In this document: positions 1-64,000 of the stretch, one piece after another
Layout of the letters: each line of letters begins with the position of its first letter
How positions within the stretch are numbered: the stretch's first letter is position 1
NCBI RefSeq assembly: GCF_014334135.1
Contig: NZ_CP060497.1
Span: 4,836,001 to 4,900,000 of the forward strand
Length of the DNA: 64,000 nt
Reading direction: 5' to 3'
From: Olivibacter sp. SDN3
GTDB taxonomy: Bacteria; Bacteroidota; Bacteroidia; Sphingobacteriales; Sphingobacteriaceae
The notes under the pieces: model-generated
Told to the model about the DNA's origin: nothing
Database searches by the model: none
The model's input: only the letters and a program-made list of their open reading frames with translations
Position numbers and translations under genes: made by a program

Positions 1-117
1 AAAACCATCCATCACTTTCTTGAGGTCAACTTTCTGAGATATTTTTGCCAGCTGATCAAAGTCTATATTCTTAAACAAATTGATCGCTTGCTTTACTTTC
101 GTGAATGTATTGGACAT
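1..117 (-). CDS. Hypothetical protein, N-terminal fragment
   Basis: A reverse-strand reading frame starts at an ATG at 117 and runs off the left edge, giving 39 residues that begin MSNTFTKVKQAINLFKN and continue with a charged helical stretch (FDQLAKISQKVDLKKVM). There is no signal peptide or membrane segment in the visible part. I do not recognise the family. It lies downstream of bshB1 on the same strand, separated by about 120 bases that include a possible terminator, so it is probably transcribed separately. The start is the only ATG near the edge and the frame is open to base 1. Confidence 0.5.
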   Translation of the reverse strand, partial: MSNTFTKVKQAINLFKNIDFDQLAKISQKVDLKKVMDGF

Positions 118-150
118 GTCTAAATGGTTTAATATCGTTTAAAATACAAC

Positions 151-171
151 AAAAAACACGACGAAGTGTTT
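151..171 (-). terminator. Possible terminator after bshB1
   Basis: On the minus strand AAACAC and GTGTTT (bases 171-166 and 159-154) can pair around a UUCGUC loop and are followed directly by a run of T. The stem is only 6 bp, so this is a modest candidate. It lies about 70 bases beyond the bshB1 stop. Confidence 0.45.
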
Positions 172-239
172 AAAGAGAGTGATTAATCCTAAGTAGTAAT
201 CCCCATATCATTGGTTCAGGCACCTTCATTTCTCACTCA

Positions 240-962
240 TCATCTTAAATCAAAAAGATCATCCACTCCTAGCAGTCGTCTACACGTAAAACCTTCGGCA
301 TATTGCGCACCAATATATTTACCATACTCCTTTGCCCTCGCTTCAATAATGGTGATAAATTCAGGATTAGAAATATATGTTCGTGGCTCATCTAAATCAT
401 AATCCTCGTTAAAAAATTGCGATTTATACGCTTTAATGCTCGCAATCTTCTGATCCCAGAAATCACTCACATCAACAACAATGTCAGGCTCAATATAATG
501 GTCCTGAATTAATTGCAATAACAACCTAGGCCGATGTACTTCTTGCAAGACACCATCAATTTCAGTGGCAATTTTACGTAAACCTGCTAAAAAACAAGCA
601 TCATTTACCAGATCTCCCGCTCGCCCATGATCAGGGTGCCTATCAGAAAGTGCATTTGTGATAATAATTTCAGGCTTATACTTTCTGACTACCTTTACTA
701 CCTCCAGCTGTTCGTATTCTTCATTTTTAAAAAATCCATCTCTTAAGCCAAGATTATCGCGAACGCTTATACCTAATATTTCAGCAGCATCTTCAGCCTC
801 TAAAGCTCTTTTTTCAGGGGTACCACGTGTTCCCAATTCACCACGTGTTAAGTCAACTACACCAATCTTCTTTCCTAATGCTACATGTTTTAGGACCGTA
901 CCTGAGCAACCAAGCTCAGCATCATCTGGATGCGCGGTAATTACCAAAATATCTAAATTCAC
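240..962 (-). CDS. bshB1: Bacillithiol biosynthesis deacetylase BshB1
   Basis: N-acetyl-alpha-D-glucosaminyl-L-malate deacetylase, a zinc enzyme that removes the acetyl group from GlcNAc-malate in the second step of bacillithiol synthesis in the cytoplasm. The 240 residues are the usual family length. The LmbE/PIG-L metal motif AHPDDAELGCSGT sits at residues 10-22, and the second signature RHPDHGRAG (zinc-binding His) near residue 110. There is no signal peptide. It follows gpx on the same strand after 113 bases, so the low-molecular-weight thiol step is next to a thiol peroxidase. Bacillithiol synthesis is known in many Bacteroidota. bshA and bshC are not in the window. Confidence 0.93.
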   Translation of the reverse strand: MNLDILVITAHPDDAELGCSGTVLKHVALGKKIGVVDLTRGELGTRGTPEKRALEAEDAAEILGISVRDNLGLRDGFFKNEEYEQLEVVKVVRKYKPEIIITNALSDRHPDHGRAGDLVNDACFLAGLRKIATEIDGVLQEVHRPRLLLQLIQDHYIEPDIVVDVSDFWDQKIASIKAYKSQFFNEDYDLDEPRTYISNPEFITIIEARAKEYGKYIGAQYAEGFTCRRLLGVDDLFDLR

Positions 963-1075
963 TTTATGTTATCTTAAATGTTATCGTAAAATGCTAAAAA
1001 TTGTAACTAATAAAAATGTTAAGCGAGCAAATGCATACCGTCGCATTTAGCTAACCATAAAAAAGTGATAAACAA

Positions 1076-1561
1076 TCATAACAACTTTTCTATTTTCTTT
1101 ATCACTCGTTTGGAAAAGGGTTTGGTAAAACTATAAAAATAATCCTCTACCTTACCCTCTTTGTTGATTAAGTACTTATGAAAATTCCATAAAGGCTTAC
1201 TGTTGGTTTTTCCATTTAATAATTTATCCCCTAAGAACTTATAAACAGGATGAGCATCGTTTCCTTTCACCTTTATTCGATCATAAACGGTAAAACTTAA
1301 TTTTTGGTCTTTATCGCAATACTCCTGCAAAGCTTCCCCATTTAGTTTTTCTTGTTTGCCAAAATCGTTGCTGGGAAACGCTAACACTTCAAATCCACGG
1401 TTCTTATAACGGCTATAAAGTGTTTCCAACTGTTGATACTGCGGAGCGAAACCACAGCCGCTAGCTGTATTAACAATCAATAAAACTTTGTTTTGATAAA
1501 TACTAAAATCAACAACAGAACCGTCAGGCTTCATTGCACAAAATTGATAAATCCTATCCAT
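1076..1561 (-). CDS. Glutathione peroxidase family thiol peroxidase
   Basis: Thioredoxin-fold peroxidase that reduces H2O2 or organic hydroperoxides, length 161, typical of the bacterial family. The peroxidatic Cys is C36 in NTASGCGFAPQY. The catalytic Gln is Q70 (FGKQE), and Trp and Asn are W125 and N126 in PLWNF. C82 (EYCDKD) sits where the resolving Cys of the thioredoxin-dependent type is expected. The usual FPCNQF motif reads FPSNDF, with Ser replacing the non-catalytic Cys. There is no signal peptide, so it is cytoplasmic. Its ATG directly abuts the stop codon of the DUF4294 gene, implying translational coupling. With a bacillithiol gene nearby, thioredoxin or bacillithiol is a likelier reductant than glutathione (inference). 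Confidence 0.9.
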   Translation of the reverse strand: MDRIYQFCAMKPDGSVVDFSIYQNKVLLIVNTASGCGFAPQYQQLETLYSRYKNRGFEVLAFPSNDFGKQEKLNGEALQEYCDKDQKLSFTVYDRIKVKGNDAHPVYKFLGDKLLNGKTNSKPLWNFHKYLINKEGKVEDYFYSFTKPFSKRVIKKIEKLL

Positions 1562-2212
1562 CTAATAAAAATAACGATTAGCGTTGTTTGCGTGGCTACG
1601 AATGATATTCTCTATGTCCCGTTCCTGTTCAGGATCATAGGTATTTTTGAGGTTATGTCCAAAAACCTTTGCCACCGATTGGTAAAAGAAGGCATTCACA
1701 CCTCCTCTTAGTTCGCGCACCAACTCATAACTTGAATTTCCTGTCTGCCTATCTATCAGCTTAATTAGTATCTCACCTTGCGAAATAGACATTTTTTTTA
1801 TCTCTCTATTGAACATTGCCTTTATCTCTTTCTCACAATTCTTTATTAAACGTTTTTGCTCTTTCTTTTCCCGGGTAACAGCAAGTTCACGTTGCAGCCT
1901 ATCATATCGTTCTTCTGCAAATTTGGCATATGGGAGTACCTTTAGCACATTATATTTTAAGCGATTATATTTCGCCCTATCTTCCGGAGTTTTAAAAACC
2001 CGGTAGTCAGTAATAACAACCTCCCTTAGCATCATCCAAGGCATACGTTCGCCATCGACAACGACGGTAGGCATCATAATTGGCTTGGTATTTGTAGGGA
2101 CTTCTGTAGTATTAGCTAAACTATCTTTATTAACATTAACCTGCTGTTGCGCCAAGCACTTTCCTCCAAAAAAAAGCAGAAAATTAATTAACAATAGATG
2201 TAAAATTTTCAT
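1562..2212 (-). CDS. DUF4294 family secreted protein
   Basis: A Bacteroidota-specific protein of unknown function. The frame is open from 2239, but the preferred start is the ATG at 2212, because it begins a clean signal peptide (MKILHLLLINFLLFF, then GGKCLAQQ). The mature part has the family's core YRVFKTPEDRAKYNRLKYNV and a charged helical region rich in Lys and Glu (residues about 105-150). It probably acts in the periplasm. The stop codon touches the start of gpx. An upstream TAnnTTTG element on this strand at 2322-2315 is a plausible promoter. No catalytic residues can be assigned. Confidence 0.75.
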   Translation of the reverse strand: MKILHLLLINFLLFFGGKCLAQQQVNVNKDSLANTTEVPTNTKPIMMPTVVVDGERMPWMMLREVVITDYRVFKTPEDRAKYNRLKYNVLKVLPYAKFAEERYDRLQRELAVTREKKEQKRLIKNCEKEIKAMFNREIKKMSISQGEILIKLIDRQTGNSSYELVRELRGGVNAFFYQSVAKVFGHNLKNTYDPEQERDIENIIRSHANNANRYFY

Positions 2213-2314
2213 AGATTTAGCTCTTACAAAACAGTTCATTAAAGTTAGGTAAAAAGTTTACATTTTAGCCAATTTTATTAGTCTCCTTTGGTATTTTACA
2301 ATATCAAAGGTAAG

Positions 2315-2322
2315 AATAAAAA
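2315..2322 (-). promoter_or_regulatory. Candidate -7 element for DUF4294-gpx
   Basis: The minus strand reads TACCTTTG, an exact match to the Bacteroidota -7 consensus TAnnTTTG, about 100 bases before the DUF4294 start. No clear TTG -33 box is seen at the expected spacing. Confidence 0.4.
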
Positions 2323-2352
2323 ATTTACTAGCATATAGATACATATACGAAT

Positions 2353-4566
2353 ATGAAGGAATTAGTGATTGATCTTGAGGCCGAAAAAAAGGAAATATTA
2401 AAACGCTATCGTGCATTGCTTAGAGCGTGTAAACCTACTTTGCAAAAAGGTGATAAGCAAATGATTCGGCGCGCCTTTGATATGGCACTCGAAAATCACA
2501 AAGATATGCGACGCAAGTCTGGTGAGCCCTACATTTATCATCCAATTGCTGTTGCACAAATTGCTGCAGAAGAAATAGGTTTAGGTACTACTTCAATTGT
2601 TTGCGCGCTCCTTCATGATGTAGTTGAAGATACGGACATAACCCTTGATGAAATTGAACGTGAATTCGGCAAAAAAGTTGCCCGCATCATCGATGGTCTA
2701 ACAAAAATATCAGGCATTTTCGATCCTAACAGTTCAATTCAAGCGGAGAATTTCAGAAAGATGTTATTAACACTTGCCGATGACGTCCGTGTTATCCTGA
2801 TTAAACTCGCCGATCGCTTGCACAATATGCGTACCATGGAATTTATGGCCCGTGATAAGCAGTTGAAAATCGCATCGGAAACGAGCTATTTATACGCGCC
2901 GCTTGCTCACCGATTGGGTTTGTATGCTATCAAATCGGAACTGGAAGATCTTTCCATGAAATATACTGATCCAGACACCTATAAATTTATCGCTAGAAAA
3001 TTAAATGAAAAAAAGGCCGAACGAGAAAGGTACATTAAAGAGTTTATTGGCCCTATTCAAGAAATACTTTTAGAGCAAGGAATTAATGCCAATGTTTTTG
3101 GCCGTCCAAAATCTATCCACTCCATTTGGAACAAAATGCGAAAAAAGTCTATTCCTTTTGAAGAAGTTTACGACCTATTCGCTATTAGAGTTATTATAGA
3201 CACCACGCAAGAAATGGAGAAGGCCGAATGTTGGAAAGCCTATTCGATAGTAACAGACCTATACCGCCCAAACCCAGATAGATTGCGCGATTGGATTTCA
3301 TCCCCAAAAGCTAACGGTTATGAATCTTTGCATACAACCGTAATGGGAGCTAAAGGCCAATGGGTGGAAGTACAGATTCGAACCAAAAGGATGAACGAAA
3401 TTGCGGAGAAAGGTTTCGCAGCTCATTGGAAATATAAAGAGTCAAACTCCGATAGCGGACTGGATCAATGGATTCAAAAGGTAAGAGACATTTTGAGTAA
3501 CCCAGAATCGAACGCATTGGATTTTGTAGATGATTTCAAGATGAATCTCTTTTCTGATGAGATTTTTATCTTTACACCAAAAGGTTCTCTAATTCAGTTA
3601 CCGCTAGACGCTACTGCGCTCGACTTTGCATTTGAAATACATTCCGATCTTGGCGCAAGCTGTATCGGTGCAAAGGTAAACCACAAACTTGTACCATTAT
3701 CGCATAAGTTATCAAACGGTGATCAAGTGGAGATTATTACCTCAAACAAGCAAACTCCCAAAGAAGATTGGTTGAACTTTGTGGTAACAGCCAAAGCTAA
3801 ATCGAAGATAAAATCCGCATTAAAAGAAGAAAAGCGCCGGATAGCAGAAGATGGCAAGGAGATATTAGAACGAAAGCTCAAATCAATAAAAATCACATAC
3901 AATACAGACAACCTCAATAAGCTCGCGGCATACTTAAAGCTGCCTTCAACTCAGGATCTATTTTATAATGTCGCTAAAGGAGAAATTGATCTAAAGCAAT
4001 TGAAGGAATTTGCAGTAGCGGAGCGGGCAATAGATACCACCAGCGGTGCCAGCACTAAAATAGACCATCATGTTGAAGGGCTGGTAAAAAAAGTTGAGAA
4101 AAAAGACAAGGAAACACTATTGATTGGAGATGATTTTCAGAAGTTAGATTACACCCTATCAGCATGTTGCAACCCTATACCTGGAGATGACGTGTTCGGT
4201 TTTGTGACCGTAAATGATGGTATTAAAATCCATCGAACCAATTGTCCGAACGCATCTAAGCTTATGGCTAATTACGGATATAGAATTGTAAAAGCCAAAT
4301 GGACCTCTCAACAAGAACTCGCGTTCTTGACTGGGCTACGAATAGTTGGAATTGATGATGTAGGTTTAGTTAACAAAATTACAACTGTCATTTCTCAAGA
4401 CTTTAAAATTAATATTCGTTCCATCACCATTAGCAGCAATCAGGGAATTTTTGAAGGTTCTATAATGGTCTACGTCAACAATACAGGTCATTTAGAAACT
4501 CTAATAAAGAAATTAAAGCAAATTAAAGGCATAACCGGCATTACACGGTTTGATTCCGAACCATAA
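2353..4566 (+). CDS. rel: Bifunctional (p)ppGpp synthetase/hydrolase, RelA/SpoT type
   Basis: Makes and degrades the stringent-response alarmone (p)ppGpp in the cytoplasm. At 737 residues it has the full long-RSH architecture. The HD hydrolase domain (about 45-200) has intact metal motifs: YIYHP, LLHDVVEDT and KLADRLHNMR. The synthetase domain (about 240-370) has GRPKSIHSIWNKM, YDLFAIRV, ANGYESLHTT and the EVQIRT strand. A TGS domain (about 400-465) begins IFTPKG. A Cys-containing region with CCNPIPGD lies near 610, and an ACT domain at about 660-735. The intact HD motif argues for hydrolase activity as well as synthesis. It is monocistronic, with a terminator hairpin after the stop. Confidence 0.95.
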   Translation: MKELVIDLEAEKKEILKRYRALLRACKPTLQKGDKQMIRRAFDMALENHKDMRRKSGEPYIYHPIAVAQIAAEEIGLGTTSIVCALLHDVVEDTDITLDEIEREFGKKVARIIDGLTKISGIFDPNSSIQAENFRKMLLTLADDVRVILIKLADRLHNMRTMEFMARDKQLKIASETSYLYAPLAHRLGLYAIKSELEDLSMKYTDPDTYKFIARKLNEKKAERERYIKEFIGPIQEILLEQGINANVFGRPKSIHSIWNKMRKKSIPFEEVYDLFAIRVIIDTTQEMEKAECWKAYSIVTDLYRPNPDRLRDWISSPKANGYESLHTTVMGAKGQWVEVQIRTKRMNEIAEKGFAAHWKYKESNSDSGLDQWIQKVRDILSNPESNALDFVDDFKMNLFSDEIFIFTPKGSLIQLPLDATALDFAFEIHSDLGASCIGAKVNHKLVPLSHKLSNGDQVEIITSNKQTPKEDWLNFVVTAKAKSKIKSALKEEKRRIAEDGKEILERKLKSIKITYNTDNLNKLAAYLKLPSTQDLFYNVAKGEIDLKQLKEFAVAERAIDTTSGASTKIDHHVEGLVKKVEKKDKETLLIGDDFQKLDYTLSACCNPIPGDDVFGFVTVNDGIKIHRTNCPNASKLMANYGYRIVKAKWTSQQELAFLTGLRIVGIDDVGLVNKITTVISQDFKINIRSITISSNQGIFEGSIMVYVNNTGHLETLIKKLKQIKGITGITRFDSEP

Positions 4567-4591
4567 CAAACCAATCCATAAGGATTGATAG

Positions 4592-4631
4592 CGTAAAGTA
4601 AGTTCAATAATAATTACTTTACGATGTTTTT
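4592..4631 (+). terminator. Terminator of rel
   Basis: A 10-bp perfect stem, CGTAAAGTAA (4592-4601) with TTACTTTACG (4614-4623), has a 12-base loop and is followed by ATGTTTTT. It lies 25 bases after the rel stop codon. Confidence 0.65.
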
Positions 4632-4636
4632 GTGAA

Positions 4637-4667
4637 TTGGATATCATAACAATTTTAGCTAAGTTTG
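4637..4667 (+). promoter_or_regulatory. Candidate promoter of the Fur-family gene
   Basis: TTG at 4637-4639, a 20-base spacer, then TAAGTTTG at 4660-4667, which is an exact TAnnTTTG -7 box. It leaves a leader of roughly 15 bases before the ATG at 4687. Confidence 0.6.
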
Positions 4668-4686
4668 TACATAATTAAAGATTACT

Positions 4687-5193
4687 ATGTCTACAACAGA
4701 AACGACAAGCATGGTCAGAAAAATTTTCGAGGCTTATCTCGAAAATAAAAGCCTACGCAAAACTCCGGAACGCTTTGCCATCTTGGAAGAGATATACTCT
4801 CGCAATGACCATTTTGATGTGGAATCACTATATATCCACATGAAAAATAAAAAGTATAGGGTAAGCAGAGCAACTGTATATAACACGTTAGAGCTTTTAG
4901 TTTCATGTGATTTGGTTACAAAACACCAATTTGGGAAGAATATGGCCCAATTTGAAAAATCTTATGGTTATAAACAACATGATCATATTATCTGCATAGA
5001 ATGTGGTAAGGTTGTTGAATTCTGTGATCCGCGTATCCATCAAATACAAAGCATGATGGGAGAACTTTTAAAGTTTGACATCAAGCATCACTCATTAAAC
5101 CTATATGGTGTTTGTAGTGACTGTAATGATCATTGTCCTGAGAAGGAGAAGATGGATAAGGAAACAAACCACAAAGAGGTTTTTTCCGCTTAA
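4687..5193 (+). CDS. Fur-family transcriptional regulator
   Basis: Metal-dependent winged-helix repressor of 168 residues. The N-terminal DNA-binding half contains the recognition segment YRVSRATVYNTLELL (about residues 58-72). The dimerisation half carries the regulatory metal cluster KQHDHIICIECGK and two CxxC pairs (CIEC and CSDC) that normally bind structural zinc. It ends in a charged tail. The family includes Fur, PerR and Zur, and the sequence alone does not settle which this is. The general two-CxxC pattern fits Fur or PerR. It is flanked by a promoter box and a strong terminator, so it is a single-gene unit. Confidence 0.9.
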   Translation: MSTTETTSMVRKIFEAYLENKSLRKTPERFAILEEIYSRNDHFDVESLYIHMKNKKYRVSRATVYNTLELLVSCDLVTKHQFGKNMAQFEKSYGYKQHDHIICIECGKVVEFCDPRIHQIQSMMGELLKFDIKHHSLNLYGVCSDCNDHCPEKEKMDKETNHKEVFSA

Positions 5194-5218
5194 AGATGCA
5201 CGACAAAGTATAACATAT

Positions 5219-5280
5219 AAAAGCCTGATGGTGCGTAAAATGCTAACTACTTTTTAAGCAACCATCAGGCTTTTTAATTT
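5219..5280 (+). terminator. Terminator of the Fur-family gene
   Basis: A 14-bp perfect stem, AAAAGCCTGATGGT (5219-5232) with ACCATCAGGCTTTT (5261-5274), has a 28-base loop and a T-rich tail. It lies 25 bases after the stop, ahead of purA. Confidence 0.75.
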
Positions 5281-5322
5281 TTAAATTTCTCCAAACAGAT
5301 AAAATAAAACAATAGAATTACT

Positions 5323-6597
5323 ATGAAAGTTGACGTGCTTTTGGGCCTGCAATGGGGCGACGAAGGTAAGGGTAAAATTGTGGATGTTTTAACACCCAAA
5401 TACGATTTAATAGCTCGTTTTCAAGGAGGGCCAAATGCTGGCCATACATTAGAGTTTGATAACCAAAAATATGTTTTGAACACCATACCGTCCGGTATTT
5501 TCAATAAAAAGACTTTAAATTTAATTGGCAATGGCGTTGTTATAGACCCTATCATCTTAAAACGGGAGCTTGACAACCTTAAAAAGAGTGGCTTTGACCC
5601 CGTTGCCACAGGAAAGCTTGTCATCGCACGTCGGGCCCATCTCATTCTCCCTACCCATCAATTGTTAGACGCGGCTTCAGAAAGCAATATGGGAGCGGGC
5701 AAAATCGGATCTACCTTAAAAGGCATTGGTCCTACTTATATGGATAAAACTGGCAGAAATGGTATCCGTGTTGGAGATACAACATTACCCGATTTCAAAG
5801 AACGGTATCAAAAACTAGTAGATAAACACAAAAGCATCCTCTCTCATTACGGGGAAATTCCTGATTTTAGCGACCGTGAACAGGCTTTCTTCGAAGCCAT
5901 AGCCTATCTAAAAACAATTCCACATGTAGACAGTGATCAGCTTGTGAACAAATATCTGGCGGAAGGAAAAAGTGTATTGGCAGAAGGTGCTCAGGGCACG
6001 CTACTTGATATTGACTTTGGATCCTACCCTTTTGTAACCTCCTCAAATACTACTACTGCAGGTGCTTGTACAGGTTTAGGTATAGCTCCGGCTAAAATTG
6101 GTCAAGTAATCGGTATCTTCAAAGCATATTGTACCAGAGTTGGCGGGGGCCCTTTCCCTACAGAACTTGATTGCGCGATTGGAGAAAAATTACGTCAGAT
6201 AGGCCATGAGTTTGGTGCAACGACCGGACGCTCAAGACGCACCGGGTGGATCGATTTACCAGCGTTACGTTATGCAATCCAGCTTAACGGCGTAACCGAA
6301 TTGGTGATGACTAAAGCTGATGTATTAAGTGGATTCGATAAAATTAACGTATGTACACATTACATCCATAATGGCGAAAAAATAGATTATATGCCCTACG
6401 ACATAAACACGATTAAACCAGAACCCGTGCTTGAGACCATTCAAGGATGGAATGAAGATATCACTGGTATAACTAACATCGATCAAATTCCAAAGGCACT
6501 AAAATCTTACATTAGCTACTTAGAGGATAATTTAGACGTTAAAATAAAATACCTTTCCGTTGGACCAGATAGGACACAAACATTGATTTTGGATTAG
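5323..6597 (+). CDS. purA: Adenylosuccinate synthetase
   Basis: Catalyses GTP-dependent condensation of IMP and aspartate to adenylosuccinate, the first committed step to AMP. It has 424 residues, the normal length. The GTP loop LGLQWGDEGKGK is at residues 7-18. Further signatures are NAGHT near 39, AEGAQGTLLDIDFG near 224-237 and TGRSRRTGW in the C-terminal half. It ends at 6597, three bases before the pabB start, so the two are probably co-transcribed. The ATG at 5323 begins directly with the conserved N-terminus. It is cytoplasmic. Confidence 0.97.
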   Translation: MKVDVLLGLQWGDEGKGKIVDVLTPKYDLIARFQGGPNAGHTLEFDNQKYVLNTIPSGIFNKKTLNLIGNGVVIDPIILKRELDNLKKSGFDPVATGKLVIARRAHLILPTHQLLDAASESNMGAGKIGSTLKGIGPTYMDKTGRNGIRVGDTTLPDFKERYQKLVDKHKSILSHYGEIPDFSDREQAFFEAIAYLKTIPHVDSDQLVNKYLAEGKSVLAEGAQGTLLDIDFGSYPFVTSSNTTTAGACTGLGIAPAKIGQVIGIFKAYCTRVGGGPFPTELDCAIGEKLRQIGHEFGATTGRSRRTGWIDLPALRYAIQLNGVTELVMTKADVLSGFDKINVCTHYIHNGEKIDYMPYDINTIKPEPVLETIQGWNEDITGITNIDQIPKALKSYISYLEDNLDVKIKYLSVGPDRTQTLILD

Positions 6598-6600
6598 CCT

Positions 6601-7893
6601 ATGATATCAAACCACTATTATTCGGATAATATACAACTGTTTATAAAGAAAGCCCTTCAATGGGCTTCTTTGTTTAACAGTGCTTGCTGTTTGCACAGCC
6701 AAGAACATCAATTAGACCTTTATAGTAAGTTTGACACACTGATTGCAGCAGGTGCTGCCGATGAGCTCACGGATGGAGAAAGCCCGTTTTTCCCGCAATT
6801 ACAAAATTTTTTCGAAAAACATTCAAAAAAATGGATACCAGGGTTTCTTTCGTACGATTTAAAAAACGAGCTGGAAAACCTTGAAACCAACCATCCCAAT
6901 GAACAAGGATTCCCTGACGCCTATTTTTTTGTACCTAAACACCTTATTCTCATCAGAGGAAATGAAGTCACCATCGATAGCCCTTCCAGCCGAAACGTAT
7001 GGGAACAAATCATAAATACTGCTGTAGACGACTCCTTCTATTTTTCAGGAACGGTTACGGCTAAAATGAGTAAGGCGGATTATACCCGGGCATTCAATAA
7101 ATTACTGTCCCATATACAGCTAGGTAACATATATGAAGTTAATCTTTGCCAGGAATTTTATGCGGAAGAGGTGCTTTTTGAGCCTGTTAAAGCTTTTTGG
7201 CAATTAAGCAAGATATCACCCACGCCATTTTCCTGCTTTTTTAAACAGCAAGAGCAATATATTATATCCGCTTCTCCGGAGCGATTTTTAGCTAGAAGAG
7301 ACAAGAAACTTATATCACAACCAATGAAAGGTACGGCGCCAAGAGGGGCTAGAAGAGAGGAGGATCAGCAAAACATAAAGAACCTCCGCTCAAATACGAA
7401 AGAGATCAGCGAAAACATTATGATCGTTGATTTAGTGAGAAACGACTTAACACGCAGTGCGTCACCCGCTTCTATCCATGTGCGAGAGCTTATGGGAGTT
7501 TACACCTTTAAGCAAGTGCATCAACTGATCTCCACCGTGACGGCAGAAGAACAGCCAAATCTACCTGCTACAACTAGTATCAAAAACACTTTCCCTGCCG
7601 GTTCTATGACCGGAGCGCCAAAAATAAGCGCAATGAAGTTAATAGATAGCTATGAAAAAAGCAGAAGAGGCGTTTATGCCGGTTCAATTGGGTATTTTGC
7701 ACATGATGGAGATTATGATTTTAATGTGGTTATCCGCTCCCTTCTGTACAACGCACAAAACAAGCGGTTATCGTTTCATGTAGGCAGTGCTATCACCGCA
7801 GAAGCACACGCGGAGAGCGAATATCAGGAGTGCCTTTGGAAAGCAAAGGCCATAATAAAACTATTGGGCGTTGATGTGATACATAACACGTGA
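6601..7893 (+). CDS. pabB: Aminodeoxychorismate synthase component I
   Basis: Chorismate-utilising enzyme that makes 4-amino-4-deoxychorismate for folate synthesis. It has 430 residues with the chorismate-binding domain in the second half. The diagnostic motif PMKGTAPRG places Lys at residue 243 where anthranilate synthases have Ala (PIAGT), which favours PabB over TrpE. Other family motifs are VDLVRNDL and PAGSMTGAPK (about residues 337-346), followed by RRGVYAGSIGY. The start is 3 bases after the purA stop, implying coupling. No pabA or pabC is adjacent. The folate genes thyA and folA lie elsewhere in the window, at 25-26 kb. Confidence 0.92.
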   Translation: MISNHYYSDNIQLFIKKALQWASLFNSACCLHSQEHQLDLYSKFDTLIAAGAADELTDGESPFFPQLQNFFEKHSKKWIPGFLSYDLKNELENLETNHPNEQGFPDAYFFVPKHLILIRGNEVTIDSPSSRNVWEQIINTAVDDSFYFSGTVTAKMSKADYTRAFNKLLSHIQLGNIYEVNLCQEFYAEEVLFEPVKAFWQLSKISPTPFSCFFKQQEQYIISASPERFLARRDKKLISQPMKGTAPRGARREEDQQNIKNLRSNTKEISENIMIVDLVRNDLTRSASPASIHVRELMGVYTFKQVHQLISTVTAEEQPNLPATTSIKNTFPAGSMTGAPKISAMKLIDSYEKSRRGVYAGSIGYFAHDGDYDFNVVIRSLLYNAQNKRLSFHVGSAITAEAHAESEYQECLWKAKAIIKLLGVDVIHNT

Positions 7894-7967
7894 CGCATCC
7901 ATCACCAACATCCCATCATAAATATGTTTGCTATCACTTTGATTATATTGGGAAAATGCCCAGCACA

Positions 7968-8774
7968 TTATTTATTGTAATGCTTCATCGCTTCCGGTAT
8001 TAACTTCTGAATATCTGCAATGCGCCTTTCGTCGCTAGGGTGTGTACTTAAAAACTCTGGAGGTTTCTGTCCACCAGCCTTAGAAGCCATTCGTTCCCAA
8101 AAGCCTGTCGCTTCGTTGGGATCATAACCCGCCATCGCCATGAATGTTAACCCCATTCTGTCCGCTTCACTCTCTTGGTTTCTTGAATACTTCAACAAAG
8201 CAACTTGACTACCGAGCCCATATAATTGGCTAACTGCTAATTGTGTAATTTGTGATTTTTTAGATGTTGCCAATCCAACCCCTACCCCTAGTCCTTGAGC
8301 AGCCAAAGTATTAGAGGCTCTTTCTGACGAATGCCTTGCAATAGCGTGTGCTACTTCATGTCCCATGACAGTTGCTAAGCCCGCTTCTGTTTGGGTTACA
8401 GGAAGAATACCGGTATACACCGCCACTTTTCCACCAGGCATACACCAAGCATTTACTTGTTGTTCATCTATTAAATTAAACTCCCAATTAAACTGAAATT
8501 GATCAGCATATCCGTTCTGTTTGAGATAACTTTCAACGGCACGGGCTATTTTATTTCCAACATTTTGTACCAATTGGGCATTTGAAGTACCTTTCACGAC
8601 CTTCGTCTTAGGGCTATTCAATAACTCCCGATAAGCAAGAGAAGCTTGCTGCTGCATCTGCTTATCATCTACCAGACTTAATTGTTTTCTACCAGTAAGT
8701 GGAACGGTTGAACACGCTGTGAAAAAGACAGCTAATAATACTGCACCAATTGTTTTATTTCTATTCCAATTCAT
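7968..8774 (-). CDS. M48 family zinc metallopeptidase, lipoprotein
   Basis: A secreted, lipid-anchored protease related to BepA/LoiP-type envelope quality-control peptidases. The open frame begins at 8792, but the ATG at 8774 gives a clean lipoprotein signal (MNWNRNKTIGAVLLAVFFTAC, lipobox Cys 21) and is preferred. The zinc site is GHEVAHAIARH (H139 and H143, catalytic E140 from this start), with the third ligand in NQESEADRMG. The C-terminal LSTHPSDERR is typical of the family. It is the last gene of the reverse-strand run DUF4783-nadC-plsY-M48, 60 bases after plsY. Outer-membrane lipoprotein location is inferred. Confidence 0.92.
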   Translation of the reverse strand: MNWNRNKTIGAVLLAVFFTACSTVPLTGRKQLSLVDDKQMQQQASLAYRELLNSPKTKVVKGTSNAQLVQNVGNKIARAVESYLKQNGYADQFQFNWEFNLIDEQQVNAWCMPGGKVAVYTGILPVTQTEAGLATVMGHEVAHAIARHSSERASNTLAAQGLGVGVGLATSKKSQITQLAVSQLYGLGSQVALLKYSRNQESEADRMGLTFMAMAGYDPNEATGFWERMASKAGGQKPPEFLSTHPSDERRIADIQKLIPEAMKHYNK

Positions 8775-8834
8775 AAGATTATTTATAATCATAAATAAAA
8801 AACAATAGCAATAGTTGTGCCGATATGTAGTTAT

Positions 8835-9482
8835 TTAAGCATTTTTTCTTTTAAAAAGGCTTATTTTAGACTCCGTTCCCTTTAATAATCGCTCAATATT
8901 TTTCTGATGTGTAACTAATATCAGTACGCAAATACACATACCATATAACAAAAGTGACTTATAGGGTGTATGAAAAACAAAGACAATACTAAAAGGAAAA
9001 GTAAATCCTGCAGAAATCGATCCGAGGGAAACGTATCGTGTTAACATTAAGATAATCAGAAAAACGCCAACGCACAGCATAGCCGCCTGAAAGTGCACGG
9101 CTAACACCATCCCAAACAACGTAGCCACTCCTTTCCCTCCTCTGAAACCGGCAAAAAGAGGAAATAAATGTCCCATAACTGCAATCACCCCCAGAGCCAA
9201 CTGATAGTTTATAAATAAAACCGAGCCTGTAGGACCAGTTATAGAAACGCCTATAAAATAGGCTAAATTTGTCGCTGTCCAGCCTTTCAAAATATCGATC
9301 AGCATTACAGCAGCCCCTGCCTTTGCGCCTAAAACTCTAAACGTATTCGTAGCTCCCGCGTTCCCACTACCATACTCCCTAACATCAACGCCATAGAAAG
9401 ATTGCCCTAACCATACTGCCGTAGGTATGGAACCGAATAAATAGGCAACCAAAAGTGCAATAATTGCATTAATTGATGTCAT
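8835..9482 (-). CDS. plsY: Acyl-phosphate:glycerol-3-phosphate acyltransferase PlsY
   Basis: Integral membrane enzyme that transfers the acyl group from acyl-phosphate to glycerol-3-phosphate, the first acylation of phospholipid synthesis. It has 215 residues with several hydrophobic segments. The three family signatures are visible: GSIPTAVWLG near residue 17, the GSGNAGATNT loop near 38-47 and GFRGGKGVAT near 113-122. The ATG at 9482 is followed directly by the first membrane helix. It sits 53 bases after nadC on the same strand. Confidence 0.95.
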   Translation of the reverse strand: MTSINAIIALLVAYLFGSIPTAVWLGQSFYGVDVREYGSGNAGATNTFRVLGAKAGAAVMLIDILKGWTATNLAYFIGVSITGPTGSVLFINYQLALGVIAVMGHLFPLFAGFRGGKGVATLFGMVLAVHFQAAMLCVGVFLIILMLTRYVSLGSISAGFTFPFSIVFVFHTPYKSLLLYGMCICVLILVTHQKNIERLLKGTESKISLFKRKNA

Positions 9483-9535
9483 TAGCTACAATGATACTAA
9501 AAAAGAATGATCTTATTAGTAAAATAATCTTAATT

Positions 9536-10399
9536 TCAGTTAACTAATTGTGCTTTAAGGCTCATATCAAGACTTTTAACAGAATGCGTCAATGCCCCCA
9601 TAGAGATATAATCAACGCCACATTCAGCATATTGTTTCGCATTAGCAGCAACAATACCTCCGGAAGCTTCCGTAATAAAACGTCCCTTTACTAACTTAAC
9701 AGCCTCTTCCAAAGACTTGAAATCAAAGTTATCTAGCAAAATTCTGTCGATTTTACCAAATTCGATAACCTCTTTCAATTCTTCCAAATTCCTAACTTCA
9801 ATTTCTACCGCTATATTCTTACCTGTACGCATGATGTAATCATGTGCAGCGGTAAGCGCCAATCCGATACCACCTGCATAATCCACATGATTATCCTTAA
9901 TCAGGATCATATCATACAACCCAAATCTATGATTAACACCTCCTCCTATTCGTACTGCTTCTTTCTCTAAAAACCGCAAACCAGGTGTAGTTTTGCGGGT
10001 ATCTAATACCTTCGTATCAGTTCCTTTCAATGCTTCCACGATATGCCTTGTCGTAGTAGCAATCCCGCTCATCCGTTGCATCAGGTTCAAAACTAAGCGT
10101 TCGGCAATTAAAATAGCATGTACATCACCTTTAACGACTAGCACCACATCTCCTTTTTTTACCAGTGCACCATCTTGAAGGTACACCTCCACCGCTAATG
10201 AAGAATCTACTGTATTAAAAACTTCTAAAGCTACCTTCACCCCTGCTAAAACCCCATCTTCTTTTATAATTAACTTAGCTTGACCTTTCTTTCCCTGCGG
10301 TATAGTAGATAAGGAGGTATGGTCTCCATCACCCACATCTTCATTTAATGCCTGAGTTATCAGTGCACGCAACTGCTTATTATATATATCGCCCATCAT
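9536..10399 (-). CDS. nadC: Nicotinate-nucleotide pyrophosphorylase (carboxylating)
   Basis: Quinolinate phosphoribosyltransferase, which converts quinolinate and PRPP to nicotinate mononucleotide in de novo NAD synthesis. It has 287 residues. Motifs are LVLNLMQRMSGIAT (about 102-115), DTRKTTPGLR (about 136-145) and the substrate-binding stretch GGGVNHRFGLYDMILIKDNH. The C-terminal GxxSMGALTHS is also present. The protein could start at either of two adjacent ATGs (10399 or 10396). It lies between the DUF4783 gene and plsY on the same strand. It is cytoplasmic. Confidence 0.95.
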   Translation of the reverse strand: MMGDIYNKQLRALITQALNEDVGDGDHTSLSTIPQGKKGQAKLIIKEDGVLAGVKVALEVFNTVDSSLAVEVYLQDGALVKKGDVVLVVKGDVHAILIAERLVLNLMQRMSGIATTTRHIVEALKGTDTKVLDTRKTTPGLRFLEKEAVRIGGGVNHRFGLYDMILIKDNHVDYAGGIGLALTAAHDYIMRTGKNIAVEIEVRNLEELKEVIEFGKIDRILLDNFDFKSLEEAVKLVKGRFITEASGGIVAANAKQYAECGVDYISMGALTHSVKSLDMSLKAQLVN

Positions 10400-10514
10400 G
10401 TTAAATTGGCCTCAAACCTAACAAAAATTTTGAGATTTATAAATCAACAACGATTACAATAATATTAAAAAAGATAAAAAAATGAAGTTGCCTGTAATTG
10501 AAAAACTAATTTCA

Positions 10515-10907
10515 TTATCCCATTTTATCGATACGGATATCGGTAATTAGGTATTTTGAATTGAAATTCTTAAGTGATATAGATACTCTATATTGTTGTG
10601 AAACCGTATTAGTTTCCAACACCACATACCAATTATTAGCGTTGGGCTCCATTCGATGGGTAATCTTAGCACCTCTAAAGTTATGCTTATCAAAAAAATT
10701 CCTTAACAGTATCTCCGTTTGGCTCTTAGAATAGGTATTGTTCTCTTCTAAAAGGGATAGGCTTATGGTGCTTGAAAGATGTACGGCGAGCTCTTTACTA
10801 TTACCTGTAGCAAAGCAACGGGCTATATCATCAACAATATCGATGCTAGCAAACGTATGCATAACGATATTGGACAACAAGCAAATTAAAACAATTAGTC
10901 TCTTCAT
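10515..10907 (-). CDS. DUF4783 family exported protein
   Basis: A small 130-residue protein with a signal peptide (MKRLIVLICLLSNIVMHTFAS) and a mature domain resembling the NTF2-like/SnoaL-type fold of the DUF4783 family. The visible pattern IARCFATGNSKELAVHLSSTI followed by alternating strands matches that family in Bacteroidota. The function is unknown and it is probably periplasmic. It starts the reverse-strand run with nadC, plsY and the M48 protease, although the gap to nadC is about 115 bases. Confidence 0.75.
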   Translation of the reverse strand: MKRLIVLICLLSNIVMHTFASIDIVDDIARCFATGNSKELAVHLSSTISLSLLEENNTYSKSQTEILLRNFFDKHNFRGAKITHRMEPNANNWYVVLETNTVSQQYRVSISLKNFNSKYLITDIRIDKMG

Positions 10908-11084
10908 TATCCCGTTGGCGGTATTAAGTCAAAAGTGTATCCTATGTTATAAGTCATGAATGACATTCAGCTATCCAGCACATATAGGTAGCTAAAAGCA
11001 TGCCATTTTGACAAATTGAACAGGCAAAAAAAAATCAAAGTGCCCATATTTAAAAAAAATTAAGGATGTGATCATTTTTTGTGT

Positions 11085-11092
11085 TAGGTTTG
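11085..11092 (+). promoter_or_regulatory. Candidate -7 element for gpmI
   Basis: TAGGTTTG matches TAnnTTTG exactly and lies 39 bases before the gpmI ATG. A good -33 TTG is not evident. Confidence 0.45.
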
Positions 11093-11130
11093 TGATAAAA
11101 AGAGAATCATAAAATAAAAGAATAGCTAAA

Positions 11131-12648
11131 ATGAAGAAAGCAATGCTCATGATCCTTGATGGTTTAGGTTATGGAAAAGATGATGATTCCAATGCAGTGC
11201 GAGCTGCAAACACCCCATTCTTGGATCACTTATTAGCAACATATCCCAACGCAAAATTAGAAGCATCTGGGGAGGCCGTAGGGCTTCCAGATGGACAAAT
11301 GGGTAATTCTGAGGTTGGACATATGAATTTAGGTGCTGGCAGAATCGTTTACCAGGAATTAGGCCGTATACATAAAGCGGTAGAGGATGGTGAGCTCAGG
11401 GAGAATAGTGTCCTACGCCAAGCTTTTAATTATGCAAAAAGCGAACACAAAAATGTACACTTTATAGGCTTAGTATCCGACGGGGGTGTACATGCTCATA
11501 CAAAACATTTACGCGGATTATGTGATGCCGCTAAATCTGCTGGTATAACAAATGTTTATATCCATGCTTTCCTTGACGGACGAGATACCGACCCGCATTC
11601 GGGCATTCAATACATTAAAGACCTAGAATCTTTTTTGCCAGATAGTGTTGGCACTCTCGCTTCTGCGATCGGGCGATACTATGCAATGGACAGAGACAAT
11701 CGTTGGGAACGGGTGAAAGAGGCTTATGATTTATTAGTACACGGAACGGGCAAGGAAACCAAAAATATTGAAGATGCTATAGAGCAATCGTATAAAGATG
11801 GTATAACCGATGAATTTGTGAAACCAATCGTCAGACTAGACGACAATGGAAAGCCCATTGCCACTATAGCTGATGGAGATGTTGTTATCTGTTTTAACTT
11901 TAGAACAGACCGAGGTCGAGAAATCACCTTAGCGCTCACACAAAAAGCATTCCCTGAATATAATATCAAACCGCTTAACTTACGGTATATTACTATGACA
12001 ACCTATGACGAAACATTCAAAAATGTGGATGTTGTTTTTCATAAAGATGATGTCACAGAGACCATAGGCGAGGTATTGGAAAAAAATGGAAAAACACAGG
12101 TTCGTATTGCCGAAACAGAAAAATATCCGCACGTTACTTTCTTTTTCTCTGGCGGCAGGGAAAAAGAATTTGTAGATGAGTCTCGCATACTTATACCCTC
12201 TCCCAAAGTAGCCACCTATGATCTACAGCCAGAGATGAGTGCACAAGGGATTACAGATGCGATATGCAAAGAAATGGAAAACAATCACCCCGACTTTATC
12301 TGCCTCAACTTTGCCAATCCAGATATGGTGGGACATACAGGTGTATTTAGCGCTGTTGTTAAAGCAGTGGAAACAGTGGATGCCTGCACCAAACAAGTAG
12401 TAGAGAAAGGCATACAAGAGGGTTATTCTTTTATTATTATTGCTGATCATGGTAACTCAGAGTTTATGATTAATGAAGATGGGTCTGTGAATACCGCCCA
12501 TACAACTAACCTTGTTCCCTGCATTCTCATTGATAAAGATTATAAGCAAATAAAAGATGGGAAGTTAGGTGACGTCGCTCCTACCATTCTCACGTTATTG
12601 AATATTTCCATTCCCCAGAAAATGACGGGTGAAGTATTGGTAAGCTAA
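11131..12648 (+). CDS. gpmI: 2,3-bisphosphoglycerate-independent phosphoglycerate mutase
   Basis: Manganese-dependent glycolytic enzyme interconverting 3- and 2-phosphoglycerate, 505 residues, alkaline phosphatase superfamily. The first metal site is LDGLGYG (residues 9-15). The phosphorylated nucleophile is S60 in GQMGNSEVGHMNLGAGR. DGRDTDPHSG (about 150-159), RYYAMDRDNRW and the C-terminal ADHGNSE metal motif are all present. It is cytoplasmic and monocistronic, with a TAnnTTTG box upstream and an inverted repeat after the stop. Confidence 0.97.
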   Translation: MKKAMLMILDGLGYGKDDDSNAVRAANTPFLDHLLATYPNAKLEASGEAVGLPDGQMGNSEVGHMNLGAGRIVYQELGRIHKAVEDGELRENSVLRQAFNYAKSEHKNVHFIGLVSDGGVHAHTKHLRGLCDAAKSAGITNVYIHAFLDGRDTDPHSGIQYIKDLESFLPDSVGTLASAIGRYYAMDRDNRWERVKEAYDLLVHGTGKETKNIEDAIEQSYKDGITDEFVKPIVRLDDNGKPIATIADGDVVICFNFRTDRGREITLALTQKAFPEYNIKPLNLRYITMTTYDETFKNVDVVFHKDDVTETIGEVLEKNGKTQVRIAETEKYPHVTFFFSGGREKEFVDESRILIPSPKVATYDLQPEMSAQGITDAICKEMENNHPDFICLNFANPDMVGHTGVFSAVVKAVETVDACTKQVVEKGIQEGYSFIIIADHGNSEFMINEDGSVNTAHTTNLVPCILIDKDYKQIKDGKLGDVAPTILTLLNISIPQKMTGEVLVS

Positions 12649-12668
12649 TAAACCTAACGTCTTTAGAT

Positions 12669-12708
12669 AAAGCTCTTAATATGTCATTAATTGTTGTTTA
12701 AGAGCTTT
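12669..12708 (+). terminator. Probable terminator of gpmI
   Basis: An 11-bp perfect inverted repeat, AAAGCTCTTAA (12669-12679) and TTAAGAGCTTT (12698-12708), lies 20 bases after the gpmI stop. The T-run is short, so termination may be partial. Confidence 0.5.
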
Positions 12709-12761
12709 ATCAATTAAAGTTATAGACGGGACGAGCTATATACCGATAAAATCATTTATAA

Positions 12762-13304
12762 ATGAAAACAGCATACCTATTAACGATACTTTTGGGCGTC
12801 CTTCTGTTCTCATGTTCTAATCAGGAGCAACCTATACAAATGACCAATCAAAATCCGTATTTTGATATCAAGGGGTACTTTAAAGAACAGATGCAGCGCT
12901 TAGAACAGAAAAATAACGTAGTCATTAAGACGGTGAGCAAAAACAATGATCGGGAGAGCCAACGCATTGAGATAAATAACTGGGAAAATGAGCTAGAGCT
13001 GTTCACTGCATCTGATATTAATAAACCCGATTGGCTAAAGAGTTATCGTATTGATAGCACTGAAAATCAATTAGTTTATAAAAGTAATGATCCCAAATTA
13101 CGCACCAAACTTATCACCATTTACAAGGGCGATGACGGCACGGTTGAACGCATTAACATTATCAATAGCGATGAAAACTGGCTTTACAGTTCTGAGGAAA
13201 ACCTAGATTATATCCCCGATTCGACTTATCGCATACGGAAACAACAAGCTATTCGTTTCATAGGGGAAAATCAATACGAAATTATTGGAGAATTATCCCA
13301 TTAA
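12762..13304 (+). CDS. Hypothetical lipoprotein
   Basis: A 180-residue protein with a lipoprotein signal peptide (MKTAYLLTILLGVLLFSCSN, lipid-attachment Cys at residue 18). The mature part is polar and predicted strand-rich, with no domain I recognise. The C-terminal half (TYRIRKQQAIRFIGENQYEIIG) resembles the closing strands of small Bacteroidota lipoproteins. It converges with the TPR gene across a shared bidirectional terminator. Location at the inner face of the outer membrane is inferred from the signal. No function is assigned. Confidence 0.75.
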   Translation: MKTAYLLTILLGVLLFSCSNQEQPIQMTNQNPYFDIKGYFKEQMQRLEQKNNVVIKTVSKNNDRESQRIEINNWENELELFTASDINKPDWLKSYRIDSTENQLVYKSNDPKLRTKLITIYKGDDGTVERINIINSDENWLYSSEENLDYIPDSTYRIRKQQAIRFIGENQYEIIGELSH

Positions 13305-13315
13305 AACCTAAAAAT

Positions 13316-13352
13316 AAAAAAGGCGTCCATGCATATGCTGAGCGCCTTTTTT
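13316..13352. terminator. Bidirectional terminator
   Basis: AAAAAAGGCG (13316-13325) pairs perfectly with CGCCTTTTTT (13343-13352). A-run and T-run flank the stem, so it works in both directions between the convergent lipoprotein and TPR genes. Confidence 0.8.
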
Positions 13353-13371
13353 AATGGTAAAATAGCTGTTT

Positions 13372-14040
13372 TTATTTTAGGTTACCCTTATAAATTTTCA
13401 CCTTTTTAATCTCTTTGGCTAAATCCTCTCGTTTAGCGTTAGCGTTCAACACATGCTGTAAATCATCAATACTCTTTTGATAGGTTTCAGCCGCTTGCTC
13501 TTTATCATACACTGCAGTAGAATTGGTTCCTTGCAAAATACCGAGATCCCGATAAGCCATTCCCCTGCTTTGATAGTACGACAGATCGTCAGGATTTAGC
13601 TGAATCGCTTGGCTAAAATCGTCTATACTTCCCTGTAACATTTTACTCCTTTCAGTTTCGTTCAACTTATTATCACCCTGTACAGCCAGCGTATTTCTAG
13701 CTTTACCCCTCCAATAATAGGCAGAAAAATTATTAGGACTTTGGTCCAAAAGTTTCGTAAAAGAGTTGATTGCTTTATTGTATTCTGCACATCTAATTTG
13801 CGAGTATCCAAGCATATAGGTTACCAACGTATCTGGATTTTTCACTTTTTCCAGCGCATTCACTGCAGCTTTGAAATCGCCATCCATAATAGCTTTGTTT
13901 CCTAAACGAACATATGGATTACTTGATGAAGACTGCGATTGAGCAGCTACCGTCCCAACTGAAAAAAGAAAAACCCCTATCACTACCAAGCGTTTTACCA
14001 TTTTACCAAAATTCATAAACTGATTGCTTCTAATATTCAT
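13372..14040 (-). CDS. Secreted tetratricopeptide-repeat protein
   Basis: A 222-residue protein with a signal peptide (core KRLVVIGVFLFSVGTVAAQ) and TPR units: residues about 45-80 (GNKAIMDGDFKAAVNALEKV), about 85-115 (EYNKAINSFTKLLDQSPNNFSAYYWRG, given in two parts: EYNKAINSFTKL and SAYYWRG), and about 125-165 (SIDDFSQAIQLNPDDLSYYQ). The true start may be one of the internal Met codons at 14016 or 14001, because the hydrophobic core only begins near residue 17. It is a periplasmic protein-interaction scaffold by family. It is divergent from lon, and a palindrome lies 34 bases upstream of the first possible start. Confidence 0.82.
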   Translation of the reverse strand: MNIRSNQFMNFGKMVKRLVVIGVFLFSVGTVAAQSQSSSSNPYVRLGNKAIMDGDFKAAVNALEKVKNPDTLVTYMLGYSQIRCAEYNKAINSFTKLLDQSPNNFSAYYWRGKARNTLAVQGDNKLNETERSKMLQGSIDDFSQAIQLNPDDLSYYQSRGMAYRDLGILQGTNSTAVYDKEQAAETYQKSIDDLQHVLNANAKREDLAKEIKKVKIYKGNLK

Positions 14041-14073
14041 TACTTAATTATAAAATTTCTTTCCTAATAATTT

Positions 14074-14089
14074 CTGACTTGACAGTCAG
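14074..14089. promoter_or_regulatory. Palindrome upstream of TPR gene
   Basis: CTGAC-TTGACA-GTCAG, a perfect 5-bp-arm palindrome. Its right part TGACAGTCAGCC (14080-14091) is the exact reverse complement of GGCTGACTGTCA (14445-14456) near lon. A candidate operator. Confidence 0.45.
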
Positions 14090-14440
14090 CCAATATAGCC
14101 TTTTACCTCTTGTAACGTAATGTTTAAAAAATCGATATCCCCCTTGTATTAACAACATCAATTATTTACATTGGTCAGAGTTAATAAATTACTACCCTAA
14201 AGATAGCAATCTAGTTGCCATTTCGACATAAAAATAAACTAAAAAATGTGTATTTTATTGTGTAGTAACAAATATCACTCATTTACAGTGAATTAAAATT
14301 TCATTAGGGCCAATCAAAATATTTTATATGGCAAAAAATGATGACCTTTAAATATGACAAAAATACTAAAATATACTACGGAAACCGCTTTGGCATGGCC
14401 ATTGCAACAATAACTATTCGGTCATAAAAGCAACGAAACC

Positions 14441-14456
14441 GACAGGCTGACTGTCA
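14441..14456. promoter_or_regulatory. Palindrome upstream of lon
   Basis: GACAG-GCTGA-CTGTC (14441-14455), followed by ATTTTGAC. It lies 63 bases before the lon start and is the inverted partner of the site at 14080-14091. A candidate stress-related operator; the regulator is unknown. Confidence 0.45.
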
Positions 14457-14518
14457 TTTTGACTAATTATTTTTTTTGACGAGAAGACATAGACAATTTA
14501 AAAATTTAAAACATACAG

Positions 14519-16975
14519 ATGAGCAAGTTTGATCTTTTTGATTTTAACCAAGCGCTACCGATCATAAATGAGGACACAGAATTCTTCCCACTATTTACAC
14601 AGCAGGATGAGGACGATATGAGCAGCGAAGAACTACCGGAAGTTTTATCTATTTTACCATTAAGAAACACTGTTTTATTTCCAGGGGTTGTAATCCCTAT
14701 TACTGTAGGACGAGATAAATCTATAAAACTTATTAAAGAGGCCTATAAAGGAGACCGAACAATCGGCGTTGTTTCACAGAAGGATATGTCAATTGAAGAT
14801 CCTACTTTTGATCAGTTACATACTGTAGGGACAGTTGCTATGATTATTAAGATGCTTCAAATGCCCGATGGGAACACTACGGTTATCATACAGGGGAAAC
14901 AACGTTTCAAATTAAAAGAAGAAGTACAATCTGAGCCTTACATCAAAGCTTCGATCGACCGTTTTATAGAGGAAAAAGCAAAAAAGGAAAAGGAATTTAA
15001 TGCGTTAATGTCTTCGATTAAAGAGTTAGCGCTCCAGATTATCAATATATCACCCAATATTCCGAGCGAGACGGGTATTGCTATAAAAAACATTGAGAGT
15101 TCTTCATTTCTTATAAATTTCATCTCGTCTAACATGAATGCTGACTTAGCTTTAAAACAGAAGCTTTTAGAGATGAAAGACATCAAACAGCGCGCTAATA
15201 GGGTATTGGAACAGTTGACAGCAGAGCTACAATTGTTGGAACTCAAAAACCAAATTCAAAATAAGGTACGCGTTGATCTAGATAAACAGCAGCGTGATTA
15301 CTTCCTTAACCAGCAGCTTAAAACGATACAAGAAGAACTTGGAGGCTCTACACCGGACTTAGAAATTGAGGAACTTCGAAAAAAATCTCAACAAAAGAAA
15401 TGGGGCAAGGAGATAAATAATCACTTTAACAAAGAATTAGATAAATTAAGTAGGATTAACCCAGCAGCGGCAGATTACTCTGTACAATTAAATTATTTGG
15501 AATTACTGATTGATCTTCCCTGGAACGAATTCAGTAAAGACAATTTCGATTTAAAACGGGCTGAAAGGATTTTAGATAAAGATCACTATGGCCTGGAAAA
15601 AGTCAAACGGCGCATCATCGAATATTTAGCTGTATTAAAATTAAAGAGTGATATGAAAGCGCCTATCTTATGTTTGGTAGGGCCTCCAGGAGTTGGTAAA
15701 ACATCGCTCGGTAAATCAATAGCCAAAGCACTCAATCGGAAATATGTCCGGATGGCGCTCGGTGGTGTTCGGGATGAAGCGGAAATCAGAGGGCACAGAA
15801 AAACATATATAGGAGCAATGCCTGGAAGGATTATTCAATCTATCAAAAAAGCAGGTACGTCAAATCCAGTCTTTGTATTGGATGAAATAGATAAAGTGGG
15901 AAATGATTTTAGAGGGGACCCTTCTTCTGCTTTGTTAGAGGTTTTAGATCCTGAACAGAACAACGCCTTCTATGATCATTATGTGGAAATGGATTATGAC
16001 CTGTCAAATGTTATGTTCATAGCTACTGCTAATTCTTTGAACAACGTACAACCTGCATTACTTGATCGGATGGAGATCATCGAAGTAAATGGATATACTA
16101 TTGAGGAAAAAATAGAGATTGCAAAAAAACACCTGCTACCTAAACAAAGGGAACAACACGGCTTAAGTGCTAAGGAGATATCTCTCAAAAGCAATATTAT
16201 CGAGAAAGTTATTGATGAATACACCCGCGAGTCGGGAGTGAGGGGTTTGGAAAAAAGAATAGGTGCGCTTGTGCGGGGCGCAGCTACGCACATCGTCATG
16301 GAAAGCCCAATTGGGCCATCCATCAACTATAAAGATATGGTTGATATTCTCGGGGCACCTATTTACGATAAAGATTTTTATGAGACAAACGATGTCGCCG
16401 GTGTAGTAACGGGTTTAGCTTGGACGCAAGTTGGCGGAGATATTTTATTTATAGAATCGAGTTTGAGTCCTGGAAAAGGTAAACTCACGTTGACTGGAAA
16501 CTTAGGAGATGTTATGAAAGAATCTGCAGGCATCGCCATGGCGTATCTTCGTGCGCACGCAGCAGATTTTGATATAGACTATCAGTTGTTCGATAAATGG
16601 GATGTGCATATACATGTACCTGCAGGCGCAACTCCCAAAGATGGACCATCAGCGGGGGTTACTATGTTAACAGCGTTAGCTTCATCTTTCACGCAGCGCA
16701 AAGTTAGAGCCAACCTGGCAATGACAGGCGAAATAACCCTTCGGGGAAAAGTACTTCCAGTAGGAGGTATTAAAGAAAAGATTTTAGCAGCAAAAAGAGC
16801 TAATATCAAAGACATTATCTTATGTAAAGCCAACAGGAAAGATATTTTGGAAATTAAGGAAGATTATATCAAAGATCTGACCTTCCACTACGTAAGCGAA
16901 ATGAGTGAAGTTATCGATATTGCATTGTTGAGCGAAAAGGTAAAAAAGCCGCTGGACTTTGATACCATCAAGTAG
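14519..16975 (+). CDS. lon: ATP-dependent protease Lon
   Basis: Cytoplasmic AAA+ serine protease for misfolded and regulatory proteins, 818 residues. It has an N-terminal substrate-binding domain (about 40-240, with [16 protein letters not shown]), a long coiled-coil segment (about 240-350), an AAA+ module with Walker [10 protein letters not shown] (K394) and Walker [11 protein letters not shown], and a C-terminal protease domain. The Ser-Lys dyad is intact, with S711 in PKDGPSAG and K754 in [12 protein letters not shown]. An acidic 40-residue N-terminal extension precedes the LON domain. The gene is monocistronic. The IS1182-family insertion starts 6 bases after its stop and does not touch the coding sequence. 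Confidence 0.97.
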
Positions 16976-17012
16976 CCAAACGGAGCTGTCTAAAAAGCCC
17001 TATTAATAGAAG

Positions 17013-17053
17013 ATCCCCGATACTGAAAAAGTGTCGGGGATTTTTATTTTTTG
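17013..17053 (+). terminator. Terminator inside the IS left end
   Basis: An 11-bp stem, ATCCCCGATAC (17013-17023) with GTGTCGGGGAT (17031-17041, one G-T pair), has a 7-base loop and is followed by TTTTATTTTTT. It stands before the transposase gene, so it should block read-through from lon into the transposase. An identical copy is at 29926-29966. Confidence 0.85.
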
Positions 17054-17076
17054 TCCTAAAAAACAGTTATTTTTAG

Positions 17077-18723
17077 GTGCACCCAAACAATATGGCAAAC
17101 ATACTATTCAAAGCATTACCGTCCAACAGTCCGAGCCTGTTTCCGGAAGATATTTTTGCAAAGATCCCAGAGAACCACCCGGTACGTCTGGTAAATGCAG
17201 TGGTTGACAGACTGAACATCGACCACATCATAGGACAGTACAAAGGTGGCGGCACGAGCAGTTTACATCCGCGTATGATGATCAAAGTGCTGTTCTATGC
17301 CTATCTGGGCAACATCTATTCGTGCCGCAGGATAGAAAAGGCCTTACAGGAGAATATCTATTTCATGTGGCTTTCGGGCCACAGTGCACCGGATTACCGA
17401 ACGATCAACCACTTCCGTGGCAAAAGACTTAAAGGGCATATCCATTCCCTTTTTGCCGATGTTGTCCGTTTGCTTGCCGAACTGGGCTATGTAAGCCTAA
17501 AGGTCCAGTACATAGACGGTACAAAGATTGAATCGGCGGCAGGCCGTTACACTTTTGTATGGAAAGGTTCGGTGGAAAAGAACAAAGCAAAACTGGAAAA
17601 TAAAATACAGTCGGTCCTCTCGGACATTGAATCACAGATAAAACAGGACCAATCGGAACTGGGCAGGGATGAAACACCCAAACCTATTAAGAGCAATGAG
17701 CTCAGGGACAGACTTTCTTTACTGAACGAAAAGCTCAAAGCAACAGCAAAACCTACCCAAAAACAGCTTAAAAAGCTGCGGGAAGAACATCTTCCAAGGC
17801 TGGAAAAGTACGAAAAGCAATTGGCTACACTGGGGGAAAGGAACAGTTACAGCAAAACCGATGAAGATGCCACCTTCATGCGGCTGAAAGATGACCACAT
17901 GCAGAACGGGCAGCTCAAACCGGCCTACAACACGCAGATCAGTACGGAAGAACAGTTCATCACCCACTACAGTATCCACCAGACAAGCACCGATACCACC
18001 ACATTGGAAGACCATCTTGATAGCTTCGAAGATCAATATAACAGGCAGAGCGATGTGGTGGTGGCCGATGCCGGTTACGGAAGTGAAGAGAACTATGAAA
18101 TGCTGGAATCAAAGAACATAGAAGGTTACGTGAAATATAATTACTTCCACAAAGAGCAGAAACGCAACCAGAGGAACAATCCTTTTCTATTACAGAACCT
18201 GTATTATCATAAAGAGCAGGACTTCTATGTGTGCCCGATGGGACAGAAGATGGAGTTTGCCGGTAAGGGAATACGCAAAAGCACCAATGGATATAGTTCC
18301 CGGGTGAGCTATTACAGGGCCGAACGCTGTGAAGGCTGCCCGCTTCGGGGGCAGTGCCATAAAGCGCAGGGAAACAGGATCATCGAAGTCAACCACCGGT
18401 TGAACGAACTGAAGACCAGGGCACGCGAACGTCTAACATCGGAAACAGGAAAGTACCACCGGAGTAAACGCCCCATAGAAGTGGAGGCGGTCTTCGGACA
18501 GATGAAAAGCAACAACAGATTCAACAGGTTAACCATGAGGGGGCTTGAAAAGGTCGATATTGAGTTCGCCCTGATGTGTATAGGGCATAACCTGAGAAAA
18601 TGGTCGAAAAAGCTCCTGAAAACAACTTCGTCAGGCCCAAACAACGAACCTAAATACAATAATCCCCTTATTTATGACCCCAAATGGATAAACTACTGCT
18701 ATCAACCATTGGTCGCAGAGTAA
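17077..18723 (+). CDS. IS1182-family transposase
   Basis: A DDE transposase of up to 548 residues. The frame can begin with GTG at 17077 or ATG at 17092, which begins MANILFKALPSNSP; the latter fits the family better. The DUF772-like N-terminal domain has NHPVRLV and the YRTINHFRG motif. Candidate catalytic acids are D in YIDGTKIES, D in VVADAGYGSEENYE and E in PIEVEAVFGQMK. A Cys-rich segment with CEGCPLRGQCHKA precedes the last acid. The gene is intact here and identical in protein sequence to the interrupted copy, so this copy could supply active transposase. Confidence 0.93.
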   Translation: MHPNNMANILFKALPSNSPSLFPEDIFAKIPENHPVRLVNAVVDRLNIDHIIGQYKGGGTSSLHPRMMIKVLFYAYLGNIYSCRRIEKALQENIYFMWLSGHSAPDYRTINHFRGKRLKGHIHSLFADVVRLLAELGYVSLKVQYIDGTKIESAAGRYTFVWKGSVEKNKAKLENKIQSVLSDIESQIKQDQSELGRDETPKPIKSNELRDRLSLLNEKLKATAKPTQKQLKKLREEHLPRLEKYEKQLATLGERNSYSKTDEDATFMRLKDDHMQNGQLKPAYNTQISTEEQFITHYSIHQTSTDTTTLEDHLDSFEDQYNRQSDVVVADAGYGSEENYEMLESKNIEGYVKYNYFHKEQKRNQRNNPFLLQNLYYHKEQDFYVCPMGQKMEFAGKGIRKSTNGYSSRVSYYRAERCEGCPLRGQCHKAQGNRIIEVNHRLNELKTRARERLTSETGKYHRSKRPIEVEAVFGQMKSNNRFNRLTMRGLEKVDIEFALMCIGHNLRKWSKKLLKTTSSGPNNEPKYNNPLIYDPKWINYCYQPLVAE

Positions 18724-18766
18724 CATCCTAAAACCGATAGACTCTACAGGTAGATACAAAACGAAA

Positions 18767-18791
18767 GAAGGCGCCCTTTTTAGACGCCTTC
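18767..18791. terminator. Hairpin forming the IS right end
   Basis: GAAGGCG (18767-18773) pairs with CGCCTTC (18785-18791) around an 11-base loop. The second copy has the same hairpin followed by TTTTTT. Probably the transposase terminator; here it also lies between lon and gdh. Confidence 0.6.
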
Positions 18792-18829
18792 GTTTGGTTT
18801 ATATTATTTCTTAAATTAAATACTATATC

Positions 18830-20263
18830 TTACGGCCAAATACCCATGTTTTGGTAAGAAGTAGCTATTTTGTCGATAGATCCAACAAATGCTGCAGTAC
18901 GCAAAGTATCTATCTTGTTGTTGGCATTTTTAATCTTTCTGATTTCATGATAAGAACGTATCATTGTATCTTCCAGACCAGAGTTCACCAGTTCAAGTTC
19001 AGTAGCTCCTTTAACGATAACACTACGTTGATCAGTTGTTAACGTTACACCAGTTACAGCTTCTACCATATTAACAATATTTAGATTAGCTGTTTCTTCA
19101 TAACGTTTATCCATTCGTCCGAAAGCAACATGCGACAGATTTTTCAACCATTCAAAATAAGAAACGGTTACCCCTCCTGCATTGCAGTACATATCAGGGA
19201 TAATAATTCCTCCATTTTTAGTGAAAATTTCTTCTGCTCCAGGCGTAGTAGGTCCATTTGCACCTTCAGCAATAATTTTCGCTTTGATTCTTTCAATATT
19301 TTCTTCTGTAATCTGATTCTCCAACGCAGCCGGAACTAAAATATCACAATCTTGTTCCAAGCCTTCCGCCGGATTCACAAATTCCTTCTTTGCTTTCTTA
19401 TACCCCAATACACTGCCGGTATTTCTTCTATGCTCCAAAATGGCATCTACATCCAGCCCATCTTCATTATACAATGCTCCGTCGTACTCGCAAACGCCAA
19501 CAACAGTTGCCCCGTACTCCTGTAGGACCTTCACCGTATTATATCCTACATTGCCAAGTCCCTGAACAATAACTCTTTTATCTGACAAGCCAGCAGTTAA
19601 TCCCAAAGCTTTCATATCTTCAGCCACATCAACACATTCCCTAATAGCAATGGCCACCCCTCTACCTGTTGCCGCTTTACGTCCATCAATACCACTTAAA
19701 GACAAAGGTTTACCGGTCACACTGCCCAGTGCATCAAGTTGACCGGGATTCATCGTAAGATACGTATCCGCGATCCAGCTCATTTCCCGTTCTCCCGTTC
19801 CATAATCAGGCGCTGGGACATCTATTGCAGGACCAATAAAATTTTTCTTCACCAACTCTACGGTATACCGTCGGGTAATTGTTTCCAATTCAGGGACCGA
19901 ATAGTCTCTCGGGTTAATACATATTCCGCCTTTAGCTCCACCAAACGGCACGTTAACAATAGCACATTTATAGGTCATAAGTGCCGCCAACGCCATTACT
20001 TCATCTTCATTTACCATATCACTGTACCGAATCCCCCCTTTCGTAGGAGATTTATGGTGAGAGTGCTCAACGCGCCAGGCGTCTATAACTTCCAACTTAC
20101 CGTTCGCTCTACGAATCGGGAAACGAAACCGATAAACACTGTTACAAGCCTTAATCTGATCCAACAACCCGCTGTCATGATTTGTAAACTGCGCAGCATG
20201 ATCAAAGAATTGGCAAACATCATTAAAGAAACTGAACTCTCCCTGTGACTTATTTGTAGCCAT
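18830..20263 (-). CDS. gdh: Glu/Leu/Phe/Val-type dehydrogenase, probable glutamate dehydrogenase
   Basis: Interconverts glutamate and 2-oxoglutarate plus ammonia using NAD(P). The 477 residues contain an N-terminal substrate domain with KGGIRYSD and the catalytic-Lys motif VPFGGAKGGI (about 119-128), followed by DVPAPDYGTGEREMSWI. A Rossmann domain (VIVQGLGNVGYNT, about 227-239) follows, and AEGANGPTTPGA is near 330. Cofactor preference cannot be set from sequence by eye. The start ATG at 20263 is 60 bases after the CcmD-type gene on the same strand, so the gene may be read from the ccm promoter. Confidence 0.93.
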   Translation of the reverse strand: MATNKSQGEFSFFNDVCQFFDHAAQFTNHDSGLLDQIKACNSVYRFRFPIRRANGKLEVIDAWRVEHSHHKSPTKGGIRYSDMVNEDEVMALAALMTYKCAIVNVPFGGAKGGICINPRDYSVPELETITRRYTVELVKKNFIGPAIDVPAPDYGTGEREMSWIADTYLTMNPGQLDALGSVTGKPLSLSGIDGRKAATGRGVAIAIRECVDVAEDMKALGLTAGLSDKRVIVQGLGNVGYNTVKVLQEYGATVVGVCEYDGALYNEDGLDVDAILEHRRNTGSVLGYKKAKKEFVNPAEGLEQDCDILVPAALENQITEENIERIKAKIIAEGANGPTTPGAEEIFTKNGGIIIPDMYCNAGGVTVSYFEWLKNLSHVAFGRMDKRYEETANLNIVNMVEAVTGVTLTTDQRSVIVKGATELELVNSGLEDTMIRSYHEIRKIKNANNKIDTLRTAAFVGSIDKIATSYQNMGIWP

Positions 20264-20322
20264 AATGTAATTAATTAGATAATTGGTTTACTAGTTGCAC
20301 AATCCATTATGCTGTGCTTGAC

Positions 20323-20544
20323 CTACTTATTTTTTTCTTTGTTTTCTAATCGGCTTATTTTACGATCTAGAACAAAAAGATACGCAATGAATCCCAAAAA
20401 AATCACACACACTACCGATACCACTACGTAAATCTTGCCTGAGCTCCGTAGACCATCAGCCATTTCAACACCATTTGATGGTTGTGCAAAACTATAAAAA
20501 AAGGATGTCAACCCTAGCAAAAACAAAAGAATTAGCTTCTTCAT
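20323..20544 (-). CDS. CcmD-family small membrane protein
   Basis: A 73-residue protein starting at MKKLILLFLLGLTSFF (ATG at 20544, preferred over the ATG at 20556 because the signal peptide begins there). A signal-like N-terminus ends at FAQ, followed by a single membrane helix (IYVVVSVVCVIFLGFIAYLF) and a short charged tail DRKISRLENK. The helix followed by RKISRLE is the pattern of CcmD, which assists haem export in cytochrome c maturation. It directly follows ccmC on the same strand, which supports this. It is short, so the call rests mostly on context. Confidence 0.75.
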   Translation of the reverse strand: MKKLILLFLLGLTSFFYSFAQPSNGVEMADGLRSSGKIYVVVSVVCVIFLGFIAYLFVLDRKISRLENKEKNK

Positions 20545-20691
20545 ACCTTTTATCACAAATAATTATTTTATTTTAAATAAATATCTCAAAACCATACATT
20601 TCATCTACCTTTTAACGTTTTTTAACGAAGTACATAAAACCACCAAAAAAGCAGCTTTCTCAATTTTACTTCTTTTTGATCAACGTTCATC

Positions 20692-21360
20692 TTAGAAATC
20701 CAACCGCTGATGTTTTCTCTCTAAAATTCTGTATCGGTAACGTAAGGTCATAATCCAGACAGCAATCAACATCCAACCGATAACTGCAGGATAGAAAACC
20801 ATCCGCATACGCCCATCCATATCTAAACTTCCAAATGCTGGATTTCCACCGTTACCAGGATGCAGAGAATCCGTCAAGCGCGGTAAGATGAACAGCAATA
20901 CGACCATTACCGGAAAAGCAAAAACATTATATATTGCTGATATTTTAGCTCTTTTTTGCTCCTCATCTAAAGCGTTTCGTAAAACCAGGTAAGCCAAATA
21001 CATTAAACTAGCTATGGCCGAACCATTTAGCTTTGGATCGTTCGGCCAAGGCTCACCCCAGGTAACATTAGCCCAAAGCATACCGGTAACCAGACCAAAA
21101 ACACAGAAGATTATGCCAACATTTACACATTCAACAGCCACCACATCTTGTTTTATATCTCCTGAAGAAAGGTATTTTATGCTATAAATTACGGACACGA
21201 GATATAATAGAATCATGGAAAACCACATGGGGATGTGAAAATAGGTATTTCGGATCGTCTCGTGAAGAATAGGAAGTTTGGGTACAGGACCTAAAAAACC
21301 CATAATGACAGAATATAGAATAATAACAGCTCCCAATATTTTCCACCAATAAGCCTTCAT
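20692..21360 (-). CDS. ccmC: Cytochrome c biogenesis protein CcmC/CcsA type
   Basis: Integral membrane haem-handling protein of 222 residues with about six membrane helices. It has the tryptophan-rich haem loop TWGEPWPNDPK (about residues 104-114) and candidate haem-ligand histidines in TYFHIPMW (about 42) and DSLHPGNGG (about 167). It delivers haem at the periplasmic face during c-type cytochrome maturation. The gene starts 29 bases after ccmB and precedes the CcmD-like gene. ccmA, ccmE and ccmF are not in the window. Confidence 0.9.
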   Translation of the reverse strand: MKAYWWKILGAVIILYSVIMGFLGPVPKLPILHETIRNTYFHIPMWFSMILLYLVSVIYSIKYLSSGDIKQDVVAVECVNVGIIFCVFGLVTGMLWANVTWGEPWPNDPKLNGSAIASLMYLAYLVLRNALDEEQKRAKISAIYNVFAFPVMVVLLFILPRLTDSLHPGNGGNPAFGSLDMDGRMRMVFYPAVIGWMLIAVWIMTLRYRYRILERKHQRLDF

Positions 21361-21389
21361 TTTTTAAATTAGATATCTTTCAATGTTAA

Positions 21390-22049
21390 TCAATCGCGCC
21401 AAATGTAAGGAAATAACAATAAAGAAACAGTAACGACTATTAAGTTTATTGCTACCAACACCCCTATTTCATCATAACTTACACTAGAATCTAACCCATC
21501 CATAGCGTTCTTAGACAGCTTGATAAGTACGATCAATACTGGAATAATTACCGGAAAACTTAAGATAGCCATCAACGTACCATTATTACCCGCCTTCGCA
21601 CTGATACTGGAGACCATAGTAAAGACGGTAGCAAAACTCATACTTCCAAGTACCACAGCAAAAAAATATAGTGTTGGATCACCAAGCTCATTTTTGAAAA
21701 TTATGTTATATGCAAAAAATGCTACCGCAGAAAGCAGTAGCATTAATAATACATTATAGATAATTTTCGATAAAATTACGGCCTTAGGGCTAACTAAAGT
21801 ATAATAGTATAATTGTCGCCCCCTATTCTCTTGCACAAAACTTTTTGAGATCGCATTAATAGAAGCAAACAGCATAATAATCCAAAAAAGCGCATTCCAT
21901 ATGACGGGATGCACCGATTTAAATGCCTGATAACAAACAAATACTGTCGACACCACATAAAGAAGAATACCGTTAAGGGCGTATTTTGATCGCCACTCCA
22001 GTGTTATTTCTTTACGTATTAACAGCGTAACTTGCTTGAATAAATCCAT
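21390..22049 (-). CDS. ccmB: Haem exporter protein B
   Basis: Membrane subunit of the CcmABC system, 219 residues with about six hydrophobic helices. The N-terminal signature LLIRKEITLEWRSKYALNG and FVQENRGRQLYYY are characteristic. There is no adjacent CcmA ATPase gene. It heads the run ccmB-ccmC-ccmD-gdh. A TAnnTTTG box ends only 6 bases before the ATG, which would make the transcript nearly leaderless. Confidence 0.9.
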   Translation of the reverse strand: MDLFKQVTLLIRKEITLEWRSKYALNGILLYVVSTVFVCYQAFKSVHPVIWNALFWIIMLFASINAISKSFVQENRGRQLYYYTLVSPKAVILSKIIYNVLLMLLLSAVAFFAYNIIFKNELGDPTLYFFAVVLGSMSFATVFTMVSSISAKAGNNGTLMAILSFPVIIPVLIVLIKLSKNAMDGLDSSVSYDEIGVLVAINLIVVTVSLLLFPYIWRD

Positions 22050-22054
22050 TTGGG

Positions 22055-22062
22055 CAAAGATA
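22055..22062 (-). promoter_or_regulatory. Candidate -7 element for ccmB
   Basis: The minus strand reads TATCTTTG, an exact TAnnTTTG. It ends 6 bases from the ccmB ATG, so transcription would begin at or next to the start codon. A TTG lies 22 bases upstream, which is slightly wide. Confidence 0.4.
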
Positions 22063-22110
22063 CAACTAATGCGCCTTTCTGCCTCAAAAAATTATCTAAC
22101 CCAGGTATAA

Positions 22111-22515
22111 TTACACTTTATCAACTTTCTCTTTCGCTTCCTTAGCTAATGCTTCAGCATAGTCTAGCCCTTTTTTCGTCAGTTTTTTGGCTTCTCCTTT
22201 ATATTTGCTAGCCTTTTCAGCAGCCTCATGTCCCTTCTCTTCTGCCAAATTAATCACCTTATGGTATTCCTCCTTCGCTTTGTTAGCAAGTTTTGTAGCT
22301 CGTTGCAATCCTTCTTCTGCCTGAGCTTTTAAAGTCTTACTCAGATCATTTACTCCATCTACCGCTTTATTAAGCGTTTTCCGTCCCTCTTTCGTCCCGA
22401 ATAAGTAGTAGGCTGCTGCACCAAGAGCCAATCCTGTTAAAGCAAAAGCAACAAATTTTGTTGTTTTGCTACATTCTTTCTTTGCTTTCTTTTCTATTTT
22501 TGTGTTCATACTCAT
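22111..22515 (-). CDS. YtxH domain-containing protein
   Basis: A 134-residue protein with one membrane helix near residues 22-42 (FVAFALTGLALGAAAYYLFG). After it comes a long Lys/Glu/Ala-rich amphipathic helix, likely coiled coil, running to the end (for example AEEGLQRATKLANKAKEEY). The GTKEGRKTL segment after the helix is the YtxH/general stress signature. It is probably anchored in the inner membrane. It starts at 22515 or at the ATG two codons later. It follows the TIM-barrel gene by 38 bases on the same strand. Family members respond to general stress in other bacteria; the role here is unknown. Confidence 0.8.
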   Translation of the reverse strand: MSMNTKIEKKAKKECSKTTKFVAFALTGLALGAAAYYLFGTKEGRKTLNKAVDGVNDLSKTLKAQAEEGLQRATKLANKAKEEYHKVINLAEEKGHEAAEKASKYKGEAKKLTKKGLDYAEALAKEAKEKVDKV

Positions 22516-22553
22516 TATAACAGTGATGGGAAAAAAAAGTTTTTGGGCTGTTC

Positions 22554-23687
22554 TTATAGGTCATCCATTTTTTTTACCGGAATATCCGCTACCGCTGGAT
22601 ACTGAAGATCATTTTGATTATTATACGCGTACCCATTGGTACCCAAGTTCCATAACATCGGGCTCAAAAAGTGGATCGCAGCCTCATATCCCTGCACCGT
22701 AGCCACCATATTCCCTGTATCTTTTGAGTTTTTTGCTTCATTCTCAATTTCAAAGGGTCCAGCAAAGCCCTTATTCCTTAATGTATCTACGAAAGCTCGC
22801 CAATCCATATGATCTGTTCCACCAAAACCCGGTAACATTGCCTCATAATGATGGCGATCCCAATCATTTTTAGGTTGTTCCACCTCAGCATGTACAGCCA
22901 ATGATGATTCAACCCGCTGCATGGGGTACATTCCACCCCATTCAATCCGCGCTTTATTTTTGAGTTTTCTGGTAGTCTTAACGTGAATTCGATGAATGCG
23001 AGAAATATCACTTGCTTTAATCACCTCCACCGGGTCAGTATGTTGCCATATATCGTGTGAAGGATCGTATATCTCCCCGTGAGCCCGACTTGGGATCATG
23101 GCATACATCAACTTACGAGCCGCTAAAACTCCAGGCAAATTATTGTAAGTAGATGTATAACTCGCTGAGCGCCACCCCTCCATTGGGCAGTTTTCATATA
23201 ACACCGTTACACCCAAGCTTTCCGCATAGCGTATTATTGGCTCAAACACCCTTTTAAAGGCATCCAAGTTTTTTTGGAAACCTCCTTCCTCAGCACCAAG
23301 TTCGTGATTGTAACCAACAAAGGTCCCCACTTTCACATTATTTTCATCTCCACCAAGTAGATAAGCAATACGTATGAGTTTCAACAGGTGGTTTTGATTT
23401 TTTATACGTTGACCCTCATCTCCGCCAATCATATTTTCAAATGCTCCCAGCGAGAGTTGCAATTCTGCTTTATTAAATTGTTCTATTAATCTTTTAGCAT
23501 CGTCCAGCCCAAAATTATCGTATTCCAAATGAGTAGCGGTGTGGTCCTGCCGCGTGCCGTCCTTCCGGAATACACAAAGATCTATTCCTTGCACACCTAT
23601 ATTTTCCGCCTGTTCAACTAGTTCATTCAAGCTCAATTTATCAAAAGCAGAGCTCATTAACCAAATCGGATTATTCAGATTATTCAT
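22554..23687 (-). CDS. Xylose isomerase-like TIM-barrel protein (sugar phosphate isomerase/epimerase)
   Basis: A 377-residue cytoplasmic protein (no signal peptide) of the AP endonuclease 2/sugar isomerase superfamily. Candidate metal ligands are Glu in VLYENCPMEG, Asp in IYDPSHDIW, His in IHVKTTR and Glu in FEIENEAKNS, in the order expected for the family. Such proteins accompany Gfo/Idh oxidoreductases in many Bacteroidota sugar pathways. Here the nearest Gfo/Idh gene is 23 kb away, so a partnership is only inferred. A TAAATTTG box on this strand at 23747-23740 may be its -7 element. Confidence 0.85.
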   Translation of the reverse strand: MNNLNNPIWLMSSAFDKLSLNELVEQAENIGVQGIDLCVFRKDGTRQDHTATHLEYDNFGLDDAKRLIEQFNKAELQLSLGAFENMIGGDEGQRIKNQNHLLKLIRIAYLLGGDENNVKVGTFVGYNHELGAEEGGFQKNLDAFKRVFEPIIRYAESLGVTVLYENCPMEGWRSASYTSTYNNLPGVLAARKLMYAMIPSRAHGEIYDPSHDIWQHTDPVEVIKASDISRIHRIHVKTTRKLKNKARIEWGGMYPMQRVESSLAVHAEVEQPKNDWDRHHYEAMLPGFGGTDHMDWRAFVDTLRNKGFAGPFEIENEAKNSKDTGNMVATVQGYEAAIHFLSPMLWNLGTNGYAYNNQNDLQYPAVADIPVKKMDDL

Positions 23688-23766
23688 TTTTTTGTAAGTA
23701 AGACGTTATATTTTAATCAATTATGATCAGCTGTGTAGTCAAATTTATTATTATCGTTCTCTTTGG

Positions 23767-24573
23767 TTATCCATTTATCCAAAAAACTTGATACCTGTTT
23801 TCAAGATCGCCTAAATCAATTTTCTCTTTAAAGATACCATATACTGTGGATCCTGACCCACTCATTGCTGCATACAGTGCACCCTTTTCATATAGTGATG
23901 ATTTAATTCCCCTGATTTCCGGGTAGCGATTAAATATACCTGGCTCAAAATCATTAAATATGTGCGTTTTCCATTGATCTACGGGACGTTTGATATCTTC
24001 TATGAGATTTTTCCCTTTGCCAGTTGTCTTAACACTTCCATAAGCTTCGCCAGTAGAAATATGAATGTTAGGCGTTATAAGTACGAGGTGGTAGATCGAC
24101 AGATTTATGTCAACATCAGAAAAAATGTCGCCGATACCTGTTGCATATACTGGCGTATTTTTAATAAAAAAACAGCAATCGGCTCCGAGTCCACGTGCAT
24201 AATTTTCCATTGTCTCTTCAGAGAGGTTCAACTCAAAATACTGCGCCAATAACTTTAGGAGAAAGGCGGCATCGGCAGAGCCGCCGCCTAAACCCGCACC
24301 TATAGGAATATTCTTGTGTAAATAAATATGGACAGGAGTTAGATTAAAGTCTTTCGCCAGTGCTTTATAAGCCCTGATGCACAGGTTATCTTGATTATTA
24401 TTCGGGATATCCAAACCAGACACCTCCAATTTCAACTCATTGCCAGGCACGATCTCCAGCACATCGTGCATCTTTACCGGGTAGAATATCGTTTCCAAGT
24501 TATGATAACCATCAGATCTCCGGTTGAGCACTTGCAGTCCAATATTAATTTTAGCATTGGCAAAAATAATCAT
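23767..24573 (-). CDS. ispE: 4-diphosphocytidyl-2-C-methyl-D-erythritol kinase
   Basis: GHMP-family kinase of the non-mevalonate isoprenoid pathway, phosphorylating CDP-methylerythritol. It has 268 residues. The N-terminal FANAKINIGLQVLNRRSDGYHNL (residues 4-26, given as FANAKINIGL and RRSDGYHNL) is typical. The ATP loop is PIGAGLGGGSADAAF (about residues 90-104), and the C-terminal AAMSGSGSTVYG is also present. It is cytoplasmic, with a good promoter match directly upstream. Confidence 0.95.
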   Translation of the reverse strand: MIIFANAKINIGLQVLNRRSDGYHNLETIFYPVKMHDVLEIVPGNELKLEVSGLDIPNNNQDNLCIRAYKALAKDFNLTPVHIYLHKNIPIGAGLGGGSADAAFLLKLLAQYFELNLSEETMENYARGLGADCCFFIKNTPVYATGIGDIFSDVDINLSIYHLVLITPNIHISTGEAYGSVKTTGKGKNLIEDIKRPVDQWKTHIFNDFEPGIFNRYPEIRGIKSSLYEKGALYAAMSGSGSTVYGIFKEKIDLGDLENRYQVFWING

Positions 24574-24605
24574 GCCACAGAATTAGCAATAAAAAAGATG
24601 GAAAG

Positions 24606-24634
24606 CAAATTTAGCTCATGATTATTACGGACAA
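24606..24634 (-). promoter_or_regulatory. Promoter of ispE
   Basis: On the minus strand TTG (24634-24632), an 18-base spacer and TAAATTTG (24613-24606) fit the Bacteroidota -33/-7 pattern. The -7 box lies 32 bases before the ispE ATG. Confidence 0.65.
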
Positions 24635-24688
24635 TGAACGGTATCCCATCTTTGATCGTTCTTTTAATAGCTCACTTATCTGTAGTAT

Positions 24689-25169
24689 TTACCGCTCTCG
24701 TTTAATGGTGATATACCCTTTAAATGTTTCCCATTTACCACTTTCCATTCTGATACATAAGGCATCATAGTAGGTTCTTTCGTTAAGGTTCCGCCCATCC
24801 CAATTATTCTGATACTTTTTTATGTGGAACAATTCAGCACCCCAACGATTAAATATATACAGTTCGTTATCTTCAAATAACTCTAGTCCAGATCTCTCGA
24901 AAAAATCATTTATTCCATCACCATTGGCGGAGAAGATATTAGCTATCTTTAAAGCAATAACATCTGTGACAGCGCTAGCTGAGTTATTTGACAGGTCCGG
25001 ATCGGCCTGCGACGCTTCTGCTTCAGCATAATTTTCGATTGACCCTTATTCTCTTGCCGTTGTCCCGATACGCAATTCCTCGTGACAAAAGACGGTAAAA
25101 GACGGATAGGTTGCTTTGCTCAGTTTGTGCAGGATTTGTAGCTTTATAAAATGGTGTCATCCCGAACAT
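24689..25169 (-). pseudogene. Remnant of a T9SS type B sorting-domain (gliding motility-associated C-terminal) protein
   Basis: The minus strand from 25045 to 24689 is open and encodes a typical type B C-terminal sorting domain: ANIFSANGDGINDFF, then LYIFNRWGAELF, YQNNWDGRN, TYYDALCI and the ending GYITIKRER before the stop. This domain normally ends very large secreted proteins. Here the frame has no start: a TAA precedes it at 25048-25046. An ATG frame at 25169-25023 (48 codons, starting MFGMTPFYKATNP) overlaps it and would join after a single-base shift near 25040. No signal peptide is seen. It is best read as the decayed 3' end of a larger gene. A small frameshifted gene is the alternative. 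Confidence 0.7.
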
Positions 25170-25277
25170 ATACGCATTCGTCTTGTTTTTAATGAGAAAC
25201 GAATAACAACAATGGTTGATCTATCCATAAACAAAAAAATCCCTATCTTTACTTCCTTAACAATTCATTAAAAAGCT

Positions 25278-26099
25278 ATGCAGCAATACCTTGATTTGAT
25301 GCGTCACGTATACGAGAATGGCATTGATAAACACGATCGAACAGGAACCGGAACCCGTAGTGTTTTTGGTTACCAGATGCGATTTAACCTCCAGGAAGGT
25401 TTTCCGATGGTGACCACTAAAAAGCTGCACTTACGCTCTATTATTCACGAACTTATTTGGTTTCTCAAAGGCGACACTAATATTGCTTATCTGAGGGAGA
25501 ATAAGGTAAGTATATGGGACGAATGGGCTGATGAAAAGGGAAATTTGGGTCCGGTTTACGGTTCGCAGTGGCGTTCTTGGCCTACTCCAGAAGGCAAACA
25601 CATCGATCAGATAGCTCAGGTTATCCACCAATTGAAGAACAATCCTGACTCCCGTCGAATCATCGTATCGGCTTGGAATGTGGCAGAAATTGAGCATATG
25701 GCTCTTCCACCCTGCCACGCTTTTTTTCAGTTTTACGTTGCGCCGCCTAACCCCAATAAGGGGCAAGTAAAACCACAACTCTCTTGTCAGCTTTATCAGC
25801 GTAGCGCCGATATATTTCTTGGTGTACCCTTCAATATCGCCTCTTACGCATTGCTAACTATGATGGTAGCTCAGGTTTGTGATATGGAAGCGGCAGATTT
25901 TATCCACACTTTGGGTGACGCTCATTTGTACAGTAACCACTTGGAACAAACCGAGCTACAGCTCAACCGTACGCCAAAAACGTTACCTTCATTGAGGATC
26001 AATCCAGAAATAAAAAGTATATTTGACTTTAAGTTTGAAGATTTTACATTAGAAGATTACGACCCTCACCCCCACATCAAGGCGGCAGTGGCGGTCTAA
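25278..26099 (+). CDS. thyA: Thymidylate synthase
   Basis: Methylates dUMP to dTMP using methylenetetrahydrofolate. It has 273 residues, close to the E. coli length. The folate/dUMP loop [12 protein letters not shown] is at residues 19-30. The active-site Cys is C146 in [13 protein letters not shown], followed by [20 protein letters not shown]. It sits 11 bases before folA, which regenerates its cofactor, so the pair is an operon. A near-consensus TATCTTTA at 25244-25251 may be part of its promoter. Confidence 0.97.
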
Positions 26100-26110
26100 C
26101 CATTTAAACC

Positions 26111-26608
26111 ATGATTATATCTATTATTGTTGCGGCAGCGAGAAATAATGCAATAGGCAAAAACAATCAGCTACTATGGCATATGCCGGCGGATTTAAAG
26201 TTTTTCCGCAAAACCACCTCCGGCCATACGGTTGTTATGGGTCGAAAAACATTCGAATCTGTAGGCCAAGCGCTACCAAAACGACGTAATATAGTAATTA
26301 CCCGGCAAGAGAACTACCAGGCAGAAAATATTGAAATTGCAGGCTCTCTGGAAGAAGCATTGGAATTATGTGAAGAAGATGACGAAGTATTTATTGTGGG
26401 CGGCGCACAGATCTATGAAAAAGCACTTGCCACTGCAGATAAAATTTATTTAACAAGAATCAATCAGGAATTTGATAATGCAGACACCTATTTTCCTGAA
26501 ATAGATGATGAAGAGTGGCTGTTGGAAAATGTGGAGCATCACGAAAGTGATGATAAAAACCCCTTCGATTATAGCTTTTTTGAGTACTCTAAAGTAAAAA
26601 ATGCGTGA
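26111..26608 (+). CDS. folA: Dihydrofolate reductase
   Basis: NADPH-dependent reduction of dihydrofolate to tetrahydrofolate, 165 residues. It has the N-terminal strand IISIIVAAARNNAIGKNN, LLWHMPADLKFFRKTT (substrate-binding acidic residue near 28), the NADPH motif GRKTFESVG and EVFIVGGAQIYE. It directly follows thyA, whose reaction produces dihydrofolate. The C-terminus is typical. It is cytoplasmic. Confidence 0.96.
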   Translation: MIISIIVAAARNNAIGKNNQLLWHMPADLKFFRKTTSGHTVVMGRKTFESVGQALPKRRNIVITRQENYQAENIEIAGSLEEALELCEEDDEVFIVGGAQIYEKALATADKIYLTRINQEFDNADTYFPEIDDEEWLLENVEHHESDDKNPFDYSFFEYSKVKNA

Positions 26609-26656
26609 TAGACTTCACCATCCTAACAAGCCGACATTTTTCTTACAATAAACCGC

Positions 26657-26684
26657 TTGTTTATTTAAAAATTTCATAGCTTTG
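26657..26684 (+). promoter_or_regulatory. Promoter of secDF
   Basis: TTG (26657-26659), a 17-base spacer and TAGCTTTG (26677-26684) match the Bacteroidota promoter form. The predicted leader to the ATG at 26844 is about 155 bases. Confidence 0.6.
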
Positions 26685-26843
26685 CCGTTCTTAAAGAAAC
26701 TTGGATGAATTGCCTTTTGACGTAAACAACAAAAATACTATACAAAAGGTGATTTATCGATCGCTCAATCTACCATTGAGAGATAAGTTTTGAAGATGAA
26801 AATGTATATAATAACTATTACATAAATACAACACTAAACAAAG

Positions 26844-29800
26844 ATGCAAGGTAAAGGCCTAATTAACTTTTTTGTAATACTGATCACAATTGCGTGCCTC
26901 TATTCACTCTCGTTCACATTTGTAACACGTAAGGTAGAGCGCGATGCAGTTGCTTATGCAAAAGGTGATCCCGTAAAAGAGCGGGCTTATTTAGACTCAA
27001 TGGCTACCGTAGATGTTTTTAATCTCGGTTTTGCTAAATTTTCGTACCAATACTGTAAAGAACGTGAACTAGCATTAGGACTCGACCTAAAAGGTGGTAT
27101 GAATGTGACGATGGAAATTTCCTTAAAAGAGCTTATTAATAATTTAGCGGATAACCCCAAAGATGCTAACTTTCAAAAAGCATTGGAAAATGCGCAATCT
27201 CGTAGTAAAGACAGTCAGAAAGACTTCGTAAGCTTATTTGGTGAAGAATTCAAAAAATTGAATCCTGATGGAAAACTTGCTACTTTTTTCGCTAATAAAG
27301 ACAATGCGGTTAGCAATATTAACCCCAACTCAAGCGATGCGGATATTCTTAGGTTCTTACAGAAAGAGTCAGGAAGCGCGATAGATCGTTCTTTCAACAT
27401 TTTACGTACACGTATTGATAAATTTGGTGTAACTTCTCCAAATATACAAAGGCAACAGGGTACCAATCGTATTTTGATTGAACTTCCCGGCGTTACCGAT
27501 GAAGATCGTGTTCGTAAGCTCTTGCAAGGGTCGGCAAAATTAGAGTTCTGGGAGACCTATGATAATACGGAGATTTTTTCATTGCTTGAGAACGCAAATA
27601 ACACACTCGCTTCTGCTCTAAAGGATACCAGTAAAACATCATCTCAAAGTGTAGCAAGTGATACCGCAGCTACGAAGGAAGAAGGCCGGTTGGCATCTTT
27701 AGGAGCAAGTGACAATGTTTCAGCTGATTCATTAGGTGGCGATAGCAGTGATTTGGCAATGGAACAAGCTAGAAGTCAAAATCCATTGTTTGCTATATTA
27801 AGCCCAAATATCGGACAGGGACCACAAGGTCAACAGACACTCGGACAAGGGCCTGTTGTTGGTTATGTTTTACAAAAAGATACAGCTCTTGTAAACAGTT
27901 ATTTTAACCACCCAGCTGTTAAAGCTATTATTCCTGCCAATGTAAAATTACTTTGGAGTGTAAAACCGGTTTCAAAAGAAACCAAAATGTTCCAATTGTT
28001 TGCCATTAAACCAACCGGTTTAGATGGTGAAGCAGTACTTGGAGGTAATGTTATTGCGGATGCAAGGGCAGATGTTGATCAGCGCACAAACAGTCCGCAG
28101 GTAGAAATGATTATGAATAGCGAAGGAGCCCGCGCATGGAGAAAAATCAGTGCAGCTGCAGCTTCTGCTAATCCTAAGAGAGCCATAGCGATCGTATTAG
28201 ACAATACCGTCTACTCGGCTCCTACCGTTCAGGATGAAATTGCTAACGGTATATCATCAATTACCGGTAATTTCACTTTTGAAGACACGCAGGACTTAGC
28301 AAACGTATTAAAAGCGGGCCGTTTACCCGCACCTGCAAAAATTGTAGAAGAAGCCATTGTGGGTCCTACTCTTGGCCAAGCAGCTATCGATGCCGGCGTT
28401 AATTCATCTGTAATCGGTTTAGTAGTCGTGCTGGTATTCATGATCTTTTATTACAACCGTGCCGGATTAGTGGCTAACGTAGCAGTGATTTTCAATGTGT
28501 TCTTCATCATGGGGATTCTTGCTTCGCTTGGAGCGGTGCTAACCCTTCCGGGTATTGCTGGTATCGTACTTACCATGGGTACGGCAGTAGACGCCAATGT
28601 ACTGATTTATGAACGTATACGCGAAGAATTTGCTTTGGGTAAAGGGATCAGACAAGCGATATCAGATGGTTACAAACACGCTATGCCTTCCATCTTAGAC
28701 TCCCAGATTACGACTTTCTTAGTTGGTGTGATCTTATATATTTTTGGTAGCGGCCCAATTTTAGGTTTTGCCACCACCTTGATGCTTGGTATTATTACTT
28801 CCCTATTTACGGCGATTTTTATTACACGTATCATATTCGAATGGATGATCAAAAAGGATATGAAAATTACCGTATCTTACCCTTGGAGTGATCACACCTT
28901 GAAAAACGCCAATTTTGGTTTTGTAAAAAACCGGAAAAAATTCTATGGCTTTTCTTTTGCCCTAATAGCTGTAAGTCTCATTTTTATCTTCACCAAGGGC
29001 TTTAGCCTGGGAGTAGATTTCTCTGGTGGACGGACCTATACTATTAAATATGAGCAAGCAGTTAATTTAGAAGAAGTTCGTGAAAATGTAAATAGTGCTT
29101 TCGGCGTTACCAGCGAGGTAAAAACTTTCGGTAATGACAATCAATTACGTATAACAACACCCTACCTAATTGATCAAACAGATGATGCGGCAGATAAACA
29201 GGTGCTGGATAAATTAAATGAAGGGTTGGCCAAAATACAGGATAATCCCTTCGAAATAGCCAGCTCTCAAAAGGTTGGGCCAACCATTGCCAACGACATT
29301 AAAGTTTCGGCAATTTATTCTGTGATATTTTCGATTGTTATTATTGCCCTGTATATCTTAATACGTTTCCGTAAGTGGCAATATAGTATCGCGGCGGCAA
29401 TATCAATTATACATGATGCTATCGTATTATTAGGTATATTTTCCATTTTTGACGGCATTCTGCCATTCTCTTTGGATATGGACCAGCATTTCATTGCTGC
29501 AATCTTAACAGTAGTGGCTTATTCCATAAACGATACGGTAGTTGTGTTCGATCGCCTACGTGAATATCTAGGCATCCATAAAGCACAAAGTGAACCTTTA
29601 GGTAGTGTGATAAATACGGCTATCAATAAAACATTAAGCCGTACCATTATTACATCACTTACCGTTATATTCGTAATGGCAGTGCTCTTTATCTTTGGTG
29701 GAGAAGTAATAAGGGGATTCTCTTTTGCAATCCTTATCGGAATTGTTTTAGGAACTTATTCATCTATTTTTCTTGCCGCCCCTATGGTGGTTGACCTACA

Positions 29801-29870
29801 ATCAAAAGAATCTCCCAAAGTCAAAGAAACAAACCTCGACAGAACAAATTTGAAGACTGCTAAAGTGTAA
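26844..29870 (+). CDS. secDF: Fused protein translocase subunit SecDF
   Basis: Proton-driven membrane component that pulls preproteins out of the Sec channel. At 1008 residues it is a natural SecD-SecF fusion, common in Bacteroidota. The SecD half begins with a membrane helix (residues 7-25). It then has the GLDLKGGMNVTME motif, a large periplasmic region with a low-complexity Ser/Gly/Gln insert (about 260-340) and a membrane block from about 530. The SecF half starts near 690 with GVDFSGGRTYTIKYE and ends in a second membrane block with SINDTVVVFDRLRE. No frameshift is seen. An IS begins 24 bases after the stop. Confidence 0.96.
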   Translation: MQGKGLINFFVILITIACLYSLSFTFVTRKVERDAVAYAKGDPVKERAYLDSMATVDVFNLGFAKFSYQYCKERELALGLDLKGGMNVTMEISLKELINNLADNPKDANFQKALENAQSRSKDSQKDFVSLFGEEFKKLNPDGKLATFFANKDNAVSNINPNSSDADILRFLQKESGSAIDRSFNILRTRIDKFGVTSPNIQRQQGTNRILIELPGVTDEDRVRKLLQGSAKLEFWETYDNTEIFSLLENANNTLASALKDTSKTSSQSVASDTAATKEEGRLASLGASDNVSADSLGGDSSDLAMEQARSQNPLFAILSPNIGQGPQGQQTLGQGPVVGYVLQKDTALVNSYFNHPAVKAIIPANVKLLWSVKPVSKETKMFQLFAIKPTGLDGEAVLGGNVIADARADVDQRTNSPQVEMIMNSEGARAWRKISAAAASANPKRAIAIVLDNTVYSAPTVQDEIANGISSITGNFTFEDTQDLANVLKAGRLPAPAKIVEEAIVGPTLGQAAIDAGVNSSVIGLVVVLVFMIFYYNRAGLVANVAVIFNVFFIMGILASLGAVLTLPGIAGIVLTMGTAVDANVLIYERIREEFALGKGIRQAISDGYKHAMPSILDSQITTFLVGVILYIFGSGPILGFATTLMLGIITSLFTAIFITRIIFEWMIKKDMKITVSYPWSDHTLKNANFGFVKNRKKFYGFSFALIAVSLIFIFTKGFSLGVDFSGGRTYTIKYEQAVNLEEVRENVNSAFGVTSEVKTFGNDNQLRITTPYLIDQTDDAADKQVLDKLNEGLAKIQDNPFEIASSQKVGPTIANDIKVSAIYSVIFSIVIIALYILIRFRKWQYSIAAAISIIHDAIVLLGIFSIFDGILPFSLDMDQHFIAAILTVVAYSINDTVVVFDRLREYLGIHKAQSEPLGSVINTAINKTLSRTIITSLTVIFVMAVLFIFGGEVIRGFSFAILIGIVLGTYSSIFLAAPMVVDLQSKESPKVKETNLDRTNLKTAKV

Positions 29871-29925
29871 TAACCAGTAGCCTTATAGCTAAAAGGAGCT
29901 GTCTAAAAAGCCCTATTAATAGAAG

Positions 29926-29966
29926 ATCCCCGATACTGAAAAAGTGTCGGGGATTTTTATTTTTTG
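29926..29966 (+). terminator. IS left-end terminator, second copy
   Basis: Identical to the hairpin at 17013-17053: an 11-bp stem and T-run. It follows the secDF stop by about 55 bases and may now serve as the secDF terminator. Confidence 0.75.
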
Positions 29967-31324
29967 TCCTAAAAAACAGTTATTTTTAGGTGCACCCAAA
30001 CAATATGGCAAACATACTATTCAAAGCATTACCGTCCAACAGTCCGAGCCTGTTTCCGGAAGATATTTTTGCAAAGATCCCAGAGAACCACCCGGTACGT
30101 CTGGTAAATGCAGTGGTTGACAGACTGAACATCGACCACATCATAGGACAGTACAAAGGTGGCGGCACGAGCAGTTTACATCCGCGTATGATGATCAAAG
30201 TGCTGTTCTATGCCTATCTGGGCAACATCTATTCGTGCCGCAGGATAGAAAAGGCCTTACAGGAGAATATCTATTTCATGTGGCTTTCGGGCCACAGTGC
30301 ACCGGATTACCGAACGATCAACCACTTCCGTGGCAAAAGACTTAAAGGGCATATCCATTCCCTTTTTGCCGATGTTGTCCGTTTGCTTGCCGAACTGGGC
30401 TATGTAAGCCTAAAGGTCCAGTACATAGACGGTACAAAGATTGAATCGGCGGCAGGCCGTTACACTTTTGTATGGAAAGGTTCGGTGGAAAAGAACAAAG
30501 CAAAACTGGAAAATAAAATACAGTCGGTCCTCTCGGACATTGAATCACAGATAAAACAGGACCAATCGGAACTGGGCAGGGATGAAACACCCAAACCTAT
30601 TAAGAGCAATGAGCTCAGGGACAGACTTTCTTTACTGAACGAAAAGCTCAAAGCAACAGCAAAACCTACCCAAAAACAGCTTAAAAAGCTGCGGGAAGAA
30701 CATCTTCCAAGGCTGGAAAAGTACGAAAAGCAATTGGCTACACTGGGGGAAAGGAACAGTTACAGCAAAACCGATGAAGATGCCACCTTCATGCGGCTGA
30801 AAGATGACCACATGCAGAACGGGCAGCTCAAACCGGCCTACAACACGCAGATCAGTACGGAAGAACAGTTCATCACCCACTACAGTATCCACCAGACAAG
30901 CACCGATACCACCACATTGGAAGACCATCTTGATAGCTTCGAAGATCAATATAACAGGCAGAGCGATGTGGTGGTGGCCGATGCCGGTTACGGAAGTGAA
31001 GAGAACTATGAAATGCTGGAATCAAAGAACATAGAAGGTTACGTGAAATATAATTACTTCCACAAAGAGCAGAAACGCAACCAGAGGAACAATCCTTTTC
31101 TATTACAGAACCTGTATTATCATAAAGAGCAGGACTTCTATGTGTGCCCGATGGGACAGAAGATGGAGTTTGCCGGTAAGGGAATACGCAAAAGCACCAA
31201 TGGATATAGTTCCCGGGTGAGCTATTACAGGGCCGAACGCTGTGAAGGCTGCCCGCTTCGGGGGCAGTGGAGTTGCTACCTTTAAAGCGAGACAGATTTA
31301 GACAGTAATTTTAAATTTGTAGAA

Positions 31325-31624
31325 ATGCATAGAAAATTTGATGATTCGTTTAAGATAATGGCGGTCGATTTGAGCGTTGTTAAGGGATCTGTAGCCGATG
31401 TAGCTAAGGAATTAGACATAGACCCCAGTTTACTGAGTAAATGGCGTAGAAATCCACGTTATAATGGGAATAAGGTTTTACCTGACAATCCCAAGATCAG
31501 TCCGGAGGAGCAGGAGTTAAGGATTTTACGCAAGAAATTAAGAGATACAGAATTAGAACGCGATATCTTAAAAAAGGCCATAGCCATCTTCTCCAGGGGA
31601 GACGGTCCATATACCGGTTCATAA
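31325..31624 (+). CDS. IS3-family transposase OrfA
   Basis: A 99-residue helix-turn-helix protein that binds the element ends. The HTH covers about residues 8-45 (SVADVAKELDIDPSLLSKWR), followed by a leucine-zipper-like helix ELRILRKKLRDTELERDIL. The last codons KKAIAIFSRGDG lie after the slippery site. Ribosomes that do not shift end at 31624. Confidence 0.9.
   Translation: MHRKFDDSFKIMAVDLSVVKGSVADVAKELDIDPSLLSKWRRNPRYNGNKVLPDNPKISPEEQELRILRKKLRDTELERDILKKAIAIFSRGDGPYTGS
31570..31576 (+). other. Programmed -1 frameshift site A AAA AAG
   Basis: The heptamer AAAAAAG is in phase with orfA codons (TTA AAA AAG). After a -1 slip the reading continues open from GGC at 31576 through to orfB, giving residues ending YRFIKENREVYSVEKMCEV, which is a typical OrfB beginning. 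The slip would make the OrfAB fusion transposase. Confidence 0.8.
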
Positions 31625-31656
31625 AGGAGAACCGAGAAGTATATTCCGTAGAGAAG

Positions 31657-32487
31657 ATGTGCGAAGTATTGAACGTTAGCAGCAGTTGTTTTTACCGTTG
31701 GCTGGTTTGGCCCGAATCCCCCAGGGAACAACGCAGTAAAGCACTTGTGGATAAAATACAGCAGGTACACAGTGACAGTAAGTATATCTATGGCAGCCCA
31801 CGGATAACCGCAGAGCTGCACAAAAAAGGTGAAATGGTATCAAGAAGCTACGTAGCAAGATTGATGAAGAAACATGGGATACGAAGTAAGGTTAAGAAAA
31901 AATATAGGGTGACCACAGATTCGAGCCATAGTTATAGGATAGCTGAAAATCTCCTCCAAAGAGATTTTTCAGCGGATTCCCTATCGCAAAAATGGGTTAG
32001 CGACATTACTTACATCCATACCGGCAAAGGGTGGCTTTATCTAACAACGGTTATCGATCTGGCGGACAGAAAAGTCATTGGATGGTCTTTAAGCACCGAT
32101 ATGACGACTAAAAACACTTCTGTACAAGCCATCAAAATGGCTATTAGAAACCGAGGTATCAAAGATGGTCTTATCTTCCATTCGGATAGAGGGATCCAAT
32201 ATGCCTGCGATGAATTCAGGAGGGTAATTGTAAAAAACAAGATACTTCAAAGCATGAGTAGGAAGGCCAATTGCTGGGACAATGCAGTAGCTGAGAGCTT
32301 TTTCAAGACACTAAAGGCTGAAATGATCTACCATAGAAAATTCATCGATCAGCAATCGGCTAAATTGGAGATCTTTGGATATATTGAAGGTTTTTATAAT
32401 ACCAAAAGAACACATTCTGCCCTGGGATATAAAACCCCTAAGCAGATCGAAGAGATGCTATTGGAAAAAGAGAAAATGGCAGCATAA
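31657..32487 (+). CDS. IS3-family transposase OrfB (catalytic part of OrfAB)
   Basis: The retroviral integrase-type DDE domain. The acids are D116 (WVSDITYI), D177 (HSDRGIQYA) and E213 (DNAVAESFFKTLK), with the canonical 35-residue spacing between the last two. An HTH-like region and YIYGSPRITAELHKKG lie upstream. The ATG at 31657 is an internal Met; the natural product is probably the frameshift fusion starting at 31325. C-terminal YNTKRTHSALGYKTPKQ is the family ending. Confidence 0.93.
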   Translation: MCEVLNVSSSCFYRWLVWPESPREQRSKALVDKIQQVHSDSKYIYGSPRITAELHKKGEMVSRSYVARLMKKHGIRSKVKKKYRVTTDSSHSYRIAENLLQRDFSADSLSQKWVSDITYIHTGKGWLYLTTVIDLADRKVIGWSLSTDMTTKNTSVQAIKMAIRNRGIKDGLIFHSDRGIQYACDEFRRVIVKNKILQSMSRKANCWDNAVAESFFKTLKAEMIYHRKFIDQQSAKLEIFGYIEGFYNTKRTHSALGYKTPKQIEEMLLEKEKMAA

Positions 32488-33030
32488 AAAAGTCTCCTAT
32501 TTTAAGTTGCAATTCCACAGTGCCATAAAGCGCAGGGAAACAGGATCATCGAAGTCAACCACCGGTTGAACGAACTGAAGACCAGGGCACGCGAACGTCT
32601 AACATCGGAAACAGGAAAGTACCACCGGAGTAAACGCCCCATAGAAGTGGAGGCGGTCTTCGGACAGATGAAAAGCAACAACAGATTCAACAGGTTAACC
32701 ATGAGGGGGCTTGAAAAGGTCGATATTGAGTTCGCCCTGATGTGTATAGGGCATAACCTGAGAAAATGGTCGAAAAAGCTCCTGAAAACAACTTCGTCAG
32801 GCCCAAACAACGAACCTAAATACAATAATCCCCTTATTTATGACCCCAAATGGATAAACTACTGCTATCAACCATTGGTCGCAGAGTAACATCCTAAAAC
32901 CGATAGACTCTACAGGTAGATACAAAACGAAAGAAGGCGCCCTTTTTAGACGCCTTCTTTTTTATACCTTTACACGCTTCTATTTAACATTTAAATGACC
33001 TATTACAATAGCCTTTATATTTAATATACT

Positions 33031-33051
33031 TATATTTGTTATACTAAATAT
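33031..33051 (+). promoter_or_regulatory. Candidate promoter and autoregulatory operator of the MarR gene
   Basis: TATATTTG (33031-33038) is an exact TAnnTTTG box. It overlaps an inverted repeat ATATTT-N8-AAATAT (33032-33051) that ends 4 bases before the ATG. This position would suit autorepression by the MarR protein (inference). Confidence 0.4.
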
Positions 33052-33055
33052 TGTT

Positions 33056-33490
33056 ATGCAAACAGAACCTTATAACATGTATTCTTTCATACTCGATCGC
33101 ACTGCTCGTCGGGTAAAGCAATATGCGCAAGCGGCCTTTGCCAATAACGGATTCGATATTACGCTAGATCAATGGATGGTTTTAAAAAGTCTTCATGAGT
33201 TTTCAGATCTTTCACAAAGAGAACTAGCAGAACGTTGTGGGAAAGACCAACCTACATTAACCCGTATAGTAGATATTCTCGTAAAAAAACAGCTAGCCGA
33301 GCGACGTGTACACCCCAACGACAGGAGAAGTTTTATTGTACATCTTACAGAACAGGGAAAATTAAAAGTCGCTGAGTTTTCTCCAGAAATTAAAAAGATA
33401 CGTACAAAAGCATGGGAAAATCTAGATGAAGAGGATTTCAATCAATTGGCACGCATACTGAATACAATATATAATAACTTAGAGCTGTAA
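33056..33490 (+). CDS. MarR-family transcriptional regulator
   Basis: A 144-residue winged-helix dimeric regulator. The DNA-binding domain spans about residues 45-105, with LSQRELAERCGKDQPTLTRIV as the recognition region and the wing ERRVHPNDRRSF. It starts at 33056 and is followed after 29 bases by a flavoprotein oxidoreductase gene on the same strand, so it probably controls that gene and the ferredoxin gene, as well as itself. The ligand is unknown. Confidence 0.9.
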   Translation: MQTEPYNMYSFILDRTARRVKQYAQAAFANNGFDITLDQWMVLKSLHEFSDLSQRELAERCGKDQPTLTRIVDILVKKQLAERRVHPNDRRSFIVHLTEQGKLKVAEFSPEIKKIRTKAWENLDEEDFNQLARILNTIYNNLEL

Positions 33491-33519
33491 AGCAGGTGGT
33501 ATACACAAATTAAGAACAG

Positions 33520-34524
33520 ATGATAACAACAGATATATGTATTATTGGTGCAGGCCCAGTCGGTCTATTTGCGGTATTTGAAGCAGGTCTTCTAAAAATG
33601 CGCTGTCATTTAATAGATGCCTTGCCGCAAGTGGGTGGCCAACTCTCAGAAATATATCCACATAAACCCATATACGACATTCCCGGATATCCCACCATTA
33701 AGGCACAGGAGCTTATCGACAGACAGATGGAACAGATAGCGCCCTTTCATCCTACTTTTACTTTAGGTGAGCGTGTAGAGTCACTTGAAAAACAATCTGA
33801 TGATTCATACCTGATTTTTGGGAACGAGGGCACAAATATACATGCGAAAGTAGTTGTTATAGCGGGTGGTTTAGGTTCTTTTGAACCTCGTAAACCTGAT
33901 ATACCAGGCCTTTCTACTTATGAAGGAAAGGGAGTAAGTTATATGGTAAAAAACCCTGAATTATTCAGAGACCGCAAAGTAGCCATCGCTGGAGGAGGTG
34001 ATTCTGCCTTAGATTGGGCAATCTTTCTTAGCGAAATTGCGCAACGTGTCACACTTATCCATCGGAGCGACAATTTCAGGGGAGCTCCAGATTCTGCCGC
34101 GAAAGTATTTGAGTTAGCACAAGCTGGAAAAATCGACTTGTTACTATCACACAATATACATAGTGTAGACGGGTATGGCCATTTAAATAGAGTTGGCGTA
34201 GTGAACAAGCAACAAGAAACTTCTTTCATCGAAGTCGATGCATTAATTCCTTTGTTCGGCTTGAGTCCTAAACTAGGAGCAATCGCAAACTGGGGCTTGA
34301 ACATCGATAAATCGGCGATAGCAGTCGACACATTCGATTATTCAACCAACATTGAACGCATCTATGCTATAGGTGATATTAACACCTATCCAGGCAAATT
34401 AAAACTGATATTATGTGGATACCATGAAGCCGCCTTAATGGCACAAAGTGCTTTTAAGTACGTGTATCCCGAACAAAAATTGAGTTTCAAATACACCACG
34501 GTCAACGGTATCAACGCTTTTTAA
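33520..34524 (+). CDS. Thioredoxin reductase-like ferredoxin--NADP+ reductase
   Basis: A 334-residue FAD/NAD(P)H oxidoreductase. It has the FAD motif IIGAGPVGLFAVFEAG (about residues 7-22), VGGQLSEIYPHKPIYDIPGY, and the NAD(P) motif VAIAGGGDSALDWAI (about 156-170). IYAIGDINTYPGKLK closes the FAD domain. The CxxC redox pair of thioredoxin reductases is absent, which marks the ferredoxin reductase branch. A 2Fe-2S ferredoxin gene follows 87 bases later, the likely electron partner. It is cytoplasmic. Confidence 0.88.
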   Translation: MITTDICIIGAGPVGLFAVFEAGLLKMRCHLIDALPQVGGQLSEIYPHKPIYDIPGYPTIKAQELIDRQMEQIAPFHPTFTLGERVESLEKQSDDSYLIFGNEGTNIHAKVVVIAGGLGSFEPRKPDIPGLSTYEGKGVSYMVKNPELFRDRKVAIAGGGDSALDWAIFLSEIAQRVTLIHRSDNFRGAPDSAAKVFELAQAGKIDLLLSHNIHSVDGYGHLNRVGVVNKQQETSFIEVDALIPLFGLSPKLGAIANWGLNIDKSAIAVDTFDYSTNIERIYAIGDINTYPGKLKLILCGYHEAALMAQSAFKYVYPEQKLSFKYTTVNGINAF

Positions 34525-34611
34525 AACGCTTAAGCGCAATTTATATCGTATTGAGCTAGTTAAAAGTCGTTTTTTATGGGACTTTGACGTTAATACTAAA
34601 CACAAACAACA

Positions 34612-34935
34612 ATGATTCATATTACAGTTGAAGATCGAAATGGCTGCACACAAGTGATAGAAATTCCGGAAGACATCAATTTAAGCTTAATGGAAATTCT
34701 GAAAGCTTCTGAATACAATATATTAGCTACCTGTGGGGGCATGGCCCTCTGCGCAACATGTCATGTTGAAGTACAGGCTGGCATAACGCACTTGCATGAG
34801 CCGTCGGAAGAAGAGCTAGATATGCTGGACGCTTTACCTGATGCTGATGAGAACAGTAGGCTCGCTTGCCAAATAAGGCTTTCTGAACAGCTTGATGGTC
34901 TCCAAGTGAAAATCAAAGGCACCTTGAATGAGTAG
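34612..34935 (+). CDS. 2Fe-2S ferredoxin, adrenodoxin type
   Basis: A 107-residue electron carrier. The cluster cysteines are in ATCGGMALCATCHVEV (pattern C-X5-C-X2-C) plus a fourth in SRLACQIRL near residue 86. The C-X5-C-X2-C spacing is that of adrenodoxin/putidaredoxin/Fdx-type ferredoxins rather than plant type. Paired with the upstream reductase it forms a short NADPH to ferredoxin chain. The terminal acceptor (for example a P450, an oxygenase or Fe-S assembly) is not visible in this window. Confidence 0.9.
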   Translation: MIHITVEDRNGCTQVIEIPEDINLSLMEILKASEYNILATCGGMALCATCHVEVQAGITHLHEPSEEELDMLDALPDADENSRLACQIRLSEQLDGLQVKIKGTLNE

Positions 34936-35065
34936 CAAACTATAAGTCTATTACAGATGAAGGAATAAAGAGGTAATTATTTATTAAATTAGCCTGACGG
35001 TTCTAGCCGTAACAGTATGTTTTTTTGGCTATATTTATCTAACAGGGCTAACCAATAAGTAAGAT

Positions 35066-35920
35066 ATGATCGAGATTACCGAATGTCCGAGAGATGCGAT
35101 GCAGGGCATCCATCATTTTATACCCACCGAAATCAAGGCAACATACCTCAATCTACTGCTTAAGGTTGGATTCGATCGTTTGGATTTCGGAAGTTTTGTC
35201 TCGCCGAAGGCAATACCCCAATTAATTGATACGGTAGATGTCTTACATCGATTAGACCTTTCACAAACTTCAACAAAACTCCTTGCTATCATTGCTAATG
35301 TACGTGGAGCAATAGAGGCTTGTACCCACAAAGAAATAAGTTTTTTAGGCTTTCCCTTTTCTGTTTCCGAAACTTTTCAGCTACGCAATACGAATGCGGG
35401 CATTACAGATTCGCTTGAGCGTGTGAAAGAAATCATATCACTCTGTGACAAACATAATAAACAGCCGCTTGTATATTTATCAATGGCTTTCGGAAATCCA
35501 TATAACGATCCTTGGAGCCCAGAAATTGTCACCGAGTATACAGAGCAATTAGTGCAGATGGGAATCAAAAACCTAATGTTGGCAGATACCACAGGCGTAT
35601 CGACTCCTGAAAACATCAAACAGCTATACGATACATTGCATGCGAGCTTCCCAACAATCGATCTCGGTATGCACCTGCACAGCACGCCGCCTACAGTAGT
35701 GAAAAAAATAGAAGCCGCTTTCAATAGTGGTTGCAAGCGCTTTGATACTGCATTAGGTGGATATGGTGGTTGCCCAATGGCAAGTGACAAGCTAACTGGA
35801 AACATCGCTACCGAGGCCTTATTAAGCTTTCTAAAGGATAAGGGCAATTTTGCGGCGATTAACGAAGAGGCACTTTTTCAAGCACAAAGCTATAGTAATA
35901 AAAAAGTTTTTCGGCCATAG
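35066..35920 (+). CDS. Hydroxymethylglutaryl-CoA lyase
   Basis: A 284-residue TIM-barrel lyase of the HMGL/DRE family that cleaves HMG-CoA to acetoacetate and acetyl-CoA at the end of leucine degradation. The N-terminal metal and substrate motif is ITECPRDAMQG (residues 3-13). Then come DFGSFVSPKAIPQ, metal His residues in GMHLHST, and the catalytic Cys loop GGYGGCPMASDKLTGN (about 230-245). It lies 130 bases after the ferredoxin gene and may be separately transcribed. A bidirectional terminator follows. Confidence 0.9.
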   Translation: MIEITECPRDAMQGIHHFIPTEIKATYLNLLLKVGFDRLDFGSFVSPKAIPQLIDTVDVLHRLDLSQTSTKLLAIIANVRGAIEACTHKEISFLGFPFSVSETFQLRNTNAGITDSLERVKEIISLCDKHNKQPLVYLSMAFGNPYNDPWSPEIVTEYTEQLVQMGIKNLMLADTTGVSTPENIKQLYDTLHASFPTIDLGMHLHSTPPTVVKKIEAAFNSGCKRFDTALGGYGGCPMASDKLTGNIATEALLSFLKDKGNFAAINEEALFQAQSYSNKKVFRP

Positions 35921-35984
35921 TACGTAGCAAGCACGTCTAGGTCATCATAGATTTATTTTGTACCAAAAATATATACGCCTGTAC

Positions 35985-36015
35985 AAAAAAAGGAGATCAA
36001 TTGACCTCCTTTTTC
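35985..36015. terminator. Bidirectional terminator
   Basis: AAAAAAGGAG and CTCCTTTTT flank the inner palindrome TCAATTGA, giving a stem with an A-run on one side and a T-run on the other. It separates the convergent HMG-CoA lyase and rplT genes. Confidence 0.75.
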
Positions 36016-36041
36016 ACTAATAGACTATGATAAATTAATAT

Positions 36042-36386
36042 TTATTTAACTGTATCAATTACTGCTTTGAAAGCGTCTGGGTTGTTCAAAGCTAAGTCTG
36101 CTAAAACCTTACGGTTTAAGCCGATATCCTTAGCATTTAACTTACCTATCAATTGAGAATAAGAAATTCCGTGTTGACGGGCACCCGCATTGATACGTTG
36201 AATCCATAATGCTCTAAATTCTCTTTTCTTGGTTTTACGGTCGCGATAAGCATATTGCAAACCTTTTTCAACCGTATTTTTAGCAATGGTGTAAACCTTG
36301 CTACGTGACCCATAGTAACCCTTGGCTAATTTAAGGATCTTTTTTCTTCTTCTTCTCGAAGCTACTGCGTTAACCGAACGTGGCAT
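36042..36386 (-). CDS. rplT: 50S ribosomal protein L20
   Basis: A 114-residue basic rRNA-binding protein needed for early 50S assembly. It begins [16 protein letters not shown] and contains [17 protein letters not shown] and [12 protein letters not shown], all L20 hallmarks. It is last in the operon thrS-infC-rpmI-rplT. In other bacteria L20 represses this operon by binding the mRNA leader; no such structure was resolved here. Confidence 0.98.
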
Positions 36387-36491
36387 AGTAAATTTAATTA
36401 ATTTGGTAAAAGGCGCTGTGTTTTCTATTGTTTACAGTCAACAGGCTTACAACCCAATACCCGGTTAATAAAATGTGTTAATAATAATCTG

Positions 36492-36692
36492 TTATTTCCC
36501 GATAGCAAGCATACGTTTTACATTGCCCATATCTCCATCAGCTACCAAACCCGTCTGCGTTAAATTACGCTTGCGCTTAGTACTCTTCTTGGTTAAGATA
36601 TGGCTTTTATATGCGTGTTTTCTCTTGATCTTACCTGTTCCAGTAATAGCGAAACGCTTTTTTGCACTGGAATTGGTTTTTACTTTTGGCAT
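36492..36692 (-). CDS. rpmI: 50S ribosomal protein L35
   Basis: A 66-residue basic protein with the family pattern [20 protein letters not shown], followed by [22 protein letters not shown] (given in two parts: [11 protein letters not shown] and [11 protein letters not shown]). It lies between infC and rplT, the standard order. Confidence 0.98.
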
Positions 36693-36812
36693 AATCTTAT
36701 CTATTTTTATCTATCTATTAGTCAATCTACATACATCCTCACGCGCCTTCAAGACATGTATTCCTCAAATAATATGAAGGCCGCCTTCCTAAAGCTAACG
36801 AAGAACGTTTTT

Positions 36813-37382
36813 TTATTTGTTTTTTGGATTTTTTGGAGCCACGGTAATAAACATACGTTTACCTTCCAATTTTGGAAGAAGTTCCACTTTACCAATTTCC
36901 TCCAATGCCTGAGCAAACTTTAAAAGAAGGATTTCTCCCCGGTCTTTATATACAATTGCTCGGCCTTTAAAATGTACATAAGCACGAACCTTCTCGCCTG
37001 CTTCCAAAAATTTGATTGCGTGCTTAAGCTTGAAGTCGAAGTCGTGTTCGTTCGTATTAGGGCCAAAACGAATTTCTTTAATAACCGTTTGCTTGGCATT
37101 CGCCTTAATTTCTTTTAGCTTCTTTTTTTGTTCGTAAACAAATTTGCTGTAATCAACAACTTTACATACGGGAGGATTTGCATTTGGAGAGATTTCAACC
37201 AAATCAAGGTCTAGATCATCGGCTATCGCCAACGCTTGCTTAATTGGATAAACCCCTTGTTCTACATTTTCACCAACCAGACGTACTTCTGTTGCTCTGA
37301 TATGTTGATTAATTCGATGATCGGGTTCTTTCTTTTTAAACGGAGGGCGCGGCCCTCTCATTCCTGGTCTTCCTAATGCCAA
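36813..37382 (-). CDS. infC: Translation initiation factor IF-3
   Basis: Binds the 30S subunit, prevents premature 50S joining and checks the start codon. It has 189 residues: an N-terminal domain with [20 protein letters not shown], a basic linker, and a C-terminal domain with [17 protein letters not shown]. The chosen start is a TTG at 37382. It is preceded by an AAAGGA ribosome site at the right distance, whereas the first ATG is 21 bases downstream. Rare start codons on infC support autoregulation in E. coli (AUU). It starts 14 bases after the thrS stop. Confidence 0.93.
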
Positions 37383-37396
37383 ATTTTTCCTTTAAT

Positions 37397-39322
37397 TTAA
37401 ATAGTTATTTCCTTTGTTAATTGCGTTTGGAAAGCTTCCGCAGTCATACTGCCAAGGTCGCCTTCGCCATGTTTTCGCACAGAAACCGTGCCATTCTCCA
37501 CCTCTTTTTCACCCACTATAAGCATGTAAGGTATCTTTTTTACTTCAGCGTCACGGATCTTCCTTCCAACTTTTTCATCTCGCAAATCAATCAACCCGCG
37601 AATATCGGTATTATTTAGTGATTCTAAAAGTTTTTTCGCATATTCTTCGTACTTTTCTGACACTGGCAATACAATAAACTGCTCAGGTATAAGCCATAAT
37701 GGGAACTCCCCTGCACAGTGCTCAATAAGCACAGCTACAAAGCGCTCCAATGAACCGAAAGGCGCACGATGTATCATTACAGGACGATGTTTTTGATTAT
37801 CACTTCCGGTGTATTCCAGTTCAAAGCGGTCCGGCAGGTTATAATCTACCTGAATAGTTCCCAATTGCCATTTCCGTCCAAGGGCATCTTTCACCATAAA
37901 ATCCAGCTTAGGACCATAGAAAGCAGCCTCTCCAAGCTCAACTACTGTATCTAATCCCTTTTCTTCTGCTGCTTCAACAATTGCGGCTTCTGCGAGCAGC
38001 CAGTTTTCTTCTGTACCAATATATTTTGATTTATTCTCTGGATCACGTAGCGAAATCTGCGCGGTATAAGAATCAAATCCCAGTGCCTTAAATACATAGA
38101 GTACTAGATCGATTACTTTTTTGAATTCGTCTTTCACCTGATCTGGCCTACAAAACAGATGGGCATCGTCTTGTGTAAAGCCCCTTACACGGGTTAACCC
38201 GTGTAATTCTCCACTTTGCTCATAACGATAAACTGTTCCAAACTCGGCAAAACGCACGGGTAAATCTTTATAGGAACGTGGTTTAGTTTTATAAATTTCA
38301 CAATGATGAGGACAATTCATTGGTTTTAAGAAAAACTCCTCCCCCTCCTGTGGTGTTTTAATGGGCTGAAAAGAATCCGCTCCATATTTCTCGTAGTGTC
38401 CAGATGTAACGTATAGATTTTTATGCCCAATATGTGGTGTAATCACCGGTTCATATCCCGACCGTATCTGCGCTCTTTGCAAAAAGTCTATCAACTTTTG
38501 CCGAAGTGCTGCCCCTTTGGGCAGCCATAATGGCAGTCCCATCCCAACCTTTTCAGAAAATGTAAACAACTCCAGCTCTTTTCCTAATTTACGATGGTCA
38601 CGCTTCTTAGCTTCTTCAATCATCTTAAGATAATCGGCCAACTCCCCAGCTTTCGGAAAGGTAACACCATAAATTCTTGTGAGCTGCTTACGACTCTCAT
38701 CGCCACGCCAATAAGCGCCAGCTACATTTGTGAGTTTAATAGCTTTGATAAAACCTGTATTTGGGATATGCGGTCCTCTACAGAGATCGGTAAAATTACC
38801 TTGTGTATAAAAAGTGATCGTGCCATCTTCAAGATCCTTAATCAGATCTAACTTATACTCATCACCTTTCTCTACAAAATAAGCTTCTGCATCTGCTTTA
38901 GAGACCTCTTGCCTAACATAAACAGCCTTGGTGCGTGCAAGCTCCAACATTTTATCCTCTATTTTTTTGAAATCATCTGAGGAAAAATTACGGTCACCAA
39001 AATCGACATCGTAATAAAACCCTGTTTCAATAGCTGGACCGATACCAAATTTTGTTCCCGGATAAAGTGCTTCCAAAGCTTCCGCCATCAAGTGAGCCGA
39101 TGAATGCCAAAAAGTTGCTTTACCATCTTGGTCATTCCAGGTTAATAAACGTACGTGGGCATCTTTCTCAATTGATCTCGTAGCGTCCCATACTTGGCCA
39201 TCTACCTCCGCAGCTAAGACATTACGGGCTAGACCTTCAGAAATAGATTGTGCAATTTGCAAGGAGGTTGTTCCTTTTTCATACTGACGGAAAGAACCGT
39301 CAGGAAGTGTAATTTTAATCAT
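37397..39322 (-). CDS. thrS: Threonine--tRNA ligase
   Basis: Class II aminoacyl-tRNA synthetase, 641 residues. It has an N-terminal TGS domain (1-60) and an editing domain with [11 protein letters not shown] (about 73-83). The catalytic core has [11 protein letters not shown] (zinc Cys) and [20 protein letters not shown] (motif 2), with [13 protein letters not shown] (motif 3) following. The C-terminal anticodon-binding domain starts around 540. It heads the translation operon thrS-infC-rpmI-rplT. A TATCTTTG promoter box lies about 75 bases upstream. Confidence 0.98.
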
Positions 39323-39394
39323 CTACAACTATGATTTTAAGTTTTTTTTAAATAATTCAATCAAAATCACCTACTACGTGATTTTTTGCAAACA

Positions 39395-39402
39395 CAAAGA
39401 TA
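39395..39402 (-). promoter_or_regulatory. Candidate -7 element for the thrS operon
   Basis: The minus strand reads TATCTTTG (39402-39395), an exact TAnnTTTG, 73 bases before the thrS ATG. The -33 box is weak. Confidence 0.45.
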
Positions 39403-39593
39403 GTAAGTTTTAGAAGAATTTGAAGTATTTACAACATTCGGCGTGTAGATAACACCATAAAAACGTATAACCAAATTTTCACACACACAAGCCAAACAAT
39501 AACCTATTAGCTACACAATCGATAATGCGGTAAATCTATTGTTTAATTATCTACGTACTATATCAAACAAGAAGCTAGCAGGCGATTAGAAGA

Positions 39594-41216
39594 ATGAAGA
39601 ATAGCAGAAATTTGGTTCTATTGATAGAAAGTATTAAGGTATATGTACATAACAAATATTGGATACTACTTACCATTACAGTTCTCTTGGTCGGCTTCGT
39701 GATTACAAGTCTAAGTTCAACTCATACGGATAATAAATTGCAGGGACATACTCAACATCCGAAAGCCAATAACCAAACGTCTGAAATATTGTCGTTGGAA
39801 AAAGAGATCCAAGCAGTTAATCGTACGATAGGAAGGCTAAATAACGACGTCAATGAGCAGCTGAACAAAACAGAAGAAGAAATGCAAGTGGATGCAAACA
39901 GGCGAAAAAGTATAGATAAACTAGCTATTCAAAAGCTGGAAACCATGTTAACCTATGCAGAGACGCCCATAGGACAATTTAATCAAATACCTCTCTTTCC
40001 CTTAAACGATTCACAGCTGGTACGCTCAGTCGAACAATACAATCATCTACAAATAGTCTATTTTAAAGATCGGTCGACTCTTCCAAATGTACAATTCGCA
40101 CAACAAACACTGATTGGGACCTTAAAAGATAAAATCCGGAAAGAACATCAAATCAACGAGCGTCGATCAAAAACAAAGCAAACAGCCCCGGTTGAACAAA
40201 GTGCAACGCTAGAAGCGTTATTTACCGAATTGGATTCCGTAACCGAAAAATATCATGACCTGCTAGAGCAATACCAAACAACGCTCAAGCATACCGCGCC
40301 ATTAACCATACATCGTGGTGAAGACACTACGGCAAGCACGTCAACAGTCATTAACTCGCTTACTTTTAGGAAACCATCATCATCGACGTCTATTGCCTGG
40401 TTATCGGTGAGCATACTTAGCACGATCATCTTGCCTATTGGCTTCATTTTTTATCGTAAATACCGTCATCCCAAAGTCGTCAGACCGCAGGATATTGCAA
40501 CTAAAGATCCGGTTATCTATTTCCATCCCAAAAAGGCCACACTATCGATTGACGACAACGACCAGTCAAGCCTCAAAGCACTGACCAAAATAATGCGTCA
40601 GCTACAAACATCGGATCCTTCCAATACGCCACTTATAGGTATTTATTCTTTATGCACGGCTGAAGAACGGTTTAACGCCATCCAAAGCATTGCTTTGTTT
40701 CTAGCAAAAGAAGGTCATAGTGTGATCCTTTTACATTTGGTGCCAACACAAACGTCTGATGCACCAATAAAACTAAGTGCAGGTGGTACACTTCTAGATT
40801 GGATAAATGATCGGAATTATACGGTTGATAGCATGCTAAAAAAAGACCGCTCACATGATGCCTTACATCATATTTATCTAGAAATGGGCGATAAGGAATC
40901 ATCTACAGTAGATGCAAACACCCTTCAGGAGGAATTTTCCCAATTTAAACAAAAGCTGCTACTTAAAGAAAGGACAAAGGATTTACTTCGTTGGCTGAAA
41001 AGGAGTTATGACTATAGTTTAGTATCTACACCACCTTTAACCGATATACACCAACCGTTGCTCTACATCCCCTACAGCAATATGAGCATTAATATTTTTT
41101 ATTGCCATATTACTAACAGGAAGGACGCTGAAAAGTTATGCAGATTGAGCAAAGACGGTAACAGACGCAGCTTATCCATACTTGTAGATCAACAGGAAAA
41201 AGAATTTTACAACTAA
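39594..41216 (+). CDS. Wzc/BY-kinase-like membrane protein lacking Walker motifs
   Basis: A 540-residue protein with two membrane helices (about residues 22-41 and 264-286). They flank an external, mostly helical coiled-coil region, the layout of polysaccharide co-polymerase/BY-kinase proteins. The C-terminal cytoplasmic domain follows the Wzc fold order. The place of the P-loop holds GIYSLCTAEERFNA (about 348-361) without GxxGxGK[ST]. The Walker A' Asp motif is replaced by VILLHLVP. The closing YDYSLVSTPPL (about 470-480) still resembles the YDxVIIDTPP strand. No Tyr-rich tail is present. It is probably a catalytically dead relative. An OmpA-domain gene follows after 13 bases. Confidence 0.6.
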   Translation: MKNSRNLVLLIESIKVYVHNKYWILLTITVLLVGFVITSLSSTHTDNKLQGHTQHPKANNQTSEILSLEKEIQAVNRTIGRLNNDVNEQLNKTEEEMQVDANRRKSIDKLAIQKLETMLTYAETPIGQFNQIPLFPLNDSQLVRSVEQYNHLQIVYFKDRSTLPNVQFAQQTLIGTLKDKIRKEHQINERRSKTKQTAPVEQSATLEALFTELDSVTEKYHDLLEQYQTTLKHTAPLTIHRGEDTTASTSTVINSLTFRKPSSSTSIAWLSVSILSTIILPIGFIFYRKYRHPKVVRPQDIATKDPVIYFHPKKATLSIDDNDQSSLKALTKIMRQLQTSDPSNTPLIGIYSLCTAEERFNAIQSIALFLAKEGHSVILLHLVPTQTSDAPIKLSAGGTLLDWINDRNYTVDSMLKKDRSHDALHHIYLEMGDKESSTVDANTLQEEFSQFKQKLLLKERTKDLLRWLKRSYDYSLVSTPPLTDIHQPLLYIPYSNMSINIFYCHITNRKDAEKLCRLSKDGNRRSLSILVDQQEKEFYN

Positions 41217-41229
41217 ATAGATCAATATC

Positions 41230-41693
41230 ATGAGAAGTAATTACTTAACAAAAAGTGTCTTAAGTTTATGCGCTGCACTGGGTTTACTGGGCATCATCGC
41301 TTTTAAAGATATTTCGGTAAATCGAACCGAAATACCGAACAAAATGGCAATTGCGTCCGACGCTGTTATTATGCGAGAATTCAAAAATATTGAATTTGAT
41401 TTTGACAACGGTCGAAAGACCACCAACTATTAGATAGTATCGTTAACGAACTTTTAAGTGATGATGCTATTGTAAAGTTAGGTGGACATGCCGATTCGAT
41501 TGGCCCTTATGTTTACAATTGGCATTTATCAAAATCGAGAGCAGATGAAGTGAAATCGTATCTCGTAAGTAAGGGCGTTGATGAAACGAGAATTTCATCC
41601 ACTGAATTCGGAAACACGCAACCTATTGCTTCCAATGAAACAGCAGAAGGACGACAAAAAAATCGGCGTGTAGAGATAGAGGTCGTAGAATAA
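41230..41693 (+). pseudogene. OmpA-domain protein, frameshifted
   Basis: The first frame (41230-41433) has a signal or anchor helix (SVLSLCAALGLLGIIAF) and the start of an OmpA C-terminal domain, IEFDFDNG. It then runs to a stop as RKTTNY. The rest of the domain continues in the -1 frame: SKDHQLLDSIVNELL, GGHADSIG, NWHLSKSRADEVKSYL, and GRQKNRRVEIEVVE, ending at 41693. The break therefore lies near 41405-41415. The whole would be about 154 residues of peptidoglycan-binding OmpA type. It could be a true mutation, a sequencing error or, less likely, recoding. It is close behind the Wzc-like gene. Confidence 0.8.
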
Positions 41694-41704
41694 GCCTTCG
41701 CATT

Positions 41705-41762
41705 ACATGCGACATAAAGCTGACCGGGAATTTCAATTGATGGCCAGCTTTATGTTGCATGT
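41705..41762. terminator. Long hairpin between convergent genes
   Basis: ACATGCGACATAAAGCTG (41705-41722) pairs with CAGCTTTATGTTGCATGT (41745-41762): 18 bp with a single G-T pair. No long T-run follows on either strand, but the position between convergent stops suits a bidirectional terminator. Confidence 0.65.
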
Positions 41763-41768
41763 ATCTAC

Positions 41769-42518
41769 TTACAATTCCTTAATACGTATATTTCTGAACC
41801 AAGCACTATCGCCGTGATCTTGCAGTGCTATTTTACCATGATCAGTTATTTTATAATCAGGAAAATCTTTCCATTTACCTGCTGATTTTTCCTGCTCCCA
41901 TTCTTCAGTGCCTTCTTCAAATTCCACCACTTTTTTACCATTGAGCCAATGTTCTACATGGCCATCGTTATATACAATTTTACTGGTGTTCCATTCACCC
42001 ACGGGTTTTACTTCTGTCTGGTCTTCATCGGCAGGATTCATCGCATAGTTTGCTCCTGTTTTCTGCCAATCTTCAATTTTTTCAGGGAACCCTTCGTCAT
42101 CAATCATTTGATACTCGGGTCCTGTTTCGTATGGCGCTTTGTATTTCGCTTCTTCCACTACGTGATACATTACACCGGAGTTACCTTCTTTCGCAATTTT
42201 CCATTCCCATTCCAATTCGAAATTTCCAAATTCCCGATCGCTTACCAGATCGCCGCCAAAGTCCTCTTTATTCCCTTTACCTGTACACGCTAATGCACCA
42301 TCCTGTACTTCCCAGTTATTTACCGATTCTGTTTTGTTGTAGCCATGCCAGCCTGTCAAACTTTCACCATCAAAAAGGTCGATCCATTCTTCTGCAGTGG
42401 CCGCCGTTTCCGTCAAATCTACGTCGCCATCCTGTTGATCACCGCTATTAGAATTACATGAACTCACACCTATAGCCAACGCCGCTATTGCAGCCATTTT
42501 CATTGTTTTCTGTATCAT
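41769..42518 (-). CDS. DUF1080 (3-keto-disaccharide hydrolase family) lipoprotein
   Basis: A 249-residue secreted protein. The frame extends to 42581, but the ATG at 42518 gives the lipoprotein signal (MIQKTMKMAAIAALAIGVSSC, Cys 21) and is preferred. One DUF1080 concanavalin-like domain follows an acidic linker: WIDLFDGESLTGWHGYN, then EWKIAKEGNSGVMYHV, PVGEWNTSKIVY and the final GKIALQDHGDSAWFRNIRIKEL (given as KIALQDHG and WFRNIRIKEL). Members of this family hydrolyse 3-keto-glycosides. It is the last gene of the sigma-FecR-SusCD-Gfo/Idh-DUF1080 unit. The protein is unusually acidic. Confidence 0.88.
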   Translation of the reverse strand: MIQKTMKMAAIAALAIGVSSCNSNSGDQQDGDVDLTETAATAEEWIDLFDGESLTGWHGYNKTESVNNWEVQDGALACTGKGNKEDFGGDLVSDREFGNFELEWEWKIAKEGNSGVMYHVVEEAKYKAPYETGPEYQMIDDEGFPEKIEDWQKTGANYAMNPADEDQTEVKPVGEWNTSKIVYNDGHVEHWLNGKKVVEFEEGTEEWEQEKSAGKWKDFPDYKITDHGKIALQDHGDSAWFRNIRIKEL

Positions 42519-42651
42519 ATGATGTTTACAATTGTTGTCAAATAGTAAAGTATAAAACCGTTGAACGGAACAGTAAAGCATCTCAGGCAGACACCTTAAA
42601 TAATTATAAAAACCTATAAACTGCTATTTACACATTTTATATATACCTAAA

Positions 42652-45600
42652 TTACAGTCTCTTTACACGAATATTCTTAAAATGCACTTCAGATCCATGT
42701 CCTAAAAATGCTAAATGACCACTTTTGCGTTTTAGCCCCGGATGCTCACGGCCGTCAAGCGTTCCATTTTGCGTCGCTATAGCAAGATCGCCATCCACGA
42801 TGACCGTTCCGTTGAGTGTCACTTTTATCTTATTATCTTTGATATAGATCTCTTGCTCATTCCACTCTCCCAAAGGTTTTAAATAGCCTCTTTTTGCGGG
42901 GATCACGCCGTACACAGAACCATGGTATTGATATTCTTTCAAATCCTTATAAACTTCAGCTTCGTCATCCAGCACCTGAATTTCCATCCCTTCATAGGCA
43001 GCATCACCCTCCATCGGTGTTCTCACACCTATTCCATTATTTGCTCCGGTAGTTAAGCGAAAGCTAAACCGGTAAATAAAATCTCCATATTCCTCTTTTG
43101 AATATAGATTACCTCCGGAGCCTTCTGTCGGATAAATGGCAAGCGTCCCCTCCTCACTAATTGTATAGGCTGTGGTATTTCCCGTCCATGCATCGAGGTT
43201 AGTACCATCAAACAATACTTGAAACCCTTCGGATTTCTCCTGACCACTTAACTGAAAGACTTCTTTCCTTGGTACCTCTTTAATGTAAACATCTCTATAA
43301 GCCACTTCCGTTCCATGCGCCTGTAGTTCAATCTGTTCTACAGGAAAGATCGGTTGACTTCTGTCCCAAAAGTTTTCGAGTGTAACATCTTCTACAACCA
43401 ACTGTCCGTTTAAATATACCGTCACCTTCTCCCCCTTCATAATAATTCTAAAAGTATTCCATTCACCCAAGGGGTTATCAGCTACTACAAGTGGTTTACT
43501 TTCATGCTTTTCATTATTGTAAAGACCGCCTGAGCCCACCTGAGCTCCTACATTGGTACGAGAGGTATCCCAAATCTGCACCTGCGGAGTGCCACGTAGA
43601 TAAACCCCAGCGTCTCCCTCATCTCCTATCGGACTAAGTTTCCAGTCGACCAACATTTCAAAGTCGCCATATTGTTTGACTGTAGCAATATTATCTCCTT
43701 CACCATTAAAGTAAAGCACGCCATCTTTTACAAACCATCCGTTGCGCATCGTCTCATCCGCTTTTTCCTGAGCAGCAGCTAATTCTTTCGAACTCATTTG
43801 AGCTCTTTTGATTGGATTTTCGACCAAGCCTTTCCACCCCGTTAAGTCTTTCCCATTAAAAAGAGAAACAAACCCTTGACTATTGGGCATTTCAGCGATA
43901 TGTTTTAATAAAGCTTGTTTAAGATAATCGCTATCCTGTCCACTTAAGGCATCAACCGTTTTATCCAGAATTTCCCGCACTTCGGAGCCATATAATGACG
44001 GGTTATCCAATGCGATATTCAAAACGGCCATTGCCGCAGCGGATTTCGCCTCCGCATCATCAAGATACCTACCGGCGAACACCAAAGCATTATAAGTTTT
44101 ATTCTCTTGCAATGCGTTTAGCACCATTCTTTTCTGATTGGCATTTTGCGCAACAGCCATTACGTCCCTTAAAATCAACACTTTTTGTTCAGGTTGAAAA
44201 TCAGACTGCATGGTTAATCGCACGATACCCTTTACTATAGCAGCGTGCTCTTCGGCACCTTTGTTTTCACGACTCAACTTAATAAGCTCCGTTAAAGCTC
44301 CCTCATCTTTCCAGTCGGCCAGGGCCATTATCGCGGCACGCTTTAACGTTTCATCACTTCCTTGTTCTGCCTCTACTACCGGATCTAGTGCCTTTCCAAC
44401 ACCTATTCCCGAAAAAACGTTTAAATACAAAGGTTTCTGTTCGGCATCTACACTGTTATACCTGTCAAGTAAAAACTGGATCGCCTGATCTTTTTGCGGT
44501 GTATTATCTGCCGCAGCAGTTAACGACCGTTGGATTGCCGCAACCTCCTCTTCATTGTTGTTCTTCACTAAAGCATCCGTTAAAAACGCCAAATTATCGC
44601 CAGAAACGACAGCAGGTAATGCTTGATATGCTGTACTTCTAACCGAGGTGTCGTCACTTGCCAATAAGTCGCTAATAGCGGAGAAACTGTCTTGTGCGCC
44701 CCTATTAGCGAGTACTTCAATAAGCACAACCTGATCAGCTGGATTGGCTTGCGGCAAAGCAGCCACTAGGCTATTAGCGAGACCATCTCCCTCCATCGTC
44801 AACAATGCATATTGAATAGCCTCCCGTTCGGCATTATCGTCAGCATCAGCCAATAGTTCCAATAATTGCGGCATAGCTTCCATTCCCTGTAGTTTCGCAT
44901 AAGACTTAATCGCTTCGGTTTTCACCAAGGTGTCCTTGCTATTCAAAGCCCTCTCCACGAACGGCACGGCCGTCTGGTCACCACCATCTGCTAAGGCATT
45001 CAAAATGGCAGCTTGGGTAACAGGTATAGTTCTTCTAAGTCCTTTTCCCCAAGCAGCTACCGCGTTCCCTTTTAGATAAGGATCTCCTAGCTTCAGTGCT
45101 GCAACACCATATGCGGCATCTTTATCACGCGCTGCCTTAACCAATTGTGAAACATATCGGTCGCCATGAAGATGTGCAAGAATTGTCAGAGCAGCTATTC
45201 GAGTAGGTGTTTGCTGTTTACTGCTCTTTAACAATGACTTTGCCACCTTCTCAGCAGCAGCATTTTCGCCTTTAGCTAGCAGATTGTTCGCATAATTGAT
45301 ATATGAGGCAGTAGCATTTGCCTCATCATAACCGTATTCAGCTTTTTCAGCAGCCGCTTTTAAGGCATCCACTGAACTTGAAGACGGTACGGCGAGTTTT
45401 GCCAATGTGTATAGGGCTGTTTTTCTTACTGGAATTTCTTCTGACGATGCGAATGGCACCACCAATTCCTCTGCGGGGGCATACCCAGCGTCACCTATTG
45501 CTTCCAGTATAGAAACCAATCTGCTTCCGTCAGCTTCAGGTAATGCTTTGGCTAAGGCTTCACCGGCATGATCACTTTGAATACGTGCTAATGTTCTGGC

Positions 45601-46056
45601 TGCACGGTCAGTCAAATATTCTTCGCCCAAGCAGGAAGCTATTGCAGCTACCGCATCATCCTTTCCGGCATTGATGAGCAAATTAAGAATATATCCTTTA
45701 TTATCTTTATCGGTGGCTTTGGCCAAAGCATCTACGGCGCCTTTCACAAATTTAACACGTTGTGCCTCTTTATCAGACCGCATCACATGATATGAATAAC
45801 TATTGGTTGCGTATTCTATTTTTGCATTCTCCCCTCCCTGAGGTTCTAGTTGTAAAAGTAACGCACTGATATCTTCTGCGGTAAAAGTTTCGAGCTGCTG
45901 CATGGCCGCAGCTAACTTATCAGCATCTGCTGCTGGCTGAACGGCCAACAAGTCCGCAATTTTCGTGTTTACGGTTCGTTGATCATCCTGTTGTGCAATT
46001 AACTGCGATTGCAACAAGATGAAAGCCAAGGCCGTTGTATAAATATATTTCTTCAT
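42652..46056 (-). CDS. Large secreted protein: HEAT repeats plus two DUF1080 domains
   Basis: 1134 residues with a signal peptide (MKKYIYTTALAFILLQSQLIAQQ; the cut is after about residue 21). Residues about 30-715 are tandem helical HEAT-like repeats, Ala/Leu rich. A first DUF1080 domain starts near 725 (LFNGKDLTGWKGL; PLGEWNTFRI; IELQAHG) and a second near 943 (LFDGTNLDAWTGN; PLGEWNEQEIYI; GHLAFLGHGSEVHFKNI). The fusion joins a scaffold to two putative 3-keto-glycoside hydrolase domains. It is periplasmic or exported. It lies between the Gfo/Idh gene (68 bases upstream) and the single-domain DUF1080 gene. Confidence 0.88.
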   Translation of the reverse strand: MKKYIYTTALAFILLQSQLIAQQDDQRTVNTKIADLLAVQPAADADKLAAAMQQLETFTAEDISALLLQLEPQGGENAKIEYATNSYSYHVMRSDKEAQRVKFVKGAVDALAKATDKDNKGYILNLLINAGKDDAVAAIASCLGEEYLTDRAARTLARIQSDHAGEALAKALPEADGSRLVSILEAIGDAGYAPAEELVVPFASSEEIPVRKTALYTLAKLAVPSSSSVDALKAAAEKAEYGYDEANATASYINYANNLLAKGENAAAEKVAKSLLKSSKQQTPTRIAALTILAHLHGDRYVSQLVKAARDKDAAYGVAALKLGDPYLKGNAVAAWGKGLRRTIPVTQAAILNALADGGDQTAVPFVERALNSKDTLVKTEAIKSYAKLQGMEAMPQLLELLADADDNAEREAIQYALLTMEGDGLANSLVAALPQANPADQVVLIEVLANRGAQDSFSAISDLLASDDTSVRSTAYQALPAVVSGDNLAFLTDALVKNNNEEEVAAIQRSLTAAADNTPQKDQAIQFLLDRYNSVDAEQKPLYLNVFSGIGVGKALDPVVEAEQGSDETLKRAAIMALADWKDEGALTELIKLSRENKGAEEHAAIVKGIVRLTMQSDFQPEQKVLILRDVMAVAQNANQKRMVLNALQENKTYNALVFAGRYLDDAEAKSAAAMAVLNIALDNPSLYGSEVREILDKTVDALSGQDSDYLKQALLKHIAEMPNSQGFVSLFNGKDLTGWKGLVENPIKRAQMSSKELAAAQEKADETMRNGWFVKDGVLYFNGEGDNIATVKQYGDFEMLVDWKLSPIGDEGDAGVYLRGTPQVQIWDTSRTNVGAQVGSGGLYNNEKHESKPLVVADNPLGEWNTFRIIMKGEKVTVYLNGQLVVEDVTLENFWDRSQPIFPVEQIELQAHGTEVAYRDVYIKEVPRKEVFQLSGQEKSEGFQVLFDGTNLDAWTGNTTAYTISEEGTLAIYPTEGSGGNLYSKEEYGDFIYRFSFRLTTGANNGIGVRTPMEGDAAYEGMEIQVLDDEAEVYKDLKEYQYHGSVYGVIPAKRGYLKPLGEWNEQEIYIKDNKIKVTLNGTVIVDGDLAIATQNGTLDGREHPGLKRKSGHLAFLGHGSEVHFKNIRVKRL

Positions 46057-46124
46057 TGGTTGTGGGTCTTCTTTGTTTGTTATTTTTTATGCTTTACGCA
46101 ATACGCTATATTTAAAATAAAAGC

Positions 46125-47396
46125 TTAAATCGTCCAAGGTCCACGCATGGGCTGATCTACCAAACGATTGGCTGCTTCATCATCTACAAATAGTTGCTTT
46201 TCGGGATCGAACTTCAGCGACCTTCCCAAACGTAAAGCGGTAAGTCCCATATTAACCAATGTACAGGATCGATAACCATTCTCTTCGTTGAGCGCAAACT
46301 TTTGTCTTCTCTTCACCGCTTGCACAAAATCCGTTACTTGAGCTTCGGGCTCAGGAAACGCTGCCAGCTTCCGCTCCATATCCGGGATATCCGATTTAAA
46401 ACCCGGATATAATTTACCATTTGGCCCATCTATATATGGTACATCTTCATCTCTTCCCTCACCATCCAAAATAATTTTACACCCGTCGGCGTAGGTATAC
46501 TCAATTCTCCGCCAAGTACCCACTGCATCGCTATGCTGCTGCGGAGCATCTATTTCTACCGAGACCGGACTTTCATTATCCTTACCTAAAAAGTACTGAA
46601 TAGGATCTAAATAGTGTTGCCCCATATCTCCCAGGCCTCCCCCATCATAGTCCCAATAACCTCTGAAGGTTTGATGCACACGATGTGTACTATAAGGCTT
46701 AAATTGCGCCGGACCCAACCACATTTCATAATCCAACTCTGCAGGCACGGGTTCTACAGGTAAATTTTCCTTTCCTACCCAATAAAACTTCCAATCAAAA
46801 CCAGTATGTCTACTTACGGTAACTGTCAGTGGCCAGCCAAGCATACCCGTATTTATCAGCTTCTTTATCCGCTTAACGGGTACCGCCATTCCGTAAAAAT
46901 TATCTTCAAAACGAAACCATGTGTTTAATCGGAAAATGCGTCCATGTTGCTGAACAGCTTCTTTCACCTTCTTTCCCTCTCCAATTGTACGCGTCATGGG
47001 TTTTTCGCACCAGATATCTTTTCCTGCACGCGCTGCTTCTGCCGCCATAACGCCATGCCAATGTGGAGGTGTTGCAATGTGGACAATGTCTACTTCAGGT
47101 AATTGAATAAGATCTCTAAAATCAGCCAATTGCTTGATTCCGGTATCATTTAGCTGCTTCATGGCTATAGCGAGATGTCTTTTATCAACATCGCATATGG
47201 CAACCGTTTTAGTGCCGGCATAATCAAAATGCCCTCGTCCCATGGCTCCCACACCGATAATGCCTTTCGTCAAATGATCGCTTGGTGCTAAAAATCCTTG
47301 TCCCCCTAATACAAATCGGGGTACAATACTAAACGCCGCTGCTGCAAACGCCGATTTTTTTATAAACGTACGTCTGGAGGTATGTGTTTCTTTCAT
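46125..47396 (-). CDS. Gfo/Idh/MocA-family oxidoreductase with Tat signal
   Basis: A 423-residue NAD(P)-dependent sugar oxidoreductase. It has a twin-arginine signal TSRRTFIKKSAFAAAAF at residues 6-22, so it is exported folded with bound cofactor. A Rossmann domain follows (IGVGAMGRGHFDYAG near 48). The EKP motif is in WCEKPMTRT (about 134) and the active-site region GGGLGDMGQHYLDPIQYF near 257. Members oxidise the C3 hydroxyl of glycosides. Together with the downstream DUF1080 proteins this forms a 3-keto-glycoside pathway (inference). A conserved 58-bp element lies 40-97 bases upstream. Confidence 0.92.
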   Translation of the reverse strand: MKETHTSRRTFIKKSAFAAAAFSIVPRFVLGGQGFLAPSDHLTKGIIGVGAMGRGHFDYAGTKTVAICDVDKRHLAIAMKQLNDTGIKQLADFRDLIQLPEVDIVHIATPPHWHGVMAAEAARAGKDIWCEKPMTRTIGEGKKVKEAVQQHGRIFRLNTWFRFEDNFYGMAVPVKRIKKLINTGMLGWPLTVTVSRHTGFDWKFYWVGKENLPVEPVPAELDYEMWLGPAQFKPYSTHRVHQTFRGYWDYDGGGLGDMGQHYLDPIQYFLGKDNESPVSVEIDAPQQHSDAVGTWRRIEYTYADGCKIILDGEGRDEDVPYIDGPNGKLYPGFKSDIPDMERKLAAFPEPEAQVTDFVQAVKRRQKFALNEENGYRSCTLVNMGLTALRLGRSLKFDPEKQLFVDDEAANRLVDQPMRGPWTI

Positions 47397-47435
47397 TTAA
47401 GGTTTGTGTTTAAGTATTGACTCGTTTAAACTCGC

Positions 47436-47493
47436 GGTCAATTTAATAATAATTTAATAGTATTACCAATTAAACGATCACGCAACCGTTTGC
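47436..47493 (-). promoter_or_regulatory. 58-bp shared promoter/operator element, copy A
   Basis: Identical at 46 of 58 ungapped positions to 54712-54769. Read towards the oxidoreductase gene it starts with GCAAACGGTTGC (47493-47482), a LacI-type near-palindrome with central CG. It continues with TTGGTAATAC and ends ATTATTAAATTG. TTG-N20-TTAAATTG could be a weak -33/-7 pair, placing the near-palindrome just upstream of -33. It ends 39 bases before the Gfo/Idh start. Confidence 0.65.
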
Positions 47494-47567
47494 ACGGACA
47501 CAGATAATCAAAAAAAAGCTCATTTCTTTAAAAATCGGCATTTCGGCTAAGCTTTTTGTTACAAAAT

Positions 47568-47613
47568 AGGCTTTTGGTATGAAGACCCGTCAAAACACTC
47601 ATACCAAAAGCCT
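47568..47613 (-). terminator. Terminator or attenuator after susD
   Basis: A 15-bp perfect stem, AGGCTTTTGGTATGA (47568-47582) with TCATACCAAAAGCCT (47599-47613), has a 16-base loop, 14 bases after the susD stop. On the minus strand it is followed by ATTTTG. It separates SusCD from the downstream catabolic genes, which have their own element. Confidence 0.7.
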
Positions 47614-47627
47614 AAAAACAACCAAGA

Positions 47628-49214
47628 TCAATAACCAGGGTTCTGAACCATATTTGGATTCGCCAATATTTCATCCTGCGGAATAGGATATCTAAAATCC
47701 CTGTTGGGGTCTTGCGATCGTTCTTCCACCGTTACTCTATTACCCGTAGCTGGATTGGTCGCCCCGTATACGATACCGTTCATAACCTCTCCCAAAACGC
47801 CCCAGCGTCGGATATCGTAAAATCGCGGCCCCTCAAAAGCTAGTTCTGCCATTCTTTCCCGACGCACCAGTTTACGCAATGCATCCGCTGAATTGTATGC
47901 TTGCACATCAATATCAGGCATACCCGCCCGATTACGGATATCATTTAAATGAGTGATGACATCAGGGTGCGAGTGCTCTCCTAATTCAATAAGTGCCTCT
48001 ACATAGTTAAGCAGCACCTCAGCGTAACGTATGTTCATATAGTATAATTGTCTTGATCCAAACCGATCGCGCGTATCCAAATATTTACGCACCCAAAATC
48101 CCGTAGCCGTAGAGCCCTGTACTCCTATTCTATCCGGATTATTGGGATCGGTATTGAAAGGATCGAGTACTACCCCGCTAAACTCATCACCGGGCATTAG
48201 TACTGAAGCCTTCAGGCGCGGATCTCTGTTATCATTATAATTTGGATATCTGCTATAAATAGCAGCCGAATCGGTTCCCAACTCTTCAAGCGTTTTACCC
48301 TGTCTGGTTTCAAAATTATCTACCACTACACTCGTTGGATACAAGGAACCATTTCCACCGATACTAAAAGGAGCGGCAACATTCCATGCCTCTACATTTC
48401 CATTTGGCCTGAACATAATACGCTCATTATTAATCTCTCCATCATAGCTAAATAATTCAGCAAAACTATTGGACGGATTGCTAGGTGATCGATAGAGACG
48501 AAATACGTTCAGGTCGACTACGCGTTTAGCCATGTCTCTGGCTAATTCGTAGCGATGATAGAACAACGCCAATCTCGATATGAAAGCAAAGCACGCACCT
48601 TTAGAAATACGGAACGCTTCCTGGTTAGAATATTCTATAGGTAAATCTTCGGCTGCCAGTTGAAATTCACTTACAATAAAATCAAATACTTCTTCTTGCG
48701 GACTTCTACTTGCATCATTTTCGTTAGGATTAACGGCCACTGTCATAATTGGAATATCACCAAACAACAGTAATAACTCCATATGATAATAAGCTCTTAA
48801 AGCCCGTGCTTCCGCCTTGTAGCGCGTTAACAAAGCTTGTTCCATGAACACTTTATCTGCATGTTCTAAAAATCTGTTGGCGAAACGTATATTGAGGTAA
48901 CAGTCTTGCCAAAAGTGCAGTGCCACGCCCCACTGGTCGTTATGCAACCCCTTCGTAAATATTTCATAGGCACCCCGATGATCTTGTCTTGCTACTGCCT
49001 CATCGGTTAGACTTGTTCTCAACATACCCCCTCTGCCAGAAAAACCATCCGGCACCCCCCAATAAACTGTTGCCAGCGCATTTCTAGCTTGTGTCTCTGT
49101 TTCCCACCAGATATCGTCTGTTACACCAGTTGGGTGCTCATGTGTCAAGAATTTCTCACACCCTGACATTATAATTGATAGTATCGCTATTGCTATAACC
49201 TTTACTGTTTTCAT
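47628..49214 (-). CDS. SusD/RagB-family glycan-binding lipoprotein (unit 1)
   Basis: A 528-residue outer-membrane surface lipoprotein that forms the lid of the SusC pore. The lipobox is in MKTVKVIAIAILSIIMSGC (Cys 19). TPR-like helices include RYKAEARALRAYYHMELLLL (about 128-147). The family's C-terminal pattern MRNIRYAEVLLNYVEAL is seen as MNIRYAEVLLNYVEAL, followed by LAFEGPRFYDIRRWG and YPIPQDEI. It pairs with the SusC gene upstream (gap 136 bases containing a hairpin). The substrate is not defined by sequence; the linked oxidoreductase suggests a glycoside. Confidence 0.94.
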   Translation of the reverse strand: MKTVKVIAIAILSIIMSGCEKFLTHEHPTGVTDDIWWETETQARNALATVYWGVPDGFSGRGGMLRTSLTDEAVARQDHRGAYEIFTKGLHNDQWGVALHFWQDCYLNIRFANRFLEHADKVFMEQALLTRYKAEARALRAYYHMELLLLFGDIPIMTVAVNPNENDASRSPQEEVFDFIVSEFQLAAEDLPIEYSNQEAFRISKGACFAFISRLALFYHRYELARDMAKRVVDLNVFRLYRSPSNPSNSFAELFSYDGEINNERIMFRPNGNVEAWNVAAPFSIGGNGSLYPTSVVVDNFETRQGKTLEELGTDSAAIYSRYPNYNDNRDPRLKASVLMPGDEFSGVVLDPFNTDPNNPDRIGVQGSTATGFWVRKYLDTRDRFGSRQLYYMNIRYAEVLLNYVEALIELGEHSHPDVITHLNDIRNRAGMPDIDVQAYNSADALRKLVRRERMAELAFEGPRFYDIRRWGVLGEVMNGIVYGATNPATGNRVTVEERSQDPNRDFRYPIPQDEILANPNMVQNPGY

Positions 49215-49255
49215 CCGTTAATAATTGTTTTAATCCATCTATCGAATGGAGCTAA

Positions 49256-49309
49256 CCATGTTTAAAATTTACATACTTGTGTATGATGAAAAGTAGATTT
49301 TAAACATGG
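49256..49309 (-). other. Intercistronic stem-loop between susC and susD
   Basis: A 13-bp perfect stem, CCATGTTTAAAAT (49256-49268) with ATTTTAAACATGG (49297-49309). The 28-base loop contains a smaller CATAC/GTATG hairpin. No T-run follows on the minus strand, so it is more likely an mRNA stabiliser or expression-ratio element than a terminator. Confidence 0.6.
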
Positions 49310-49350
49310 AGGGTTTATTTTAAATCATTTGTTCAACGAGCATTACCCCT

Positions 49351-52300
49351 TTAAAACTGGGCGCTTATGCCTATACTGTACATTTTCATGATTCCATAAG
49401 TCCACTGATTACCTGCGCTCTCAGGATCTCTTAACTTCATAGAAGTAAATACAAAAGGATTTTGCGCATTTACATAAAGCCTTAGCCTATTTACTCTCAA
49501 TGCATTACGCATCCTTTCGTTAAAATTATATCCCAACTGTATATAATTTATTCTGGTAAAAGCCTTATTCTGAATCCAGAAATCAGAGGAGAACTTTTGT
49601 GCACCAGGGTTAACAGTAGCACGCGGAAATCTTGCATTAGGTCTATCTGGCCTCCAATAGTTCTCAGCCCAATAAGCTGTAGGTACACCCCCATCAAAAC
49701 TCATATCCATTGGATTGGCTAGCATTCCCGTCAATCGATCCGCCGCTTTACCAGCTCCAGTGAACTGAATATCAAAATCAAAGCCTTTGTACTCCAGATT
49801 AAAATTGGCAAAATAAGTAAATAAAGGCGTAGGGTTTCCTATATAACCTTGATCTTCAGCATTAACCACACCATCGCCATTGACATCCAGAAATTTGATA
49901 TCACCTGGTTGAGAGCCGAGATATATCGGTATCAAAGGATTACCTTCCGCATCAAAATCACTCTCTTGCAATATACCGTCGGTTTTATAGCCAAAAATCC
50001 CATCGATTGGCGAGCCAACTTCACGAATACTAGCTCCGCTGATGTAAGGGCCACCCTGTAACGATAGGATTTCATTTTTAACGTAAGTTGCTCCGCCACT
50101 TAACCCGATCCTCATATCTTTATTAAGTTCCTCATAATAATTACCGGAAATCTCCCAACCCCTATTGAGCACCACACCGGCGTTGATAGGTGATATGCCT
50201 ATACCACCAGAGTACGCCACCGGAGGTGTAATCAAGATGTCACGTGTTTTTTTATTGAACCACTCCAGTACCAGCTCTACTTTATTATCCTTCAACAGGC
50301 CGATATCCATACCTACATTAAAAGACTCCAGCGTTTCCCAGGTAATATCAGGGTTACCCCAAATATTCTCTACGCCATTACTGTTATCAATCAATGTCTG
50401 AAAACGGTATAAGCCTATATTCTCATTTCCTACTAAGCCGAAAGAAGAACGCAGCTTCAAATTATTTACAAAACTGATGTCTTCCATGAAAGACTCTTTG
50501 TGCATATTCCATCCAATAGCTGCGGAAGGGAAGAATCCATACCTATTGCCCGGGCCAAACCTCGAAGAACCATCTACACGCGCTATGGCTTCTACCATAT
50601 ACTTATCTTTGTATATATAATTCAACTTTGAAAAACCAGACACAATTGACCACGCATCAAAACCCTGATCATTACTTTCCTCCAGAGATTGACCAATCAT
50701 TGCATAAAGGTTGTGCTCGCCAAACCGGCGGGTATACTCCAAGTGGGTCTGCAAGTTATAGTAAGTCGTTCGGCCGGTACTCGCATCTCTTACCAATCCC
50801 CATGTTTGCGCAAGCTCTCCCGTAAACGGATCAAAAAAATTAAAGTTATCTCTACTCGTTCTGAAGGCATCACTGTTGATACGAAAATGTCCGTGGCTCC
50901 TTAATACTAAACCAGGTAAGATCTCCCACCTTGGCCGTACATCGATATTTGATTGTACATGCTCTCCCTTCCAGATTCCACCAACTTCAGCGTATGCAAG
51001 CGGGTTGACAATATCGATGTACCTACCATAAAACGATCGGCCGTCCTGATCAGGGTATTTCGGCACAATGGTTGGCGGTACACGATACATATCTTCTAAC
51101 ATCCTATTTCCGCCCGTACCTTGTGGCCTTTCAGATCTGGTAACATCCCGTCTTGTGGCAAAAACATCCAATTGCATAGAAATATTATCCCTGAGGGAGA
51201 CGGTAGAATTTGCTCTGACCTGGTAGCGGCTTGTTCCGCTAAGTGGTATCATCCCTTCCTGCTTCAAATAATTTCCTGTAATGTTGAATCTCGCTAAGCT
51301 ATTTCCGCCATTGATACTTAAGGAATGATTTGTAATGGGCGCTGCTTTATCGATGAGTAAACCCATCCAATCGGTATTTGGGTATCGATATGGATCGACT
51401 TGATCAATGGTATGCTGAATTTCTTCTTCTGAATAATAACTTTGATTCCCGGCATTTACCTGCGCCTCATTGAATAAACGCATATACGCTGGTGCATCAA
51501 CTAATTTATTCAGTGTGGGCGACTGTACGCCGTAATAACCATCATATGCCACATTAATTTTTCCGGGAACACCACGTTTGGTGGTCACTAAAATAACGCC
51601 GTTAGCTCCTCTGGCTCCGTAGGTTGCTCCAGCCGCTGCATCTTTAAGTACGGTAATTTCAGCAATGGTAGATGGATCGATATGGTTCATATCCATCGGA
51701 ACGCCATCTACAATTACCAGCGGATTGGCATTGCCCAGGGTACTTATTCCACGAATTTGAATCACCGCGTTATCGTATCCCGGCATAGCCGACCCCTGAT
51801 TTACGCGTATACCAGTTGTTCCTCCCTGCAGGGCCTGAGACAGATTGGTGATAGGCTTTCCGGCCGTCTGGCGCTCTACATTAACAGAGCTTACCGCACT
51901 GGCGATGTGTTGTTTTTCCTGTTCAGTCATGCCGGTGACCACCACCTCCTGTAAGTTGGAGACCTCTTCGTTAATCGCAATCGTAAGATTATTGTAACTC
52001 CTGGTGATCAACTGCTCGTGGGCAACAAAACCTATTTTTGAAAAAACAAGTACATCGCCACTGTTAACCGTGACCGCATAATACCCGTCATCATCTGTGC
52101 TTCCCAAAGGAGTTTTCCCTTTAACAGATATGATCACATTGTCCACTCCTTTAGGAGGTTCATTGGTATCATACACTCTTCCGCGAACGGTTACAATAGA
52201 ATCTTGCAGGCTATTACCAAAGAGTCCCTTTTTTTCCGTTTTCTTCGAGATGACCACTTGGTTTCCCAGCAGACGATACGCCAGAGGTTTACCTAATAAC

Positions 52301-52599
52301 GCTTTATTCAGAATCTCCGGAATCTTACCATCACGAACATCTAAAGTAACTTTTAGATCGGCGATGGCCTGATCGCTATAAAACACAGAATAATCCGTTT
52401 GTTTTTGGATCTCTTCAAATAGCTCTGTAAGCTTTCCATTTTGCAATTTAACGCTAACCCTGTTCTGTGAATAGGAATCGGCGTACACAGCAACCATGCC
52501 GACACATAAAAAAAAGGTTATCAGCTTTATCATCCGCCAAATTCTTTTAAAAAAACGAGGAACCGTGCCATACATTTGGCAGGCATAAGAAAAAGTCAT
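49351..52599 (-). CDS. SusC/RagA TonB-dependent transporter with STN domain (unit 1)
   Basis: A 1082-residue outer-membrane transporter. After a long N-terminal signal (an alternative Met at 52533 begins MIKLITFFLCVGMVAVYA) comes an STN signalling domain at about 45-120, then a carboxypeptidase-regulatory-like domain at about 138-215. The plug has SVNVERQTAGKPITNLSQAL and ITVLKDAAAGATYGARGANG, and the beta-barrel ends in MYSIGISAQF. The STN domain plus the adjacent fecR and ECF sigma genes mark a transducer that activates its own regulon when substrate binds. A hairpin separates it from susD. Confidence 0.95.
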   Translation of the reverse strand: MTFSYACQMYGTVPRFFKRIWRMIKLITFFLCVGMVAVYADSYSQNRVSVKLQNGKLTELFEEIQKQTDYSVFYSDQAIADLKVTLDVRDGKIPEILNKALLGKPLAYRLLGNQVVISKKTEKKGLFGNSLQDSIVTVRGRVYDTNEPPKGVDNVIISVKGKTPLGSTDDDGYYAVTVNSGDVLVFSKIGFVAHEQLITRSYNNLTIAINEEVSNLQEVVVTGMTEQEKQHIASAVSSVNVERQTAGKPITNLSQALQGGTTGIRVNQGSAMPGYDNAVIQIRGISTLGNANPLVIVDGVPMDMNHIDPSTIAEITVLKDAAAGATYGARGANGVILVTTKRGVPGKINVAYDGYYGVQSPTLNKLVDAPAYMRLFNEAQVNAGNQSYYSEEEIQHTIDQVDPYRYPNTDWMGLLIDKAAPITNHSLSINGGNSLARFNITGNYLKQEGMIPLSGTSRYQVRANSTVSLRDNISMQLDVFATRRDVTRSERPQGTGGNRMLEDMYRVPPTIVPKYPDQDGRSFYGRYIDIVNPLAYAEVGGIWKGEHVQSNIDVRPRWEILPGLVLRSHGHFRINSDAFRTSRDNFNFFDPFTGELAQTWGLVRDASTGRTTYYNLQTHLEYTRRFGEHNLYAMIGQSLEESNDQGFDAWSIVSGFSKLNYIYKDKYMVEAIARVDGSSRFGPGNRYGFFPSAAIGWNMHKESFMEDISFVNNLKLRSSFGLVGNENIGLYRFQTLIDNSNGVENIWGNPDITWETLESFNVGMDIGLLKDNKVELVLEWFNKKTRDILITPPVAYSGGIGISPINAGVVLNRGWEISGNYYEELNKDMRIGLSGGATYVKNEILSLQGGPYISGASIREVGSPIDGIFGYKTDGILQESDFDAEGNPLIPIYLGSQPGDIKFLDVNGDGVVNAEDQGYIGNPTPLFTYFANFNLEYKGFDFDIQFTGAGKAADRLTGMLANPMDMSFDGGVPTAYWAENYWRPDRPNARFPRATVNPGAQKFSSDFWIQNKAFTRINYIQLGYNFNERMRNALRVNRLRLYVNAQNPFVFTSMKLRDPESAGNQWTYGIMKMYSIGISAQF

Positions 52600-52647
52600 A
52601 GTTTTGATTAATAATTAGTTTAAAACCTTAGGTTAATTATTGAAATT

Positions 52648-52677
52648 AACAGGTAGGTGTTGCAGCATCTACCTGTT
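52648..52677 (-). other. Intercistronic stem-loop between fecR and susC
   Basis: AACAGGTAGGTG (52648-52659) pairs with CATCTACCTGTT (52666-52677), 12 bp with one G-T pair and a 6-base loop. There is no T-run on the minus strand. It may be a partial terminator or processing site between the regulator and the transporter. Confidence 0.5.
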
Positions 52678-52689
52678 TTTGATTTGCAG

Positions 52690-53808
52690 CTAATTGCTAG
52701 CCTTTTTTTTCTGTACTACTACCCTCCTTCCTTGTTGAGTGATATAATAATATTGACTGTCATACACCGTATGCAAAACATTTAACAACGAGTTATTTAA
52801 GTCCAATGTTCCCGAGAATGTTTCTTCACGGGTCTCGGCTTCTACATCTAAAATTTTCACATTGTATCTGCGCTCCAGTTTTTTGAGCACTTCGAGGTGT
52901 GGCGTATTATATAATTTCAGCTTTCTACCTGTCCAGAGAACTTCGTGATTGCTCTTATCAAGACTAATATTTAGTTTATCAATTTTTCGGTCCAATACCG
53001 CTACGTCTCCCGGTACAAGTTGTTGTTTCTGAAAACGCTCGGAAGATTTTGTATCGCTCAACTCAATCTTTCCACTCAGCAATATGGCAGTAGAGGCAGA
53101 TTCATCCTTATAGGCACTCACATTAAATTTGGTACCTAAAACTCTTATTTTTATATCTTCAGTACGCACAATAAAAGGATGCTTTTCATCCGTGGCGATA
53201 TCAAAAAAAGCCTCTCCTTCCAAATAAACCGTTCTACTTTCGTTACTAAAATTTGTTGGAAAGGTCAATTGTGAACCCGCGTTCAACGTGACTTTGCTAT
53301 CATCGGGTAAGCGTAGGCTTATACTTCTCCCATAAGGAACGTTAAGTGTTTGAAAACTAGACTTTCCGTTGTCAGCTTTATTGTCTACCACCAGTTCTTT
53401 CTGTTCGTGAAGTTTCGTAAATGTACCGTCTTCCGCGAGCAGGCCTATAGCTGTAGTATCAACGGCGATGGTTTGGTTTTTAATGGCTATATGCTCCAAG
53501 TTTAAGTTGCTGCGACTACGGTTAGTTGTGTAAATCAGCACAGCCAAAATAATACTGGCGGCACATGCTGCAACTTTGAGGTAAAGACGTTTAGGCCTCC
53601 TTCTCATACTTATCTGATCTGTTCCGGTTGATGCCTGAATACGTTGCCAGAGTACGTCTCTATCATTAAGGGTTAAACTTGCAGGCCTCGAGAGCTTTAA
53701 AAAGCGTAGTATACGCCAAGCTGTAGTCCGTTTAACTTGACTGTCTTCCTTGGAGAGTATTTTTTTATGATCGTCTTCGACGAGTATATCCTCTTCTTTT
53801 TTATACAT
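52690..53808 (-). CDS. FecR-family anti-sigma factor
   Basis: A 372-residue inner-membrane regulator. It has a cytoplasmic N-terminal part (about 1-78), one membrane helix (LKVAACAASIILAVLIYTT, about 77-95) and a periplasmic FecR domain. That domain contains LNVPYGRSISLRLPDDSKVTLNAGS (residues about 157-181, given as LNVPYGRSISL and DDSKVTLNAGS), VYLEGEAFFDIATDEKHPF and VLGTKFNVSAY. The C-terminal domain (LKKLERRYNVKILD) resembles the STN-contacting region. It inhibits or activates the ECF sigma encoded just upstream and receives the signal from the STN-bearing SusC downstream. An ATTTCG-N6-CGAAAT repeat lies at 53829-53846. Confidence 0.93.
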   Translation of the reverse strand: MYKKEEDILVEDDHKKILSKEDSQVKRTTAWRILRFLKLSRPASLTLNDRDVLWQRIQASTGTDQISMRRRPKRLYLKVAACAASIILAVLIYTTNRSRSNLNLEHIAIKNQTIAVDTTAIGLLAEDGTFTKLHEQKELVVDNKADNGKSSFQTLNVPYGRSISLRLPDDSKVTLNAGSQLTFPTNFSNESRTVYLEGEAFFDIATDEKHPFIVRTEDIKIRVLGTKFNVSAYKDESASTAILLSGKIELSDTKSSERFQKQQLVPGDVAVLDRKIDKLNISLDKSNHEVLWTGRKLKLYNTPHLEVLKKLERRYNVKILDVEAETREETFSGTLDLNNSLLNVLHTVYDSQYYYITQQGRRVVVQKKKASN

Positions 53809-53983
53809 CAGTTTACCTTAATATTGCCATTTCGGGAGTTCGAAATCCCATTATACAAATGACGTATATCGGTAAGAGACTAATGGGTTTGATTTTATAG
53901 ACTTCGATTTAGGTCTTTTTTTTAAAAAAAAATCAAACAGCTAATAATCAGACGTTTAATTTCACAAGGCAAAAATAAAAGGA

Positions 53984-54592
53984 TTAGCTAATCCTTCTTT
54001 TGCACTTTTCGGCGGATACGGATAATAATAGGAATAGTAGCGGTAGTTTAACTTCTTCCAACGCTAGGCGAAGTTGCTTGATCCCCCGATAAACCAAGGT
54101 ACGACAGGTAGCTACAGAAATCATCATTATTTCCGCAATCTCTTCATAACGCAGTTCATCATTAAATTTGAGTATTATAGCTTCCCGCTGTCTCATTGGC
54201 AGTATAGACATGACCTGCTGTAACTTATGAAACAGTCTGAGTTCTTCATCTGATAATCCAGTGGAACCATCTTCCTGCCATGCTATATCGAGATTATAGA
54301 TTTCCGTAAGCTCAATATTTCTTGGATAGAAATCTTTCAGCCGTTTGATGATCTTTCTTTTTAAAGAGACAAACAGGTAAGATTTCACATTAACAATTGT
54401 AGCTAACCTGGCCCTATAATGATATAAATCCACAAATAGATCATGAATACAATCTCTTATAAGATCGGCATCGCGATGATATCTAAAACCAAAAGCAAAC
54501 AGCGATTCTAGGTAGCAATCGTATAACTGTTCAAAAGACGCCTGTTTGCCTTCTACAAAATTTTGCCACAGTATCTGTTCCTTCTGATCCAT
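53984..54592 (-). CDS. ECF sigma factor (RNA polymerase sigma-70 family)
   Basis: A 202-residue sigma factor. Region 2 has FGFRYHRDADLIRDCIHDLF (about 34-53) and VKSYLFVSLKRKIIKRLKD. Region 4 has LPMRQREAIILKFNDELRYE (about 136-155) and ISVATCRTLVYRGIKQLR. It belongs to the FecI-like group found with FecR and SusC in Bacteroidota. It is expected to direct transcription of the downstream susCD genes once released by FecR. A copy of the 58-bp element shared with the oxidoreductase promoter lies 120-177 bases upstream. Confidence 0.93.
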   Translation of the reverse strand: MDQKEQILWQNFVEGKQASFEQLYDCYLESLFAFGFRYHRDADLIRDCIHDLFVDLYHYRARLATIVNVKSYLFVSLKRKIIKRLKDFYPRNIELTEIYNLDIAWQEDGSTGLSDEELRLFHKLQQVMSILPMRQREAIILKFNDELRYEEIAEIMMISVATCRTLVYRGIKQLRLALEEVKLPLLFLLLSVSAEKCKRRIS

Positions 54593-54711
54593 ATCGTTAA
54601 TCTGCTCTTCTTTTCAGCATTTCGCACAAGAATTGCGGTTCTTATTATTGGAAGTTGTTATACGCTATCTTTAGGATATATTGCTTAAGCGCTACACGCT
54701 AATTAATTCGT

Positions 54712-54769
54712 GGCCAATTTAATAATATTTTAATTGTAATACCAAAATTACACTTATGCAACCGTTTGC
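54712..54769 (-). promoter_or_regulatory. 58-bp shared promoter/operator element, copy B
   Basis: Ungapped partner of 47436-47493 (46/58 identical). Read towards the sigma gene: GCAAACGGTTGC (54769-54758), then TTGGTATTAC and ATTATTAAATTG. TTG-N20-TTAAATTG is a weak promoter candidate. The two copies share the complete 12-bp near-palindrome and the 15-mer CAATTTAATAATA-type tail almost without change. Confidence 0.65.
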
Positions 54770-54809
54770 GTGAAAGCCATTGTAAAATGACGCATACTAT
54801 GATCAATAT

Positions 54810-54844
54810 AATTGCCTGTTAACGACGGTCGTTAACAGGCAATT
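54810..54844. terminator. Strong hairpin after susD (unit 2)
   Basis: A 17-bp perfect inverted repeat, AATTGCCTGTTAACGAC (54810-54826) and GTCGTTAACAGGCAATT (54828-54844), 7 bases after the susD stop. It isolates the sigma gene from read-through. Confidence 0.75.
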
Positions 54845-54851
54845 AAACGCA

Positions 54852-56519
54852 TTATTGATTTTGTTTGAGCACATCTGCACCCATAATATCAATCTGCGTC
54901 TGTGGAATAGGGAAGTATTCATTCTGCCCCTGCGTAAAACTTGCTCCCTGCAGATAAGTACGTTTCTGTCTTTCTTTTTCAAGGTAAGTATTTAAGGTTT
55001 CAGCAGCAGCCCCCCATCTCACTAAATCGAAGAAACGGTGCCCTTCGAGCGCCAGTTCCAAACGACGTTCAAAACGCACGGCCTTCCGCGCATAGGTCTG
55101 GTCGGGAAATGACGGGTACTCATTCACGACATAATTAGCTGCCGGGTCACCGTCATCCGTAGTTACAAGCTCATTGGCTGCACGTCTTCTGATTTGGTTA
55201 ACAATATCCAAAGCCATACTTAAATCGCCTTCTTCCACCGCAATTTCAGCACGCATCAATAAAACGTCGGCATAACGTAAAGCCCGGTAATTGTTCGCAT
55301 TTGCGCGCGGCGACTCTGCTCCGGCATTGTCTCCATCACTGGCAAAAAACTTCTTAAAAGTATATGGCCCTGCAAAACTCTGATCCCGAATCCAGTTTGC
55401 GCCGGGGTGTATTCCCCAGTTAAGAAAAGGTATTCCGCGGCGTCCTACCGACCAATCCAGGCGAGGATCAAGATTACCGGTATGCGGCTCAAAAGGAGCG
55501 GAGGAAGCCAAACCTTCATCATTTGTAACATCTTCATCATTAAAGGTATCCAATAAAGGCAGTCCATTTTCATCTGTTTTAAAAGCATTTACAAGATTTT
55601 GGGAAGGCTGGAAAAAACCGCAGCAACCGCCGGGTCCAGATCCATAGGGAAAATTCAAATTATCTCCCCAAAAACCATTTTGCCCGCTGCCGCCATCACC
55701 TACCGACATCTGTACTTCAAATACCGATTCACTGTTGTTTTCTGTAGCAATTTTAAAATTATCATGAAAGTTTTCTACCAGTTCGTATGGCCCGTTGTTA
55801 ATCACATCGTCCAATAGGAGCTTTGCTGCATCGTAATCGCTTTGGTACATATGCACTTTACCCAGAAAAGCTTTTGCCGTCCAACTGCTGGCTCTTGCAA
55901 CATCGGCCTTTGTAGGCGAGAGATTTTCCACAGCATATTCCAAGTCAGCTTCAATCATTGGCCAGATATCCTGATCATTAGGCAGATTCAAATAATCGGT
56001 CACATGCTCATCTACGTAAGGCACCATATTCCACATTTTTTTTGCTTCGAAATGGTACCATGCACGAAGGAAACGTGCTTCGGCAGTAGCTTGATGTATC
56101 TCTTCTTCCGACATATCGTCAACCTGAGCTATCAATTTTAGAACATCATTGGATCGGGCCACACCATCATACACCGTAATCCATTTCTCATTAAACACAC
56201 TGATGTCGGGCTGACTTACATAACGTTCTATAGTAGTAATCTGCGCCTGATCTCCAACATCACTCCCCTTATAGGCATCATCTGAAACTACTGAGCCATA
56301 TATCCAATTACTAGCTGACGAGCCAAACGTAAAACCGGAACCTACGCCATCCAACAAACTATAAGCTCCAATCAACAGGGCATTGACGCCCGACTTATTG
56401 GCCAACAATTCTTCATCAGCCACTCCCAGTGGCTTTTTCTCTAAAAAATCTTTACTACAGGATGCTAGAAGTATTAGAAAACCCATAGTTACAGACAGTA
56501 TAAATCTTAATTTTTTCAT
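54852..56519 (-). CDS. SusD/RagB-family lipoprotein (unit 2)
   Basis: A 555-residue surface lipoprotein. The frame opens at 56543, but the ATG at 56519 starts the lipoprotein signal MKKLRFILSVTMGFLILLASC (Cys 21) and is preferred. It has the TPR-like HQATAEARFLRAWYHFEAKK, the family segment ALRYADVLLMRAEIAVEEG, and the C-terminal ELALEGHRFFDLVRWG and FPIPQTQID. It starts 27 bases after its SusC partner. A Gly/Cys-rich loop with GSGPGGCCGFF (about 280) is unusual for the family and may shape the ligand site. Confidence 0.94.
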   Translation of the reverse strand: MKKLRFILSVTMGFLILLASCSKDFLEKKPLGVADEELLANKSGVNALLIGAYSLLDGVGSGFTFGSSASNWIYGSVVSDDAYKGSDVGDQAQITTIERYVSQPDISVFNEKWITVYDGVARSNDVLKLIAQVDDMSEEEIHQATAEARFLRAWYHFEAKKMWNMVPYVDEHVTDYLNLPNDQDIWPMIEADLEYAVENLSPTKADVARASSWTAKAFLGKVHMYQSDYDAAKLLLDDVINNGPYELVENFHDNFKIATENNSESVFEVQMSVGDGGSGQNGFWGDNLNFPYGSGPGGCCGFFQPSQNLVNAFKTDENGLPLLDTFNDEDVTNDEGLASSAPFEPHTGNLDPRLDWSVGRRGIPFLNWGIHPGANWIRDQSFAGPYTFKKFFASDGDNAGAESPRANANNYRALRYADVLLMRAEIAVEEGDLSMALDIVNQIRRRAANELVTTDDGDPAANYVVNEYPSFPDQTYARKAVRFERRLELALEGHRFFDLVRWGAAAETLNTYLEKERQKRTYLQGASFTQGQNEYFPIPQTQIDIMGADVLKQNQ

Positions 56520-56546
56520 CGTTTGAGATCTTATGTTTAACAAATT

Positions 56547-59500
56547 TTAAAACCCAACATTAATTCCAAATTGGTACATCTTCGAGAGCGGATAGTTTCC
56601 CTGATCAACACCGAGTGTTGTCGAACCCGGAGTGGATCCCACTGAAGTGATTTCCGGATCGATCCCGGTATAGTTCGTAAAGGTAAACAGGTTCTGACCT
56701 TGGATATAAATGCGTACACGTTCTAAGCCAATTTTTGATAAGGTGCTTTCAGGAAACGTATATCCAAGCGTTAGATTTTTCAAACGGAAATAAGAACCAT
56801 CCTCTACAAAATACGAAGAAGGTTGCTGGCTACGACTGTCATTAGCATCTAAGATAGGTAGTACCGCATTTGGATTATCCGGAGTCCACGACTCGTTTAA
56901 CATACGCAAACTTCTATTCCCCGCCTGGTTGTTAAAGTCTACCCAGCGTTTTACCATATTAAGTACATCAGCTCCCTGCACACCCTGGAAAAATGCAGAT
57001 AAATCGAAATTCTTATAACCCAAATTAATGTTAAGCCCATAGGTAAAATCGGGATGGGGGTTACCAATAAAAGTTCGGTCATTATCGGTAATCACGCCAT
57101 CACCATCTAAATCTCGGTATTTATATTTACCTACGGCCGCATAGCCCGGGTATTCAGGTCCGTTAGCCAGGTCTTCTTCATTTTGATAAAAGCCATCTAT
57201 TACGTGTCCATAGAAAGAATATAAAGGCCTATCGACGGTAGATCGCGTCCAAATATAACTGCGGATGTCTGGCCCCATTAATACGGTAGACTCTTCATCA
57301 CTCAGACGTACCACTTTATTACGATAGGCAGAAATATTGGCACTGATACCATAAGAAAACCCACCACTGGTATTGTCCTGATAGTTTACGGCAAAATCAA
57401 ATCCTTTATTGTTCATCTCGCCCACATTAACAAATGGTACCGTTGCCACGCCTTGCGTTCCGGGCAGCGTCAACTGATAGAGCATGTCAGACGTTGTACG
57501 ATTATACAAATCCAGATTAAAGCCAATTCGGCCTTGCAAAATTGTCATATCCAAACCGACATTTGTTTGCGTGGTAGTTTCCCATTTTGCATCGGGATTT
57601 CCGAAAGCTCCAGAATCAAAGCCTGGTATAACCGCATTATTTGAGCCATCTATTGCATATGACGACTCATTTAGTGTTGAACGGTACGTGTTGAAACCAT
57701 TGTAGTTACCGATCTCCTGGTTACCTGTTTGGCCCCAACCGGCCCTGATCAATAAATTGTCCAACCAACTCACTTCAGAAAGAAAACTCTCTTCAGACAC
57801 ACGCCAACCACCACTGAAAGCCGGGAAAGTACCGTAGCGATTATTGGCACCAAACCTACTCGAACCATCGCGACGTATAGTTGCCTCAAGCAGATAACGA
57901 TCCTTCAACGAATAATTTATTTTTCCAAAAATGGAGAACAAAGCCCATTCATAACCTGCACCGCTATTATTAATATTTGCAGTACCGGAATTCAAAAACA
58001 TATAATCGGGGTCTTCAGAGAAGAAAGTGTTGCGAAAGCCGGAAAAGTCTTCACCGAAGGCCTTTATTGCTTCCGTACCTGCCAGCACATTTACGTTATG
58101 GATTTCGTTGAATGTTTTGGTATAATTTAAGGTATTTGTCCAGGTTAGGTTAATATCATTGATATTAGCCTTCGTCATGGAGTTAGCCGCTTCGATTTCA
58201 GCTTCTTCCAAATCCATCAGCACATAATTGACTCTATTGACATTGGTATAGTCGAATCCTAAACTTGTCCTTGCAGTTAACCCATCGAATACATCGGCTT
58301 CTGCAAATACATTTCCGAAAGCACGTAACGTATTTGCCTGATTATTCCTGCCCCGATATAATTGGGCGACCGGGTTTGTTGCCGGTCCAAGTCCTGCCGC
58401 TCTGGTTGCTGCAAAATTCCCCATAATATCGTAAACAGGTATGATAGAGGGGATTCGATAACCATTCCCTATGGGGTTTCCATCCTGATTATTAGCTGTG
58501 CTTGCCGTACCGTTATTAAAATAATACCCTTTATTTTCGGTATAACTTAATTCTAAGTTTTCTCCGAACCGAACAACTTTCTTCACATTAAATTCGGTGT
58601 TGGCACGAAGCGAATAGCGATTAAAGGCCGTATAATCCAATACTCCATCTTGATTGAGGTAATTCAGAGATACCGCGTAACGCCCGTTGTCAGAACCACC
58701 GGTTGCCCCAAGGTTATATTCCTGTACAAGTGCAGGCCGCAGGATTTCATTATGCCAATCGGTACCCTCCTTATTTGCTCGGACAATCTGATAGAAGTTA
58801 TCGGCGTCATAGCTGTACCGCGAAGGGTCGACGCTAGGATCTCCTTCAAACAATCCATAGTTAGATCCAGCTAAAATATAATCAGGTACCACAGCATTCG
58901 GCCCGTTACCAAACTGCGGATGCGAAGGATTTCCGTTCGACAAAACCCCGGCATTACGCAACTGCGTCCAGAGTAGGTCGCCGAATTGCTGCGGATTTCT
59001 GATAAGCCCCAAATTGACCTTTCCTGTTTGCACCCCTACACGTGAATCAAAGCTTATGCGTGACTCACCGGAGGTTCCCTTTTTCGTTGTAATAATTACC
59101 ACTCCATTTGCAGCTCTAGAACCATAAATGGACGTAGAAGATGCATCTTTAAGTACCTGCATAGACTCAATATTATTTGGGTTGATGCTATTCAAGCCCC
59201 CTTTTGTAGGTACACCATCGATAATATACAAGGGATCATTATTGTTAATGGTACCGAAACCTCGAACCCTCACCGTCGCTTCACCTCCCGGGCTGTTGTT
59301 GGATGTCACGGTAACCCCGGCAGCTCTGCCCTGTAATTGCTGGGCTACGTTCGGGGCTTGCACTTTCGTTAACTCTTTGACGTCAACGATCGCTACCGCA
59401 CCGGTAATATCTTTTCTAGCTTGCGTAGAATAGCCGGTTAATACCACTTCTTCCAAGGTATTTAAATCTTGGTTAAGTGTGATCGAGACAGGAGATTGAT

Positions 59501-59840
59501 CACCTACCGTAAACTCCCTTGTCACATAACCCACAGACGTAAATACGAGTACATCGCCAACCTTCGCAGGAAGGCTGAACGTTCCATTTTCATTGGTTAC
59601 CGTGGCACGATTAGCTCCTTTTAGTTGTATACTCACACCCGGTATAGGAGCAGGAGGATCACTATCGTCCCTTACGGTACCGGTAATCGTTGAATCCTGA
59701 TTATCTATGTTTGCAATAACGTAGCTACTGTTCAGGTTATTGACTGTAATACCCTTAGCCAAAATTGGACAGTAAAGGAATACCAACAATGCTACTAATA
59801 TTCCTATAGAAGTTTTTAGATGGATTTGTTTTTTTTTCAT
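56547..59840 (-). CDS. SusC/RagA TonB-dependent transporter (unit 2, no STN domain)
   Basis: A 1097-residue outer-membrane transporter with a signal peptide (core TSIGILVALLVFLYCPILA). Next come a carboxypeptidase-regulatory-like domain (ITGTVRDDSDPPAPIPGVSI, about 52-71, to 130) and a plug with EEVVLTGYSTQARKDITGAV and MQVLKDASSTSIYGSRAANG. The barrel ends at MYQFGINVGF. It has no STN domain, so it is not expected to signal to an anti-sigma factor itself. A promoter about 500 bases upstream implies a long leader. Confidence 0.95.
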   Translation of the reverse strand: MKKKQIHLKTSIGILVALLVFLYCPILAKGITVNNLNSSYVIANIDNQDSTITGTVRDDSDPPAPIPGVSIQLKGANRATVTNENGTFSLPAKVGDVLVFTSVGYVTREFTVGDQSPVSITLNQDLNTLEEVVLTGYSTQARKDITGAVAIVDVKELTKVQAPNVAQQLQGRAAGVTVTSNNSPGGEATVRVRGFGTINNNDPLYIIDGVPTKGGLNSINPNNIESMQVLKDASSTSIYGSRAANGVVIITTKKGTSGESRISFDSRVGVQTGKVNLGLIRNPQQFGDLLWTQLRNAGVLSNGNPSHPQFGNGPNAVVPDYILAGSNYGLFEGDPSVDPSRYSYDADNFYQIVRANKEGTDWHNEILRPALVQEYNLGATGGSDNGRYAVSLNYLNQDGVLDYTAFNRYSLRANTEFNVKKVVRFGENLELSYTENKGYYFNNGTASTANNQDGNPIGNGYRIPSIIPVYDIMGNFAATRAAGLGPATNPVAQLYRGRNNQANTLRAFGNVFAEADVFDGLTARTSLGFDYTNVNRVNYVLMDLEEAEIEAANSMTKANINDINLTWTNTLNYTKTFNEIHNVNVLAGTEAIKAFGEDFSGFRNTFFSEDPDYMFLNSGTANINNSGAGYEWALFSIFGKINYSLKDRYLLEATIRRDGSSRFGANNRYGTFPAFSGGWRVSEESFLSEVSWLDNLLIRAGWGQTGNQEIGNYNGFNTYRSTLNESSYAIDGSNNAVIPGFDSGAFGNPDAKWETTTQTNVGLDMTILQGRIGFNLDLYNRTTSDMLYQLTLPGTQGVATVPFVNVGEMNNKGFDFAVNYQDNTSGGFSYGISANISAYRNKVVRLSDEESTVLMGPDIRSYIWTRSTVDRPLYSFYGHVIDGFYQNEEDLANGPEYPGYAAVGKYKYRDLDGDGVITDNDRTFIGNPHPDFTYGLNINLGYKNFDLSAFFQGVQGADVLNMVKRWVDFNNQAGNRSLRMLNESWTPDNPNAVLPILDANDSRSQQPSSYFVEDGSYFRLKNLTLGYTFPESTLSKIGLERVRIYIQGQNLFTFTNYTGIDPEITSVGSTPGSTTLGVDQGNYPLSKMYQFGINVGF

Positions 59841-59931
59841 CTTTTATTTTTTATGCTGTTTTTATAAGCGATGAGCTGTACGCCTACATCCCTCGTAAGT
59901 TCTGTTTGATCGTCATCTCGACTGCAGGCAC

Positions 59932-59957
59932 ACAAACGAGCCTGCAGCAGGGAATTT
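59932..59957. other. Leader hairpin before susC unit 2
   Basis: CTGCAGGC (59932-59939) pairs perfectly with GCCTGCAG (59950-59957) around a 10-base loop. It is unusually GC-rich for this region, 92 bases upstream of the susC ATG, within the predicted leader RNA. Confidence 0.5.
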
Positions 59958-60324
59958 TGATGATTAGATTACTTATCCACGTGTATAATGCTGATCTCAA
60001 CGATCTCTGGTTCAAAGCATTTTGTTCTAATTAAATTTGCCCGTTAGTTAAACACGAGCATGTCGACATTTTTACACGAGGTTAATTGATACAAATGAAT
60101 GTTAAGTGCCCTGACAATACCTCCTTCCTTTCTTTTACTAAAATTTAAGTAACTAATGATATCTTAGTCTGCGGGGTGTGACCCCAATAAGACAATAAAT
60201 GAATTTTCACACTTTTATAGGCGTCAGAATACGCTCAACGGCAATCAGACCGTCTGGTAACGCCATATAAAATGAAAAAAAGAGTACCCGAGTTTAATAC
60301 GGTATAATTGGTTATAATATGGTT

Positions 60325-60336
60325 GGTATTACTACC
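60325..60336. promoter_or_regulatory. Palindrome at the susC unit 2 start site
   Basis: GGTA-TTAC-TACC, a palindrome with 4-bp arms, preceded by related repeats GGTATAATTGG and TTGGTATTAC (60301-60330). It lies 10-21 bases downstream of the -7 box on the minus strand, where a repressor would block transcription. It shares the TTGGTATTAC core with the 58-bp elements. Confidence 0.45.
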
Positions 60337-60345
60337 TTAGCGAAA

Positions 60346-60375
60346 CAAATATAACTAACTAAGCAAACTTCGCAA
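60346..60375 (-). promoter_or_regulatory. Promoter of susC-susD unit 2
   Basis: On the minus strand TTG (60375-60373), a 19-base spacer and TATATTTG (60353-60346) fit the Bacteroidota promoter form exactly. The predicted start near 60340 leaves a leader of about 500 bases. Confidence 0.6.
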
Positions 60376-60439
60376 ATAAGTGCCTAATCAATTTATGGTA
60401 CCTGTTATTCCAACAGGATATCTTTCATTCTTTTATTTA

Positions 60440-60479
60440 TAAGAAACGATTGCCTAAAAAATTAGGCAATCGCTTCTTA
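60440..60479. terminator. Terminator of susD unit 3
   Basis: GATTGCCTAA and TTAGGCAATC form a 10-bp stem, extended by AAGAA/TTCTT beyond one mismatch. It starts 5 bases after the susD stop. The A/T tract in the loop and flanks suits termination on the minus strand. Confidence 0.7.
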
Positions 60480-60483
60480 TAAT

Positions 60484-62157
60484 TTACCATCCAGGGTTTT
60501 GGCCCAGATTAGGATTTCGTTCTAACTGTGGCTGTGGCACAGGCCATAAATAATTCTTAGGGTCATCAAAACGCCTATTCCATTGCGCCTGCAGATAACC
60601 GTCTGGGCCGATGCGAAAAGAGCCGCTCGCCAACTCCGGAAACCATTCGGCTTTTACGCCTTCAATTGGATTGGCCAAGCGCTCGCCTTCTTTCCATCTT
60701 CTCACATCAAAATAACGCTGCCCTTCCAATGCTAGTTCAATCCGTCGTTCCCGGTGGATCTCTTCCCTAATATCCATACCGTTAGCTGCAAGAAAGCCTA
60801 GGTCCATGTGCACCATGCCTACCCGATCACGTAGGAGATTGATGGACATGTCCAGATCCTCCTGTGTAAGTTTTCCCTGTTCAAAACGGGCCTCTGCATA
60901 GGTCAGCAATACTTCTGCATAACGTATCAGATGGATGTCGTTATCATCTCTGCCGACAAGTCCTACTGCCGAAGGTGTTACATACTTTTTATAGTAATAA
61001 CCCGTCGTCGTCATACAGCCGCGTCCGTCCTGATTAAATTTTGGCCGCATAAATATATCCGGATCATCATTTTCATCGATAGGCCTGCCGTCATAGCGGC
61101 CACCCCAGGCATCACCCGGAACTAAAACCGTTTGCGTCATCCGTGGATCGCGGTTCTGAAAAACACTTTCATACGTGCTATCCCGGTAAAGCGGCGATCT
61201 ATCAATCGGTAACCCATCCGAACATAAATAAGAATCAACGAGCGCGCGCGTAGGAACAAAACGAGCCGACTGATCGGGCACCTGAATTTCCCGGCTTAAA
61301 TTATGCATAATAATATCTATTAAGTGCAAGCGTGCCAGGATTGTCTCTTGATTACGACCATTAGCTAATTTGCCTGTATTGGTAAACAGTTCCCAATATG
61401 AAGTCTCCGGATCGCCATTGCTATATAAACGATATACGCCCAGGTCCATTACGGCTTTTGCCGCTTCCTCAGCCACCTCATAGCGCCCCTCGGCCAAAGC
61501 AATCCGTGCTTTTAGGGCCAAAGCTGCGCCTTTATTTATCCTCCCCAATCGATCTCCTGTTGGAATTTCCGGAGCTAATACAGCCGCAGCCGTGTCTAAG
61601 TCTGCCAATACAAAATCCACTACTTCTGCACGGGGCGTTCTTTCTCCGTACAAGGCTTCATCGCCCAATTCCAAGGGTTCCAATATTAAGGGTACATCGC
61701 CCCAGAAGGAGATCACAAAGCTATAAGCCAAAGCCCGTAATACACGCACCTCTGCCGCTAACAACTCATTGGCGCCCGGCGTTGTTTCTTCCGCATTTTG
61801 ATAATTTATCAAAAAAGTATTCGCTTCGCGGATATCCCGATACATATTTCGCCATTCGTTATTCACAGTGGGTTGTGTGATCGGAAATACGCCTGAGCCA
61901 ATATCTTTATATTCATGGGTACTTGGCCACATGGTGTTCTCTCCCATATTTTCCATATCAACCGTATTTTTTGCTTTTACCCTTGAAAAAATAGCAGTCA
62001 TAGCCATCTCCAATTGTTCGGTATTCTGCCAATACTGCTCGTTAGGTATGGCATCAATAGGATCACGGTCAAGATAATCTTTACATCCTGCGATATGGAT
62101 AAAAAGCAGCAATATCGCCATATAAAAACCATACTGTTTGATCATTAACATCTTCAT
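60484..62157 (-). CDS. SusD/RagB-family lipoprotein (unit 3)
   Basis: A 557-residue surface lipoprotein with lipobox AILLLFIHIAGC (Cys 25). TPR-like helices include AAEVRVLRALAYSFVISFWG. The family segments HLIRYAEVLLTYAEARFEQG, ELALEGQRYFDVRRWKEG and YLWPVPQPQLERNPNLGQNP close the protein. It starts 23 bases after its SusC partner. It differs clearly from the other two SusD proteins, so a different ligand is likely. Confidence 0.94.
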   Translation of the reverse strand: MKMLMIKQYGFYMAILLLFIHIAGCKDYLDRDPIDAIPNEQYWQNTEQLEMAMTAIFSRVKAKNTVDMENMGENTMWPSTHEYKDIGSGVFPITQPTVNNEWRNMYRDIREANTFLINYQNAEETTPGANELLAAEVRVLRALAYSFVISFWGDVPLILEPLELGDEALYGERTPRAEVVDFVLADLDTAAAVLAPEIPTGDRLGRINKGAALALKARIALAEGRYEVAEEAAKAVMDLGVYRLYSNGDPETSYWELFTNTGKLANGRNQETILARLHLIDIIMHNLSREIQVPDQSARFVPTRALVDSYLCSDGLPIDRSPLYRDSTYESVFQNRDPRMTQTVLVPGDAWGGRYDGRPIDENDDPDIFMRPKFNQDGRGCMTTTGYYYKKYVTPSAVGLVGRDDNDIHLIRYAEVLLTYAEARFEQGKLTQEDLDMSINLLRDRVGMVHMDLGFLAANGMDIREEIHRERRIELALEGQRYFDVRRWKEGERLANPIEGVKAEWFPELASGSFRIGPDGYLQAQWNRRFDDPKNYLWPVPQPQLERNPNLGQNPGW

Positions 62158-62180
62158 CTTTATAAAATAACAAGTTCAGT

Positions 62181-64000
62181 CTATCTAAAATTCACATTGA
62201 GGCCTACAACAAAAGTCTTCAGTTGTGGGTAAAAGTTTGCTCCCTGTCCAACAGACGCTTCGGGGTCATATCCGTAAAAGAAATCACTCATCGTAAAGAG
62301 ATTCTCGGCAGATACATAAAACCGTAGCTTGCTCGCCCTGAATTTCTCTGTAATACGATCGGGCAAGGTATATCCTAACTGGATATTCTTTAAGCGTAAA
62401 TAGGCAGCATTTTCAATCCAATAAGAAGAAAGCCTCGTATTATGGTCTCTGTTAAATACAAACCTGGGATAGGCCGCACCTGTATTCTCCGGTGTCCATC
62501 GATCTAAATGTACCTCTTGAGGCATTGCGCTGTTGTTCATGAAGGGGTGACGGGCAGACCCCGTTAACCATCCATCCGCTTTACCAACCCCTTGTATAAA
62601 GAAACTGAAGTCGATTCCTTTCCACGCCAGGTCTCCCCTAAACCCGTACGTGTAACGCGGAATATCACTGCCCAGAATATGGCGGTCTTTACCAACGGTA
62701 ATTGCCTCGTCATCTTGATTTTGCGGGCGGTAGATCAAATCACCCGGACCTACCAGATCTCCGGCCTGGAAGGGAAACCTTGGCACATATTCGCCATCGA
62801 CGAGATCAAAATCGTCTACCTGCGCAATGCGATCTGCTATAAAACCATAAAGCGCATCGATGGGATGCCCTACCAAACGAACCTGATTGCCTAAATTTTG
62901 TGCATAATCATCCAAGCGGGTAATTTTATTCCTAACATCCGAAAGGTTGACATTCACGCCATATTTTACTTCTCCGATTTGATCCTGCCACGCCAAATTG
63001 ACCTCCCATCCTTTATTTTGTACCGCCCCTGCATTCTGCGAGGGGTAATTCGTGCCCATACCGATAACATCCGGTAGCGGTGGATTCAATAAAATATCAT
63101 TGGTATTATTGATAAAATAATCGGCTGCAATATCTAGTCGACCATTTAACATGGTTAGATCCAGCCCCACATTGAACTTCTCCGCCTGTTCCCATGTCAC
63201 GATACGATTGGCAAACTCTGTTTGTCGAAAACCGATGCGGGGTTGATTACCAATGGGGTTGTTTGACCCAACTTGCGCGGGTTCCAGAATAGACATATAG
63301 GGATAGTAAAGATCAACGTCTCCTCTCCTTATACGGTCATTTCCCTGTGTACCATAAGAAGCCCTCAATTTAGCGGTTTCAATGGTCGAACGTAAATTCT
63401 CAAAGAAATTTTCGGCAGAGAACACCCATCCAACAGAGGCTGATCCAAACCAGTTCCAACGTACTTCGGGAGCAAAACGCGAAGAACCATCATAACGGAA
63501 ATTTCCTTCGAACAGGTATTTACTATCGTATGCGTAATTTACCCTACCAAAAACGGATTGTAGCGCATATTGATATCCGCTACTTGTATTTAGCGGGTTA
63601 TCAACGCCCAGATTCAGTGAGGGTATGGTCTCCACCGGCAAATTCTGACGGGTCGCTTCGAAATAATTATTAATATTTTCCTCCTGTGAAACACCTAAAA
63701 GACCGCTTAGCTCATGCTTTTCTGCAAAAGTTTTGGCATAATTAACGGTACCGATAAAGGTTTGATATAAATTGGTATAATCCCTAACATCTATTGAATT
63801 GGGGAAATTATTCTGATAAATCCGCTCGTTGTCGTCTGGACTATAGTAGTTGATGGTAGAATTTAAAATTGTTCGTTTTCCATTCGAACGAACCAAACCA
63901 TACTGCGCTTTCACATCTAAACCATCAATAATCTGGAGTGTAGCACTCAGGTTCGCGGTTACCTCCTGCGAACCAAAACCATTATATCCGCCATCATTTG
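62181..64000 (-). CDS. SusC/RagA TonB-dependent transporter (unit 3), C-terminal part
   Basis: The barrel part of a SusC protein; the frame is open to the window edge at 64000, so the N-terminus (signal, regulatory-like domain and plug) lies outside. About 606 residues are visible. Family signatures are LFEGNFRYDGSSRFAPEVRW, AKLRASYGTQGNDRIR, FNVGLDLTMLNGRLDI and the C-terminal ASKLRFYVSAENLFT followed by VVGLNVNFR. The GTG at 63914 is internal and not the real start. It is followed after 23 bases by its susD. Confidence 0.93.
   Translation of the reverse strand, partial: NDGGYNGFGSQEVTANLSATLQIIDGLDVKAQYGLVRSNGKRTILNSTINYYSPDDNERIYQNNFPNSIDVRDYTNLYQTFIGTVNYAKTFAEKHELSGLLGVSQEENINNYFEATRQNLPVETIPSLNLGVDNPLNTSSGYQYALQSVFGRVNYAYDSKYLFEGNFRYDGSSRFAPEVRWNWFGSASVGWVFSAENFFENLRSTIETAKLRASYGTQGNDRIRRGDVDLYYPYMSILEPAQVGSNNPIGNQPRIGFRQTEFANRIVTWEQAEKFNVGLDLTMLNGRLDIAADYFINNTNDILLNPPLPDVIGMGTNYPSQNAGAVQNKGWEVNLAWQDQIGEVKYGVNVNLSDVRNKITRLDDYAQNLGNQVRLVGHPIDALYGFIADRIAQVDDFDLVDGEYVPRFPFQAGDLVGPGDLIYRPQNQDDEAITVGKDRHILGSDIPRYTYGFRGDLAWKGIDFSFFIQGVGKADGWLTGSARHPFMNNSAMPQEVHLDRWTPENTGAAYPRFVFNRDHNTRLSSYWIENAAYLRLKNIQLGYTLPDRITEKFRASKLRFYVSAENLFTMSDFFYGYDPEASVGQGANFYPQLKTFVVGLNVNFR

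Follow-up and report, generated by a model that had tools for sequence, protein, structure and literature searches.

The window, i.e. the whole stretch of 64,000 nucleotides from Olivibacter sp. SDN3 that was analysed, contains at 39594..41216 on the forward strand an ORF that encodes a kinase-dead, Wzc-derived membrane protein of 540 aa. This assignment is based on the ORF and its translation, on the homologues and on an hhalign comparison with Wzc. All features of the gene given below are on the same strand. The thrS gene is divergent from it and lies 271 bases from its start. On the other side a small secreted OmpA-domain gene follows at 41230..41693 (forward strand), with its start codon 13 bases past the stop of the Wzc-derived gene. 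The OmpA-domain gene is broken, as judged from the translations, its length compared to relatives and its identity to intact relatives. Promoter-like sites showed no excess over shuffles (7 compared to a mean of 7.9). An initial annotation of the locus had proposed a two-helix topology with an external coiled coil. The two helices are supported by hydropathy, with a peak of 2.26 for TM segment 1 (residues 24-42, 39663..39719) and a peak of 2.17 for TM segment 2 (residues 267-285, 40392..40448). External helices were only seen in a full-length structure model (pLDDT 55, pTM 0.30) in which the part between the TM segments consists of helices, and we discarded this model as too poor.

The sequences that the initial annotation had quoted for the nucleotide-binding motifs are all present in the ORF. 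Alignments with canonical Wzcs place a degenerate P-loop, GIYSLCTAEERFNA, at residues 349-362 (40638..40679), a degenerate Walker A' motif, VILLHLVP, at residues 377-384 (40722..40745) and a degenerate Walker B motif, YDYSLVSTPP, at 41007..41036 (YDYSLVSTPPL when read on from residue 472). The naming of the Walker motifs follows PMC12004946 and general usage. The Lys-Ser/Thr pair of Walker A corresponds to R359-F360 and the Asp of A' to V383, so neither the Lys nor the Asp is kept, as had been claimed; in addition the Walker B Asp has been replaced by S478. The Tyr-rich C-terminal tail is absent from the protein as well. As a control we inspected 48 canonical Wzc rows, comprising ORFs of at least 600 residues with an E-value of 1e-10 or better in the fetched stretches, with shorter or cut ORFs excluded. 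These are 49 rows less L056, which is a module protein (see below), and they represent 47 genes as L014 and L059 are one gene. The P-loop Lys was present in all 48 rows: 42 showed GxGK[ST], five EGKT and one EGKG.

The descent of the protein from Wzc, a tyrosine kinase of capsule assembly, is confirmed. Taken as a single sequence its signal is marginal, with E-values of 0.016 for TIGR01007 (14.7 bits), 0.12 for AAA_31 and 0.086 for the PDB Wzc 3la6. When a profile of the five Olivibacter proteins was compared to 10 canonical Wzcs with hhalign, we obtained a probability of 99.0 and an E-value of 2.7e-18 across residues 112-515, including TM2. The C-terminal domain alone matched the canonical Wzcs with an E-value of 2.4e-12, and its pseudo-P-loop was aligned on GEGKS. 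Against PDB sequences the profile of the dead domain gave weak matches, the best being Etk with an E-value of 0.0022. A stronger list of PDB-sequence matches was set aside, as it was inflated by two canonical Wzcs contained in its alignment. Fold prediction and a structural search had been proposed in the initial annotation, and the domain does model as a P-loop fold. We made five models of the domain (residues 296-540), three of which were poor (mean pLDDT 44-48); the best reached a mean pLDDT of 67 and a pTM of 0.71. With this model Foldseek returned only BY-kinases among the 50 matches listed, at TM-scores of ∼0.5-0.6. In the VIA comparison 19 BY-kinase rows obtained Z-scores between 13.6 and 16.2, followed by ArsA with 10.9 and MinD with 10.7. 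As BY-kinases are the best matches in both comparisons and the next fold drops to a Z-score of 10.9, the modelled domain is very probably P-loop shaped with a BY-kinase fold. Profile comparison, fold match and homologues thus agree with the original description of a Wzc-like protein with decayed ATP-binding motifs.

Homologues were found in four of the five genomes of the genus, the window's included. Apart from the window genome, one copy each is present in Olivibacter sp. XZL3 and O. domesticus DSM 18733 and two in O. jilunii P8502. The fifth genome (G003) has no homologue of the pseudo-Wzc at an E-value of 1e-3, which means that not every member of the genus carries the gene. A contig search with the window protein alone gave no matches. 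The same search with an alignment gave four loci, all of them in Olivibacter (L047-L050, the same genes as L007-L010). The place of the Lys is taken by Pro in L049 and by Gln in L047 and L050. In L048 (O. domesticus) a Lys stands at this place in a loop without the P-loop glycines (GAGDQKQ), the Walker B Asp is kept and the A' Asp is absent; no NCBIfam match was found for this protein at 0.01. L048:5980-7611 is the least eroded kinase domain that we observed in the genus. The look at orthologues, which the initial annotation had proposed as a check, bears out its reading within the genus: GxxxxGK[ST] occurs in none of the four Olivibacter homologues. Two observations speak against a simple picture: L048 keeps the Lys and the Walker B Asp, and the more distant L095, a member of the same tree group, has an intact GTGKS, though neither the A' Asp nor the Tyr tail. 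For the claim that the domain is under selection for a structural role the support is only indirect: the domain is full length in all five Olivibacter proteins, and one pair, with saturated dS, gives a dN/dS of ∼0.16 for it.

The periplasmic part of the Olivibacter proteins differs from that of canonical Wzcs. A conserved periplasmic stretch, PIGQFNQIP, is found at residues 125-133 of the window protein (39966..39992), and P125, Q128, F129, N130, Q131 and P133 are invariant across the five Olivibacter proteins. From TM1 to the Pro of this motif we counted 89-95 residues in all five proteins (91 in the window protein) compared to 290-303 residues in seven canonical Wzcs. The loss from the periplasmic base amounts to about 200 residues. 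Among matches up to an E-value of 10 the window protein showed neither PF02706 (Wzz) nor PF13807 (GNVR). Both canonical Wzcs of the same genome show Wzz and GNVR, one of the two below the cut-off.

A weak match in another genus was the starting point from which we found relatives of 545-604 aa together with the gene next to them. Altogether we compared 16 proteins, referred to as module proteins: 10 were found from the Wzc side (the window protein, L047-L051 and L085-L088) and six via the OmpA gene (L089-L092, L095 and L096), so that the latter six have an OmpA neighbour by construction. A tree computed from the periplasmic and TM2 columns only, with the kinase columns excluded, placed the 16 Sphingobacteriaceae proteins in one group against 28 canonical rows (21 of the above 48 and seven others) with a support of 99/98. 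Because many of its branches are long, a single origin of the 16 proteins is likely but not proven. In the Pfam scan the Wzz domain was detected in three of the 16 (L089 and L090 above and L088 below the cut-off) and GNVR in none. The Phe and the last Pro of PIGQFNQIP are present in all 16. We also considered the QF..P stretch as an exclusive signature of the module and rejected it, as the Phe occurs in four of the 28 canonical rows as well.

The kinase motifs have been lost to a different extent in different members. L095 (713 aa) has GTGKS and L096 (720 aa) SGKA; the A' Asp and the Tyr tail are missing from both. In L051, L085, L086 and L087 at least one of the two acidic A' positions is still there but the Walker A Lys is not (in L051 a Lys is one residue off), and L087 combines EGRT with an intact A'. 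Among the 11 module proteins that bear the domain the P-loop Lys is found in three (L048, L095, L096) and an Arg in another three (window, L086, L087). L088-L092 (468-511 aa) end soon after TM2 and have no kinase domain, while their periplasmic part is long (264-283 residues). The TIGR01007 bit scores decrease from 127 for the canonical L053 to 73 for L096, 58 for L095, 52 for L087 and 14.7 for the window protein. Judged by their sequences, the module proteins represent graded stages: P-loop Lys kept, kinase dead with a shortened periplasmic part, and kinase domain gone. These graded losses give the impression that the lineage discards one of two parts, the kinase domain or the periplasmic base.

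Neither the missing periplasmic base nor the OmpA neighbour featured in the initial annotation. Among the 10 module genes that were retrieved from the Wzc side, six are immediately followed by an OmpA gene, namely L049, L051, L085, L086, L087 and the window gene with its broken copy. The other four, L047, L048, L050 and L088, have no OmpA gene in this position, which is thus empty for three of the five Olivibacter genes. In O. jilunii (L049:5986-8023) the pair is intact and its two frames share 20 bases, which is what coupled translation would lead one to expect. For O. domesticus we observed an orphan module-type small OmpA gene (L093:7004-7459), with the pseudo-Wzc on another contig without an OmpA gene; the pair either came apart or was never joined. 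Five OmpA proteins from the Wzc side served as seeds. They are 150-172 aa long, which is too short for a full OmpA barrel, and start with a signal-like stretch in which no clear lipobox is visible by eye. PF00691 was detected in the two intact relatives that were scanned, with E-values of 3.1e-23 and 2.1e-21. Intact relatives represent a small secreted form of the OmpA family; the window copy is broken.

In order to view the association from the other side we collected 28 loci by OmpA alone. These are the short-frame matches from 399 genomes of the family that were best by score (20 + 8); long-frame matches were skipped and the five seeds are outside this set. Gene content suggests that L089/L090, L097/L098, L101/L102 and L103/L113/L114 come from close relatives, hence the loci are not independent. 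Stated as raw counts, a Wzc-like gene is directly upstream on the same strand in seven loci (L089-L092, L095, L096 and L120, of which the upstream gene of L120, 460 aa, is outside the tree), a Wza-Wzc pair is found at a distance of up to ∼5 kb in nine (L097-L099, L101-L103, L106, L113, L114; Walker motifs checked in five, namely L097, L101-L103 and L106), and for the remaining 12 the stretch read contains no Wzc. The occurrence near Wza-Wzc exopolysaccharide genes suggests a wider link of this OmpA subtype to polysaccharide export. At an E-value of 1e-43 the OmpA profile matches 20 of the 399 family genomes, and at 1e-30 it matches 360, which is too permissive to tell the subtype apart. None of 393 genomes of the class pass 1e-43, an empty result that carries little weight, as weaker relatives and module Wzcs without this OmpA are invisible to such a search. 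A literature search, with most subscription journals outside its scope, found no paper that pairs a Wzc or a co-polymerase with such a small OmpA protein.

The window copy of the OmpA gene is frameshifted and does not form an intact frame with signal peptide and PF00691. Its frame runs for 67 codons to a stop at 41431-41433, and the remainder (89 residues from QLLD) is read in another frame to 41693. Between two conserved points we counted 62 nt, compared to 72 nt (24 codons) in L049, L051, L085 and L087. A net loss of 10 nt is no usual single-base error, so the break is likely to be real. The 3' fragment still shows 53-66% identity to six intact relatives, which indicates that the break is probably recent. 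We considered a programmed frameshift and set it aside: a strong slippery sequence was not visible by eye, and the second frame offers no start codon ahead of the domain.

As far as the surroundings were examined, the gene is not near polysaccharide genes, in line with the initial annotation. According to Pfam the ten neighbours in 29990-47396 are translation, metabolic, 3-keto-disaccharide hydrolase and transposase genes, and no flippase, polymerase or glycosyltransferase was noticed among the remaining window ORFs when these were read by eye. Elsewhere in the genome two canonical Wzcs (785 and 781 aa, with GEGKS and GEGKT) each follow a Wza-like gene (by reading) in a polysaccharide cluster. 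Beside thrS, the stretches inspected in all four congeners contain nothing similar to the window gene; among the genomes compared the site is thus private to the window genome. The window protein is 27% identical to its nearest homologue by identity, compared to 93% for ThrS of the same two species, which also fits relaxed constraint. For the pair from XZL3 and O. jilunii (copy b), which is 56% identical, we estimated dN/dS at ∼0.10 for the whole protein and ∼0.16 for the dead domain, dS being saturated. The fast divergence, the private site and ratios from a saturated dS leave room for slow decay. Other characteristics of the surroundings are two adjacent genes with 3-keto-disaccharide hydrolase domains at 41769-46056, the larger with HEAT repeats, which adjoin a Gfo/Idh oxidoreductase gene and (by reading) SusCD-like genes. 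At 29886-32961 there is a second copy of a transposase element found at ∼17000-18800 (99.8-99.9% identical). This copy is split by a 1.25-kb insertion with an rve-type integrase gene (31657-32487), and 5 bp repeated at the joint indicate a nested insertion.

With Wzc-type PCP-2a/BY-kinases (Wzc, Etk, VpsO, BceF, CapAB) the window protein has in common the topology, the sequence from the distal periplasm to the C-terminus and the modelled P-loop fold. It differs in the loss of Walker A, of the A' and B Asp residues, of the Tyr tail, of detectable Wzz and GNVR and of the periplasmic base. BY pseudokinases are already in print, and PMC12004946 describes EcpK (Myxococcus), HfsB (Caulobacter) and fused cases. 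EcpK and HfsB, whose PCP-2 partners are EpsV and HfsA, likewise have a BY-kinase fold without catalytic motifs or Tyr tail and a proposed scaffold role. Canonical rings assemble and disassemble with Tyr phosphorylation, whereas these two proteins are proposed to guide rings by binding alone (PMC12004946). Compared by description, EcpK and HfsB are separate proteins beside the co-polymerase, whereas the window lineage is fused, shortened and often next to an OmpA gene. Closer in architecture by description are the fused PCP-2/BY pseudokinases listed there after Cuthbertson et al. (SMc01795, BCETI_6000729, Mlr8439, VV1_2305), which join a dead kinase and a PCP part in one polypeptide. In architecture the window protein belongs with these, as it has the fold without the catalytic motifs and a joined, though reduced, PCP part.

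We think, at a probability of roughly 55%, that the window protein combines a BY pseudokinase and a reduced co-polymerase part of the Wzc type in one fusion, that it belongs to a Sphingobacteriaceae lineage losing kinase chemistry and that it acts as a phosphorylation-independent scaffold in the envelope. The explanation is based on the profile and fold matches, the contrast in the P-loop Lys (48 of 48 canonical rows compared to three of 11 module proteins), the tree group, the OmpA adjacency and the precedent of EcpK and HfsB. By analogy with these two the dead domain would serve as a scaffold for oligomerization and docking, through which rings could assemble without phosphorylation. OmpA domains bind peptidoglycan. 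We conjecture that the periplasmic helices contact the small secreted OmpA protein, that the latter binds peptidoglycan and would tie the complex to the wall, and that genes elsewhere in the genome would make the polymer, if the complex serves one at all. The role in the relatives is perhaps tied to peptidoglycan. In the window strain, with its OmpA gene broken, the protein may work without OmpA or with another OmpA protein, or it may be on its way to being lost. Evidence against the scaffold includes the broken OmpA gene, its absence beside three Olivibacter genes, the orphan in O. domesticus and the 12 OmpA loci without a Wzc. The distance of the window gene from polysaccharide genes, the long branches of the tree and the three poor domain models count against it as well. 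A further step, which we regard as speculative and doubtful, is that a Wzc lineage left polysaccharide assembly for a peptidoglycan-anchored envelope complex, composed of a kinase-stripped scaffold (some without the whole kinase domain, others without the periplasmic base) and the small secreted OmpA-domain protein.

The alternative that survives best, although we consider it unlikely, is that the protein acts, independently of kinase activity, as a co-polymerase for a Wzx/Wzy pathway whose genes lie elsewhere; the dead domain would set the ring as in EcpK/EpsV and the OmpA gene would be incidental. The two EPS clusters of the genome with their Wza-like and canonical Wzc genes are consistent with this, as are relatives in G150, G182, G396 and G254 that lie by flippase, glycosyltransferase or priming-transferase genes (by reading) and the EcpK precedent (PMC12004946). 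However, the Olivibacter proteins lack the periplasmic base (89-95 rather than 290-303 residues), show neither Wzz nor GNVR, and the OmpA gene is adjacent in six of the 10 cases found from the Wzc side. We rate it as rather improbable that the gene is simply decaying, with a frame that survives under relaxed selection as the broken OmpA neighbour would suggest. The frameshift, the fast divergence (27% compared to 93% for ThrS), the lack of anything similar beside thrS in the four congeners' stretches and the genus genome without a homologue at 1e-3 would fit, whereas all five Olivibacter proteins have open full-length frames and share invariant residues, and the one close pair has a dN/dS of ∼0.10, albeit with dS saturated.

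It is very improbable that the protein is a regulator that forms mixed rings with the two canonical Wzcs of the genome (GEGKS and GEGKT) and damps their phosphorylation. Eukaryotic pseudokinases can act in this way according to PMC12004946, but the authors of the EcpK work there argue against it in their case, the gene is not linked to the canonical Wzcs, and an identity of ∼15% to them makes shared ring contacts doubtful. Least probable of all is that the domain still binds a nucleotide or another ligand in an unusual manner, e.g. with R359 in place of the Lys: an Arg also occupies this place in L086 and L087 (EGRT with an intact A') and L048 keeps the Lys and the Walker B Asp, but the window protein has lost the A' and B Asp residues too and the Arg is not common to the other four Olivibacter proteins.

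EcpK and HfsB raise the question of how a co-polymerase can function without a phosphorylation cycle. The lineage described here provides a natural series within one bacterial family, with the P-loop kept, the P-loop lost and the domain lost, in which the parts are separable for testing. It also points to a possible wall-binding partner. A kinase-dead lineage that is often found beside an OmpA gene gives a hint of a known machine in a form that does without the kinase.
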